A model generated the notes under the pieces. The model worked only from the letters and a program-made list of their open reading frames with translations. It did no database searches and was not told the DNA's origin. From contig OU744451.1 in the NCBI GenBank assembly GCA_916610825.1, positions 14,867,905 to 14,931,904 of the forward strand: DNA of 64,000 bases, read 5' to 3'. Position numbers and translations under genes: made by a program. Shown in pieces: positions 1 through 64,000 of this stretch (the stretch's first letter is position 1; each line of letters starts with the position of its first letter). This stretch comes from Haliclystus octoradiatus. Lineage: Eukaryota > Cnidaria > Staurozoa > Stauromedusae > Haliclystidae.

Positions 1-253
1 TCATCCATGGTGTATTGTTATCAAATAATAATGATTTCCTAGCATGCAAGATTATTTTTATTTCATTTTGAGATATATTGGTGAACTTTTGCGCGTAATT
101 TATTGCGTCCAGTAAGAGTTTTTCCGTAATTGATGGGTAATAGTTTTCTATGTCGAAAGTGGCAAATGAGTGTTTTCTTTTATTTTCAATAGAGGAAAAC
201 CAATTGATAACAGCGCTTGTGTTTTTCCATTTTCCAAAAACTCACAAATTTAA
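1..253 (-). pseudogene. Penelope-like element reverse transcriptase fragment
   Basis: Translating the minus strand from about 241 down to 1 gives roughly 80 residues without a stop. They include a stretch reading NTSAVINWFSSIE, then FATFDIENYYPSI, then LLLDAINYAQ. This matches the RT palm region of Penelope-like elements, in which an FDIxxxYPSI block holds the first catalytic Asp. The rest of the RT lies beyond the window edge. Upstream in this frame there is a stop (TGA at 242-244), so the piece is a truncated relic. It lies head to head with the plus-strand GIY-YIG fragment that starts near 305, which is not the intact order (RT then endonuclease on one strand). Family call from motif reading; fairly confident. 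Confidence 0.72.
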
Positions 254-304
254 TAAGATATTTAATAAGAATAACGTAAAGATAAGCTATAGCTGTATGG
301 CAAC

Positions 305-817
305 ATGGAAACCATAATTAGATGCCATAATAAGAAAATTCTGGATACAAAAAGCAACGAGGGACGGAAAAAGTTATGTAACTGCCGAACAAAAGCCAAT
401 TGCCCGCTTGATAACAGGTGCCTAACCTCAAGCGTAGTGTATAACGCAAACGTCACCACAACGCGAGACCCCTGTGGCAAAAATTACATCGGACTAACGG
501 AAGGCACTTTCAAACAGCGCCACACGCAGCATAAATCATCTTTTAGAAACAAAAAGTATCAGAACAGCACAGAATTATCAAAACTTGTCTGGAAATCAAA
601 AGAAAAAAACATCAACTACAACATCAAATGGTCGATACTAGCAACTGCTGCTGCCTATAATAATATCCAGAAAAAATGTAATTTATGCATCACAGAAAAA
701 CTGCATATTATTTACTATGAATATGACAATTTATTAAACAAAAGGTCGGAACTAATTTCCAAGTGCAGATATGAGAACAAATTTTACCTTAAGAATTATA
801 AGGATACAAAAACATAA
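305..817 (+). pseudogene. Penelope-like element GIY-YIG endonuclease domain (170 aa)
   Basis: The ORF holds a cysteine-rich knuckle near residues 24-39 (CNCRTKANCPLDNRC), then NYIGLTEGTFKQRHTQHKSS around 60-80. That is the GIY-YIG catalytic core with the Tyr-Ile-Gly and the downstream Arg and His residues. A later CNLC plus ITEKLHI segment and a KRSELISKCRY block complete the C-terminal part. This layout is typical of the endonuclease at the C-terminus of Penelope-like retroelements, which nicks target DNA for reverse transcription. The RT that should precede it on the same strand is absent; an RT piece sits in opposite orientation just upstream. The ATG is probably not a real start, since the domain is normally the tail of a longer protein. 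Likely a 5'-truncated or rearranged copy. Confidence 0.78.
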
Positions 818-1260
818 TAGAATAACAATAGACTAAGAACTTCAATAGATATGCGATAAGTAGACAATAGAAACGCCTTTAGTATGATATGTATAAACTT
901 GCGTTGATACACGTATATTTTTCATTATGAATAAACCGTCTGAAGAGCGTCTTTACGCGAAACTCAGAGTAACGGTCCGAACTCGTAATCTTTGAGTCAT
1001 AATTTCTATATTGCTCTGCTTTTAGCATTGAGCACTCTCATTGATGTTTTGCCTCACACATTTATAATTATATATAAATTGTATATACTGTATAAACTAT
1101 TTTAATTTATTTTGATACTTTTTATAACTTAATTAATCAATTGCTATTTATATTCTACCATACCTCGTTATTCTATAAAACATGCGCTAGATGGCAACTA
1201 TAATATTCTCTGATAGTGTAGTTGAATGCGAGAATTTATTTAAATAAATTTTATCATCAT
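818..1260 (+). mobile_element. 3' region of the Penelope-like element
   Basis: Non-coding AT-rich sequence follows the endonuclease stop, contains the hammerhead motif at 935-976, and ends near a short (ATC)n run at 1252-1268. The duplicated SLC22 segment begins just after it. Penelope-like elements are known to carry hammerhead motifs in their terminal repeats, which fits this position. I found no second terminal repeat in the window. Confidence 0.5.
935..976 (+). ncRNA. Type I hammerhead ribozyme motif
   Basis: All core elements are present in order. Stem I 5' strand ACCGT is 935-939. CTGAAGA (consensus CUGANGA) is 940-946. Stem II is GCGT (947-950), loop CTTT, ACGC (955-958). GAAA is 959-962. 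The minimal stem III is A962-C-T paired with A968-G-T970 around loop CAG. A971 is the residue after which cleavage is expected. Stem I 3' strand ACGGT is 972-976 and pairs fully with 935-939. Short-stem-III type I hammerheads are established in Penelope-like elements, and this one lies 118 bases after the endonuclease stop. Fold worked out by hand. Confidence 0.85.
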
Positions 1261-1267
1261 CATCATC

Positions 1268-2505
1268 AATAAGTAAGACAGTGAATTTATGAGCTGGTTT
1301 TTTTTTCCCATCAGTATTCTACAGCACCTTTCAACAGCCACCCGAGTAAAACTTCTTTGCCAATCAATTGATTATGAAGAACTTATGGATTTTCTTACAT
1401 TTCAGATATCAAATGGTTGCGTGTTGTATTTGGAATGATTGGTAAATTCTGCATAGCATTATCTTTCGATTCAATCTATACCTGGTCGGTCGAGCTTTAT
1501 CCAACATCAGTCAGGTACATGCGCATCTTAACATTTATATATCAACGACAAACGATCGTCTTGTCTTGTTCACCTTTTGGAATGCTTATGTGACACATTG
1601 TTAGCATATTATTCGGCGTTCTCTTTTGCGCTCCCTTTATAATTCCCCATTTAATATTTAAAGCCGCAAGGATGATTTATAACTACGGGTGATCTAACCT
1701 TTGAATGACGGAATAAAAGAAAGCAAATTTGGTGCTAGATATACGTCAGTCCACCATGACAGTCGATATTTTCCTTTCTGAATTAACTAATTTGAAATAG
1801 TAAAAGCAAATTTAAAATCCCAATAAAAGGCAAAAAAACTACATTGTGATAATATAATTGCATTACTGTAGTCTTGCTACGTTTACAAAGTAATAAATGT
1901 CCATTTAATTGGAAGTTTTATTAACACCCAGTCTAAGGCATGTCCAACATTCTCCATTTTGCTCTTGTTTCAATACTTCGAACTGTTGACAAATCGCATT
2001 AGTGCGATTGAATCACGCGAAAGAGATTCCCAGAGAAGCTGATATGCCATTGCTTAAATAAAACAAACATTCTTAATAAGATATCTTCTTTTCATTGTTT
2101 TTAAATCCTGTGGAAATGTAACAGAATAAATGTTAATCAGCCTCCTTACGGGATGATTGATATTAGGCCATCCTCCTTTTGAGGTAAGCACTTGTTTATA
2201 CATATAAATGCCAATGTGAAGCGTTAGATTCAGATAAACTAGGTTCAATCAGACTAGGACTGAAATAATTTTTCCTGCTATACTTGTATTCGATATATAT
2301 TATCTTGTGACCGATCATTATTTTATATGAATACAAGGAGTCATATCAAAATTACACATAGAAGAGCACCGTTCAAGTTATTACATCTCCTACAGAAATC
2401 CAAGTTGCCATTCCGTACACCAACGTGCACTGTCTGCTCATAGAGCTCACGCATACCGTATATATTATGCGGTTTAGGCATCACATGTGCTTACTAAACT
2501 GATAG
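1268..2505 (+). repeat. Segmental duplication, copy A (3' end of SLC22 locus)
   Basis: Exon and intron sequence here matches 59117-62003. The region around 1268-1530 corresponds to 59117-59380, 1697-1731 to 61519-61554, and about 2052-2505 to about 61575-62002. Similarity begins next to the Penelope-like fragment on the left. On the right it stops at the sequence GATAGCAA, after which copy B carries unrelated palindromic sequence. Non-coding bases show small substitutions and indels while the shared exon is nearly identical. Confidence 0.85.
1406..1514 (+). CDS. SLC22-like transporter copy A, penultimate exon
   Basis: A 109-bp exon lies between an acceptor (TTTCAG ending 1405) and a donor (GTACAT from 1515). 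It encodes IKWLRVVFGMIGKFCIA, a transmembrane helix, then FDSIYTWSVELYPTSVR. The ELYPT..R block is a conserved motif before the eleventh helix of SLC22 organic ion transporters. The exon ends with two bases of an Arg codon, and the next exon at 2545 supplies the third. It is almost the same as the exon at 59255-59363 in copy B, with a Ser where B has Ala. Upstream exons of copy A are not in the window; Penelope-like sequence lies there instead. Confidence 0.85.
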
Positions 2506-2544
2506 CAACTGGATAAGCCTTACTTTGATGGGTATTGTTTATAG

Positions 2545-2851
2545 AACTAAAGGAATGGGTGCGTTACAAGTGACGGCACGTATAGGTTCAACAGCAGCAC
2601 CATGGATTGCAAAAGCACTTCGTGTCTACCATGTGACCATACCGTTTATTATCATGGGATCCTGCAGTCTTGCAACAGGAATTATTCTACTTTGGCTCCC
2701 AGAGACAAAAGGAAAGAAGACATTAGAAACACTGGAGGATGAAGAAAATGAAGATTCAGTTGATGATGCAGTTCTCTTATCTTCAATTAACTCTTTTAAT
2801 GAAGATGGTGGAGAAAAAATAGCAAGTCCAGTCACGGAAGATGGAGGATGA
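2545..2851 (+). CDS. SLC22-like transporter copy A, last exon with early stop
   Basis: The exon follows an acceptor (GTTTATAG ending 2544) and joins the Arg codon left open at 1514. It encodes TKGMGALQVTARIGSTAAPW, a final transmembrane helix (IPFIIMGSCSLATGIILLW) and LPETKGKKTLETLE. The PETKGxxLxE motif closes the membrane domain in the SLC22 and sugar-porter families. An acidic cytoplasmic tail follows. A 109-bp tandem duplication changes the frame, so the ORF ends at TGA 2849-2851 as SPVTEDGG. Without it the tail would run on to the TAA at 2979-2981. About 100 codons of the protein are seen here. Family confident; substrate unknown. Confidence 0.85.
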
Positions 2852-2950
2852 AGAAAATGAAGATTCAGTTGATGATGCAGTTCTCTTATCTTCAATTAAC
2901 TCTTTTAATGAAGATGGTGGAGAAAAAATAGCAAGTCCAGTCACGGAAGA
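2733..2950 (+). repeat. 109-bp tandem duplication in the last SLC22 exon
   Basis: Unit 1 is 2733-2841 and unit 2 is 2842-2950. They look identical by eye. As 109 is not a multiple of three, the second unit is read in another frame and the stop appears at once. Confidence 0.9.
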
Positions 2951-2985
2951 TGATACAAATGTATTAGTTGTCGATACATAAATGA

Positions 2986-4501
2986 ACACTTTAAATCATT
3001 TTGTGTAAAGATAATTATGCCGTTGTTTGCTTTTTTGTAATATGTAAAAACAGCTTCGGGTTTTTTTTTATCATTTTTTTTTAAATGCATACACTATCCA
3101 TCTTTCTGAATTCAACATTCTCGCAACGACTTAGAAATGAGCGTAGTGTGTTTGCTCATGGTTTGCTATATGCAATACAGGCGAGAGTAGAACATAGACA
3201 GAGAAATTTATTTTAATAACACGCAAACGGTCTCTGTAACCAAATCACCATTGTTTGACTAATATGAAACTCCTTCTCCGCGGCGCACTTTCCAAACTTC
3301 TATTACGTTTCAGGGGTATCTACAGGCCTTTGGCTAACATCGCCTCACTTAACATCACCCGGTGGAAGTTAATTCATGGTTTCCATCATAAACTTTGCCT
3401 TGATAAATCAATACCATCCGCCATCATCAAACTGTATATGTAGTTAGAGTGTTGCTCCAACGCATCTCATTATCTTCATATTTTAGACTGTCCTGGAATA
3501 TTGTCATATATTTCATATGCCAAGAAAAGTGTTGATGAACATTAGCTCTATTTGCAGTATCGTACCATTCATAGTTTCAATGTTCCGCTTTATTAATATT
3601 TTATGATGTAACTAATTCCAGCTTTCATATATCCTATCTACACTATCAGTTTTAGCCTGGATAAAAATTCTTCATGTCATGACATGAGTGTCATTTTAAG
3701 GAATGTCATTTACTCTATCAATTCTAGCCGTTTTAAAATAAAATTGCTTTTACTAAATTATAGTTTATGTCACTAACTTTAGTTTGATTGTAACAAAATG
3801 TACAATGTCTTAAATGTAAATACCCCTGACAAGATCAATGTATCATAGCAAATTATCTTTTATCCTGAACTGGGTGCAACTATATGGATGAACTACAGGC
3901 GTTTGACTAGCTCCACTACCATTTTTTTTACAGCTATTGCAATATTTTTGACTCATGCTTGAGTCTATGCTGTCATGGTAGAAACGTTTTCATTTCATTT
4001 TTGACTCAACTCTTTTGTTCTTTTGAAATAACGTTCAACATACTGCTTTGCGTGCTAGCAAAGGTCGAACAAAAAAACGATTGCGCAAGAAACACCATTT
4101 TATTGTTAAAAATACAATGGGCAAGCTGAGTGATAATTCCAAATTTTTAGCTGGATTTGACATAATTTTTTTTTCATTACCCGCAATGATGGTCGACTCG
4201 CAGCTTAGCGAGATTACAATTGCATTATTAAATGAAATGTTTTCTGATACTCCTGGATTAGTTTACATCGTGATTATCTCTTCATTGGTAGAACACATGA
4301 TTGTTTTCTTCTTTTCGTCATTTCGGTTTTTAACGTTCTGTAACATCACGATTTGAGGTTAACCTTCGAAGAGAATTTTTGTTGTGTTTTGACCATGAGA
4401 ACTTTTAAACCGACAATTCATCATTTGTTTGGGGGCGACAGTATTATATATTTATTGTTTATATTGTCTTCTAAAGTTATTTATTACATTAAACTGGTAA
4501 G
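2986..4501. other. Intergenic, no supported gene
   Basis: AT-rich sequence after copy A. A plausible polyadenylation region follows the TAA at 2979-2981. Open frames at 3255-3443 and 4048-4356 show no family motif, strong codon bias or convincing start, and I do not call them genes. Confidence 0.5.
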
Positions 4502-4534
4502 TACGGTGGCCCACAACTGCCACTTACAACAACT

Positions 4535-4770
4535 TCACTTGCCTGCCACATTAACTTCACTTGCCTGCCACATTAACTTTACTTGCCTGCCACAATAAGA
4601 AAATCATGCAGCATTAACTTTACTTGCCTGCCACAATAAGAAAATCATGCAGCATTAACTTTACTTGCCTGCCACAACAAAAACATGAATTACAACAACT
4701 TCACTTGCCTGCCGCATTAAGAACTTACATTACAACAACTTCACTTGCCTGCCACATTAAAAACTTACAT
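4535..4770 (+). repeat. Subterminal tandem repeats, left end
   Basis: A short unit containing CTTGCCTGCCACATTAACTT and variants (CACAATAAGAAAATCATGCA) is repeated about seven times. The mirror array is at 9535-9740. Arrays just inside the termini are often transposase-binding sites; that role is inferred here. Confidence 0.75.
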
Positions 4771-5632
4771 TACGGAAGTGTTGCATTTATTACGGAAGTA
4801 TATTCTTCGACGCGTCCGTTTGAAAACGAGATGCTGTGAAGAAATTTTCTATTCTGAGCCTCGGAATTCGGATAAAAAACATGGCCGCTGATTGTCTATT
4901 ATTTTAGTCGATGCAGTTTTCTGTATAAATATAAACTGTGACTGAATGTTATAACAACTCAAAGATAATCAATAACAACCAGGTAAAGCCATCATCTGTT
5001 TAATTGCCTAGGAACTTGCATGTTTTTTTGTTATAATTGCAAATCAGTGAAGACAGACAGTGAAGCATAAATTAATCAGATTATCCTGTTATCCATGTAG
5101 GCTAGACTTTGTATAATGTACATCCACCCTCTCCCTGATCAACTGCTGTTAATATGCTTGCAGATGACTATTTACATTCACCTTGATACACTAGTTTGTC
5201 ATTATTAGGGCTCCGTAGTGCAGAGAACAGTCCCATTATTTCATGATTATATATTCATAAGAAAATATATAGTACATTCACTGCCAAGTGTTACACGTTC
5301 TTGTATTGGAATAATCAATTAATTAACATGGTAATATGTATGAACTGATAATGACTAATAATTTATTATTTCAAAGTTAATAAGTGTATACAAGTCACAT
5401 GTTGCAATTATTCAATACCAATTTAATATAATTTTTTGTAAGACTTGGTAAATATAACAATCAAATCAAGCTATTCGGCACGAAGGAATCTTGTAATGGC
5501 CGAGTTTGCCAAGGGACTCATACAATTTGGGCAGCTTGATGATTTGAAACCGAAGAAAGAAAGCTTGAAATCACTGTTTGGTTTGTACTGCCAAAAGTGA
5601 ACTATCACAAATAAAAATATATAAATTATGGC

Positions 5633-6043
5633 CTACCAAATGCCTGTGCATTGAAATATGCTGTCACAAAAATATCTTTGAATTGATTGTATGTTTTTCA
5701 TATGCTGTAGTTGCAACGATATGGGCTTTTCACAGGCGCTGACCAGTGGATGGCATATTGTATGGGCCGTATCTCCTGTACAGTCATGATTGAAACTGAC
5801 CATGATGCTCTGAGATGTTTTGTTCCGTGGGACGTGCCGTGTTCCTGTCAGCCATCCCAATAGTCCTGCTGATGTGGCTTCTACAGTTACCGTTTTTTGT
5901 TCTGATTCAGAAGTGTCAACATCCATTGGCTCAGATTCTGCTGCCGGTGTGTCTTCGTAAACATATGCAACTTGTCTCGATGGTATACTGCAGACTCCTC
6001 CAATGTACGTTTTGTAGATACAGGAGAAGGAGATGAATAACAT
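5633..6043 (-). pseudogene. Transposon-borne ORF of unknown function (136 aa)
   Basis: This minus-strand ORF lies within the left arm of the foldback transposon. It encodes an acidic low-complexity stretch (EPMDVDTSESEQKT, about residues 37-50) followed by a segment containing NHDCTGDTAHTICHPLV and two further Cys residues. I do not recognise the family. A shortened version lies in the right arm on the plus strand (about 8475-8690), where the acidic part is deleted. Having the ORF inside an inverted repeat means two copies face each other. It may be the C-terminal continuation of the HECT-like protein, whose sequence adjoins it in both arms, but frame breaks prevent a firm link. Confidence 0.4.
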
Positions 6044-6399
6044 GGTTGCAGAATAGATAATATGTAAATGACAGTTGGCTCAAATTGATCGTTCCCTTTT
6101 GGGAGTAGAAACAGTGATTTGAATCTTTCTTCTTCGGTTTCAGATCATCAAGCAGCCCAAATTGCGTGAGTCCCTTGACAAACTCAGCCATCACCAGACT
6201 CCTTCGTGCCGAAAAGCTTGATTTGATCGTTTCCGCTATCGCCTTCTTATTCGATTCTGCTATGACTCATGTGTAGCCTTGCTCCATTATTTCATCCATT
6301 CTGTTCTTCATATCATCCATTATCTCACTAAGAATTTGTTTTTCTTTCTCTGCCAGGGCTTTGTCATCAACATCTGTCACTGGAAATGGCTCGAAAATA

Positions 6400-7054
6400 G
6401 CACCTCACTTAGGAGGGCGCATGAGCTCAAGCGACGGGTATATACCAGCCCTGGCCCAAACTATGCCTGGCACTGTGATGACTATGATAAATTAAAACCT
6501 TTTGGGTTTCCTATCCATGGTTGTATTGATGGCTGGAGCAGGAAGGTGTTATGGCTTAACGTCACACGATCCAACAATTCACCGCAAGTTGTAGCACAGT
6601 TTTACCTAGATGCAATCAAAAGGTTAGGTGTACTCCAATGAAGTTAACAGATTCGGGAACAGAAAATGGTATTGCTGCAAGAGTACAGTGGATCAATTTC
6701 TTTACGGATCTTGAAGAGCAAGACATATATAACAGAGCTGATGACATGCAAGCCAGCTGATACAGCCACATTGGAATACGCATTACATAAGACATTCCAA
6801 GTATCAAACTATTGCTGGCAGACCTGATGCATCGTACAATCTTCCTGAGCAATCAGGTGGACTGCCAAAGAGTATCCGAGTATCGATAACATTGCTTTTT
6901 GTAAAACCCAGGTACTGGAGCCGCTTCAAGAGGATGAATATGAAGAGTATTTTACTTATGCAATGAACGAAAGCCAGGAGAACTCTGCCAATGATTGGAA
7001 AACAGGATTGGAATTATACAAAAAGTTAATGGGATTCGCCAGAAATGACGGGTA
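6400..7054 (+). pseudogene. Integrase-core (DDE-type) transposase relic
   Basis: The best part is 6400-6641. It reads RRAHELKRRVY, then PNYAWHCDDYDKLKPFGFPI, then HGCIDGWSRKVLWL. This is the first-Asp region of an rve-superfamily integrase of the type found as stand-alone integrase-core proteins in animals and fungi. A frame change near 6640 is followed by TDSGTENGI, which holds the second catalytic Asp. The segment that should carry the catalytic Glu is missing. The last part (about 6930-7050) resembles the C-terminal tail (EEYEEYFTYAMNESQ). With the frame breaks and the lost Glu region the enzyme cannot be active. It shares the plus strand with the HECT-like ORF downstream. Confidence 0.72.
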
Positions 7055-7869
7055 GTATTCCTCATCATTCAATCAATTTATATATTGTTTAAGATTTCTA
7101 CATAAATTTGCAATAGCATTTATAGATTTATAGTCGGTATAAATTTTGCTAAAAACTGAGACTGTGAAGCAATACAATTCATATGAATATAGACTTACAA
7201 TTAATTAAAGTAATGACCACTACACATTTTCTCATCATCGGATCACCAGTCATATAAATTTAATATACAATTTAAAAAATTTAATTTTGCTACCCTCTAT
7301 AAATTCAATATTTATAACCCAAAAATGAAATATATTCAAAATATCAAGTACAGTATATACTCTATGTGTAAGACTACTGTTTCATTGTAATGTGATGTGC
7401 TTATCATATACTACGTACACGCAGAGTAACCCCCAAATGATGGCCATACTGGGACGTGTCATTTTTTTGGGTCCATTTCCAGGTGAGAGATACCACAGAC
7501 TAAATATTGCTCCCAAAATAACTTGTGGCCAAACTATTTTGTGATTAATTCTCGTAAGTATAGTTGTTGCTGTTGTATTTTATGTAAGGATCAGGAGCAG
7601 CCGGACTAGGATACAAATCCTTTGAATTCCAAAAAATATCAAAGTAGATAACTTTTCGGATAATCATACATAAAGGGCAGGTTTCAGGTTTGATTTCATC
7701 TTTCTTTTTAAAAACTTTTTGTGACTTGATAGCGAAGCTCGAAATATTTAGGGCGCGGAGCAAATTTTTCTAGTGAATGATCAGTAATTACGGTGCGTTC
7801 CCCCATGACGTGACATAACATTCAGCTCGACATTGGCAGTTTGTTTGTTTGTATGGATGTCTACAACTA

Positions 7870-8261
7870 GCCTCCTTTCCAAGAGCAAGGAATCACTGTC
7901 AAGGCTGTCAAGTATTTTGGTGAAGCTGGCATTGATCAAGGAGCCATGGGCAAAGAGTTCATGAGCTCTTGTATATTAAAAATCAGAGAAGAGCTCTTTA
8001 AAATAACATTCTTCTCGATGACATACATTCAGTAATAGAACCTATCAGACGTGTGGAGAAGTTGTGGCAGTTTGTCTTGCACATGGTGGTCCACCGGAGC
8101 AGTTCATGGACGATGTAGCATATAACTGTATTTTCGAGCCATGTCCAGTGACAGATGGTGATGACGAAGCCCTGGCAGAGAAAGAAAAACAAATTCTTAG
8201 TGAGATAATGGATGATATGAAGAACAGAATTGATGAAATAATGGAGCATAGGGAGTCATAG
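7870..8261 (+). pseudogene. HECT-like domain ORF in the transposon
   Basis: The first frame (about 7873-8031) gives FQEQGITVKAVKYFGEAGID then QGAMGKEF, matching the start of HECT-type E3 ligase domains, where a VxFxGExGxDxGGxxxEF motif is typical. After a stop and frame change, 8064-8261 continues with VAVCLAHGGPPEQFMDDVAY, like the HGG/QGG-P helix of the same domain. An acidic, Lys-rich helix (EKEKQILSEIMDDMKNRIDE) follows, ending at TAG. HECT-like domains related to G2E3 occur in repeat-associated proteins of animals. The catalytic Cys of a true HECT C-lobe is not seen. Domain assignment is by motif and moderately sure. Confidence 0.6.
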
Positions 8262-9771
8262 CAGAATCGAACAAGAAGGCGATAGCGGAAACGATTAAAT
8301 AAAGCTTTTCGGCACGAAGGTGATGGCTGAGTTTGCCAAGGGACTCACACAATGCCCAAATTGCTTGATGATCTGAAACCGAAGAAAGAAAGATTCAAAC
8401 CACTGTTTCTACTGCCAAAAAGGGAACGATCAATTTGAGCCAACTGTCATTTACATATTATCTATTCTGCAACCATGTTATTCATCTCCTTCTCCTGTAT
8501 CTACAAAACGTACATTGGAGGAGTCTGCAGTATACCATCGAGACAAGTTGCATATGTTTACGAAGACACACCCATATCGTTGAAAGCCCATATCGTTGCA
8601 ACTACAGCATATGAAAAACATACAATCAATTCAAAGATATTTTTGTGACAGCATACTTCAATGCACAGGCATTTGGTAGGCCATAATTTATATTTTTTTA
8701 TTTGTGATAGTTCACTTTTGGCAGTACAAACCAAACAGTGATTTCAAGCTTTCTTTCTTCGGTTTCAAATCATCAAGCTGCCCAAATTGTATGAGTCCAT
8801 TGGCAAACTCGGCCATTACAAGATTTCTTCGTGCCGAATAGCTTGATTTGATTGTTATATTTACCAAGTCTTACAAAAAATTATATTAAATTTGTATTGA
8901 ATAATTGCAGCAAGTGACTTGTATACACTTATTAACTTTGAAATAATAAATTATTAGTCATTATCAGTTCATACATATTACCATGTTAATTAATTGATTA
9001 TTCCAATACAAGAACGTGTAACACTTGGCAGTGAATGTACTATATATTTTCTTATGAATATATAATCATGAAATAATGGGACTGTTCTCTGCACTACGGA
9101 GCCCTAATAATGACAAACTAGTGTATCAAGGTGAATGTAAATAGTCATCTGCAAGCATATTAACAGCAGTTGATCAGGGAGAGGGTGGATGTACATTATA
9201 CAAAGTCTAGCCTACATGGATAACAGGATAATCTGATTAATTTATGCTTCACTGTCTGTCTTCACTGATTTGCAATTATAACAAAAAAAACATGCAAGTT
9301 CCTAGGCGATTAAACAGATGATGGCTTTACCTGGTTGTTATTGATTATCTTTGAGTTGTTATAACATTCAGTCACAGTTTATATTTATACAGAAAACTGC
9401 ATCGACTAAAATAATAGACAATCAGCGGCCATGTTTTTTATCCGAATTCCGAGGCTCAGAATAGAAAATTTCTTCACAGCATCTCGTTTTCAAACGGACG
9501 CGTGGAAGAATATACTTCCGTAATAAATGCAACACTTCCGTAATGTAAGTTTTTAATGTTGCAGGCAAGTGAAGTTTGTTGTAATGTAAGTTCTTAATGT
9601 GGCAGGCAAGTGAAGTTGTTGTAATTCATGTTTTTGTTGTGGCAGGCAAGTAAAGTTAATGCTGCATGATTTTCTTATTGTGGCAGGCAAGTAAAGTTAA
9701 TGTGGCAGGCAAGTGAAGTTAATGTGGCAGGCAAGTGAAGTTGTTGTAAGTGGCAGTTGTGGGCCACCGTA
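8128..9771. repeat. Right inverted arm of the 4502-9771 transposon
   Basis: Reverse complement of the left arm, ending CCACCGTA at 9771. It carries a mirror array of the subterminal repeats (9535-9740) and a shortened copy of the unknown ORF. Differences from the left arm include a deletion of the acidic segment and scattered substitutions. Confidence 0.78.
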
Positions 9772-10810
9772 GGTAAGCCAGTCGTCATGGTTTTATTTGA
9801 AATAAATTCTAAAGACTATTTAAACAAGTTTGTCCATGTTCCAAAAATTTAAAAATGCTACTCAAGAAGCTCCAGCAGAATGATTGCTTTTAAGTAAATA
9901 CACAAAAAAGATGCAAAATGTTTCCAAAAATTCTTGATAAAGTTAAAAATAGGATACCCAGAAGTTCCAAAATTTGAAATCTCATACCCAAAAAGTTTTT
10001 TCTCAGCTGGAATATGAACCCAAAATAAGTTGCACGTCCCCGTATAGCCGTCATATGGGAGTTACCCCCGGGATTGCAATTAAAATAACCATGAGTCAAA
10101 AAACAAAAATCAAGTAATTTCGAAGGAAGTCCTATGAAATTAAACTGCGGTTGCCTTTATTCTCTTTATTTTTGTGTTGAAGAAATTTCTATTGTATTGA
10201 AAATTCTACCATCACGCCTTGCTGTTCACGAATACGTTTTCCATTTTGCGAACATTCTGCTTACTTCCACGTGAAAAGGTATTTCCATATGCCCAAAAGG
10301 AGACGAGCTTCTGCCTGTCAGATCCCACATTTCTCTCAGGCTCACAAACAGAAGAAAAGATTCTCTGTACGTTTTTTATAACTTTAATGTAAATTTCATC
10401 TTTACCAAGCATCTTACTATGGATACTATCTAATTATGTATTTACTCAATAAAAAATCGTTTCAAGAAAGAGACATACGAATTATTGTTGCTAGTTGCTA
10501 CTCCAGTTTTCCACCATGGCGATCATCAGGCAAGACTGATTCCCTTATATAATGTTAAAGCTCTGATTTTGAATATATTGAGCACTACTAACGCAATTAT
10601 TTATACAAAAATGTACCGATATATTATACTGTACACAATATAGTACAAAACGTTTTGAGATTAATTACATAAACATCAGATCACTATATCTAACTATACT
10701 TTATTTGTATTCCTTTTGAACAGTACCAGTGATGGCTCTGGTGTGAACATTATTGAGTATGCATACATGAACCGAGTACTTATGATTGTGTAGCGGGCAC
10801 AACAAAACCC
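9772..10810. other. Intergenic with one dispersed repeat copy (about 9835-10080)
   Basis: The stretch at about 9835-10080 resembles 27820-28023. Both have TTCCAAAAA-type runs, a TTTGAAATCT/TCTGAAATTTT block, then CCCAAAAAG/CCCGAAAAG and a CGTCATATG near the end. Nothing else is recognised; small open frames at 9890-10099 and 10212-10412 lack support. Confidence 0.45.
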
Positions 10811-12445
10811 CCAGACTATCTTTACATATGTAGTAGACCCGACATGAAAAAAACAATGGCGTAATTTTTTTTTCGATCTGGAAATTATTTCTTGGTGAAA
10901 AATGCCTTCAAAGTGGTGCTTTGACCCAAATGTCGCTGAGGAAGGGATTGGATCTAGCTTTATGACGACAAAGTCACAAGTCGTGTGGTTTTCTAATAGA
11001 CTTTAGATCGGATTAATCACGCTATGTTACGTTTGAGATGGCGTAGCTCTGTAACGGCCATCTATTTTTCTCTCCCACAAAAATGATGTAAGGAAGAACA
11101 TATAAACTCAAGAGTAGCACAATTCCAGGTGATTTAATGATTTTAAAAGTTCACGATTTTGAAGAAAATGAAAATCAGAAAATGTTTCATTCGTAGCGCG
11201 CGTTATACAGATTATATTTTGATATATCATTCTCACACATATTTAACACATATCAAAAGATTCTCTGGTGACCACAATAGTTAGTTAAGTAGAATTTATT
11301 GTTGTAAGCATATATCTGAACTGAAAATTGAGTATTCTTTTGAGAGTCAAAATAATGTATGGTGGGAAATGCTATAAGAACACCACAACCGTCGGATTTA
11401 CAGTCCTCTTTTCACAGAAACGAAATCTGTCCATCTGATTTATCGTCTCTGCAACAAAGTATTTTGTTCAAAGTAACTTCTGCACTGTATTTCCGCATCA
11501 TATAAGCTACAGATTGTGACATGACGCTAACATGTTCTACTTTCTAGCCGAAGGAATGAATACTAGACTGGTAAAATGATTGGTAATCAGATAACGTTGA
11601 AAGAGAGGATAATAACTTATGCAATGATATACCGCAAAACCGAAAAATGATAGAATCTGCATTACTGTAGTTCTAGTGGCTCTAGTATACGGCTGTAAAC
11701 TTGCATAAGAACGTCCGAGCCCTCTATCATGTTTGTTCCATTTTCCGATATTTTATAGAATTTTACAGTGTAATCTAGTGAAGAATTTTCAATAGTTTTA
11801 TAATAATTGAATGCTTGGTGTCATGCTTGAATCATTCATTAATGATCAATACTTTGTTAGACTATTGAGTATAATATATCTATCTACAGTCGCATAAACT
11901 ATACGATTACATGGTTTAAGTTTTACTACACAAACAAACATCAATTTCAAACTTTAACTTTGAAATTTTAATTGAAAAATGTCTATTTAATAATATAATA
12001 ATACTTAAATAAATCCGAAAAAGTACAATTAATATTTTGCAGTACCAACTATCTCGAGGAAAAGTCGTCTGTGCATGCCTGTGCAAATCAAGTCAGTTTA
12101 CAATCACATTTAGATCATGAAAAGGATATCTTGTAGAAATATTTACTCAAGAACAACTTGCAGATAGAGTTAAAATAGTTATAACTTATATAGCGTAGGA
12201 TAAAGCTATTTCGAAGGGCACGTGTCTACTAATTAAGATTTGAGAGCTACTGCGGTCACACAGAATACGTAACTAATATGTGTCACTAGACTAGTCACAA
12301 AGGAACAGTCGCACCGCCTGACATTTGTGTTAATCCGCAATCTATATCAGATTCATCGCACTTAAAGCGGGAATAAACCCCCAGACTATATTATGAAGTG
12401 CCAAAAGGCTCACTACTACTTCTTTTTCGGCGCAGTACTTGTTTA

Positions 12446-13136
12446 AGCCTGGTTCCCAAATAGCAAATTTGCCGGCGATACTGTCTGCGATCGTGACGGC
12501 GGTAGGGCCGGCGGTAGGGCCGGCGGTAGGGCCGGCGGTAGAGCCTGCGATGAACCGCAGGCTACCGGGGGCATGCCAACGATGAACGCAGGCTTCTGCA
12601 GCCGCGCCGGCGACAACCTGAATAGATGAAGTTGCCCTGATCAATTGTCTCTCCCTTCTTTACAAATCATATAGTAGCATGCAACGTATTTTATCACGTT
12701 CTACTATATTTTAGTTCTATACACTTTGCTGATCACTAATTAATAATAATACAGTACATTCAGTATTTCAGCATAATTTAGTGTATTTTATCGTAATTTA
12801 ATATACAGATTAATAATACCATTATAATATTATATCATTTTAATTAAATATTGGTGGGAAACAAACCCACGTTTTTTGTCAACTGATTTCATTGGATAAT
12901 GTTGACCATGAGATGTATCGTTTAACAATAGTATCCATTAAATGCTTACGGTGGATGTCGGGGTCTTTGATAAGCTGGATTACAGCAACCGCAAAAGTTG
13001 AACCAGTTCAACTTTTGAGACAGTCGCAGCCAACTTTACGGCTTCCGGTAGAACAATAGCCTGAAAGGTGATAATTTACTGACGATTCGTCGCTGGCCCT
13101 ACCGCCGGCAAATTTGCTACATGGGAACCATGCTTT
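12446..13136. mobile_element. Nested GC-rich inverted-repeat insert in the foldback spacer
   Basis: The left end reads CCTGGTTCCCA then ATAGCAAATTTGCCGGCG. The right end is an imperfect reverse complement, CCGGCAAATTTGCTACATGG then GAACCATG. About 690 bp in all, and its first part is far richer in GC than its surroundings. No clear target duplication, so it could also be an internal domain of the larger element. Confidence 0.5.
12494..12545 (+). repeat. GC-rich 12-bp minisatellite
   Basis: The unit GGCGGTAGGGCC is repeated about four times, the last copy diverged. It sits next to the left end of the nested insert; GGCCCTACCGCCGGC near the right end (13094-13108) is the same motif inverted. 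Confidence 0.8.
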
Positions 13137-13138
13137 AG

Positions 13139-13201
13139 AGATCGCGTTACTTGTTTGCGAGATCGTGTTACTTGTTTGCGAGATCGTGTTACTTGTTTGT
13201 T
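13139..13201 (+). repeat. 21-bp tandem repeat, three copies
   Basis: Units AGATCGTGTTACTTGTTTGC plus G start at 13139, 13160 and 13181, with one substitution in the first. Confidence 0.85.
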
Positions 13202-15856
13202 TCCTAAATAGTAACTATCAATGGAATGTTCGTTCCACTAACATTACTACAGTTTTAACCTTCAACGTCCCTCATGGGAAAGGGTACTAACCCTTGATTC
13301 TTTATGGGTGTATGATGGTTGGGAGGGAGGCTGTATGTCCCGAGTGATGTTACTGTCCTAGTAATTATAACGGACTGTTTCTCTATCTGATTGTTGTATA
13401 TGACTGATTGTACAAAATTTATGTTATATAGCTACAATGAAACTATTATATAAGACACTATTCTTTGGCATCGGATTAGTGGTCATTAAGAGAGGTGATC
13501 ACTATATTGAGGTAATCATTATATCATGTTTGATTCTATCCAGTAATTGTTATCATTCAGAATTATACCTTCATGTCATTAGGGGTATTGGATATCACTG
13601 CTCCATTGATCCTGTCTCGTTTTTATGTTAGTATTTTTGTTTGCCTACTGATTTTCCTGTTAATTTCTTAGTATTATTTTTCCGATTTATTACATATGTA
13701 GTAGAACCCGACGTGAAAACAACAATGGCGAAATTTTTTTTTCGATTTGGAAATTATTTCTTGGTGAAAAGCGCCTTCAAAGTGGTCTTTTGACCCAAAT
13801 GTCGCTGAGAAAAAAGGGATTGGATCTAGCTTTATGACGACAAAGTCACAAGTTGTGCGGTTTGTCTAACAGACTCAAGAGTGGGCTGATCACGCGACAT
13901 AATCTTTGAGGTGACCTAGCTCCGAGAAGTCACGCAAAAAAAATATTTGACAAGGCTGAGCCATGAACAAACATATAAACTGGCTAATTACGTAAAAAAG
14001 ATGCAATTTGTGATTTCAGGAGCAGAATAAAATCTATTGAAACGCTCGGTCGAAATAATTTCTTGTAGCGTCATTAAGCGCGATGAATCTGATATAGATT
14101 GCGGATTAATACAAATGTCAGGCGGTGCGACTGTTCCTTTGTGACTAGTCTAGTGACACATATTAGTTACGTTTTCTGTGTGACTGCAGTACTTCTCAAA
14201 TCTTAATTAGTAGACACGTACCCTTCAAAATAGCTTGATCTTACGCTATATAAGTTTTAACTATTTTTAACTCTATGATCTGCAAGTTGTTCTTGAGTAA
14301 ACATTTCTACAAGATATCCTTTTCATGATCTAAATGTGAATGTAAACTGATTTGATTTGCACGGGCATGCACAGACGACTTTTCCTGGAGTATGGTACTG
14401 CAAAGTATTAATTGTACTGGAGTTGGTACTGCAAAGTATTAATTGTACTTTTTTCGAATTTATTTAACTATCGGTATTACTAAATTATTAGATAGACATT
14501 TTTCAACTATCATTTCAACGTTTAAGTTTGAAATTGATGTTCGTCTAGTAAAACTTAAACCATGTAATCGTATAGTTTATACGACTGTATAGATAGATAT
14601 ATTATACTCAATAGTCTAACAAAGTGTTCATCATTAATACACCAAGAATTCAATATTTAAAAAACCATTGAGAATTCTTCAGTACATTACACTATAAAAT
14701 TCTATAAAATATCGGAAAATAGTACAAACATGATAGAGGGCTCGGACGTTCTTATTCAAGTTTACAGCCGTATACTAGAGCCACTAGAACTACAGTAATG
14801 CAGATTCTATCATTTGTCAGTTTGGCGGTATATCTTCATTGCATAAATTATTATCCTCTCTATCAAAGTTATATGATTAACAAAATTAGGGTTTTGCAAT
14901 GTGAAGTCTCGTTCCTTATTCTACATACGCCACAAAATTATTTTACCAGTCTAGTATTCATTCCTTCGGCTAGAAAGTAGAACATGTTAGCACCATGTCG
15001 TCAGAATCAGGAATCGGTTGCTTTTACGAATACCATTCAAATTAATGTAAACATATTACGCTTGTACTTTACCGTTTAAATGTCATTAATAAACAAAACT
15101 ACTACTACTACTACCATGTCGTCACAATCTGTAATTTATAGGATGCAGTAATACAGTGCAGAAGTTACTTTGCACAAAATACCTTTCTACAGAGACGAGA
15201 AATCAGATGGACAGATTTCGCTTCTGTGAAAAGAGGACTATAAAACCGACGGCTATGGTGTTTCTTAATAGCGTTTCCCACCATACATTATGATTTTTAC
15301 CCTCAAAAGAACACTCCATTTTCAGTGCAGACATATGCTTACAACAATAAATTCTACTTAGCTAACTTTTGTGGTCACCAAGGAATATTTTGATATGTGT
15401 TAAATATGTGTGAGAATGAGATGTCAAAATATAATCTGTATAACGCGCGCTACAATGAAATATTTTCTGATTTTTATTTTCTTCAAATTCGTGAACTTTA
15501 AAATCATTAAATCATCTGGAATTTGGCTACTCTTGAGTTTATTTGTTCTTCCTTACCTCAGTTTTGTGGTAGAGAAAAATAGATTGCCGTTACAGAGCTA
15601 CGCCATCTCAAACGTAGCATCGCGTGATTAATCCGATCTAAAGTCTATTAGAAAAACCACACGACTTGTGACTTTGTCGTCATAAAGCTAGATCCAATCC
15701 CTTTTTTTTTCCCTCAGCGACATTTGGGCCAAAACACCACTTTGAAGGCATTTTTCACCAAGAAATAATTTCCAGATCGAAAAAAAAATTACGCCATTGT
15801 TTTTTTCACGTCGGGTTCTACTACATATGTAAAGATAGTCTGGTTTATTCCCAATT

Positions 15857-16275
15857 TAATCTTCCACGTAAAATAATGCGCGTATTTTGAATTGCATCGC
15901 ACTAATAATTTTAATAATAATTGATAATATGGGTTAAGTAAGAAATACCTTTGTTGTTTGATTAATAAATTAATAATAATATATATTAATATAATGGTAA
16001 TATAATATAATTTAGATTGAACCTATAAAAATTGCTTAATCTCTTCTACGTAAAATAAAATGTGCGTGTTTTGATTTGAATCACACTAAAAACTTCAATA
16101 ATCATTGATACTTTGGGCCCAGTAAGAAATACCTTTGTTGTATAATTAATAATATAATAATAATATAATAATATTATAATTAATATAATATATTATAAAT
16201 TAAATTGAACCTAAAAAAATTGCTCAATCTTCTGCGTAAAATAATGTGGATGTATTGATTTGCATCACACTTGAG
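15857..16275 (+). repeat. Tandem repeat with a unit of about 185 bp
   Basis: Three diverged units begin near 15857, 16038 and 16226, each with a TCTxCGTAAAATAA-type start and a TTGCATCACACT-type block. The AT-rich ends (ATTAATATAATAATA) vary in length. The last unit is partial. Confidence 0.75.
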
Positions 16276-17755
16276 TGCGACATGCCTGGTATCACGACAC
16301 AGATCACAATAATTCAATTTAATAAAGATAAAAGCATCCTATAGGGAATAAAACTTTGAATAACAACAGAAATTTTGAGCTCCTTCTGTAAAAAGATGCA
16401 TGCACATAAGATTTATTATTATTATAATCAATCTTATCCTTCATTTCATTATTATTATGTTGTCCAATGTACATAACGGTGTTGCAATCAGATGCAAATA
16501 AATTGTCAGCATAGTCAGCCGTATTGTGAAAAGTAAACGACGCGAAGGCTATCTAGATGCCCATCTAATTTAAATACTGTCATGATATCCATATCAAGCC
16601 ATAAAGTGCCAAATAAATCATGCAGCATCTGTTCACAGTCTGTCCAGAATGGAAAAATTGAAGTCAAATCATCAATCATTCGACAGCGTATCGTGCGAAT
16701 TCCAATAATAGGCCTACTATCTGATTTTGATTCTTCCGGATATAGAAAGACAATAAAATCCATAATAATAACATGATAGTCAAAAGTGTTCCAAGTTAAG
16801 TCTAGATTTCCGTAGAAAATGTCGAGTCGAAAACAACTTTGTCAGATCAGAGCAGAGATATCTGCAGGAGCACGTGCAATTTGACTGATAGTACAGTCAT
16901 TTTAAGGCCAAATAGACCTCAACCCATCACTAATTGCAACATAAACTACATTTGCAGCTTCTCGTGTCAAATTTAATGCTTAACAACATATCAAAACTCT
17001 AGAAAAATCTTTTGCGGCGAAATATCATTAAAGCATTACAGTTGACAAATTTTCATCCAAATTTCTCTTCTCTGCCATGACCACTGGCGCCATTATGGCA
17101 GTCAAGACAATACATTCATAATGGCAGTTTGGTCAAAAACGAAGGCGATTATTATTCACTTGCTGTTGTTAGGGCTCTTTTAATACCAATTTACAGAGGA
17201 AAGATGTCACATAAAGGTTTTTGAAGGATAAAACAGCGTAGTGCCAACCTCAAGGTAAGTTACAGTGTTGTGTTTTTATCTAAAGTGGTTATTTTCACCG
17301 TTCATGAAGAAGGGAAAACCTGATGGTAAATGGCGTTGACATTTGTGTAGATCACCTGGGCAAACTAGCTGACGATTATTGCACTCGTCATTCATAAAAT
17401 GTATCCATTATAAGAATAAAAGCAGCTCCAAAAATTTAGCTGTCTATTGCTGTCTTGTTGCATATACCTGTTGGTCATTTGTAGGCTGTTTATTAAGCTT
17501 GCAAATGTCGGATGTCACCCCTGACCCCTCCATCCATGATGTTTTATTATTTAATTTATTGCGAAATTTTATTTTTATATAAATGTTATTTTCTTGAATT
17601 TATTTTGGCTTGTTCATTGCTATGAAAAGCAGTAAAAGCCTATGGAATATATTTTTTTTAAATATTATTGCATCAAATTGATATTTAACTCGTCAGACAG
17701 TTTTGGCTTCAACAGTTCAATGTGTAATTTATTATAATGGATTTTTCAATTTACA
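16276..17755. other. Intergenic, nothing recognised
   Basis: AT-rich with no open frame longer than about 80 codons and no motif. The short frames at 16515-16763 (-) and 17379-17582 (+) lack homology I can recognise. Confidence 0.45.
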
Positions 17756-17779
17756 GTGTAATCTGAAAGAAACAATTAG

Positions 17780-19049
17780 ATGATAATCAACATGTTGTTA
17801 CTTTGGGCCACAAAGGTAGCATAGGGATTGACAAAGCAAGTTTAGAAAGAAATGATACCACAATAAATACAGCTAGTGTGCAAAAGGTATATGATGAATG
17901 CCGAATATTGCATTGTAATCCAAACAAAATTATTCAATAAAACCGTCTCGATATAAACATTGATTCTGCAATCTCAAGTAATTTAAAACCACTTAGATCT
18001 GGTACAAGTGCTTTTAATTTTAAATCAGAATGCCTTTTTTGTGGTAATTATGTCAACATAGAAAAAGAAAGTAAAAGAAAGAGAAAATGTTATGTTGTTC
18101 GAACTATCGATTTACAAGCAAGCTTGAAGACTGTCTGCGCAGATCGTCAAGATTCGTGATCAAAAATGGTTCAAACTAGATTTGATAGTGTCCATGATTT
18201 ACCAGCAGCAGATGCCATCTATCACAACAGTTGTAGTGTGAATTTCAGAACCAAAAAGGATATTCCTATCAACTTTCAAACAGAAGAACCATTGGCAAAA
18301 AGAAGAAATCTGGCAGGCCAGCAAGTATTGCAAGAGATCTTGCTTTCAGCAAGGTCTGTGATTATATTTTAGAGTATGACGACGAGCAGATCACTGTTAC
18401 TGATTTAATTGCTGTCATGGACACAGAACTTTCCACTTCCATTTCTCAGCCTTATGGTCATACTCATATGAAGTCGAAATTGTTAGAACGTTTTGGTAAT
18501 GAGATGATTATTTCAGAAATTAATAGTAAAAGTAACGTAGTAACGTTCAAAAGTACTGCTGATGCTATTTTGAACAAATTTCACTCATCCAATTACAGCA
18601 ATCAAGACTCAGAAAAGGAACATATCATTAAAGCTGCTGCCAAATTCATCCTTAGTGATATCAAATCAGTTGATACTAATTGTCAAGTATATCCAGGTTC
18701 ATCTGAAATGAGAGACATAAATGCTTCATTGCAATATCTCCCTTCATCTTTAAAGCTACTACTCGATGGTATTATTTGTAACAAAAAAGCAAAGAAGAAA
18801 GTTGCTTCTATTGGTCAATCAATAATGCAAGCTGCTCGACCTCGTGTATTCTTGGTACCACTCCAAATTGGCCTAGGTGCTCAATTACATCACAATTTTG
18901 AGGCGAGGTTCTTGATTGATTCTTTGCATGCTCATGGGGTTTGCAGTTCATATATTGAAGTGCAAAAATTCAATAGAAATGCTGCAGTCTATGGTGGTAT
19001 TGATATACACAATCACAATGGTGAATTTCTACAATATGTTGCAGATAAC
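17780..19049 (+). pseudogene. 5' part of an uncharacterised repeat-associated protein, split by a Gypsy element
   Basis: Broken frames start with HVVTLGHKGSIGIDKAS at about 17798. They continue through a CLFCGNYVNI knuckle, YVVRTIDLQASL, LPAADAIYHNSCSVNF (within 18166-18372) and the long frame 18417-19064. I recall similar proteins as a multi-copy family in aquatic animals, but I know no function, so treat it as unnamed. In-frame stops near 17938 and 18160 and a shift near 18345 show decay. The genuine coding stops at 19049, where the Gypsy LTR begins; the last four codons of the open frame (CNNV) are LTR sequence. The coding resumes at 23595. Confidence 0.65.
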
Positions 19050-19218
19050 TGTAATAATGTTTAGTTCAAGTGATGACTAGGATTGAATAGGATTGATAAG
19101 TATATATTTAGGATAATAATATCAGCATCAAATATGTGCTGTCAGCCATTATGTCTTTTTGTCTACCCGGGGAGGCTAGCCTCATATGATAGTATTAAGG
19201 CAATACAATGATATGACA
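19050..19218 (-). repeat. Gypsy 3' LTR (left, 169 bp)
   Basis: On the plus strand it starts TGTAATAATG and ends ATATGACA, so on the element's strand it is TG...CA. It matches 23426-23594 with one substitution that I can see. The adjacent plus-strand TCCCCTTCG is, on the element strand, a polypurine tract (GAAGGGGA) directly before the LTR. Confidence 0.9.
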
Positions 19219-19289
19219 TCCCCTTCGTTACATTAAACAACTTAGAAGAAATAAAAGTTTTAATGTATATTTCACTAGTTGCTAGGTTG

Positions 19290-19562
19290 TTATAGATTTA
19301 AACGTTCAGGAGCCTTTGTTCTTCTGTGTGAATGTCTCTTCTGGGTGGCGGCCACAATCTCTTGTTCTCTGATGCTTGAATGGTGATGTTCTTCATCCGG
19401 TTCGCTGTTTGTGAGGTCTTTTGCAGGTTGTTCTTTTATGTGGGATGTAGTTCTTCTTCCAATAAATCCGTTATTAAATTCAACCTCATACGATCTGGGC
19501 TCGTTGCATTTTCTTACAATCCTTGCTGGACACCATTCTTTATTTGGTCGATTTTGAACCAT
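19290..19562 (-). pseudogene. Gypsy integrase C-terminal tail in a shifted frame
   Basis: The frame contains VMVQNRPNKEWCPARIVRKC and EPRSYEVEFNNGFIGRRTTSHI, the chromodomain-free SH3-like tail of Gypsy integrases. It belongs to the polyprotein but is out of frame by a small indel. The same frame can be followed upstream to about 19660 (LNKQANKQAKQRKPQRT). It ends shortly before the polypurine tract. Confidence 0.8.
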
Positions 19563-19585
19563 TACATCTGTGCCTGGTGGGATGT

Positions 19586-22500
19586 TCAGCTCTGGTCTTG
19601 TTCTTTGTGGTTTTCTCTGCTTGGCTTGTTTATTGGCCTGCTTATTGAGCTTTGTTGGATGGCCATGTCGTTTGGTGGCTCAGTCATAGTCACAGGCAGA
19701 TGAGTTGAGATGCGTCTGTTCAATAATAATTCAGCTGGACTTTGTAGAGTGTTTGTAATTGGTGTGGCACGCAAAGCTTGAAGTCCCTGTTGTATTTTGT
19801 CCCAGTCGTTTCTGTATTTCTTAACCATTGATTTAATTGTCTGTACCGTTCTTTCTGCAATGCCGTTTGATCTCGGGAAACGAGGAGACGACGTTGTATG
19901 TTTTATCCTTGATGCTTTGATAAATGCTTGGAATCTTTTTGACTTGTATTGGGATCCATTATCCGAGTAGATATGATCTGGATATCCATGTTCATTCACC
20001 AAGCGCTGGAATAAATTCAGTACTTCCTTTGATGATGTATCTTTCCTTAGTGGTTCTAGGAAGGGGTATTTGCTGTAGTGGTCTGTGACAATTAAGTAGT
20101 GATGGCCAATATATTCAAATAAATCAGAACTGATGTCTTGCCAGGGTCTTGTTGGAGTTTCATGCTGTAGTGGGGTGTGTGGTTTCGGTGAATTGCGGAA
20201 GCGGCTGCATTCTGGACACGAAGCAGCAATCGAGTGGATGTCTTTTGTTATGCCCGGCCAATATATGGTTACTGAAGCTCGTAGATTCATTTTTGTTTCT
20301 CCTTGATGAGCTTTGTGCAAGTTTTCTAGATATAACTTGCGCAACGAATTTGGTATGATAATTTGTTGGCCTCTAAGGATTAGTTTTCCATCTAGTGTGA
20401 GCCGATCACGGTCAGACCAGAACATACGTAGCTCTGTTGGAAGATGTCTTCGAAGTGTTGGCCAACCTTTTAGCACTACTTCTTTGAGTTGTTTGAACAG
20501 AAGATCCTCTTCTGTTGCGTTTTCTAGTTCATTCATCCTTGTCGGCGAGAAAGCAACCAAATGAAGAGAAATATCATTTTCAACGCTGATAGGATCTGCA
20601 TTACTTGGATCGACAGCATAGGTGGAGTTCCGAGAAAGAAAGTCAGAAATGTACATCTCTTTTCCCGGTTTGTAGATAATTTTACAATCATAATCTGCCA
20701 TGCGCAATAGCATTCTTTGTAGACGGGCAGGAGCCAAGTGGAGGTGTTTCAGAGCAATCATCTCAAGTGGCTTGTGGTCTGAATAGATAGTAAATGGCTG
20801 TCCATATACATATGTTCTGAATCTTTCACAGCCATAAACAACAGCAAGCATTTCGCGCTCTATGTTGGCATATCTTTGTTCACATTCATTTAGACTACGA
20901 GATGCAAAGTGAACCGGTTTTAGGGAGTTTGATGTGTCATCTAATTGTAGAAGTACTGCCCCAAGGGCTTTTGATGATGCGTCAACTTCAACAATGGTGG
21001 GTTTGCATGGGTTGAAATATGCTAATGAGGTGGCGTGACCAATTTGCTCCTTCAGTCTTTCAAAAGCAACAGTGTGCTCTGGCATCCAAGTGAATGATGT
21101 GTCTGCCTTCAGAAGAGATCGTAATGTAGCTGTGTTATCACTGAAATTTGGGATGAAGTTGTTGAGGTAAGTACACATGCCAAGGAAGCGTTGCAGGTCA
21201 TGAAAGTTCTTTGGAGACGGTGCTTGCTGTATGCACTCAATTTTGCTTGGGTCGGGTCGTACACCATTTGCTGAGTAGATGTTTCCGAAGAAGGTCACTT
21301 CTGGTACTTTTATACAGCATTTGCTGATATTAAAAACAATACCTTCTTCTCTTGCTCGTTTCATCAGCTTTCTGAGGTTTTCATCGTGTTCCTCTTCGGT
21401 CTTCCCATAAACTGTGATATCATCTGCAATGTTTATTACCCCTCTTAGACCAGACAGTATTCTATCCATTTCACGTTGAAAAATATCTTGTGAGAGTTTT
21501 AGTCCGAAGGGTAGGCGAAGAAATCTGTAACGTCCGAAAGGTGAGTTGAAGGTGGTAAGAAGTGATGATGAGTGATCCAGCTTGATAGACCAATAACCTG
21601 CTTTTGCATCCAGTTTCGAAAACACTTTAGAACCAGAGAGTTCATGGGTGAGTTCTTCTGTTGTGAGATTGCGATGATGCTGTCGCTTGATGGCTCTGTT
21701 GAGGTCTTTCGGATCCAGGCATATCCTTAGTTTCCCATTTGATTTACGGGCATATGCAAGGCTTGATACCCAATCGGAAGCTTCTTCTACAGCTGTGATG
21801 ACTTTCTGGCTAACCATATCGTCTAATTGTTTTAGTAATTCATCTCTGATATGAATAGGGCATTTCCTAGGGTGATGTACAACTGGTGTAATGTTGGTAT
21901 CGACCTCTATGTGGGCTTCATTGTTGAAACAGCCAAGTCCTTCAAAACGATCAGGGTATTCTTTCTGTAGGTCATCCGTATTTTGTATAGCATTTTTCTG
22001 AATGTTTTTCTTTGCAATGTCAGCATTGTTAGTGGTACTGATGCTGCAATGTAGTTCTACCAGATTGAGACGTTGGCTGTCGTGTAATCCTAGAATGATA
22101 GGACCTGGAGTATCGACAACATGAAACATTAGGTTGATTTCTTCATTCGATTTTGGGTGGAAGCAGCTGATATTGGTTGTTCCCAGGTGAGTCAGTATGG
22201 CCCCATTGTATGCTGTTATTTTTACATCTCTACTGGGTTGTAGCTTTGATTCAGGCTGTGTTGTGTTTTGGTTCATCATGCGGTATGAACGCATAGGTAA
22301 TACGTTGCCATCTGCTCCAGTATCAACTTTTACTTTCATTTTGTGAATCCCAGCCATTTGATCTAGTTTGATGGAGATATTCGTCATTGCAGTATCTGTA
22401 TGACAAGATGAGATAGCATTTATAGACAAATAATCAAATTCAAGGGTTGTGAAATTGTTTTCAATTCCGATTTCATGTGTGTCTTGCTGGTTGTGCCTCC

Positions 22501-23344
22501 TTTGACGATTTGCTGTTCTATATGACTGTTTGTCGTGATGTGGTTTGTGCTGCTGATAATGTGCAGTTTCTTTTTGTGTAGATTGACATACGCTTGAAAA
22601 GTGACCTAATTTCTGGCAATTGAAACAAGTAGCGTTACGAGCGGGGCAAATTCTGCGCTCAGGAATATGGTTTGTGCCGCAGTATCTACATTGGTGTTCT
22701 TTTTTGCTTGATTGGTGCTGTAGATTTTCCTTCTTACTGTTTCTACTTTCTGATCGGACATAGTCTATATTGCTGGTTGGTGTGCTGGTAGTTTTTTCAA
22801 ACTCTGTCATGTGTTCTTTGGACGCCTCGTATATCCGTCCCAGCTCAAGAGCATCATCTAATGTGAATGAGAGTGGTTTGTTTAGCAGCTTTGATTGTAC
22901 CTTAGGATATTTGATGCCGAGAATGAATTGCTCTAAAAGCCTGGAATTCAGCATATCCTGTGATTCAAATTTGCATTTTTGTGCTTTAAGGCGTATTTTT
23001 GATATGAATTCATCAATTGAATCATTGGCTTCTTGTTTTACAGATGATAATTGGAATCTTGCCAATCTTGGATTCGCTTTTGGCTCAAAAAATGCTTGAA
23101 ACGCAACCAGTACCTCTTTTGGGTCACCTTTTTTTGTTTCTTCCAATGGGAGAGTTTCAAAAATTTCTATTCCTCTAGCACCCATCCACAGTTGGATATA
23201 GTTCACTTGCTGGGTTTTTGTGATTTTGTGCAAAGGACCATTTAGAACAAGGTTGACATACCTTTGAAATCTTTTAAATTCTCCTGGGAGGTCATCATTC
23301 TGCCAGTCAAATTTTGGTGTTTCGATGCCAGTTAATGTCTCCAT
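19586..23344 (-). CDS. Ty3/Gypsy Gag-Pol polyprotein (1252 aa)
   Basis: Domains in order: Gag capsid-like region (about residues 1-190); zinc knuckles around 218-254 (CRYCGTNHIPERRIC and CFNCQKLGHFSSVC); aspartic protease with VDTGADGNVLP near 340; reverse transcriptase with FSKLDAKAGYWSI and IADDITVYG; RNase H with EVDASSKALGAV and YSDHKPL; integrase with an HQGE...CPECS zinc region. The integrase core has Asp in ISSDLFEY, Asp in YSDNGSQY and Glu in GIAERTV. Together these would copy the element RNA and insert the DNA. The frame ends at 19586 and the C-terminal integrase tail lies in another frame (19290-19562), pointing to a small indel near 19640-19690. The start ATG is about 80 bases inside the 5' LTR. 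Otherwise intact. Confidence 0.93.
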   Translation of the reverse strand: METLTGIETPKFDWQNDDLPGEFKRFQRYVNLVLNGPLHKITKTQQVNYIQLWMGARGIEIFETLPLEETKKGDPKEVLVAFQAFFEPKANPRLARFQLSSVKQEANDSIDEFISKIRLKAQKCKFESQDMLNSRLLEQFILGIKYPKVQSKLLNKPLSFTLDDALELGRIYEASKEHMTEFEKTTSTPTSNIDYVRSESRNSKKENLQHQSSKKEHQCRYCGTNHIPERRICPARNATCFNCQKLGHFSSVCQSTQKETAHYQQHKPHHDKQSYRTANRQRRHNQQDTHEIGIENNFTTLEFDYLSINAISSCHTDTAMTNISIKLDQMAGIHKMKVKVDTGADGNVLPMRSYRMMNQNTTQPESKLQPSRDVKITAYNGAILTHLGTTNISCFHPKSNEEINLMFHVVDTPGPIILGLHDSQRLNLVELHCSISTTNNADIAKKNIQKNAIQNTDDLQKEYPDRFEGLGCFNNEAHIEVDTNITPVVHHPRKCPIHIRDELLKQLDDMVSQKVITAVEEASDWVSSLAYARKSNGKLRICLDPKDLNRAIKRQHHRNLTTEELTHELSGSKVFSKLDAKAGYWSIKLDHSSSLLTTFNSPFGRYRFLRLPFGLKLSQDIFQREMDRILSGLRGVINIADDITVYGKTEEEHDENLRKLMKRAREEGIVFNISKCCIKVPEVTFFGNIYSANGVRPDPSKIECIQQAPSPKNFHDLQRFLGMCTYLNNFIPNFSDNTATLRSLLKADTSFTWMPEHTVAFERLKEQIGHATSLAYFNPCKPTIVEVDASSKALGAVLLQLDDTSNSLKPVHFASRSLNECEQRYANIEREMLAVVYGCERFRTYVYGQPFTIYSDHKPLEMIALKHLHLAPARLQRMLLRMADYDCKIIYKPGKEMYISDFLSRNSTYAVDPSNADPISVENDISLHLVAFSPTRMNELENATEEDLLFKQLKEVVLKGWPTLRRHLPTELRMFWSDRDRLTLDGKLILRGQQIIIPNSLRKLYLENLHKAHQGETKMNLRASVTIYWPGITKDIHSIAASCPECSRFRNSPKPHTPLQHETPTRPWQDISSDLFEYIGHHYLIVTDHYSKYPFLEPLRKDTSSKEVLNLFQRLVNEHGYPDHIYSDNGSQYKSKRFQAFIKASRIKHTTSSPRFPRSNGIAERTVQTIKSMVKKYRNDWDKIQQGLQALRATPITNTLQSPAELLLNRRISTHLPVTMTEPPNDMAIQQSSISRPINKPSRENHKEQDQS

Positions 23345-23425
23345 TATTTAAATTAATTTTATGTAGTTTTCATAGAAAATCGGAATCCAGATGTTTGTCG
23401 GTATAAAATCCTACTTCTGAAACCA

Positions 23426-23594
23426 TGTAATAATGTTTAGTTCAAGTGATGACTAGGATTGAATAGGATTGATAAGTATATATTTAGGATAATAATATCA
23501 GCATCAAATATATGCTGTCAGCCATTATGTCTTTTTGTCTACCCGGGGAGGCTAGCCTCATATGATAGTATTAAGGCAATACAATGATATGACA
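23426..23594 (-). repeat. Gypsy 5' LTR (right, 169 bp)
   Basis: Same length as the left LTR, with one visible difference (ATATATGCTG against ATATGTGCTG). Being the 5' LTR of a minus-strand element, it should hold the promoter. The primer-binding site abuts it at 23425. Confidence 0.9.
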
Positions 23595-23800
23595 ATAGCG
23601 TAGACCATAACATTGTTACATTAGATGGTCATGATACCTTCCATGGCATGGGAATGATTGCTACTGTCATTCCAGCTGTATAGTCAAACCTTTTTGTACC
23701 ACATCTTTTTATACCAAACAAAGATATTATTGACATTGTCATACGATAGTTACGACAGTCTAGAAGTGACCTAAAGAGACAGGATGCCTTTAAAATATAA
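23595..23800 (+). pseudogene. 3' part of the uncharacterised repeat-associated protein
   Basis: Right after the Gypsy 5' LTR and duplicated target the frame resumes as VDHNIVTLDGHDTFHGMGMI, followed by ATVIPAV and a stop. A further block (about 23750-23800) reads SRSDLKRQDAFKI. It continues the relic that stops at 19049. The family has a VDHNxxTLDGxxTFHGMG motif that I recognise only as conserved, without a known function. Confidence 0.62.
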
Positions 23801-24004
23801 ATTCATTACTAATAGCATCAGTGCAGTCCTGAATACAATGTTTTAATATGGCAAGGTATTCTCTGGCAAGGTATTCTATGGTGCACAAACAATGAAAAAT
23901 CACAACACCTGATGAATCAATAACTGTTCACTGTATCTGTATTTGAATACATTGGTATTTGAATCTGTTGGAATCAAAGCAAAATAAAATAGTTTATACA
24001 GGCT

Positions 24005-25230
24005 ATTCACTATCACTATCAGACTCAGAATATAATAATGCCTCATCACTGCCAATAACTATAGCAGCAAGGAAATTTGTGAGATGGGGACAGATAACCC
24101 AAACTTGATTTAGTGTAGCAGCCATACTGAATGGAAAAACATATTTTATGATACGAAATATCATTATTAGTCGTATCGCCTCTCCACGTGAATACGGAAA
24201 GACGCAAATTGTCCTGTTTCACCTTCTTTGGCATCAGTCAAAGAAGATGAATCACCTAGAAAAGGTGGAATATTCAGCCTAACTCCATGAGGAAGATCGT
24301 CTATAATCGTAAATAACTTATCAGCCATCACAGAGTCACCGAACTCTAATAAGGGATATATCCCACATGCTTGAGTAAGGGCTTTGTCACTAGTTTCACC
24401 AGCAAATAAATCAGAGAAAAATGTTACATATCAAGAGGGTGAAATACCAATCAGTCCCTTTGCAGTATGATAATGTTTGTAACTCGAATAAGTTGTACTC
24501 TGAGTGCCCAGAGAACTGTGGCATCAAAAATTACTCTAGTGCTGGGGTATATATTTGAAAAACATTTAGGCATGATTTCATCTATCATGAGAGTGGTGAC
24601 CAAATTGGATATTGATGGAATCTCTGATGCAGAAAGTCAAACCAAGTCCTGGACAGATAACCAGCACTATTCCCAACCCTATGGCCCAAATCTTTCTCCA
24701 ATAACCCATATCTTAATCTAGCAAGAACAATACAAAATTCCATTTCTGGGCTGAGTTTGCGTTTATGTCCTCGTTTCCTCCTCTCCTCTGATAATTTAGC
24801 AGCATTAGCCTGTGAAAACTAATAATTTAATTTATCCACGCTACTGCCAAGAGAGTCACACAGTAATTTAAATATTACATAGTATGGCAGGCCAGTCAAA
24901 AATTTGAATATTTTCTGATTGTCTTATGGAAAGAAAATTTAGATGTGGCTGCATGAGATTCTAAAGAGGTAATCTTATCTTTTCTACCATTTGTAAAATG
25001 TGCAGAGCAAACACGGTGGTTAGCGTTAAGCACAAATCTTTCCGACTGATAAGAATAGTCCATTTCTTTCGTAATGCTATCTTTTCAGGTCTTCTGCTAT
25101 AAGGGAAACGGTAACAAGAGAACTGTGTATCACGCTTGCTGTTATTGTAGCAACAAGGGGCGCAGCATGTATGTCCAATATTCGCCAATAGTCTTCTTCT
25201 TTTCAGTGGCGACGAAATCATCAACACAAC
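24005..25230 (-). pseudogene. THAP-domain DDE_Tnp_4 transposase relic
   Basis: Reading down the minus strand: a THAP zinc finger with CCAPCCYNNSKRD and RRPEKIALRKKWT then LHILQMVEK (about 25167-24961). Next is a decayed helix-turn-helix region with RYGLLEKDLGHR-like and SRTWFDFLHQRF-like pieces (about 24740-24640). The DDE core end follows, with GDSVMADKLFTIIDDLPHGV, RLNIPPFLGDSS and FASFRIHVERRY (about 24352-24180). The terminal part is MAATLNQVWVICPHLTNFLA then SDEALLYSESDSDS (24130-24010). THAP plus DDE_Tnp_4 defines a class of cut-and-paste transposases related to the IS5/PIF/ISL2EU groups. Many stops and frame changes show it is dead. It is convergent with the repeat-protein relic to its left. 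Confidence 0.75.
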
Positions 25231-25836
25231 TTGAACTAGAAGCAATATCAGAATCAACAGAGTTTTCAGGCTCTATTGCTTCAATCTCGCTTCTTTCGAG
25301 ATATTCGGCATCTCAAGTCGGCACTTTCATTTTCAATGCCTGCTTGGCAGTCATGAAATTCGTGATCAACCTGACGGAACATTTTGCTACCGGTCTTTTG
25401 TATTTGAAGACTTTATTTTGTAAAGCATTTGTTAGTATTATAATGTGCTGTTGTATTGTATCCGTAATTGCTGTCTTCATAGAATTCTGTCTTCCATCAT
25501 AATGTGTGTAGCTCTAGCATGTTAAAATACCCAAATAACAATAGATTAATCATTATGAAAATTAGATTTTTTCCTATATAAACAAGTCAAACTGTTCAAC
25601 GATCTCTTTCTCAATTGCTTGAAAAATGATATAAGATTATATCGAAGCTGTCGCAAATACCTGTGTTTTGATTTAACGCTATTATACATGATGAAATATA
25701 ATCAAAGTATTACTTTTTCTATCAATAAAATACTCCTTTTTTTTTTTTTAAAGTAATAATTATATTTGCTATTTAGTAATCATAAAGGTTTATCACCTGA
25801 GGTCCAGTACTGGACCTACACTAATTGCTGGTGGAG
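25231..25836. other. Intergenic, nothing recognised
   Basis: No conserved frame. The plus-strand frame at 25074-25502 is partly the shadow of the THAP relic. An (A/T)-run lies at 25735-25755. Confidence 0.4.
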
Positions 25837-26455
25837 CACATGGATTTCGATCTCAAGGTGCATAACAAAACACTTATCTATAGTGATATTTTTTTATCAA
25901 TAGCGACCCATTTGGATTATATTTGTGTCTCATTCTTTTTCCGCCATCAGGAATCTATGACGCGCAAAGGTGGACAAAAGGAGTCGACAATTACTTAATA
26001 GTTGAGAAATAAAATCACATGGTGAGAAAATAACGAAAGGGGTTGAGAATTTATTTCGTGGTCGAGAATAGAAAATCGCATTGTGAGAAAATAATACAAG
26101 AGGTCGAGAATATAATTTATTTTGAAAATGATTAATATTTTCATAGTTGTTTGATATAATAGAGATAATTTAATATTAGAAAAAGTAGAGAGAATTTCAT
26201 ATTTTGACAGTTGAAAAATTATTATTTTGATAGTTGAGAAATTATCATTTTGATATTCGTCGAGAGTTTAACATTTTGATAATCGAGGTAATGTATTATA
26301 AAATTGAGAATAGAGTTCTGAATATAATCGATTCATGGAAAATACAAATAACTTACCTACCTAGCAATTTTTTTAACTGTAAATACTAGATGATAGATCA
26401 ATTCCAGCACGATCCAGCAAATTGCAAAAGAGAGTCTCTTTGTGTTAAGTACACT
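25837..26455 (+). repeat. Dispersed repeat, intact reference copy
   Basis: It begins near CATGGATTTCGATCTCAAGG and is rich in TCGAGAAT/TTGAGAAAT motifs. It ends near TAGATGATAGATCAATT and the sequence after it. A second copy is at 34713-36970, interrupted by two transposons. No coding potential; class unknown. Confidence 0.75.
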
Positions 26456-26635
26456 CATTTATAGGGAAGCCGAATACAATTTTTCCCGTAAATCAGACAT
26501 GCCCGCGCGCCTATTCGGAATTCTTTGTCAGTTTCATATTACGCAGGATAATCCTATTGAATTTATTTTGTTTATCCCACTTTAGAACAATGATCTTTTT
26601 AAACTCCGAAGAAGTTATTTTAAAAAAGCGACGAA

Positions 26636-26803
26636 GCCTTTGTGACTGATGTCTTGCAACAACAATAAAGCCTTACTCAAGGATGACCATTGTTTTCTTT
26701 GTTACATTTCTTATTTGCGGCAAATAACAAATGTAACAAAGAAAACAATGGTCATCCTTGAATAAGACTTTATTGTTGTTGCAAGACATCAGTCACAAAG
26801 GCC
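26636..26803. mobile_element. 168-bp palindromic MITE-like hairpin
   Basis: The left arm begins GCCTTTGTGACTGATGTCTT and the right arm ends with its complement (AAGACATCAGTCACAAAGGC). The arms are nearly perfect over about 75 bp with a short loop around 26705-26730. No convincing target duplication. Confidence 0.75.
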
Positions 26804-28023
26804 CATAAGGTCTACAAAAGCCAACCGATTTAAATTGCCAGTAGTATAACTTTCAGTAGCGGTTTAGCTAAAACTTCCAACGGATTACAAGAAGAAATGT
26901 TTATCAAGCCTACTTTGGGGCTCTATGACATTGTTAGCAAAATTGTAGCATAAAATATTTGCGTTGTTTTGTATGCTAATGCTCTACAATCATTGTGACA
27001 AGCGAGTTTTTGCCATAATCACGGAAATGATGATTTATGAAGTTCTGCTGTTGTTTATCAGTTGACACCGCCACACTCTATTTTTCCTAATTTTGTTACC
27101 TCCATTCCACAATTTTTGGTTACACCTCCGTTGTTAAAAGGAGATTCAAGAGTATAATCAACTGCATTCGTATTCACATTTCGAACAGTTTATACTCTAT
27201 ACCATATTTGCAGGTTGAAGGTGAGTATTCACGATATTTTTGTTGAAATTAATGTGTTTATAAATTGAAATTAAAAAATAATATTGCAAATAGTTTCAGT
27301 AGGCTAGCGATGCTATTGAAACAAGGGAAGGAATTTCTGCTCATTCATGTATAGGACAAGCAATAAATGATTAACGAAATTGTTCTATCATTTATGTAGA
27401 CTAGGCCTACGACATTGAGCAAAACAATTTTTGTTGATCTCATGCTGTTTTATTTTTCTCCAAAGATTTGACGTTAGTCACGCTAATCGACGTTAGATTC
27501 TCAGATATGATGGTATAACTATAAATATCGTTTTGCTCTATCTTTGTTTGAATTAATACGTATTTGGTATCCATACGGATTTCACTTCTAAACTGCAACC
27601 CAGTTAGTATCACTACTTTCCATCTCACCATCCGCCTAATATGATACATATCTTCATATCATGTAAATGTTATCGAGTAAAATCTCATTATTCTTACATT
27701 AACTTTCAGTGAAATCGCCAATCTGAAAGTACCCGAGGCCAGGGTTAACTGAACTTAACTCCAAGCACTACATGGACGGGGAATTTTCGCCGTGGGGTAG
27801 TGCCACTTTAGAAAAAGTGAAGCACCCAAAGTTTCAAAAATTCACATGAAAGTTGCCCAAAACGTTCCAAAAACTTGAAAATGCTTTCCAAAAAGATTAA
27901 AAAAATCTACTAATTGCTTCAAATCCAAAGCGTTCCGAAATCTGAAATTTTCAACCCGAAAAGTAATTTTCTCTGTTGGTATAGGGGTCCGAAAGAAGTG
28001 GTTCTTCCCGGTATCGTCATATG
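26804..28023. other. Intergenic with a dispersed repeat copy (about 27820-28023)
   Basis: No gene recognised; the minus-strand frame at 27440-27649 has no motif. The right part resembles 9835-10080. The BEL element inserted at its right end. Confidence 0.45.
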
Positions 28024-28028
28024 AGGAT

Positions 28029-28315
28029 TGGACAGAAGGGATATCGGATTGTAATCTGAATATTATTGTGATTATTTTAAGATCGTGATTTTACACACAA
28101 GCGTGACTTTTGACATTAAAGCCCTGATATAAAATGTAATGACGCAATTTTAGATTTAGAGTGTGTTAGAAGGTGACGATAAAAAGTAGTGAACATTTAG
28201 TGTTATGGTCGATTTTAGACCCATTCTTATTGTTTAGATTTAATTAGTATCGGATTATATGGAATAGAAATAAAATGGTGTTTTTTATCGACTTATCGGC
28301 GAAGTCTTCGCAACA
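28029..28315 (+). repeat. BEL/Pao element 1, 5' LTR (287 bp)
   Basis: It starts TGGACAGAAGGGATATCGG and ends CTTCGCAACA. The other LTR is 32389-32674. I count about ten differences. Directly after it TTTGGTAGCAGAGGGTGG (28316-28333) looks like the primer-binding site. Confidence 0.92.
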
Positions 28316-28367
28316 TTTGGTAGCAGAGGGTGGTTTTTAATCGTATTTAGCTTTATCGTATATCGTA

Positions 28368-29815
28368 ATGGGTGGCTCGAAAAAGGCTACGCCTAAGAAA
28401 ACTAGAAAAAAAGATAAAGAAGCATCAGAACAATCGTCATCGTCTGATGGTACATTGCAAATAGTTCAACTTAGACGAATTAAAGTTGAAGCAAAGTCAA
28501 AATATGCAAAAGACAAATTACCGTTGTTGGATGGTATAGCGGAGGAGATGTCGAAAGAAGAAGTAATTAGTCGAAAGAATAAATTAATCGAAGCGGAAGA
28601 ACGCTTGAACATTGCTTTGTCGGAATTGATAGAGTTTAATACGATCGAAGGGAAGTTAGAAGAAGTAGATCATTTACTTTTAGAACTGGAGAAATTAGAA
28701 GAAGATCTTAGCGAAGCTGCAACAAAAGCAAGAGAATATTTATTGCATCCAAATCATAATCAAAATAGAGTTGAAAGACAGGCGACCATCGAAGTGTCAC
28801 CAAGTCCGTCAGGAAGAACTGCTGCGTCAGGTACAGAACAAATTGGTCATGATTTATGGAAACAATTGTCGAGAATATCGATACCGACATTCGCAGGAGA
28901 GAAAAAGTATTACCAATCGTGGAAATCAGCGTTTATGACATACGTTGATAATGCTCCGGCTACACCGGAATATAATTATTACAGTTATGTGGAAGCTTGC
29001 GCGGAGAGGCGTTCAATGCAGTTGCGGGTTTAGGACAATCAGTCGCTGCTTACGAAGCGGCAAAAGATCGTTTAGAGAGGAAATTTTCCGGTGATCGTAG
29101 GCAAATTGCAATTTACATGGAAGACATTGATCTATTTAAACCGATTCGTGTCAGGATGTAAAAAGATGTAGAAAAATTAGCTGATTTATAAGATGTTTTG
29201 GCAATCAATTTGACAGATTCTGGCAGGGAGGATGAGCTAGATGATGGCTCCCTTTACATAAAAATACAAAAGAAGTTAAATGAAAGTATGCTCACAGATT
29301 ATCGACGATGGATCTATGAAAATAATAAACAAGAAAGTGTTAATACACTACGGAAATGGATTACACGAGAAGCGGAGTTTCAAACGATGCCGTCAGAAAC
29401 AATTAAAGGTTTGAATTCAGGATTTACAAGAGACAATCAACAACAAAGAACCATGTTCGGGTCAAAAGATAAACAGAAAACGTATAATAACACATGCGTA
29501 GTATGCAGTGAAAACCATCCAATTTGGAAATGTGACGCTTTTCGCGAAATGAGCCTAGAACGACGTTGGGATGCAGCGAAAGAAAATAAATTGTGCTTTC
29601 GATGCTTAGGCGGTAACCACAGAGGAACAGACTGTCCAAGATCACGTGTATGTGATATCAATAATTGTAAAGCCGTTCACAACAGGTTGCTACATAATGA
29701 AAGACCTAGAACAGTAGAAGCTGGCTCAGTTGCCATGGAAACTACAGCAGAAACACAGAATACTGACGGTCAACCATCGACAAATCGCGCGAATGCAATA
29801 ATACAACAAAAAGGG
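28368..29815 (+). pseudogene. BEL/Pao element 1 Gag remnant
   Basis: The first frame (28368-29033) encodes a basic, Lys-rich start and coiled-coil-like helices (about residues 55-115). It then has WKQLSRISIPTFAGEKKYYQ followed by SWKSAFMTYVD, the typical BEL Gag block PxFxGdxxxWxxFxxxF. A frame change near 29000 is followed by two in-frame stops (near 29158 and 29188). The frame 29198-29830 then contains CVVCSENHPIWKC and CFRCLGGNHRGTDCPRSRVC zinc-knuckle motifs and a His-rich HNRLLH. The ATG at 28368 is 52 bases after the LTR. The protein would coat the RNA genome. Decayed but well recognisable. Confidence 0.85.
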
Positions 29816-32130
29816 CAAATTGAAACCTGAAAGATTCTCATCATGGTGTCACTTGAAACGGATAACAGCATGGGTGAGAAGGTTTACAAGAAATAGTCAA
29901 GTGAGAAGAGAAGACCGGCACAGTGGTGAGCTGACTGTCAATGAGGTGTCAGACGCCGAGAGATTTTTAATAGAAACATGTCAACAGAAGTATTTCACAG
30001 AAGAACGTAAACAACTGGCTAGATCACACGCTATTACAAAAAAGAGCGAATTATCACCATATAATCCAGTTATTGATTGCGATAATATTATCAGATCTAA
30101 TACACGTATCGAGAATGCTGATTGTTTATCGTACGATGTAAAGTATCCGATTCTACTACCGAACTGTGCATGGCTTTCTAAATTAATTGTTCGTGATATT
30201 CACGAGAAGCATGGACATGCTAGAGGTACAAATCATGTTTTGGCAGATTTATTACAATTTTATTGGGTATTACAAGCACGAGAGCTGATTAGAAAGGTTG
30301 AAAATGATTGTTGGCATTGTAAAATGAAAAAGTCGACAGCAGCAAGTCAGATTATGGCACCACTACCTGCACACCGTGTAAATTTACCGTTACGTGCTTT
30401 TGAAAAAACATCAGTCGATTATGGAGGACCTTTCTAACAATCCAAGGTCGTGGTAAGATTCGAGCAAAAAGATATTTATGTTTATTCACTTGTGTCGCTA
30501 CTCGAGTTATCCATTTGGAAATGACGTATAGCCTTAATTCGGATGCCTTTCTCAATGCTTTTTACCGTATGACTTCTCGTTGTGGTTTACCAAGTGATAT
30601 GTACTCTGATAATGGTACTAACTTTGTTGGTGGTGATAATGAATTAAAAGAATTAGTTAAATTATTAGACAAAGAAAAGATTACAAAGGATGGAGCAAAT
30701 AAAGGTATTAAATGACACTTTAATCCAGCACTCGGACCCCATTTTGATGGCTTATGTTCACGAAAGCTTAATTAAATCAGCTAAACGTGGCAGTTATGCG
30801 GTTTTAAAGAATGCCGATGTAAGAGACGAGGAATTGATGACGGCTTTTGTTGGTATTGAAGGTTTAATAAATTCACGGCCTTTAACATATATTAGTGCAA
30901 ATGCAAAAGATGATACGCCGTTGACGCCTAATCATTTTTTAATCGGTACAATGGGAGGAGAATTTGCACCAACATCAGTTGACAACAACAATTTTAATTT
31001 AAAGGGGCATTATTGACCGGCGATAATTGTTTTGAAAAAAATACATCTTTTTCAAAACCTCATTTTCAAACACCCGTTGTGACATCATCAAATCGATTTT
31101 GAATATTCATAGCGATGAAATCTGGTAACTGGAATATATCACGAGGAGTGTTTCGATGGCAGAAAAACTACAAAGAAGTGTTTTGTGATTTGCTAAGAAC
31201 GTTTACAGAAGATGTAATATGGAATAAAGCACTTTGTTGAAAGAAAGCATAATGTAGATAATTGTGCACATTTGATAATGTTTTTCTGTTTACAAATCTA
31301 TAAATGCGATATTTCTTGCAAAGAAGAAACATTTCGAATCTAGCTTCATTTTGACAACATCAAATCAACGGATTATATTTCTGTATTTCATTTACACTGA
31401 CATTCTGAACCTCGATCGAAACAAAATAACATCATATGTGATTTCTGGGTGTTTAGATATTATGGTTTGTTACAAATTGATTCAAATTGAATTTAATTAC
31501 TGACCGTTGGTTTGTTTGCGTTTCGAACCGCAATGTTTTTGGAAAGAAATATTCTGATATAATTTCAGACTTGTTCGCTTGGAATGATTATCTTGAGGAC
31601 ATATACATATGTTGTATTTGAAATCCTGATTGTCATCATCTTTATATTCAACTCATATTGCTTTGCTTGTGTATTTCAAAGTAAAAATGTTAAAATATTG
31701 GAAGTTGCGTTTCAGAAATCACGTCTCAAATATCATCAACTCACTGAAATAGCATGACGTAATAAAAAAGCTACGAGATCAGATTTCCAAAAATTCCATA
31801 CAAAGGCTGCCGGTCTTGTTTCACCCTTTAAGAAATCGTTGGCGTAGAGTGCAAGAGTTAGTGAGGCATTATTGGCGTCGATGGATGCGTGAATGGTTAC
31901 CATCGTTAGGAAAAAGAGCAAAATGGCGAAATGAAAAAAATTGATTTAAAAGTTGGTAATAATGTTATTATCGTTGATGCAAGCTCGGCACGTGGTACAT
32001 GGTCAATGGGACTCGTGGCAGAATTTTACCCAGGAAAGGACGGACATGTGAGAGTAGCCAAAGTATTAATATAGAATAAAGAATATATTCGTTCAATTAC
32101 AAAATTATGTCCGTTGGATTTAGTTATGTG
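29816..32130 (+). pseudogene. BEL/Pao element 1 integrase remnant, interrupted
   Basis: Coding switches abruptly from the Gag zinc region to the stretch before integrase (KPERFSSWCHLKRITAWVRR), so protease, RT and RNase H are absent. The H2C2-like zinc region shows HEKHGHARGTNHVLADLL and CWHCKMKK. The core has SVDYGGPF (first Asp, near 30417) and MYSDNGTNFVGG (second Asp, near 30600). The expected WER Glu region (about 30720-30760) is garbled. LINSRPLTYIS and TPNHFLIG follow. The C-terminal part resumes at 31832 after a transposon insert ([15 protein letters not shown]), ending with GKDGHVRVAKVLI. Several stops. Confidence 0.85.
31003..31827. mobile_element. 825-bp non-autonomous piggyBac-like element
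   Basis: TTAA flanks both ends (30999-31002 and 31828-31831), the target site of the piggyBac superfamily. The ends are AGGGGCATTATTGACCGGC on the left and, reverse-complemented, AGGGTGAAACAAGACCGGC on the right. Ignoring the insert and one TTAA restores a continuous integrase frame (NNNFNL then RNRWRR). No transposase inside. Related to 36033-36748. Confidence 0.85.
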
Positions 32131-32388
32131 AAGTTGTTATTATCAATTGTTATGTTACTATGTTAGCAATCATGTCGTGGAAACGATATAAAAGAACATA
32201 GTTTTATCAAGTTACGATTATTAATAGTTTGATTAAAAGTTACAGTTATTAAACAATATTTAAATGAATATTCAGTTGTTAGTTTATTCGGTTATCGAAA
32301 TCTTATCGTTGGTTTTTAATTTTATCACTTTAAATTTTTACTGGTAATTTAGCTACGCAAAAGCACTGCTTCTGTGTGGTCGGGAGTA

Positions 32389-32674
32389 TGGACAGAAGGG
32401 ATATCGGATTGTAATCTGAAGATTATTGTGATTATTTTAAGATCGTGATTTTACACACAAGCGTGACTTTTGACATTAAAGCCGTGATATAAAATGTAAT
32501 GACGGAATTTTAGATTTAGAGTGTGTTAGAAGGTGATGATAAAAAGTAGTGAAAATTTAGTATTATGGTCGATTTTAGACCCATTCTTATTGTTTAAATT
32601 TAATTATTATCGGATTAAATGGAATAGAAATAAAATGGTGTTTTTATCGACTTATCGGCGAAGTCTTCGCAACA
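32389..32674 (+). repeat. BEL/Pao element 1, 3' LTR (286 bp)
   Basis: Matches 28029-28315. The purine-rich GGTCGGGAGTA just upstream (32378-32388) may be the polypurine tract. Target duplicate AGGAT follows at 32675. Confidence 0.92.
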
Positions 32675-32679
32675 AGGAT

Positions 32680-34712
32680 TAAACACAGGGAGATCCAGAC
32701 ATATTATTCCAGACATGATACCTTATGGGACATGTAACATGTAACATGTAACAAATAGTTGATTATTCAAAGTTTGAAGCCGTTCTGATAAGAAATATCG
32801 GAGATAACGATATATTTCCATAACTGGTCATAATAAAAAGGTTGTAGTGACGTCAGGGCCTCTTCCTGCAAAATCCATGCGCAGGTGCGGATCCAGGAAT
32901 TATGCTGTCTGTTGCTTTAGGGTGAAGCCCCTCTGAGGAGGAGGGCGTAGGCCCTTCCCATCTAAGGACGTCTGGGTGCATGCTCCCCATGAAAAATTCT
33001 TGAAAATAGGATGCTTTCTAGCTCTTTAACTGCCTCCATATATATCGGAAGACCACTCCTCAGAAACAAATTCTGCATCAATGATTTTTGGTAATTTCCT
33101 TCAATTTATTTATTTTTCCAAGAGGAAGCTATAGTGCATTTATTAGGAACTCATTTCTTTTGATAAATGTTTTCATTATGAATATGTCATACGCTGTAAA
33201 ATGATTAAATTATGGAGCTCAGCGATTACGCCTTGCAGTTTGTTCTCTGCTACTTTTGATTAACACTAAAGCCCCGGCCAAATGTACCAACATTTTACCA
33301 TCTTTTTCACAACATCGATGTTGTGAAAATGCTGGCTTCATTTGGTCACCCCACCCAGCATTTGGCCAGCATTTTCAAAACATTGAGCGAAATTTTTATC
33401 ATTTTTGCTGGCAAAATGTTGGCTTCATGGCAGCATTTGGCCACCCCAGCAAACAAATTTCAACAAATTTTGGTGTTGGATTTGGTGGCTGGCACTTTGA
33501 AGATGATCAAAATTTTGCCAACATACTATTGTTCTCTTCGATGTTGTGAAAATGCTGGCTTCGTTTGGCCACCCGAGCCAGAATTTTCACAGCCTTTGAC
33601 ACATCCAATTTCAAAGAAAAAAGTCTCCACAATTGGTCAATGATTACGTAATGCTTTTAATTAGTCAAGTAATGACAACAGTTAGGCGCGAAAGTCTTGC
33701 CATGAAAATTTTGATTTATCATCGAAAAATACAAATAATAAAGTTTGACATTTTATGTAGCAGTTTTTGCTCTTTATTCCAAATTCTCAAATGATTTTAA
33801 AGTGTATATCCCAGATATTGGGAGATTGGTTCATTACATAAAGAAAAAATTTCTATTCGTACATGATCTTCTTGTGGTTTTACTCTGCACGATCATTTCT
33901 CTTTCAAAAATGCAGTCAAAATTACGATTTTGGGCTAATTTTGTGTCTCACTCTTTTTCCTCCAACAGGAACCCGTTTATATTAACAAGAGAGTTTACAC
34001 CAGAAAAACACTAAACGTTTAACTTATCTGTCTCTAAATAAAAAACAGCTCAACCAAATAACAATCTGCTTTCGGAATGAAGTTTTCAATGTTCAGCTGA
34101 AGATTTAGAGCTATATTTGATCAATATTCAAGATCCAGGTATAAAGATACAAGTCTCTGAAATCAAAAGTTCTTAATTTTGTACTTTTCTCACGCAAGTG
34201 CATGCGATTAACATCTCTTTACGACTTCATCTACAAGTACAATGTACGTCATCCTTCATAATTGAATAAGTTAGCAATATTGAAATTAACACATCAGTTC
34301 TTTTCTGACGTAATTTCAGAGAATCAAGATCCAAGTACGTGAGATGATCTTGATAGGACAATTCACTATGTGAACCATTTAAACAACGCCAGCAAATAAC
34401 TTTGGTAAAATGGCGTTGCACCTTCTAAAGCTTTGCACTATCTTTACTAAGATGTGGGTTAAATGTAGGTTTGGCGTATTCGATTTTGGGATGTACGTAG
34501 GTAGTGTCTGGATGTAATAGAATTTTCAAGTTTATTTGACTTAAATATAATATACAATTTGTAACGTAATATACAATTTGCAACGAAATGCGCTTTTCGA
34601 GCAATATATTTACAATGGGTACCAGATTTTAATTCTGGGGATATTAACGAACATCCAAGTTACGAACATGATCAATGACAGTTTTAATTTGTTTATTTTG
34701 CATAACGTATGT
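32680..34712. other. Intergenic with short repeats
   Basis: ACATGTA repeats lie at 32735-32755. Around 33280-33600 a motif (AAAATGCTGGCTTC) recurs with TTTGGxCACCC blocks. The frames at 33256-33643 and 33745-34014 follow these repeats and have no family motif. No gene supported. Confidence 0.45.
33304..33329. repeat. 26-bp perfect palindrome
   Basis: The half-site TTTTCACAACATC is followed directly by its reverse complement. Half of it recurs at 33539-33552, again leading into AAAATGCTGGCTTC. Confidence 0.85.
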
Positions 34713-34818
34713 AGTGCATGGATTTCGATTTTCAAGGTGCATAACAAAACATTTATCTTATAGCGATTTTTTTATTTTTTTATCAATAGCGACCCCTTAG
34801 GATTATATTGGTGTCTCA

Positions 34819-35689
34819 GGCTAGGGTTATATGGACGCACTGAACTCAATTGATTCATTCATTCGAATTAAATCTCATGATAGCGCGCTTCGTATAACAT
34901 CATTCGGTTCATCAACATTCCTCAAAAAACATTAAATGCGTCAAACTAACTCCGCACGTCAAGGCTTGACGTGCGGAGCTCTTCTCCATGAATTAAGTTC
35001 ATCGCCGCGTTATACGAGCGAGCTATCATCGCACCGAACTAAATACATTCGACTCACGGTGCCGTGACTGAGCTCCTATATCTACCTTATATGGCAATAA
35101 ACCGGGGGATGTGCAAATCATAAATTATTTTAAAGGATGTTTCCATGGCAATACGATAGAAATAACATCGCTTTTGGGATGTTGTTATGGTTTATATGAT
35201 TGAAAGATGGCTGACAGGGAAGCTGATGTTTTCCAAAATCATGATTTAAAACATTTTAAAACGTTTTATTTTAGTCAATCACAATGCATCAGCACTAGAA
35301 TTCGGGGTCGCTTTTATCATAATATGTTATTATAATGGACATTTGCATTTAATTTTCTCTGAGTACTATGCCTTGATAGAACAAAAACTGTCTCCCATAA
35401 AAATGCTTGCAAACCTATGAGATTACTACTTCATACAAGTTTCAAACTATAGATAGGCAAAATAGAACGGAAAAATCGCTGAAAATGAAAAATAATGCGA
35501 ACAAAACACTCTGGTTTCAAACCATGCGGTATAATTCCAAGAAAACTACTTCCTATCACGTGACATTTTGGACAGTTTTTAAAGATCGTCGACATTCGGT
35601 TCGTCTGTATAACCCCAAATGCGAATTTAATGCAATTCGGTGTCGCACCTAATTCGAATTGAGTTCGGTGCGTCCATATAACCCTAGCC
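34819..35689. mobile_element. 871-bp non-autonomous DNA transposon
   Basis: The ends are 22-bp perfect inverted repeats starting GGCTAGGGTTATATGGACG, extended to 33 bp with one mismatch. TCA is duplicated (34816-34818 and 35690-35692). The empty site is visible in the other repeat copy near 25938 (GTGTCTCATTC). A 3-bp duplication of TNA form and GG-starting ends resemble PIF/Harbinger elements; inferred. An internal inverted repeat (arm CTCCGCACGTCAAG, from 34950) is present. No ORF of note. Confidence 0.85.
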
Positions 35690-36032
35690 TCACTCTTTTT
35701 CGGCCACCAGGAATCTATGACGCACAAAAGTGGACAAAAGGAGTCGATAATTAATTTAATAGTCGAGAAATAAAATCACATGGTGAGAAAATAACGAAAG
35801 GGGTTTGAGAATTTATTTCATGGCCGAGAATAGAAAATTGCATTGTGAGAAAATAATAAAAGAGGTCGAGAATGGATATGTATGACGGTCGAGAATGTAA
35901 AGTCACCTGGCGAAAAAATAGTTTGTTTGATAGTTGAGAATTTATTTTGAAAAAGGTTGTCGAGAAATTATTATTTTCATAGTTGAGAAATTACTATTTA
36001 GTTAGTTGAGATATTATTATTTTGATAGTTAA

Positions 36033-36748
36033 AAAGAGAATACTGACTGCGGAACATTGCACACTCAACCAACTCATACGTCAACGATTTAAAAAAGCTT
36101 TTAGAAAGGCTGCCGTGCGTGTGAGTGAGACTCGTTTTATTATTCTGGCAGTATGTTGATTTTATGGTAGAGTATTTCAATTGAACAAATCAGTATCACA
36201 ACTTGACACATTTTGGTTTCATTATTTTGTCACGTTCTGGACTAGAATGTGTTGTTTACTGTGTGATCAACAGTATAAAAACATAAAAATATGATATGCA
36301 GGAGCATTTTAGTCCGATCAGTTCGATTGATATGTTGAACGAAAAGTAACACTAAACAAGAACCTGTTTTCATATTTTGAAATTCGTTATAAAGCCTAAT
36401 CCTTTTGTTTCTTGACATCTTGAGTCATCTTGCGTATCGACGATCGTTCTTATTCATGTTTTTGATGTAACAATCGGTCCATTAAAGCTTGCCAGCTCAT
36501 TAAAGGCAACTTCAGTAAATATAAAAAACTATGCGAATCTGAGTTTATTGCATGGAATAGATCGTTATTTGAAAACATTGACTCGTTGATGATTGTCACG
36601 AGTTCACGGCTCCAACATTTGTTACTGTCTCTTGTTTTTGATTATTTCGTTCAAAACAGTTCTGCCAACTTTGTTTCAAACGAGTACTTGAATTTGGTAT
36701 GAAGAATTCAAGTTGCTCGCGTAACGTTCCCCGGTCAATATTCTCCCT
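36033..36748. mobile_element. 716-bp non-autonomous piggyBac-like element
   Basis: Flanked by TTAA (36029-36032 and 36749-36752). The left end is AAAGAGAATACTGACTGCGG. The right end reverse-complemented is AGGGAGAATATTGACCGGGG, close to the left end and to the element at 31003. The uninterrupted repeat copy shows the corresponding site near 26232. No transposase. Confidence 0.82.
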
Positions 36749-37168
36749 TTAAGAAATTACCATTTTGTTAGTCGTCGAGAGTTTAATACTTTGATAATCG
36801 AGGTACTGCATTATAAAATTGAGAATAGAGTTCTGAATAGAATCGATCCATGGAAAATACAAATAACGTACCTACCTAGCAATATTTTTACCTGTAAATA
36901 CTAGATGATAGATCAATTAAGCAAGATCCAGCACATTGCTAAATTGGATCTTTTTGTGTTCAGTACATTGTAATCGCCAAATACAGATTACATTGAGATT
37001 TATTTTAACACCGAGATAACACGAGAAAAGAACAAACTCTTGTAGTTTTGATAATTTTTTTACCGTTTTTCTGATAGTTAATAAACAACAATAAAAATTA
37101 TGATGTGATAAATCTAACATAAATATAGTAATTAATTAATTGAGTTGTTTACATTCAAATACCTTTGG

Positions 37169-37443
37169 TGTAGCGTTGGGCGCTATCTTTGTCTATCTTT
37201 AATAATTAATAATTTTTTGAATACAAGTATGAATGATACGTATAATTTACTTCAAATGGTTAAACTCATAAACTCAGTTCTTCTCTCAATCAATTAAATC
37301 ACGACTGATTTTAAAACATAAAACACACACAGTTCATCTATTTTACTTGATCAATATTGGTTCCGTTTAGTAATACAAATATATACAAACAATGACAAAC
37401 GTGTCACTAAAGGTAAATCAATATATACAAAATCGCATTAACA
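37169..37443 (-). repeat. Candidate 3' LTR of BEL/Pao element 2
   Basis: On the element strand a purine-rich AGGGGTGAGAA is followed by TGTTAATGCG, and about 275 bases later comes CGCTACA. That is how a 3' LTR would start and end. I could not find a matching 5' LTR at the other end, so this is tentative. Confidence 0.35.
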
Positions 37444-37544
37444 TTCTCACCCCTAATGAGCGACTGAGCTCATTACAATAGGATAAGGCGATTTTCAAAT
37501 TCAATCCTTCTGTTTGTTCTATTAAAATTTTAAAAATATGCCTT

Positions 37545-40500
37545 TTATTTATCAGAACATTCGAGTGAACATAACTTTGTGACAGGGCGCACAAGTTCTG
37601 TATTGCGTGTTCTAACCTTAACTGTGCGCACGCAACCATCTTTGCCGGGAAATGTTTGAATAATCCTACCAAATGGCCAATGATTTCTTGGAGAAACATC
37701 ATCAGTAATGATCACTAGGTCGTTGACAGCAAAGTTCTTCTCCTTCTGGGTGCATTTGCGTCTCGGCTGTAAGAAAGGTAAATATTGTTTCACCCACTTT
37801 TTCCAAAATTGGTTAGCATTGAATCGAGCTTGACGCCATCTCTTTCTTGAATGATTGTCATTTTCATCAAATATTCCAGGTGGCAATGGAGGTCCATGAT
37901 GTTGCATCAATAGATGGTTGGGAGTCAGTGGTTCTTCATCAGTTGGATCGTCACTGATTGCTGTAAGTGGGCGACTGTTCAAGATTGACTCTATTTCTGT
38001 TAACAGCGTGGACAATGTTTCATCGTGTAGAAGTGCGGTGCCAATAGTTGTCTTCATGATGTTTCGAACTGATATTATTATTCTTTCCCATACACCACCC
38101 ATGTGACTTGCAGCAGGAGGGTTGAAACACCAAGTTACTTCTTGTTTCTTGAGGAATGTGTTAATCTTGCTTTGATTCAGCTCTTTTAAGCTTTTTCTTA
38201 ATTCGTTGTTTGCACCTCTGAAGTTTGTGCCGTTATCACTATGCATCTCCTTTGGTGATCCTCTTCTGCAGATGAACTTTCTCAAGCAGTTTATGAACGA
38301 GTCTGTTTCTAAGGTATATGACATCTCCAAATGAACAGCTCTGGAGTTGAGACATGTAACGAGACAGCCATATCTCTTGGTGTGACTTCTTCCTATTTTT
38401 ACCAGAAAAGGACCAAAGTAATCCACTCCTGTATAGGCAAATGGTGGCTCGAAAGGTGTTAGATGAAAAGCTGGTAAGGGTGCCATCAATTGTGTTTGCT
38501 TTCTTGCATTTAATTTCAAACATTTGAAACAGTTTCTTTTCAGCTACTTAGCTTCATTTCTGCCCCCAATGATCCAATATATCCGCCGCAGAGACGTCAG
38601 CATATGATTTGGAACAGCATGACCAAGTACAATATGAAAGTGTTGAAATATCAAATGACTGACGTGATGTTTTCTTGGTAGAATTGTTGGATGTCGTGCT
38701 TGATATGATGTTGGTGCGGCATCAACTCTACCTTCTACTCTCAATGTGTTATTTTCAAAGCATGGATGCAGAGGTGCTAGCTTGCTTGTACGTTGTACTT
38801 GCATCCCTTTCTGTAGTGACTGTATTTCACTCTGGAAGGACTGGATTTGAACTATTTGTATAATTTTCTCTTCTGCTTTTTCTAGTTCCAATGAGGTGAC
38901 ACCATCAGTTACAATTTGTTTGTCTCTGTGTTCAAATTTGCATTTCAAATATGACTTAAATCTTGTTAACCAGGCGATTGATGTCTTGAGTTTTGACCAA
39001 GACGAATATTGTTCGAACAATTGATTTATTGTATGATTTTCATTACAGGATAACATATTTACTTGTGCATGTTGCTTAATCTCAGGATTATCTGAATCAA
39101 TTTCACCAAGGACTTTCGGAGGTTGTGGCCATTCAGCTTCTTCCTTCTGCAAAAATTGTGGACCACTTATCCATTGTGACTTGTTTATCAGTTGGTCCAT
39201 TGTCAATCCTCTTGATGCATCGTCAGCTGGATTTTGCTTTGTTGGAACATGATGCCACTGTTCAGATGTTGTTTGTTCTTTAATTTCAGAGATTCTGTTA
39301 GCTACAAAATTGTAGAATCTTTTGCTTACATTTCTTAGAAATTGTAGCACAATTGTTGAGTCCGTCCAAAAGGTGTTCTTATTGATGTTAATATCCTTTA
39401 ACTTATGTAAATCTTCTAGCCAACAATTCCAAATATTTAGATGTTCTGATTTCAAGGGGTCATCCCAATCCACTTTATCCTTCCATAATTGTTGCATTAA
39501 TAACTTTGCCTTTAAGGTATAAGGTGATAAAAATTCCAATGGGTCATACATGGTACTTACTAATGACAGAACTCCTCTCTTTGTGGATGGTTTCTTATTT
39601 TCACTGGTTGGAAAGGTAAAATAGTCTCTTTCTGTGTCGAGGTGAACTCCAAGGGTTCTTTCAATAGGCAGTTCTTCAAAGTCAAGATTTAATGTGGGCA
39701 TTGCTCTTTCCTCTACAGCTATGGTTGCAAGGACATCTTTATGGTTGCTGGACCATTTAGTTAGATTGAATCCACAATATTTTAATAGATCTTTTACTTC
39801 AGATTCTAAATGGATTGCTTCTTCTTTCGTCTCTACCGCTACTAGTAAATCGTCTACATAGAAATTTCTCAGGACAGCATTGATGATTTCTTCCTTGAAT
39901 TTTCCTCTGTTGTCTTCTGCTGTTCTCTTTAGAGCATATGATGCACAGAAAGGTGACGAGGTGGCACCAAATATGTGGACAAGCATCTTATAACATACAC
40001 TGGAATTATTGAAATCATCACCCTCCCACCACAGGAAACGGAGAGCATCTGTATCTTTGAGGTCAACTCGCACTTGTACGAACATTGCTTTGATATCTGC
40101 GGTGAGTGTGATTTTGCCTGTTCTAAATCTAGTAAGGACTCCAATCAAATTATTAACCAAGTCTGGTCCTTGTAATAAGGCACTATTCAATGATATACCT
40201 TTACTTTTAGCAGCTGCATCAAAGACGACTCTAATATTCTTCTTGTTTGGATTAACTACTGCGTGATGTGGAAGATACCAAACTTTTGTTTCTGCATCAT
40301 TCAAATGTTCATGTGGTACCTTCATTGCATAACATTTTGTCAGATATTCAGTTATTATGTTTTTGTATTCTTCGTGAAATTTCCCATCAGTTATCATTTT
40401 CTTCGCAAGGGATTTCAGCCTGCTTCATGCTACATGTTTGTTACTTGGGAGGGGTTCTGCTCTTTTCCATGGGAGGCCCATCTGGTAATGACCATTCACA

Positions 40501-41345
40501 AATTTGATGGATTCTTGACATGACTGTAGTGCTTTGCGGTCATTTTGAGAATATCCTGCATCACTTTCCAGCTTGCTACCTATTGAATCCATCTCCCAGA
40601 AAAATTTTGCCATTTGTGATGACAGGTCACCTTCGTCAATAGCTTGAGTTACATGTGAGTGATATGGTTCAGGAGAGTCACTTCTGTTGAGTGGTCCCAT
40701 TATTAACCAACCAAGTACAGTTTCAATTGCCCACGGTTGATTATTATTTCCTTTTTTGTGGTTCAATGGGATAAGGGCATCAGGGCAGCATGTTCCTATC
40801 AGTAGGAGAACAGAATTTCCTTTCAAATTGGGAAAACTTATGTCCTTCAAGTGGTCCCATTTAGTTACATCTATTTCCTTCACCCCTTTGCTGGTAATAT
40901 TCAGGAACTTAACTGTCCAAACAGGTTCTAATTTTATCATCTGTTGGTCTTCATTAATTTTTGAAATGTTCACATTTGTTTTCTTTGCCTTAACTTGTTG
41001 GCCGCTGTTACTGACAGTTGTTAGGGACATGTTGCCTTCGTTTCCAACTACTCCTATTTTGTTTAACACCCAGTCTTCACACAAATTTACATTGGATGCA
41101 GAGTCTAGAACTGCATAAATATCTAGACTCCCTTTTGGGCCATGTATACGTATGGGAATTGTCTGCATTAGAGTATGCGAGGTAGTTACATTTGTATTTG
41201 CTGTTGCTTGGCAACGGTTTACTGTTGGCTCGAGTGTAGGTGTGACGTCATTGTTTTCTTCTGCAACAGCGCTGGCATTTACTTGTGAGCCTGCCCCTGT
41301 TGTTCTGCAGGGCGATGTAATAAAGCGGCATGCCGTTTTTGACAA
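37545..41345 (-). pseudogene. BEL/Pao element 2 Pol (protease, RT, RNase H, integrase)
   Basis: One reading frame spans 41345 to 37545 with only two nonsense codons, a TGA at about 40425 and a TAG at about 38544. Order: A17-type aspartic protease with YAVLDSASNVNLCEDW; RT with TADIKAMFVQVRV, FGATSSPFCAS and the catalytic FYVDDLL (about 39860); RNase H with FWTDSTIVLQFL and TKQNPADDASRG; integrase zinc region HxxxxH with NCFKC; integrase core with GVDYFGPF, MHSDNGTNF and GGVWERI supplying Asp, Asp and Glu. The DUF5641-like tail has FGRIIQTFPGKDGCVRTVKV and PVTKLC. All catalytic residues remain, so the element was active not long before its stops arose. Confidence 0.9.
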
Positions 41346-42897
41346 TTTTCAACTTTACATTTTACCAAGCTGTAACATTCCTTTGATGTATGACGTGGCT
41401 TTAAAAATCGGAAACACAAGGCTTTGGATCTAACAAAATCAAATCGCTTTTGCAATTCCATTGCTTTGAATTGGATGCATTCGTCCAGTTTATGATTGTC
41501 ATCACATAAACTGCAAACTCGAATATATGTGGACTTATTTTCCGCCGCTTTCTCTGTTTGGTTTGTTGTCATCGTTGTAAACGAATTGGCGTTTAAATTG
41601 TTTTTCGATGGTTTCTGGATTTGGTTGATCTGGCTTTGGTTAGTTTGAGTTTTCAATCTGCCAAATATTGGTTCATTTAATGCCTTGGCTTGGCGATCAA
41701 GAATTTTGATTAGGTGGTCAATTGTTGGTTTAGTTTTTACTTCCCGAAGCTTGCCGACTTCGTTCATCCATTTATTTATGATGTTTTCAGGTGTTTTTGC
41801 GACAATTTTAAAAATGTCATCATTTGAAATTTCACTCATGCAGTTCAAATTCGCAAGAGTATTTCGAGCTGATCTGACTTTGTCGACGAATTCCCGGAAC
41901 AAAATGGCGTTTCCAGGTTTAACTGGCTTGCAGTCTGTTATTGATTTAAGACATGCGTTTACAATGGAAAATTCTTGTCCATACCTTTCGTCCAAACAAT
42001 CCAGCGCTTGTTTCAATTTGCCTGGACCAGCAGTTTCATACCCTTGTACTGCTGTCAGAGCTGGTCCAGATACAAATTGAAGAAGCCGAGACATTTTTTG
42101 AGCTTCACTCAGTGGTTTATCTAGCACCAGTTCTTGGAAACGACATTTAAACCTTGGATATTCTATGGTTTCACCCGAAAACTTGACAGTTTCTGGTGTT
42201 GGCAATTCATATGTCGTACTTATTCGCTGAATTGCTAACAAAGCTTCTTGTAGTGCAATATCTGCCATTGGTATGGATGGTCGCGCCGCTTCAGTAAAAT
42301 CAGTTTTTTCAGTCGTGCTGTTTGTTTTTGTTTGTAACTCAGGCATTACAGTCTTACTGAAATTATGTTTTGTTGTCTTAGATTTAACAATGCTATTTGT
42401 TCTAGACGTACTATCCTCGTCTGAGTTTGATGAAGAGCTACTGTTATCACTATAAATTTCACTAAGGATGTCTAATTGTTCTTCAGCCATGTCAATTTTA
42501 TTGGCTGCTTCTAGTTGAGCGTCTAAAAGCTCAGTTTTGATTTGGGCCTTCTGTCGTGCTATTTCTAACTCTAAATTTGCTTTTTTAATCTCACGTTCAG
42601 CCTTACGAACATCGGATCGTACGGATGAACGGCTTGACGTTGTTTTATTCGATACCGACTCTTGGTGTCTTCATCACTAGGTGATATTGCCGTGAATAAA
42701 TTTACATCATATATCACTAAAAGTTCATCTAATTTAGTTTCATATTTATTTTTTCTTATTATTTCTGAGCTATGTTCTTTCTTGTGAACATCATCTTCAA
42801 TGTTTGTAGTGTCCATAAATAAATCATAAATACCGACATACCGTTTCCATGTTTTGTTTAGATCACGTCTTACTTGTATTACGTCTTGCTCTTGCAT
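41279..42897 (-). pseudogene. BEL/Pao element 2 Gag
   Basis: A first frame (42897-42571) starts MQEQDVIQVRRDLNKTWKRY, a helical N-terminus. After a frame change, a charged helix (about 42600-42490) leads into 42490-41279. That frame contains VKFSGETIEYPRFKCRFQEL, the BEL Gag PxFxG block, and a zinc-knuckle region with CSLCDDNHKLDEC then CFRFLKPRHTSKEC. In CFRFLKP one knuckle Cys is Phe, unlike CFRCL in element 1. The frame overlaps the Pol frame by 67 bases with a -1 shift. I saw no classic slippery heptamer there, so an indel is as likely as programmed frameshifting. Confidence 0.82.
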
Positions 42898-43049
42898 GTT
42901 TCAGTCGAGTATATGTATAGTTATATATCAATCCTGTGGAAATTATGCACCAAATCAGAAATATAAAGCCGGATTTATCTTCTGGAGTTGACTTAATATC
43001 TTATAACTTTATCAAAAAATTTGTTATCCACGATATTACAGTATATTCA

Positions 43050-44830
43050 ATTTTTCATTGGAAACATCCAGGCTGCCAATAGATTGGCTTTTATCAAACA
43101 TTACTCCACTTTCGAAAACATTAACACCATCTAATAACCGTGGATTATATGACCCTATTAGCTTAACATCTTGTGTGTGTAAATTAATGGAGCGTTTGGT
43201 CAAATATTATTTGGTTGACCATTTAAGAAACAATGGCTACATCAGCAGATTTCAACTTGGTTATGTTTGTCTCCGATCAACAATAACACAACTTTTAACA
43301 ACTGTAAATTAATGAGCTTAAATTTTGGACTGCCATAGTTTCTGTCGATGTAATTTATTTGGATTGCTCTATAAGGCTTTTGATCCACGTCTCATTCTAA
43401 ACTATTGGATAAATTGATTGCCGCAGGTGTCAAAGGTCGGCTATTTTACTGAATAAAATGTTTTTTAATAGAAAGACTTCAAAGAACTGTTGTTAATGGA
43501 GTACATTCTGATTAGAATGAAGTGGATTCAGGAGCTCCTCAAGATTTCGTACTCGGACCAATTCTCTTTTTTGTACATAAATGACATGGTAGATATCGTC
43601 AAAGATAGCAGTATCAAATTATATGCAGATGATTGTAGACTTTACCTCCAGACTGATTCTATGACTGATCATAGAATGTTACAAGATGATTTGGATAGCA
43701 TAGATGGAGTGTGCTGAGAGAAATTAATTGACTATGGTCATACGCAAATTCAAATTATTACATTTAGGATTGAATAATGACAAACAAAAATACTCTATGA
43801 ACAACGTTGCATGGGAATCTGTATCAGAAATCAGAGACCTGGGAATTTTAATCACCTCTTTGCTTTACATTTTAAATCGCATATTCCATCTGCTATGAGA
43901 AGAGCTGAGATTCATGCAAAGATGATTCATCCTGTTTTCCGTACCCGTGACTGTTCCTTCCAAAAACAAATGTTTGTCACTTTTGTACGCTCTGTTCTTG
44001 GGTACAGTTAGCAAGTTTGGTCACCATCTCTAAAAAACATCGACTCAATAGAAGAAATTCAAAGAAAGTTTATAAAGAAAATGATTTACCATATTGATCA
44101 CAGTCAGAGTTAAGATACAATCAACGTTTTGTTATAGTATAGATCTAGATAGCCTGGAAAAAAAGATGGTTTGCTGACATGATTTTGTATTTTCAAACAA
44201 TTGATAAACTTGTTGAAGCTGATGATGAATTTATAGTTAAATTTACCCCTGAAGGACTCTTGATTAGGCCAAATTCAAATACCAATATGTATCGAAACTC
44301 TTTTTCTTACGTTGTTTAACTATATACAATTCTTTATATCTAGCTACTTGTTCGGCTTAGCTCAGATGGGAGAGCAACCGAACTTCAGATCGATCATATC
44401 TGATCGATCGACTGTGGTTCAAATCCCCCTAACGTCAACTCAGCCTTGACTTTATCTGAAATATCAAATGAGTACCATCTGAGGATGGCGGATGGAATGG
44501 TCCAGAAGGAATTGCATTGTGAGTAGCTGCGGCGCATCGTTGCGCATTGACAATCAAGACCTGTCTGCAATGAATTCTGTTGAAATTGATCTGCAATGTC
44601 GCGGCTGAGATCAACAAAGGGCGTTTAAAATCATACTCCCAGCGAAAAAAGCCACTCATCTAGAAATAGAGGAGTGGTACAGGTGCCTTCGGTAGGGCTA
44701 CACCGTCTACATTAATTACTTACTTGTTCTGAAAAAACTGTGAATAATTTTAAAATTAAACTAAATTCTGAAGAGTTATCACAATACCTTAAATATACTA
44801 TGAAATAAATATACAATTTAATATTTTAAA
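43050..44830 (+). pseudogene. CR1/Jockey-like LINE reverse transcriptase relic
   Basis: Fragments in order on the plus strand: RLPIDWLLSNITPLSK and YDPISLTSCVCKLMERLVKY (fingers); FQLGYVCLRSTITQLL; a decayed region; then IKLYADDCRLYLQTDS with the catalytic Ala-Asp-Asp near 43625. The C-terminal part has SAMRRAEIHAKMIHPVFRTR, then YSxQVWSPSLKNIDSIEEIQ (about 44008-44060). It continues across a SINE at 44354-44720 with TVNNFKIKLNSEELSQYL, the RVVxLWNSLP-type end common in such LINEs. Endonuclease and ORF1 are absent, so the copy is 5'-truncated. Many stops and shifts. It starts about 100 bases from the BEL element 2 end. Confidence 0.8.
44354..44720 (+). mobile_element. tRNA-derived SINE (367 bp)
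   Basis: The head carries an RNA polymerase III A box (TAGCTCAGATGG, 44358-44369) with a D-stem (GCTC/GAGC) and a B box (GGTTCAAATCC, 44416-44426). Between them is a perfect 9-bp hairpin (GATCGATCA, loop TATC, 44388-44409), so the anticodon or variable arm has changed. A tRNA-unrelated body follows. TACTTGTTC is duplicated at 44345-44353 and 44721-44729. The insertion splits the C-terminal frame of a LINE relic. The parent tRNA is uncertain; a Leu-like loop (TTCAGAT) is possible. Confidence 0.82.
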
Positions 44831-45340
44831 TATACAATATCTATAAAATGTAGTAGTCTGATTAAAGGTTATGACAGCAGCTCACCCATTTCTTTTTCCC
44901 CTTTTGCTCGAAATACCAAAAAATTCTGTAAATCTGCATTTTTTCACCTAAGAAACATCTCAAAGATATGCTGATATGATAATGAGCATACTGTAAAACC
45001 GCTAATCCATGTATTTGTAACATAAAAAGGAGACGCCTATAAAGCGTTACTGTATGAACTACCACAGTCATCTCTGAAATCAATACAGAATATTTAAATT
45101 CTTCTGAAAGGCTCATATATCGAAAACGCAAATATGATCATGTAGCGTCACTTATGGTTGAAATACATTGGCTACCAATAGAGCCGCGATTTATAACCAG
45201 AATCATGTTATTTACATATAAATTGTTAACTGACTTGCTTCTCCTTATTTTTCTGAACTTTTACATAAACATGATACTAAGAGGATTTTACTATTATCAA
45301 TAAATGCCTATTACATAAATGCCGCTTGAATTTTTCACCA

Positions 45341-45690
45341 CATTTACTAACTCATCTTGATCTAGGTATATACCAAAGGCAGTCTCTTGTTCGCTCACTT
45401 AGTAGTACTGAGGAAGGCTAATGGCCAGAAACATGTGCTTGTCTGCTGCTATGGATGTCTCAATTGCGCATGCGCAGTTTTGAGTACTATCGACTTGGGA
45501 TGTGTCTATACTATTTGCGATTTGCATTGCCCACTACTTCGGTAATTTGAGCACTCTGGTATGACACAGATGTTTTTTTTTGATGTGGTGAATTTTCAAC
45601 CACATTTACTAACTCATCTTAACCAAAGTATATAACGAAGCAGCCTCTTGTTCGCTCACTGAGCAGTACTGATGAAAGCTAATACCTTAA
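45341..45690 (+). repeat. Tandem repeat with hammerhead-like fold (262-bp unit)
   Basis: Unit 1 (45341-45602) begins CATTTACTAACTCATCTT. Unit 2 begins 45603 and stops after CTGATGAAAGCTAATA near 45685. Small tandem repeats with a hammerhead in each unit are the hallmark of retrozymes, short non-autonomous retroelements that use circular RNA. A third shortened copy lies at about 49299-49430. Confidence 0.65.
45400..45451 (+). ncRNA. Hammerhead-like ribozyme motif
   Basis: Stem I is TAGTAGTA (45400-45407) with TGCTGCTA (45444-45451), eight pairs including two G-U. The core is CTGAGGA (45408-45414). Stem II is GGC/GCC (45416-45418 and 45424-45426) with A opposite A at its base. GAAA is 45428-45431. 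Stem III is ACA/TGT (45431-45433 and 45440-45442). The cleavage triplet is GTC (45441-45443). The A-A mismatch next to the core weakens the case compared with 935-976. Unit 2 has CTGATGA in the core but is truncated. Confidence 0.6.
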
Positions 45691-45699
45691 ATTATCATA

Positions 45700-46106
45700 T
45701 GATAGTATATGTGCCTATATTTTTGATCTTAACAATCTCAGCAAGTAGGCCTGTGATTTTCATGGCAGTCTATCAAAATACTGAGAGTTTGTTAAAAATA
45801 GATGACAAAACGGGGAAACAAGCGGACGATCTAAGAATGCAATCAAGCCTATAGTAACAATAATAAAAGTTTTAGTGAAAATATGAAAAGTTCAAACGTC
45901 TGCATAAAAGTTTTTAATCTGAAAGTTTGTTATGTAGAAGAGCTTATTGTCGCGTTTCATGTAACCCAGAACCAAGTAAAGTTAATTCACCTTCATTTAT
46001 AATTGAGCAATGAACAGCATTTCATTAAACAAATGATGGTTCATGATGGTTCAATGGACCCTCTCTAACAAGCTACGCATGTTTATAGCTATTCCCATAC
46101 ACTGAA
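45700..46106. other. Intergenic, nothing recognised
   Basis: Short AT-rich gap between the tandem repeat and a foldback element. The open frame at 45672-45854 has no motif. Confidence 0.4.
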
Positions 46107-48290
46107 AGTGCACATGACACCAAAAAGTTTTATTCCGGAATCAAGTAGCCCATGCAAAATAAATAGGAATGGCGGCAATAAATTTTCGATTTGGACTCTT
46201 ATAAGCGGAGATATTTAATTTTGAAAGTACCATATTTCAGAAATTGTGCTCCTTCGAAAGTCGGAACTCATGCCGGAATGACAAGAAAGCCCACTATGGA
46301 AAAATAACCAAGTCTAGATTTCAAAAAATCGTAACTTTTTTCTCGCGAAAAAGAAATTGTCCACTTTCCAGAACAGATATGCCCATATCTTCGGGACACC
46401 TTGTTGGCCATATAGGACTGAAATTGAACGTAAAATGTAGAGTTTATAAAGGTTTTATTAGACTTGGATGGAGTTTTTCTGTCAAAAAGGTGTTAAAACA
46501 CTGCATTAACGCATGTTATGCATCAAGGTGTTGACTATTAAAACAACGGCAAAACGCTTTGTATTCACTTCGCCGCGGATGATGATCTAAACGTCTATAA
46601 AATTAAAAAAAAATTCATTGCGCTATTTTGGTCGATCTCCCGCAGCTTAACGTCAGTGCTTCACTGATTTGTTAGCTTCAATCTCAATGATTGGTTATTG
46701 AAAACCATTGCATGACCCCCTGTTTGCCTTGCAGCAGACGAGTTTCATCAACAAAAACACAATTACAGAAAGATAATCAATGAATTTAATATGCTGGAGA
46801 TGTTTTTATTTGATATATAAAATACAATATTATATCACAAAAGACTTTAATATATCAATTGACGACACAGACAGGTGTCTTACATTTGGGGAATGACCGA
46901 ACTAATAATTCACTGAAACCAAAACATTTTGTACAGTTTGGACACACATGTGGACAGTTTTACATTAATTTTGACTTTCAAATTCAACTTCATTGTTCAA
47001 GTAATTTACATTTTATGTTGACGAAGGCTAATTGTTATTCGTGATGATCGTCATGATTTGATTCTGCTTGAACAACACTCGCATGCTGATATGAACTGGG
47101 CACACTCGAATTATTTCAGGGTCGAGGTAAATATAATACAGACATTGAAGGCGGTTCTACTCGCCATGTGTATCTGTAGCGATGATTCACTCACTGAAGT
47201 GCTCGAAACAAAAACAATGCAATATCATATGATTTGTTACTGTACTGTATAATTTCACGAATAACATCTAGTCTTCGTCAACATAAAATGTAAATTACTT
47301 GAACAATGAAGTTGATTTGAGAGCCAAAATTAATGTAAAACTGTCCATATGTGTGTCCAAACTGTTTTAATTTCAGTGAATTATTATATCCATCTTTCCC
47401 CGAATATAAGACACCTCTTTGTGTCGTCAATATATTACGTCTTCTGTGATATAATATTGTATTTTGTATATCAGATAAAAACATCTCCAGCATATTAAAT
47501 TCATTGATTAAATATAATTCTTAGACAGGATAGCTTTGTGAAGAAGTCGACAACAACCGTTATCCGTCGAATATAAAACTAGATTAAGGTATGATATTAA
47601 ACACATTGCGTGTGTCGATTTCGTCTTTCTGTAATTGTGTTTTTGTTGAAGAAACGCGTCTGCTGCAAGGCAAACAGAGGGTCATGCAATGGTTTTTAAT
47701 AGCCAATCATTGAGATTGAAGCTAACAAATCAATGAAGCACTGACGTTAAGCTGCGGGAGATCGACCAAAATAGCGCAATGAATTTTTTTTAAATTTTAT
47801 AGACGTTTAGATCATCATCCGCGGCGAAGTGAATACAAAGCGTTTTGCCGTTGTTTTAGTAGTCAACACCTTGATGCATAACATGCGTTAATGCAGTGTT
47901 TTAACACCTTTTTGACAGAAAAACTCCATCCAAGTCTAATAAAACCTTTATAAACTCTACATTTTACGTTCAATTTCAGTCATATATGGCCAACAAGGTG
48001 TCCCGAAGATATGGGCATATCTGTTCTGGAAAGTGGACAATTTCTTTTTCGCAAGAAAAAAGTTACAATTTTTTGAAGTCTAGACTTGGTTATTTTTCCA
48101 TAGTGGGCTTTTTTGTCACTCCAGCATGAGTTCCGACTTTCGAAGGAGTACAATTTCTGAAATATGGTACTTTCAAAATTTAATATCTCCGCTTATAAGA
48201 GTCCAAATCGAAAAATTATTGCTGCCATTCCTATTTATTTTGCATGGGCTACTTGATTCCGGAATAAAAATGTTTGGTGTCATGTGCACT
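46107..48290. mobile_element. 2.2-kb foldback element next to SLC22 copy B
   Basis: The left end is AGTGCACATGACACCAAAAA and the right end is its reverse complement. The arms extend about 0.9-1 kb each (46107 to about 47030, about 47270 to 48290) around a loop of about 240 bp. TGAA flanks both ends (46103-46106 and 48291-48294), a possible 4-bp target duplication. A related end occurs at 58919-58932. No conserved protein. Confidence 0.8.
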
Positions 48291-48339
48291 TGAATACTAT
48301 ATCATTATTATATTTCTTGGTACAGAGTACAGCCTCAAG

Positions 48340-51300
48340 ATGGGAAAGAAGGAGCTCCAGGAGATCTCTGACCAAGAACCTGAAATTCTCTCGGTCGATG
48401 AAGTCATCCACAAAGCCGGAGATTTTGGAAAATATCAGATTATACAATTGCTTCTGCTGGCATCAACACTTTTTATCACTTCAGTTCCAGTACTGACCAT
48501 GTACTTTGCTGCATACAATCCTCCATGGCAGTGTGTTGCTAATACAACTTGTCAGCTCAATGGAACTTATTCCCCAGGAAGCAAATATTACCTGACAAGG
48601 TGTAAACTTGATAGAGATGAATGGGAATTCACAACTCCACGTGATTATTCTCTTGTAACAGAGGTACATTTATTGTGACATGTTTTTTATGTAACATTTA
48701 TTATTGTTACTGGGGATGCTCCTTCTTGTAATTCATAAATGATATTGTTTACATCAACCAAGACTGGATGGAGGCAAAAAGGATGGCTGGAATATATTTT
48801 AGACTGATACTAAAACTGTCTTTCCAAGACTAATACATCCAAAATATATTTATAAATTATTTTCATTGAAAAAATGTTAGACCAATATTAAACATTGAAA
48901 CATTGTAAACATCTTTGAATTTTTAACTAAACATTAAAATGAGTTGGGTTTTGATGGAAACAGTAGAAATCATATTGCATGGCAACAAATTATCCCGCAA
49001 ATTGATTGTATCTGGGAAATAGATTGGAATAAATCAAAGATCTTACCAGGTTGATATGCTAAGTTAGGTAGGTCGTTATTATGAACAAAGGATGACAATT
49101 ATTATCAATGCAAAACAGTTCAAGAGAAATCAGAAAAATCTGTTCAAGAATATACATAAATAACTCTAAAGTATCATCCCGGTATAATCCACATTTATTT
49201 CTGTGGACGGTCCATGTAAGAGATTGCCATGCTTGATATAGGCCTATTTATAAGAAGTAGCTTAGATAATATGAATAAGGTGAACTAGCATACTTGGGTT
49301 GTTTGGACACTCTGGTACGACGCATATGTTTTTTCATGTGATGAACACTGAGCAGTGTGCAATACTGATGTCAGCTAATAGCAGAAACAAGATCTTGTCT
49401 CCTACTACGAAGGAGATTAAAATATCATCAGTGGAGCTGGATATTAGGTTTGAATTAATTTATTACTTTGTTTTTCTTACCTTAGTTTGGTCTATATTGC
49501 AATGACGAATGGATTACCAATCTTTTAAAGTCTATCATTTTTGTTGGCTGGGCCTTCGGTGCAATTCTATGTGGTGCACTCGCTGACAGGTTTGTTTCAG
49601 AAACGATAATTTGAACGCTGAACTGAAATCAGAACCAGGAAGGAAGAATCATTAAATGAGACCAAATTTGTAAACACAAGGACTAGGGAATCTTTTGCTT
49701 TCTTTTAATACGCGAAGCTTGGCTGTTGCAAAATTCTTGTGTTAGCAAAATACGTATTACTGCAACAGCGGGGATTTAATATACACTGGAAAAGCTGTTA
49801 AATAAGCATGCATCTATCAATATGGTTTTGTATTGATGCAACCAAATTCTATGGGGCTGAAATTATGCCGAATATATAAAGTGCACGGAATTTCACCTTC
49901 ACTCCTGCTGTCTCGGAAACTTCAGCCATTTATCATAGCAAATAAATACAATATGCATAACAAATAATCATATTTGCTAACTTTAATCAAGATATCAAAA
50001 TGATCCACAAATCTTCACATGATTCACATAATAAAGGTAAATGGATTTCTAGGTCATAAGCCAAGTGCACTAATTGTAAGCTACAAGTAACATATATGAC
50101 GATGGCAATACGATCCTTTTTCAGAAGAGTTTACTTCTTCTTCTGTTTTTATCAAAATATCTCACCTTTGGCACTTGCTTTATAATTATAATTTTGCGTT
50201 ATAACTGTAATTATAATTATGGTTTATGATTATAATTATGCTTTATAATTATATTCATGACTATAGCCTTTATCATTATTAATGTGATTCTTAATTAATC
50301 ATTATATTAGAACTATGTATGATTATTCCCTCAAAACTGTCATCCTTTTATCACCTTTTCAGGTTTGGTCGACGGATAATACTCCTTGTTTGCATATTTC
50401 TAATTGTTATTTCTTCTCTTGGCATGGTATTTGCGACCAATGTCTGGATTGTTGTCGTTTTGCAAGGCTTCAGAGGCTTTGTAAAACCTGGAGTGAATGT
50501 CGCCGCATTTGTACTAGCATCTGAAGTTGTCGGTCACAGTTGGCGACCATTTGCAGGCATCAGTTTATGGATGGTATGGACTATTGCAATCGTCCTGTTG
50601 GGTTTAAAGGCATATCTCATTCGTGAATGGAAGAAATTAATCCTTGTTTGTACATTGCCTTACTTACCAGTCTTGATAGGTGTCTTGTAAGTATGCTCAA
50701 TATTCATATACGTAAATATGACATAGTAATGATGCTATTAGATTAAATGAAATACAATAGTTATGAAGCAACAGCATTTTTTGCTCTAATCTGCCATATT
50801 GCATCGTAGTTTATAATTACAGAGAAACAATCGTCCAGTAGACTACGGAGATGCTCTGTAGCTTGAAAATCTATGCTGCTAAACTTGAATCTGTTGTTAC
50901 GACACTTTTGATTATTTAAATGAGTAAATTTTGATACTTTGGGATGAAAAAATTCAGTACAGTAGACATATAAACAACTCAATTTGGAAGCGTCAAGCTA
51001 AATATATATACTTGGTGGTACGCGTTCTTCTAAATTAGTCAGAGAAAAATTTAAATAGTGATTTTACGAAAATCAACGCACTGCGGAAGACACGCATCAA
51101 AACATCGATATCTTTGTCATTTCTAATCGGATCGAACTTTTACCAATTACTTTTTCAGTTGATGATATACACCAGAATGAAGCAATTCAGTCGAAAGAGT
51201 TTATATTTTAGTAGAAGCCCCTATTGCTACATAAAATTGGTATATACAGTAATGTAACTGTAATTGTTTCCAGTGTCATTCTCAAATTTCTCAGTGGATT

Positions 51301-51591
51301 GAAGTTCAATTAACGTTTGTGGTTCCGGAGATTTTACCAGTTGGAGATCAGACAATCGTCCGTCACGTTTTTCTGAAATAAGAGGAGTATGCAGTCTCAG
51401 ACAGGTGGCTGCTGTACGTAGGTTATGTTGATACAGGTTTGTTTAAATTTGTTTATCATTGCAGTTTCATCCCTGAATCCATTCGTTGGTTAAGATTGCG
51501 TAGGCGTGAATCAGACGCCATGACCATTCTGAAGAAAATGGGTCGCTTCAACAAGAAACCAATAGAGAATGTCAAGCTCACTCCAATTGAT
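48340..51591 (+). CDS. SLC22-like transporter copy B, exons 1-4 (5' half)
   Basis: Exon 1 is 48340-48663, exon 2 49486-49589, exon 3 50363-50686, exon 4 51465-51591, all with AG/GT borders and compatible phases. Exon 1 gives MGKKELQEISDQEPEILSVD, a first transmembrane helix (about residues 31-55) and an extracellular loop with Cys residues and N-glycosylation sites (NTT, NGT). Exons 2 and 3 join to form ALADRFGRR, the MFS signature after helix 2, and exon 3 adds several helices. Exon 4 starts FFIPESIRWLRLRRRES, the SLC22 PESxRWL motif. Such proteins move organic cations, anions or carnitine across the plasma membrane; the substrate cannot be told. Exon 4 could instead run into TAG at 51595. 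A foldback element ends 49 bp before the ATG. Confidence 0.85.
48664..51464 (+). other. Introns 1-3 of SLC22 copy B
   Basis: Intron 1 holds a shortened copy of the hammerhead-bearing repeat (about 49299-49430). Intron 2 holds an AT-rich stretch of ATAATTATAATT repeats (about 50170-50290). Intron 3 shows nothing recognisable. Confidence 0.6.
49299..49430 (+). repeat. Third copy of the hammerhead-like repeat
   Basis: It matches 45549-45600 and then jumps to GAGCAGT...CTGATGT (49365-49371). AGCTAATAGCAGAAAC and ACAAGATCTTGTC follow, a strong stem III with GTC. The core has CTGATGT rather than CTGATGA, so this copy is likely inactive. Confidence 0.6.
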
Positions 51592-51599
51592 GTATAGTT

Positions 51600-52530
51600 G
51601 TTGTGAAATAATATTTTGGAATGGAAACATGTAGAAGGGATTGCTATATAGTAGTATTATCAAAGTTGAAAACTGTTGGCAATAATAGTTTACAAAGTAT
51701 TCATTTGATCGCTTTTTAAGTATAAATTATCGGAAAAATCACCGTCATACAACTGACAAAATTCAAATGCAAGAATCTAGGAATGTGAATAACCTGCCTA
51801 TATTTCAATAGATCTAGTCAATGATGCTGCCACGTGGTACCTACAAGGAGCGGTATTCAGATCGACGGAAGAGTAACAGGAGCTTGAATCTGATTGTGGG
51901 TGGAATGACGAAGATGAAAATGCTACTGCGTACCTTATAGCCTATCAAAAATTAAATTGCCTCATGACATTTGTTTACCTCTCAACCTTGGCTTTCTGTT
52001 TGGTGCTTGATATATATACCAAATATACCAATTTGGGGCACAAATTACCATGAACTATTGATATTTGGCGCAATCGGAGAAATCTGAAAGGGGAAATCAC
52101 TATCTTGATTTTTTGATGCCTTCTCGATTCTCCTTACGTGCCTCTTGTGCGCCAAATATCAATAGCCGCTTATAGAAAATTGTGCGCAACTTGCTTTGCA
52201 TTTCAACCAGCACAACATTTATAAGCATGTATATTTAGATGATTTTCTTACACATAAAGTGTTTTTGTAAACAACTGATCATAGTGGAAATTTTTGAACC
52301 TAGTTTTTCTATGATGATTTTGCATCAAACTCTAAACCAAACAGATTATTTGAATCATTTTCGTTATAATACAATTAGTGTGTGTGTGTATAATTTTATT
52401 TCGATTCGTAACCAAAATGAGCAAATGCTCGTTTATACATTGATACGAATTTAAAAGTAAGTTATTAATTATAATATTGTAAATTAGTAGAATAATGATA
52501 AGGATAATAGTATTAATAATATAATATAAT
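51600..52530 (+). other. Intron 4, left part
   Basis: I looked here for the SLC22 exon that should encode the stretch between exon 4 and W-FTCGLVYYG. A TTTCAATAG acceptor-like site near 51811 is followed only by short frames that do not resemble the family. No gene called. Confidence 0.4.
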
Positions 52531-52991
52531 TTTTATTTTTATTTTATTTTATTTTATTTTATTTTATTTTATTTTATTTTATTTTATTTTATTTTATTTT
52601 ATTTTATTTTATTTTATTTTATTTTATTTTATTTTATTTTATTTTATTTTATTTTATTTTATTTTATTTTATTTTATTTTATTTTATTTTATTTTATTTT
52701 ATTTTATTTTATTTTATTTTATTTTATTTTATTTTATTTTATTTTATTTTATTTTATTTTATTTTATTTTATTTTATTTTATTTTATTTTATTTTATTTT
52801 ATTTTATTTTATTTTATTTTATTTTATTTTATTTTATTTTATTTTATTTTATTTTATTTTATTTTATTTTATTTTATTTTATTTTATTTTATTTTATTTT
52901 ATTTTATTTTATTTTATTTTATTTTATTTTACTTTATTTTATTTTATTTTATTTTATTTTATTTTATTTTATTTTATTTTATTTTATTTTA
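52531..52991 (+). repeat. (ATTTT)n microsatellite, about 92 units
   Basis: Uninterrupted pentanucleotide array except one ACTTT unit near 52931. It abuts a run of about 20 T (52992-53011), which is the poly(A) tail of the minus-strand LINE. Confidence 0.97.
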
Positions 52992-53100
52992 TTTTTTTTT
53001 TTTTTTTTTTATAAAGAGATAAGTTCCATAATTATGCTAATTGTATTATATTTATGACGAGAATGCTAGTGCTTTTGATATTTATAACATTATAATCTAA

Positions 53101-56100
53101 CTATCGACAGCTGATTGACATAAACCAATAATTTATTTTCCATTCCAGGGATGTCAAATACGCAAGAGTTGACTCTTTGAATGTTCTTATTGCTTCCCCA
53201 CGTATTACTTCCGGGATAAAGTTCCAGACTCTAGTACCTACTGCTACAATCGACCATTTCATCAGGGTTGTTCTGCAAATGGGTGGGATGAGTTTGTTTG
53301 GACGGCAAGATGACGTATATTTAGTGTTGGATATCTTGAAGAGGGAGTGTAAAAGTTTTGGAGTTTCTGTTATGAGTGTTTTGTGGAGCATATTGGTTAA
53401 TTTTACTATTCTTCTGACGTGTAGAGATGGAAGACGATATTCTTTTCCAGTATTGGGTCGTGTTAGGTGTTTTAGTGATTTTTCTTGAATTCTTTCTAAT
53501 TTTAGTCTATCCGTTTGATTAATTCCAAGAAGAAGTAGGCTTCAATGTTCTAGGTGAGGACGGATGTATGTCTTGTAAAGTGTATTGGCAAGGTGTGGGT
53601 TTAGGGATTTTTTAACCCGTTTGATTTGATATAGGGAGAGATTGGCTTTTCTGATGCAATTGTGAAGATGACATCTCATGTTTAATCTACTGTCAATGTG
53701 AGCACCGAGTATCTTTATGATATTGAGCCAAGGTAAGGTTACATCATCGATTGTAATGTCTTTGTTATGTATTTGATTAGTACTTAGAGGATTTGCGCTC
53801 GTAACGTGAATGTCGGTTCTGGAATGTGAGTGATTAGTAGGCATTGACTTTTTGAGGGGTTCAGTTTTCGACAATTCAGCTGGAACCATTGGTGCACCTT
53901 TTCCAAGTCTTTGTTGAGGTGTTGGACAGCAGTGTTTTTGTGGTTGGAGGAATAGTATAGCGTTGTATCATCTGCGTATCGTATGATGGAAGAGGTTATT
54001 GGAAGAAATGAAAAGTCTGCTACGTAGATATTAAATAGTAGTTGTGATATTATCGATCCTTGTGGGACTCCCCGAGGGCAGGAGAAGGGTGAGGAAGTCT
54101 GACTTTCAACTCTGATAGATTGTGTTCTTCCACTTAGGTAATTGTTGATTAAGTTACAACTTGATGGATTTACACCGTAAGCTCTCAATTTTTCCATCAG
54201 AAGTTTATGGTGTACCATATCAAATGCTTTGGAGAGATCGAGGGAGACGATTTCAGTAGTTTGTTTTTTGTTGATGGCTGTTCTACAATCTTGTATGAGT
54301 TTCATGAGGGCCATTTCAGCACTGTGACTATGTACAAAGCCAAACATATCAGGTGGGAAAATTGGTTTGAAGTGATTTTGTAGTTGATTTGCTAAGATTT
54401 TCTCGCATGCTTTGGAGATATGAGTGAGGATGGTAATTGGTCGATAATTTTCTTTATTTGATGGATCGTTTTTTTTGTATATTGGTGAGACTATGCCATG
54501 TTTCCAGGCTTTTGGTATTTCATTTATTGTTATTAAGTGATTGAATAGATCGGTAATAGGAGAGGTGAGGCTAGGTAGGATAGTTTTGAGGAAGCTTACG
54601 GATATGTTATCGGCCCCAGTTGCCTTATCAGTTCTGAATCTTTTGATATTGTTATATACTTCATTGTCTGATATGTATTGAAAACAGAAGGAAGTGCAGG
54701 AGCGATTCATGATTTGATGTATGCTTGGGTGATTTTTGAGATAGTCGGCAGTCCAGTTTGGAGTAGGTGGTATACATTTTTTAAAATATCTTCCTATTAT
54801 TTGTGCTTTTTCTTTAGCGGAGGTTATTAAGCAATTGTTTTCTAATAAATTAGCTACATTAGCAGATTTGTTTTTCCCAATACCAGTGATCTTTTGTAGG
54901 TTACGGTGAAATTTTGAGGTTCAGTCGTTGAAGATGTTTCGAGATATTGTTGGAGGCTGTGTCGTTTAAGTTTTGTGACTAGATTCCGTTGAGTGTGGAA
55001 GCGGCGGATATTTTCTTCATTTCGTGGTAACTTCGATAAGTGATCTCTGAGTCTGATAGCTTCGTCGATGTTAGCTGTAATCCATAGTGGTCTTTGTGCC
55101 TTGATAAGTTTAGATGTCAATGGTGAATGTTTCTCTATGACTGAGTTAACTTCAAAGAACCATCTGTTCCATACATCATCAGCTGACAGTAGCTCACCGT
55201 TATCATTAGTGTACATACGTTCCCATTGTATCCCACAGAGATCATTATTGAGTGAAGTAAATTTTGTATTTTTCGTTTTTCTGTAAGATATTAATCTTGG
55301 CTGTGTGCGTAGACATTTAGTTTTGTATGTTGTCATGCAGATACTGTGGTCGGAAGCTCCAGTTGCGATGATGTTACTAGCAACGAAGTGTCTTGGATGC
55401 GATACGAGTATGACATCAAGTGATGTCCCTGATGATGGTCTGGTTGGTCCATTGATCAGATTGATGAGAGCGTAGTTATCAATAAATTCTTGAAGGGATT
55501 GTCCAGGAGTGTTATTCAATTTTTTGCTAATATCGCAATTCAAATCACCTAGCAATAGTACCTCAGACCTTGATCTAAGTAATGTTTCCATAATACTATT
55601 CAGACACCAAAATACTTTTTCAGTGCAAAATTTGGTGGCCGTTATGTTAATATTATTGACACCTTTTTTAAGCCAAATTTAATATCGAATGCCATCATCT
55701 CAATTTCATTATTTTCCCATTTAGGTTTTCTTCTGCAAGCGATGTTGTCGTTGATGTAGAATACAAGCCCACCTCCAGCAGTGCTGTTGGGACGGTCTTT
55801 CCTATGTAGAGTGAATCCATCTAAGTCTATTTGCTTATTGCTGATATTAGTGTTTAATTTGGTTTCACATAGGGCAATGATATTCGGTGATATTTTATTA
55901 GTGAGGTGGTCGATTTCGTGCTGCTTCCCTCTTAGACTGTTGCAGTTCCAGCTGACGATGTTAATATTATGAATTGGTCCAGGGTTAGGATGTATATCAC
56001 CACAGCAGAGCGTTATTAGATAGATAAGTGTTATAAAGTATTGGTTGATCTGTGAAAAACATTTGAGTACATTAGTGAATGATGTAGTTATTGTGACATA

Positions 56101-56244
56101 CAAATTGTTTATGGTGGATAATACGATATGCTTCAATTTTTTATAAAGTTTTGTTTTGGTGTTAGTCGTAGTTACTTGATATTTACTGATGGATGAGTTA
56201 AATAAACCAGTTGATATTCGGAATTGTTGATTATTGATGGGCAT
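53101..56244 (-). pseudogene. LINE ORF2: endonuclease and reverse transcriptase
   Basis: In order: a hydrophobic N-terminus ending CCGDIHPNPGP (55975-55998 covers DIHPNPGP); AP-endonuclease with INIVSWNCNSLRGKQHEID, ALCETKLN, LLLGDLNCDIS and ATGASDHSICM; RT with WKHGIVSPIYKKNDPSN then YRPITILTHISKACEKIL, IVSLDLSKAFDMVHHKLL (first Asp), RGVPQGSIISQLLFNIYVAD and IIRYADDTTLYYSS (catalytic AspAsp, about 53965). The tail has RPHLEH and a KWSIVAVGTRVWNFIPEVIR block. Frames change near 55640, 54800, 53850 and 53540 or nearby. EN and RT together would nick the target and prime cDNA there. CR1/L2 group by motif. Confidence 0.88.
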
Positions 56245-57279
56245 TGCGGTATTTTGTTTGGGTCATATGCTGAAGTTGTTTTTCGATGATTCCATAAGTG
56301 GCGTTTGTGAAAGTTGTATTTCCGATGTTGCGTTTTATGTGTAAGAGTAATAGTGGGCAACTGCCATCGAAGGTGTGATGCGATGTTGCTTTGCATTGGA
56401 ATGCCTTCGATTTGCAGCATGCGGCGCATTTTCTTTCTTTCCTGCTGTATTTCTTTTTCCCGTCCAGTGGATGTTGATCACCACAATCAAAGCAAATTGA
56501 CTCTTCGTCAATCATTTCACAATTTTTTGTACTGTGACCAAGACGGCCACAATGAAAACATCGAATCGGCTTCAGATCTGGATAGGCGCAGACATTTAGT
56601 ATTGAATCGAGTCTTAGCCACATGTTGTTCTCGGCAAGCTTAGAGAATGCTTTGGATGCTAGTCGTAAGGATACTCTTTGATCAAGAGCATTCTCTTTTG
56701 TTGGAAACAGATATTAATTAATAATGTCATTTTGACTCTCAGAAATGTCTGGATTGTCAGCAAGCAGTGAATCATGGATAGCTTTAGATGTCATCCATTT
56801 CGGAACATTTGGAATAATTGCGACTGGATCTCTTTTTTTATTTTTTTGTAGGTAATTTTACCTTTACTTAAGGATGATTTTATGCTGGCTAGCTTTTCAT
56901 TCGGCACTTCGATCGAGGTTGTTTTCCATTTTGTTGTAATTATTGATCCTTTAACATTAATTTTACTTTTCTTTAGTTTTTCTATTATTTTTTCAGAAGG
57001 TTCATCTGAAAGAAGCTTTGTGCAGTTTTTTGTTGTTCCATTAATTGTTCTATTGACAATTAATGCATTGTTAGGGGCTGTAGCCACTACCTGTGACCAA
57101 GAATTTGGTTGACATGGCAACTTTTTCCGCTCGATAAATTTAGGAATAATTTCTTTTAATTCAAATTTTTCTTCCCTCATTTCATTGATCGATTCCTTCA
57201 GTTTAACATTGCATTTACATTCTAAGCCTTCATTGTCACTGGTACTCTGTTTGGCCCGTTTCTTTCCCATCTCTAGCAA
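56231..57279 (-). pseudogene. LINE ORF1: zinc-knuckle RNA-binding protein
   Basis: The first frame (57279-56791) has MLEMGKKRAKQSTSDNEGLE, a coiled-coil-like Glu/Lys stretch and an RRM-like or esterase-free linker. After a shift, 56623-56231 has three knuckle-like Cys/His groups: CFHCGRLGHSTKNC, CFDCGDQHPLDGKKKYSRKE and CAACCKSKAFQC. Gag-like ORF1 proteins of CR1/Jockey/I-type LINEs carry such knuckles and bind the element RNA. The frame ends just before ORF2 starts (overlap of about 14 bases in different frames). Broken by at least one frameshift near 56640-56790. Confidence 0.78.
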
Positions 57280-57340
57280 ATTTAAATTATCTGTGCTTAC
57301 CTATCGATTGTTTACATCGTTGATCGTTGATCGTTGATGA

Positions 57341-57783
57341 AGATATTGAAGCAAAAGATAAGTTGATAAGTTTACATCAATTCTTTAACACCATTTGTTC
57401 AAGATGTGATATATTTCGATATTATTATCAAATCAGTCATTGAGCAATAATAAATTATATCTTAAATATGGTTATATTCAAAATAATGATAAATTGAAGA
57501 ACCTAGTGAATATTAACGACCAAACGAGTGTCCGTGCCCGTGAAACGAGTCCATATAATACAATTAGTGAAGATGACCATTAAATACGGGCACGTCTGAT
57601 TTACCGAAAACGGAAAGAAATTTACGTTAAATATTAAACGAGATCCATTGCATTCTGCTTTCCTGTGCCCATTAAATGCTCTCTGGGGTGAAATAAAATG
57701 TGTCAAAAATTTATCCGATCTCTTATGCATGTTCGTGAAAGAGAATAGATTGTGATTTTTTATATATTTTCCTTCCGTGATAG
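57341..57783 (+). other. Intron 4, right part
   Basis: AT-rich sequence between the LINE 5' end and the next SLC22 exon. Nothing recognised; the missing SLC22 exon was not found here either. Confidence 0.4.
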
Positions 57784-59363
57784 GTTTACATGTGGTCTGG
57801 TGTACTACGGTATCACATTTGCCTCTGATGATCTTGGCGGCAGTATGTACAGAGATTACATTCTCGCCAGTTTAATCGAATTCCCAGCTGTTCTTTCTGC
57901 TATTTACTTATGTAATAGGTAAACTGAAGTGTGCCGTAAGAAACTTTTATAACACTATCTAGCTCCAACACAATTCTAATTGATAACCAAACCAATATGC
58001 ATTAATTTCTACTGGGATATTGTTACCAATATCTTTTGATGGTCTGGAGACTTTGATTAAAATCTGTGAATGTTTAAAGAAAAATAATATTATAACCACG
58101 AAAATAGCAAAATGAACGCGAAATAAATGCGAAAGTGTGTGTGTCGTCCAGTTTTCTGCTGTTTTCTCAATTGGTTACCAAGTAAGATATTTGAGTTATA
58201 TTAAACACGGTTTCAACTGTATTAATTACATGACTTTCATTATTGATTTAGAATTTTTTCTCCCGTTGTTTAACTACAACAGCTATTATCTAAATCAATC
58301 CAGTAACGAGGATGACTCATTGCTAGTATCTCACATTTAAGAGCCGTTCTCTGTTTAATTTCATAATATATTAGTATATTTAATCAGGTAGGAAACCCGA
58401 ACATTGCCGAATTAAGCCATATTATTAGCTGAGACTCAGAACTTTCATTTTCAAAGAAAATAGTGTTTGAAGTAGTGTTTCTACTATATCTGTAATATTC
58501 TACTCTATGCAGTGGTATATACTCGTAGGACTGTAGTTAATATTTGAAGTATTGTTTCATTAATTCTATTTTGAAGTTCAGTTTATCCAATTGTTATAAC
58601 ATTATATTGAGATAAATACTCTCATAGGTTTAGTGTCATTCATCTCCTCTCGTATTGGGTTTGTCCCATTAGTTTTAATTTAAATATTTCTAAAACATCA
58701 TTTTCAGATTTGGACGCAAGCCTACAATCGCGTATCCGATGTTTATTACAGCTGCTGTATTGATCATCGTTTCCCTTATTCCAGAGAAATCAGGTACTAT
58801 TATTGGTTTGTAATCATGAATTGTTCTTTTCCGACTGTAAACATCTATTTCGTTAGGGAGAATCTGTGTGGCCTGTATTTACCTAAATTATGCACGAATA
58901 AAAATCAATATCCATTAAAGTGCACATGACACAAAAAAGGGAGAAACAGCCTATAAACTGTTTTTCTTATGATGAAGTAATACCATTCTCCCTGAACTAC
59001 AAAAACACACACAATATTTTCAGCCGAAGTACATGATCTTGAATTGTTTAAACAGCATCACAGTGTGGAGTGTTGACCCCAACTTGAACGGAATGAAAAA
59101 ATTGACAAGTTATCGAATAAGTAAGACAGTAAATTTATGAGCTGGTATTTTTTCCCATCAATATTCTACATCACCTTTCAACAGCTACCCGAGTAAAACT
59201 TGTTTGCCAAGCAATTGATTATGAAGAACTCATATGGATTTTCTTACATTGCAGATATCAAATGGTTGCGTGTTGTATTTGGAATGATTGGTAAATTCTG
59301 CATAGCATTATCTTTCGATGCAATCTATACCTGGTCGGTCGAGCTTTATCCAACATCAGTCAG
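57784..59363 (+). CDS. SLC22-like transporter copy B, three later exons
   Basis: The exons are 57784-57918, 58708-58793 and 59255-59363, with AG/GT borders and phases that fit each other. The first encodes FTCGLVYYGITFASDDLGGS, the conserved helix-7 start of SLC22 proteins, and needs TG from an upstream exon to make Trp. The second completes NRFGRKPTIAYPMFITAA, the second RFGRK-type loop. The third is IKWLRVVFGMIGKFC... to ELYPTSVR. The upstream exon with TM6-TM7 loop sequence was not found, and exon 4 ends in phase 0 while this one needs two bases. The last exon expected after 59363 is not seen: the duplicated sequence breaks off at 62003. Confidence 0.85.
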
Positions 59364-62003
59364 GTACATGCGTATCTTAATATTTATATATTAACGACAA
59401 GCGATCGTCTTGTCTTGTTCACCTTTTGGAATGATAGTTTTAACAGATTATCCCGCACTCTCTTTTGCGCTTTCTTTATAATTCCCCGTGAATAATTTAA
59501 AGCTGCGAGGATGAATCATGATTACTGTATTTTCCTCGGGGTTGTTCTCATTTTGACATATGCAATAACGACATCTGTGATAGCACATAATGTCCATCTG
59601 TCTCAATTAACACTTATTATGCCGACGATTTGCTCACAACAGACCATGGCAGTTATGTATTTAATGAGTGATCACAATTTCAAGTAAGCAACTTCCATGC
59701 TTGCTTTTCTTGAGAAATAATGGCTTCTACGGAGTACATACTTTTCGGATACAATTCTATGGAATGATTTCATTAATGTGATGTATTTTGTTCTTCCATC
59801 TCATATGTTATTAAAAAGTTTTTAAAACATTCAATTTAAACAATTTTCAATCAGAAACATAAAAATCACATCAAAAACTAAGGCTGCGTTTACACGACAA
59901 GTGGATTTACGAAACCCGGGTGAACTTTGGTCCGGATCGCCCTTGCGTGTAGACGTAAACAGGAAACCCGAGATTGGTTCGCTAAGCGACTTAATCAGGA
60001 ACTTTGAAAGTAAGGAATGGAAATCCGGGTGTCTCCAACCAGACTCTGCAAAACCCGGGTCTTTCTGTCGTCTAAACATAATTTATGGAAAACCCTGGTT
60101 TACAAAAGTCCACCTTCGCTTCACAGCGATACGGCTTATAGATATTTGCAACCACTAGGCTCTGTTTTAGGATAAAATACTATATTTTAATAAAACTATT
60201 CAATGAATCTATTTATACAAGATAAAATCGTGAATAACATATATTTAAAATGTACTAGATTTCGAGTTGCATGCAGATGCATGCTTATATCAAGTTGTGA
60301 ATCATCTGACTTAACTGCTTCGAATAAATGCTTGAAGAAATCTATGTAGAAAAGATGATCGAAGCCGAAATTTAATTGAGAAATATTCTATTTTATATTT
60401 TGCTGTTCAAAGAAGCAAAAATTTGAGAAGTGAAAAGTGGAACGCACAGGATTTGATTACAAAATTAGGTACTATTTTAGTTTATCCCAAAGCAAGTGGA
60501 AGGTAAGTAGCCATACACCCCCCTCCCAATAGAAAATCAAAGAAACATTTTTAACCCGAGTGTCATAAAGCTGCAAGGTAACAATTGTTGGGGTTTATCT
60601 AAATTTAATTCTGTTTCATCAAACAACACTGGCACATCCCGAAAAAATTTCATTGATTATTCTTCATTCATAACGTGGTTATTCAATATTTGACTTAAAT
60701 GACTTCTGAAAAAGTATAGAATGGGAAACTATTTATCATTTCTTTATATCTTATTTTATTAATTACAATCATATACTTTCTTAAATATTTGAATGTATTT
60801 GTTGTCACTGAATCATTGATGAAGAGGAAGTTGGTAGTGCAATTGTTTCTAGATTTGATTTAAAGTTCATCGCAGCACTGTACAATTTAACACTTTTCTG
60901 ATAATTACTACGATGAAAATACACAATTAGTTGTCGCAACAAAGGATTGTACTGTTTTGTATTTGCGAGACAATAGAGACTCATTCAAGTGCGAAACTGT
61001 TTAATTAGCTCTTCAGTCTGCGAAAGTATTGATGTTGAAAAATGAAGCAGTTTTTATTGTTTTTTCTCAACTTGGATGTATTTATTGAAAAATGAAGCAG
61101 GCCATATACCCCTCTGGTTAATGAAGAATCCATCGATATGTCTTTATATTGCATCTAAAACGGCATCGTGAATCTCCGCCTTACACACATACACACATAC
61201 AAATGGAAATAGCGTAAATTTGAAAATAGATTATTTACAAAAGCAATGTTAATTCACGTGGAATTTGATTAGATATGAATAACAAAAGTTATTTTGAATG
61301 ATTTGAATAAAAAATCATATAGATCTGAAGTTACAGAATCAAAGAAGTATAAAAATTCGATTTCTGGAAAGAAATGCTGGAGTTACAGCGTTTTATTTAG
61401 ACAAAATACATAAATCTAGCCTTGTGTAAACTGATACCTTTCTGAACTTTTTGATAGTGAACTTTTGGAAGACTTCTGAAAACCCGGGCTTTTGACAAAG
61501 TTTGTCGATCTTACATTTAACCTTTGAATCACGGAATAAAAGAAAGCGAATTTGCCAGTCAAATAGACAGGTCGTTAAATAAAACAAACATTCTTAGTAA
61601 GATATCTTCCATTCATTGTTTTGAAATCCTTGGAAATGTAGCAGATCAAATATCAATCAACCTCCTTACGGGATAATTGATATTACACCATCCTCCTTTT
61701 GAGGTAACCTCTCGTGTATACATATAGGCCTAAAAGCCAATGTGAAGCGTTAGATTCACATAAACTAAAGATTTACTCAGACTAGGAATGATATAATTTG
61801 TCCCGTTATATTCAATATATATTATCTTGTGGAAGATCATCATTCAATATGAATACACCTGTTCAAGTTATAAGTTAGATCTCCTACAGAAATCCAAATT
61901 GCCATTCTGTACACCAACCTGCACTGTCTGCTGATAGGGATCAGGCATACCGTATATATTATACGGTTTCGGCATCACATGTGCTTACTAAACTGATAGC
62001 AAA
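59117..62003 (+). repeat. Segmental duplication, copy B
   Basis: Matches 1268-2505 in exon, intron and flank, but with about 2 kb of extra sequence (about 59480-61510). Similarity ends at GATAGCAA (61996-62003), just where copy A continues for about 35 bases into its last exon. Confidence 0.82.
59480..61510. other. Sequence present in copy B only
   Basis: Contains a possible short transposon start (GGCTGCGTTTACACGACAAG at 59884) with several CCCGGGT motifs to about 60062. I could not find its matching end; ACCCGGGCTTTTGACAAAG near 61482 is a weak candidate in mirror. No gene. Confidence 0.4.
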
Positions 62004-62004
62004 T

Positions 62005-62235
62005 CCCTGCAAACAGTGGATGTTCCGTGAACGTTCCGTGAACGTTTATTTTCGTCCACCCGCCCTGAACGTTCCGTGAACGTTCACGGAACGTTCGTGA
62101 CAGTCTTTCAAAATAATTATTCGAATCGGACGCTTCTCGAACCTTTACAGAACTTTAAGATTTTTAGAAGATATTACAAACGTTCACGGAAGGTTCCGTG
62201 AACGTTCAATAATTGTCATTTCAAAAATCCTGCAA
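62005..62235. repeat. Palindromic GTTCCGTGAACG cluster between direct repeats
   Basis: CCTGCAAAC occurs at both sides (about 62006 and 62228). Between them GTTCCGTGAACGTT-type motifs recur about six times in both orientations. A perfect 30-bp palindrome lies at 62067-62096 (half-site GAACGTTCCGTGAAC). Possibly a small foldback element; class unknown. Confidence 0.6.
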
Positions 62236-64000
62236 ACGAATAAAAACTTCCAATAAATAAATATGATTTTTATTCAAGTTTTTTGAAACAGTATATAGAG
62301 AAATCTAAATAAGCGGCCGTGTGACTACAGAAGGCAAATTCGTGTTGAAAATGACGTTAAAAATCAAAGAAGTAGACATTAAAGATTAAATGAATGATAT
62401 TTCTATTTCTGTAAAAGAGCTGTGACTGTGAACTTACAGTAGATATGTTGTTTTACAAATTAGAATAGAAATAAGTAGAACGAGATTCCAACGACATTAG
62501 CTTTGACGTTTTCAACTAATCTACGTTGAAAATTAAGATAATCTACGTTGATACGTCAATAGGAAATCAACGCGTATACGGCGTATTTCTAAATTAATTT
62601 TCCATATTTTCTGTAACAGAGACTTTCAAACGTCAGGCTAGTCGATTAGCTACATAAGATCTAAACCAATGAGCGTCAGATTGATCTAACATGTCAATCA
62701 AAGTCAGTTTTCTTTTCATACTTTGGATCCCGGCTTTGGATTTAAAAAAGATTCATCTGATTTTCATTTTACGAACTGTCTATAAAGAATCATTTTCGGC
62801 AATGCTATCTGGAAGATTCACTCCACTGAGGTTGTAATTACATGATATTGTGCTGGCTTAATGTACTGTGTTTAATTTCGTGAATATTATGGGGAAACAA
62901 GGACGTATGAAAAAGGTAAAGCAGTTGGAATAACAAATATATCTCTTTGTCTCTATTCACGAATAAATTATGTTCTGACATTTTATTTTTTAACCTGTAG
63001 AAATTTTTCTTTTGGTTTTAGGATGTCCTAATGCCTTGAACGAAGAGATAAATGCCAGAAAAACTTTATAGGTATAATATATAACACAACGGCCATAAAT
63101 TTCAACTTCATTATTTGCTGTGAGTTCTACCTCATTTTCTGAGGCACTTATTTTTGCTGCTTTCATTATAGTCTATATGCCACTGTACAAAAATGATTGA
63201 TATATGAAAAGGTTTGGAAATCTGATGGATTGTAAAGAAACTGTTAAAGGAGGATATGATGACATAACTGTACGTAAAACTCCCAATGTCAAATGGAACA
63301 TGCTATTAGGAATTATAGGACAATGTGTATGTATTTGGTTTGATAACCTTTATCATATACTGAATTATTCATACATTAATTTGTAGCCTATCATTTGATT
63401 CCAGATTCTACCGGCTTGACAGAAATAATTATAAGCAATTAATACAAGAGAACTTCAGCACAGAGAAGAAAGAAGTTAATTAAAAAAACGTAAGCCTCAA
63501 ATTCATATAAAGTCTTATTTGTGGTATAGCATTTTTTGTCTAGTTTGTATGTTATCGTTGTGTTTATATGACTTCAGTTTCTAGACACCCCATATCTTCA
63601 CATGGACGTTGAAATAGTACACCGGCCTATCAGCTATTTTTGTTGAATGTTATCTGTTATCATGGTTGCTCGATTGCATGGTTTTTGTTGCAATTGGTTG
63701 CTCTGTCTTGAAATTGAAATGCACTGTAATATATTATCTTTCTGGTAAGTACATAAATTAATATGAATACAACAGTATGGGGACAGTACTATACCATATA
63801 GCACCGGTATATCAAAATACAAACAATAAATTATTAGTTTTTTTTCAATTCCTGTAGGTTATTCTCAACGGAGTTAGAAGGCAAACAGGACAACAGAATT
63901 ATTGATGAAATTGAGAACTATACAGTAAGTACAGCTAGATGCACCAGTGAAATGCAACTATTATATATCGACTATACAATTATGTCTTATTATGTTTCCA
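62236..64000 (+). other. AT-rich tail of the window with possible exons
   Basis: Three exon-like pieces can be seen, none confirmed. One is 62889-62915 (MGKQGRMKK with donor GTAAAG). One starts at 63405 after TTCCAG and reads FYRLDRNNYKQLIQENF to a TAA. One is 63859-63926 after CCTGTAG, reading LFSTELEGKQDNRIIDEIEN up to GTAAGT. I do not recognise the family and the first and second do not join in frame. Confidence 0.25.

What the first reader, a model, noticed from the sequence alone, without database searches (positions are those of the whole stretch)
4502..9771. Foldback transposon combining an integrase-core transposase with a HECT-like ubiquitin-ligase-type domain
Ends, 6-bp duplication GGTAAG, subterminal tandem repeats and arms up to 1.9 kb define a complete element. 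The centre encodes a DDE integrase-like protein of a poorly classified type next to a HECT-like domain, and the arms contain part of the HECT-like ORF in both orientations. I know no named superfamily with this set of traits. A transposon with its own ubiquitin-ligase-like protein could act on host factors; that role is speculation. This is my best candidate for something undescribed.
Basis: partly seen in the sequence, partly recalled or inferred. Interest (0 to 1): 0.75.

Follow-up and report, generated by a model that had tools for sequence, protein, structure and literature searches.

The report
Jumping gene carrying a ubiquitin-ligase gene
This is a broken, self-complementary copy of a cut-and-paste jumping gene of a known but little-studied kind (IS3EU-type), whose better-preserved relatives in the same genome carry, beside the enzyme that moves them, a gene resembling a protein-tagging ubiquitin ligase, a partner not seen in the papers that could be searched.

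Summary
Window 4502-9771 is a 5,270-bp foldback element ending TACGGTGGCCC...GGGCCACCGTA, with a GGTAAG duplication and broken integrase and HECT-like frames. It is one copy of family "A": 21 of 22 two-ended copies have an exact 6-bp duplication, all different. One 19-kb copy has an open 392-aa transposase (Pfam rva_4, 2.7e-35); 17 of 22 share one deletion junction, so the window copy belongs to a non-autonomous line. Family "B" (transposase 45% identical) shares the first 12 bp, has 6-bp duplications in 3 of 4 copies and, in 4 of 4, a convergent HECT gene (Pfam 2e-8; open over 711 aa in two) with an aligned catalytic cysteine. A third locus, "D", has a HECT frame 2 kb from an rva_4 transposase. 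So the HECT gene belongs to these transposons. The superfamily is probably not unnamed: duplication length, TAYGG..CCRTA ends and IS3/IS481-like transposase are those published for IS3EU (PMC10045372, PMC12730594), though no tree could be made. New, as far as I could search, are the HECT partner and, in A, its presence in both arms. Its function is inferred only.

The parts
4496..4501 (.). left target-site duplication GGTAAG
   Evidence: sequence; 6-bp duplication in 21 of 22 copies
9772..9777 (.). right target-site duplication GGTAAG
4502..9771 (.). non-autonomous foldback transposon, IS3EU-type, family A, 5,270 bp
4502..4773 (.). left end TACGGTGGCCC... with subterminal tandem repeats (22 and 41 bp periods)
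9540..9771 (.). right end ...GGGCCACCGTA with the same subterminal repeats, inverted
4502..5729 (.). outer block of left arm (pairs with 8583-9771)
   Evidence: 95.6% over 1,230 columns
5946..6399 (.). inner block of left arm (pairs with 8129-8572)
   Evidence: 92% over 461 columns
8129..8572 (.). inner block of right arm
8583..9771 (.). outer block of right arm
5795..6399 (-). broken HECT-like gene, left arm (pieces within residues 139-375 of the C11 copy's HECT frame; the tblastn match runs on to 6473, past the junction)
   Evidence: tblastn: 69-87% identity in three pieces
7904..8579 (+). broken HECT-like gene, right arm (pieces within residues 85-327)
   Evidence: tblastn: 51-81% identity in three pieces
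6377..6416 (.). 40-bp stretch over the deletion junction that joins HECT to transposase codon 120, shared by 17 of 22 copies (at most 2 mismatches)
6396..7052 (+). broken rva_4 (IS3-like) transposase, pieces of residues 120-276 and 293-392 with frameshifts

Best explanation
The element is a non-autonomous, foldback member of a DNA-transposon family of the IS3EU type. Full-length members encode (i) an rva_4/IS3-like DDE transposase that presumably binds the subterminal repeats, cuts at TACGG..CCGTA and inserts with a 6-bp staggered cut, and (ii) a HECT-type ubiquitin-ligase-like protein. In family A the flank that holds the HECT gene came to be present on both sides of the transposase in inverted orientation, so that the long arms each carry the HECT gene. 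One copy then lost the transposase N-terminus and adjoining HECT sequence, and this deletion derivative spread by using transposase made elsewhere; the window copy is one of these. Shown: ends, duplications, gene content, shared junction, recurrence of the gene pair. Inferred: cutting chemistry, mobilisation in trans, order of events, ligase activity. I think it most likely that the HECT protein is an accessory factor that modifies host or transposon proteins to the element's benefit.
For: 6-bp duplication in 21 of 22 A copies and in 3 of 4 B copies. A and B share TACGGTGGCCCA. Transposases of A (392 aa) and B (390 aa) are 45% identical, with rva_4 hits of 2.7e-35 and 2e-30; D, D and E are aligned (A: D147, D206, E240); no HHCC motif; weak IS3 and IS481 matches, below the cut-offs. 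B HECT: Pfam 2e-8 over profile 18-282; phmmer to E6AP 6.3e-8 for the whole query, carried by the N-lobe start, with a C-lobe stretch that includes TNTC/TSHTC but is weak on its own (6.9 bits). B HECT matches A's HECT (24%, 1.9e-7) and upstream domain (38%, 2.8e-5) in the C11 element; BLAST A v B HECT 7e-9. Locus D: HECT frame (1.1e-11) and rva_4 transposase on opposite strands 2 kb apart. Shared junction in 17 of 22 copies.
Against: No IS3EU protein was available for a tree. HECT identity between A and B (22-24% in local alignments, 24 and 28%) is far below that of their transposases (45%), so the gene may have been acquired twice or evolves fast. Gene order differs: convergent in B and D, outward-reading in both arms of A. 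dN/dS of A's HECT frames is only 0.50-0.91 (three pairs), weak evidence of selection. Of 49 rva_4 clusters 48, including the two best-scoring, have no Pfam HECT hit within 20 kb, though that Pfam search also missed the HECT genes of A and B. No copy of family A that I read holds an unbroken HECT gene together with an open transposase, and of the 4 B copies none has both frames open and both ends.
Confidence: 0.85

Rival explanations
1. One reading: a transposon superfamily with no name yet.
For: The transposase matches the IS3 and IS481 models only weakly, below their cut-offs, and no IS3EU sequence was at hand for comparison.
Against: TA..TA ends, usual 6-bp duplications and an IS3/IS481-related transposase without HHCC are the published IS3EU traits (PMC10045372); fungal TET-bearing IS3EU elements end TAYGG..CCRTA (PMC12730594), as here.
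Confidence: 0.07
2. The HECT frames belong to a separate element or host gene that inserted into the transposon once.
For: Low HECT identity and different gene order between A and B; nested elements do occur (hAT frame in L020, LTR element in the C11 copy).
Against: 4 of 4 B loci hold the HECT gene, inside matching ends and duplications in the 3 where both ends were read; 19 of 22 A copies have HECT matches in both orientations beyond the short 218-260 piece; a third locus has the pair (chance expectation for such a pair within 5 kb about 0.04).
Confidence: 0.05
3. The HECT-like protein has no ligase activity and serves as a binding or structural partner of the transposase.
For: A's HECT is not found by Pfam, so the domain has diverged; accessory proteins of transposons often bind DNA or transposase (recalled).
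Against: A cysteine aligns with the catalytic one in A (C4 frame), B and D.
Confidence: 0.3

Closest known systems
IS3EU superfamily (with GingerRoot)
   Same: TA..TA ends, TAYGG..CCRTA, TIRs over 30 bp, 6-bp duplications, IS3/IS481-related DDE transposase without HHCC (passages of PMC10045372 and PMC12730594)
   Different: HECT gene beside the transposase; kilobase foldback arms carrying it in family A. Neither paper's main text holds the word HECT; the passages that I saw name TET/JBP and alpha-kinase genes in fungal IS3EU.
Fungal TET-bearing IS3EU elements
   Same: transposase plus accessory enzyme genes inside one IS3EU element; transposase opposed in direction to a further gene (alpha-kinase)
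   Different: accessory enzymes are dioxygenase and kinase, not ubiquitin ligase; fungi, not this genome
HECT E3 ligases (E6AP, HUWE1, RSP5)
   Same: N-lobe start and C-lobe with aligned catalytic cysteine in B
   Different: encoded by a transposon; possible zinc-ribbon N-terminus (Zn_Ribbon_1 only 0.05, below cut-off); family A not recognised by Pfam
Foldback-type elements in general
   Same: long inverted arms with subterminal tandem repeats
   Different: foldback is a shape, not a family (recalled); relative B has short terminal repeats only

Membership tests
IS3EU | 6-bp target-site duplication (usual) | tested here: met
   21 of 22 A copies; 3 of 4 B copies, the fourth lacks its right end
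IS3EU | TA..TA ends; TAYGG..CCRTA | tested here: met
   TACGG..CCGTA in A and B; 2 of 44 A ends (right ends of L023 and L033) read ..CCATCGTA
IS3EU | terminal inverted repeats over 30 bp (stated for fungal TET-bearing members) | tested here: met
   for A; in B the last 38 bp read are the inverse of the first 38 read
IS3EU | DDE transposase related to IS3/IS481, no HHCC zinc domain | tested here: met
   rva_4; IS3 5e-8 for B and IS481 2.6e-6 for A, both below the curated cut-offs; motif search
IS3EU | clusters with Repbase IS3EU transposases in a tree | not testable with these tools
   no Repbase sequences; the GingerRoot paper is not held
HECT E3 ligase | HECT domain over the Pfam cut-off | tested here: met
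   B 34.7 bits v 23.9, D 45.4 bits; family A itself not met, linked by homology to B
HECT E3 ligase | catalytic cysteine in the C-lobe | tested here: met
   B TNTC v E6AP TSHTC, a weak stretch on its own; a Cys aligns in A (C4 frame) and D
HECT E3 ligase | ubiquitin transfer activity | not testable with these tools
   needs a biochemical assay
GingerRoot | 6-bp duplications, mostly TA..TA ends | tested here: inconclusive
   met, but these do not separate it from IS3EU (PMC10045372)

The most novel reading that the evidence does not exclude
A clade of IS3EU transposons has long kept its own catalytically competent HECT ubiquitin ligase, used to remove or retag host factors that restrain transposition or to control transposase level; in family A the gene was doubled by incorporation into both inverted arms.
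Probability: 0.35. Interest if true: 0.68.

Novelty: new variant of a known kind. Interest (0 to 1): 0.5.

Why it matters
Fungal IS3EU elements can carry TET/JBP enzymes that probably counter host silencing (PMC12730594 abstract). A ubiquitin-ligase gene kept beside the transposase in at least two, probably three, lineages of one genome would be another kind of accessory enzyme in this superfamily, acting on protein and not on DNA, and it can be tested directly. It may also mean that some predicted HECT genes in animal genomes are transposon genes.

Tried and rejected
Pfam on window frames and on A's best frame for HECT: no hit. phmmer of A's HECT against the PDB: best 0.29, to E6AP, suggestive only. 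PF00632 over the genome misses the HECT genes of A and B, so its count is a lower bound. Arm homogenisation (a 700-bp stretch of the outer arm): of 17 copies with both arms measured, both arms are nearest to, or tied nearest with, each other in 7, one arm only in 1, and in 9 (the window included) both are nearer to arms of other copies; steady arm-to-arm conversion is therefore not supported. dN/dS is not decisive, and that script stopped on its last line, so B HECT was not measured. Relatives in viral contigs: none. In prokaryote assemblies: 5 contigs, some by my reading stray eukaryote DNA (three from one sponge-symbiont bin), with no HECT match by tblastn. Four of the 27 fetched loci (L026, L030, L034, L035) gave no two-ended unit and were left out of the counts. 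Literature: searches brought up no title or start of abstract about a HECT-bearing transposon; one search found 35 papers with IS3EU, 20 listed; only PMC10045372 and PMC12730594 were looked into, by passages; the other listed papers were not opened. Structure prediction was never accepted, so no fold comparison was made. The host species was not identified.
Full report
OBSERVATION. Window 4502-9771 is bounded by GGTAAG on both sides, begins TACGGTGGCCC and ends with its inverse. The arms run inward to 6399 and from 8129; two gapped blocks align at 95.6% and 92%, their longest ungapped stretches at 96-99%, with a 216-bp piece (5730-5945) present on the left only. Both ends carry tandem repeats of 22 and 41 bp.

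FAMILY A. The window lies in a 262-Mb genome of 33 contigs, presumably an animal (BEL/Pao-like elements, recalled as confined to animals and labelled here by eye); the species was not identified. The first 199 bp has 74 matches, a lower bound; the 40 best are separate ends. I fetched 27 loci and, with the window copy, extracted 22 units with both ends, 2.9 to 19.2 kb long; four loci gave none. 21 of 22 have an exact 6-bp duplication, never longer, 21 distinct, with A/T in 41 of 42 letters at the two middle positions; L027 has none. These are separate insertions of one family.

GENES IN FAMILY A. In the window copy the transposase frame is broken and lacks residues 1-119, 277-292 and part of 194-276. 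One copy, C11:3813906-3833055 (L024+L025), has an open 392-aa frame with rva_4 at 2.7e-35. Its arms are some 5 kb each apart from a 6-7 kb insertion and carry, outward-reading, a HECT-like frame with upstream frames. In the right arm the HECT frame ends where the inserted LTR element appears to begin (RVT_1 1.6e-10); in the left arm it has an internal loss and two stops. Seventeen of 22 copies share, with at most 2 mismatches in 40, the junction at which HECT sequence meets transposase codon 120, so they most simply descend from one deletion event. L019 and L020 have no transposase match; L020 contains a hAT frame.

FAMILY B. A genome search with A's transposase gave, besides family A and more distant hits, four loci at 45% identity over residues 22-386. 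Comparison of two of them put the left end at TACGGTGGCCCAGAGG, the same first 12 bp as in A. The C2:22.76-Mb copy is 7,786 bp long with CTAAAT on both sides; two further copies have ATTAAC and GGTAAA on both sides; in the C10 copy homology stops before the right end. B carries a 390-aa transposase frame (no stop in two loci, one stop each in two) and, facing it, a 711-aa HECT protein (2e-8). The latter was found beside the transposase in 4 of 4 loci: open in two, with one stop in one, and in pieces in one. No one of the four has both frames open and both ends. Phmmer aligns its start with E6AP (whole query 6.3e-8) and, weakly, its C-lobe with the catalytic cysteine region.

LINK BETWEEN A AND B. 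The B HECT protein finds A's C11 HECT frame (24%, 1.9e-7) and A's upstream frame (38%, 2.8e-5) in the same order; BLAST of B against the C4 frame of A gives 7e-9. In the alignment of that C4 frame a cysteine stands at the catalytic position. HECT similarity is well below transposase similarity, which leaves open whether the gene was inherited or acquired twice.

THIRD LOCUS. Genome-wide Pfam searches give 57 HECT hits in 19 clusters and 62 rva_4 hits in 49 clusters. The other 48 rva_4 clusters have no Pfam HECT hit within 20 kb, but A and B loci that do carry a HECT gene are among them, so the figure says little.

CLASSIFICATION. PMC10045372 (abstract and passages seen) says that complete IS3EU families always have TA..TA ends, usually 6-bp duplications, and no HHCC. 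PMC12730594 (passages seen) gives TAYGG..CCRTA, TIRs over 30 bp and 6-bp duplications for fungal members, and reports TET/JBP and alpha-kinase genes beside the transposase. A and B meet these traits, with 2 of 44 A ends deviating (..CCATCGTA). The transposase matches IS3 and IS481 models below their cut-offs and has an aligned DDE triad. Membership is therefore very probable but not proved by a tree.

MECHANISM. Shown: 6-bp duplications at many separate insertions, and a deletion line lacking a complete transposase. Inferred: the staggered cut, movement of the deletion line by transposase from full-length copies, and that the HECT gene helps the element. The arms are not steadily homogenised: 7 of 17 copies have mutually nearest arms (ties included), 1 in part, 9 not. 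The foldback shape therefore looks like a rearrangement passed on, with occasional conversion.

NOVELTY. I found no paper on a transposon with a HECT gene in searches of an open-licence library (listings; two papers looked into by passages); Repbase itself and most subscription papers were not searchable. I rate it a new variant of a known kind.

Noticed in passing
window 10837-15832: A second large foldback arrangement directly downstream: many inverted blocks of 63-196 nt, 82-97% complementary.
   Followed up: no
window 46106-48291: Another inverted-repeat unit, arms of 668 nt at 97% with 850 nt between.
   Followed up: no
window 19586-23347: 1,253-aa open frame that by eye is a Ty3/Gypsy-like gag-pol; not tested by profile.
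   Followed up: no
window 28341-30437 and 37545-42670: Frames that by eye resemble BEL/Pao retrotransposon proteins; not tested by profile.
   Followed up: no
window 53784-57300: Frames that by eye resemble a LINE (zinc knuckle, endonuclease, reverse transcriptase); not tested.
   Followed up: no
window 52520-53057: Long simple repeat that reads ILFYF... in all three forward frames.
   Followed up: no
L017 301-4986 and 5087 onward: Two family A copies lie only 100 bp apart, each with its own 6-bp duplication.
   Followed up: partly
L030 near 301: A left end preceded directly by another partial TACGGTGGCCCA, as if ends were stacked.
   Followed up: no
L024+L025 (C11:3813906-3833055): Nested LTR element (by eye BEL/Pao-like; RVT_1 1.6e-10) with a 1,786-aa open frame, apparently inside the right-arm HECT frame.
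   Followed up: partly
L048, L050, L051: Contigs filed under a Cycloclasticus symbiont of a sponge encode proteins like the transposases here and, in L050, frames that by eye are a retroelement: probably host DNA in a bacterial bin.
   Followed up: partly
L036 4701-5144 and L041 downstream of the B copy: Very similar unknown frames flank the C10 family B copy on both sides in inverted orientation.
   Followed up: no
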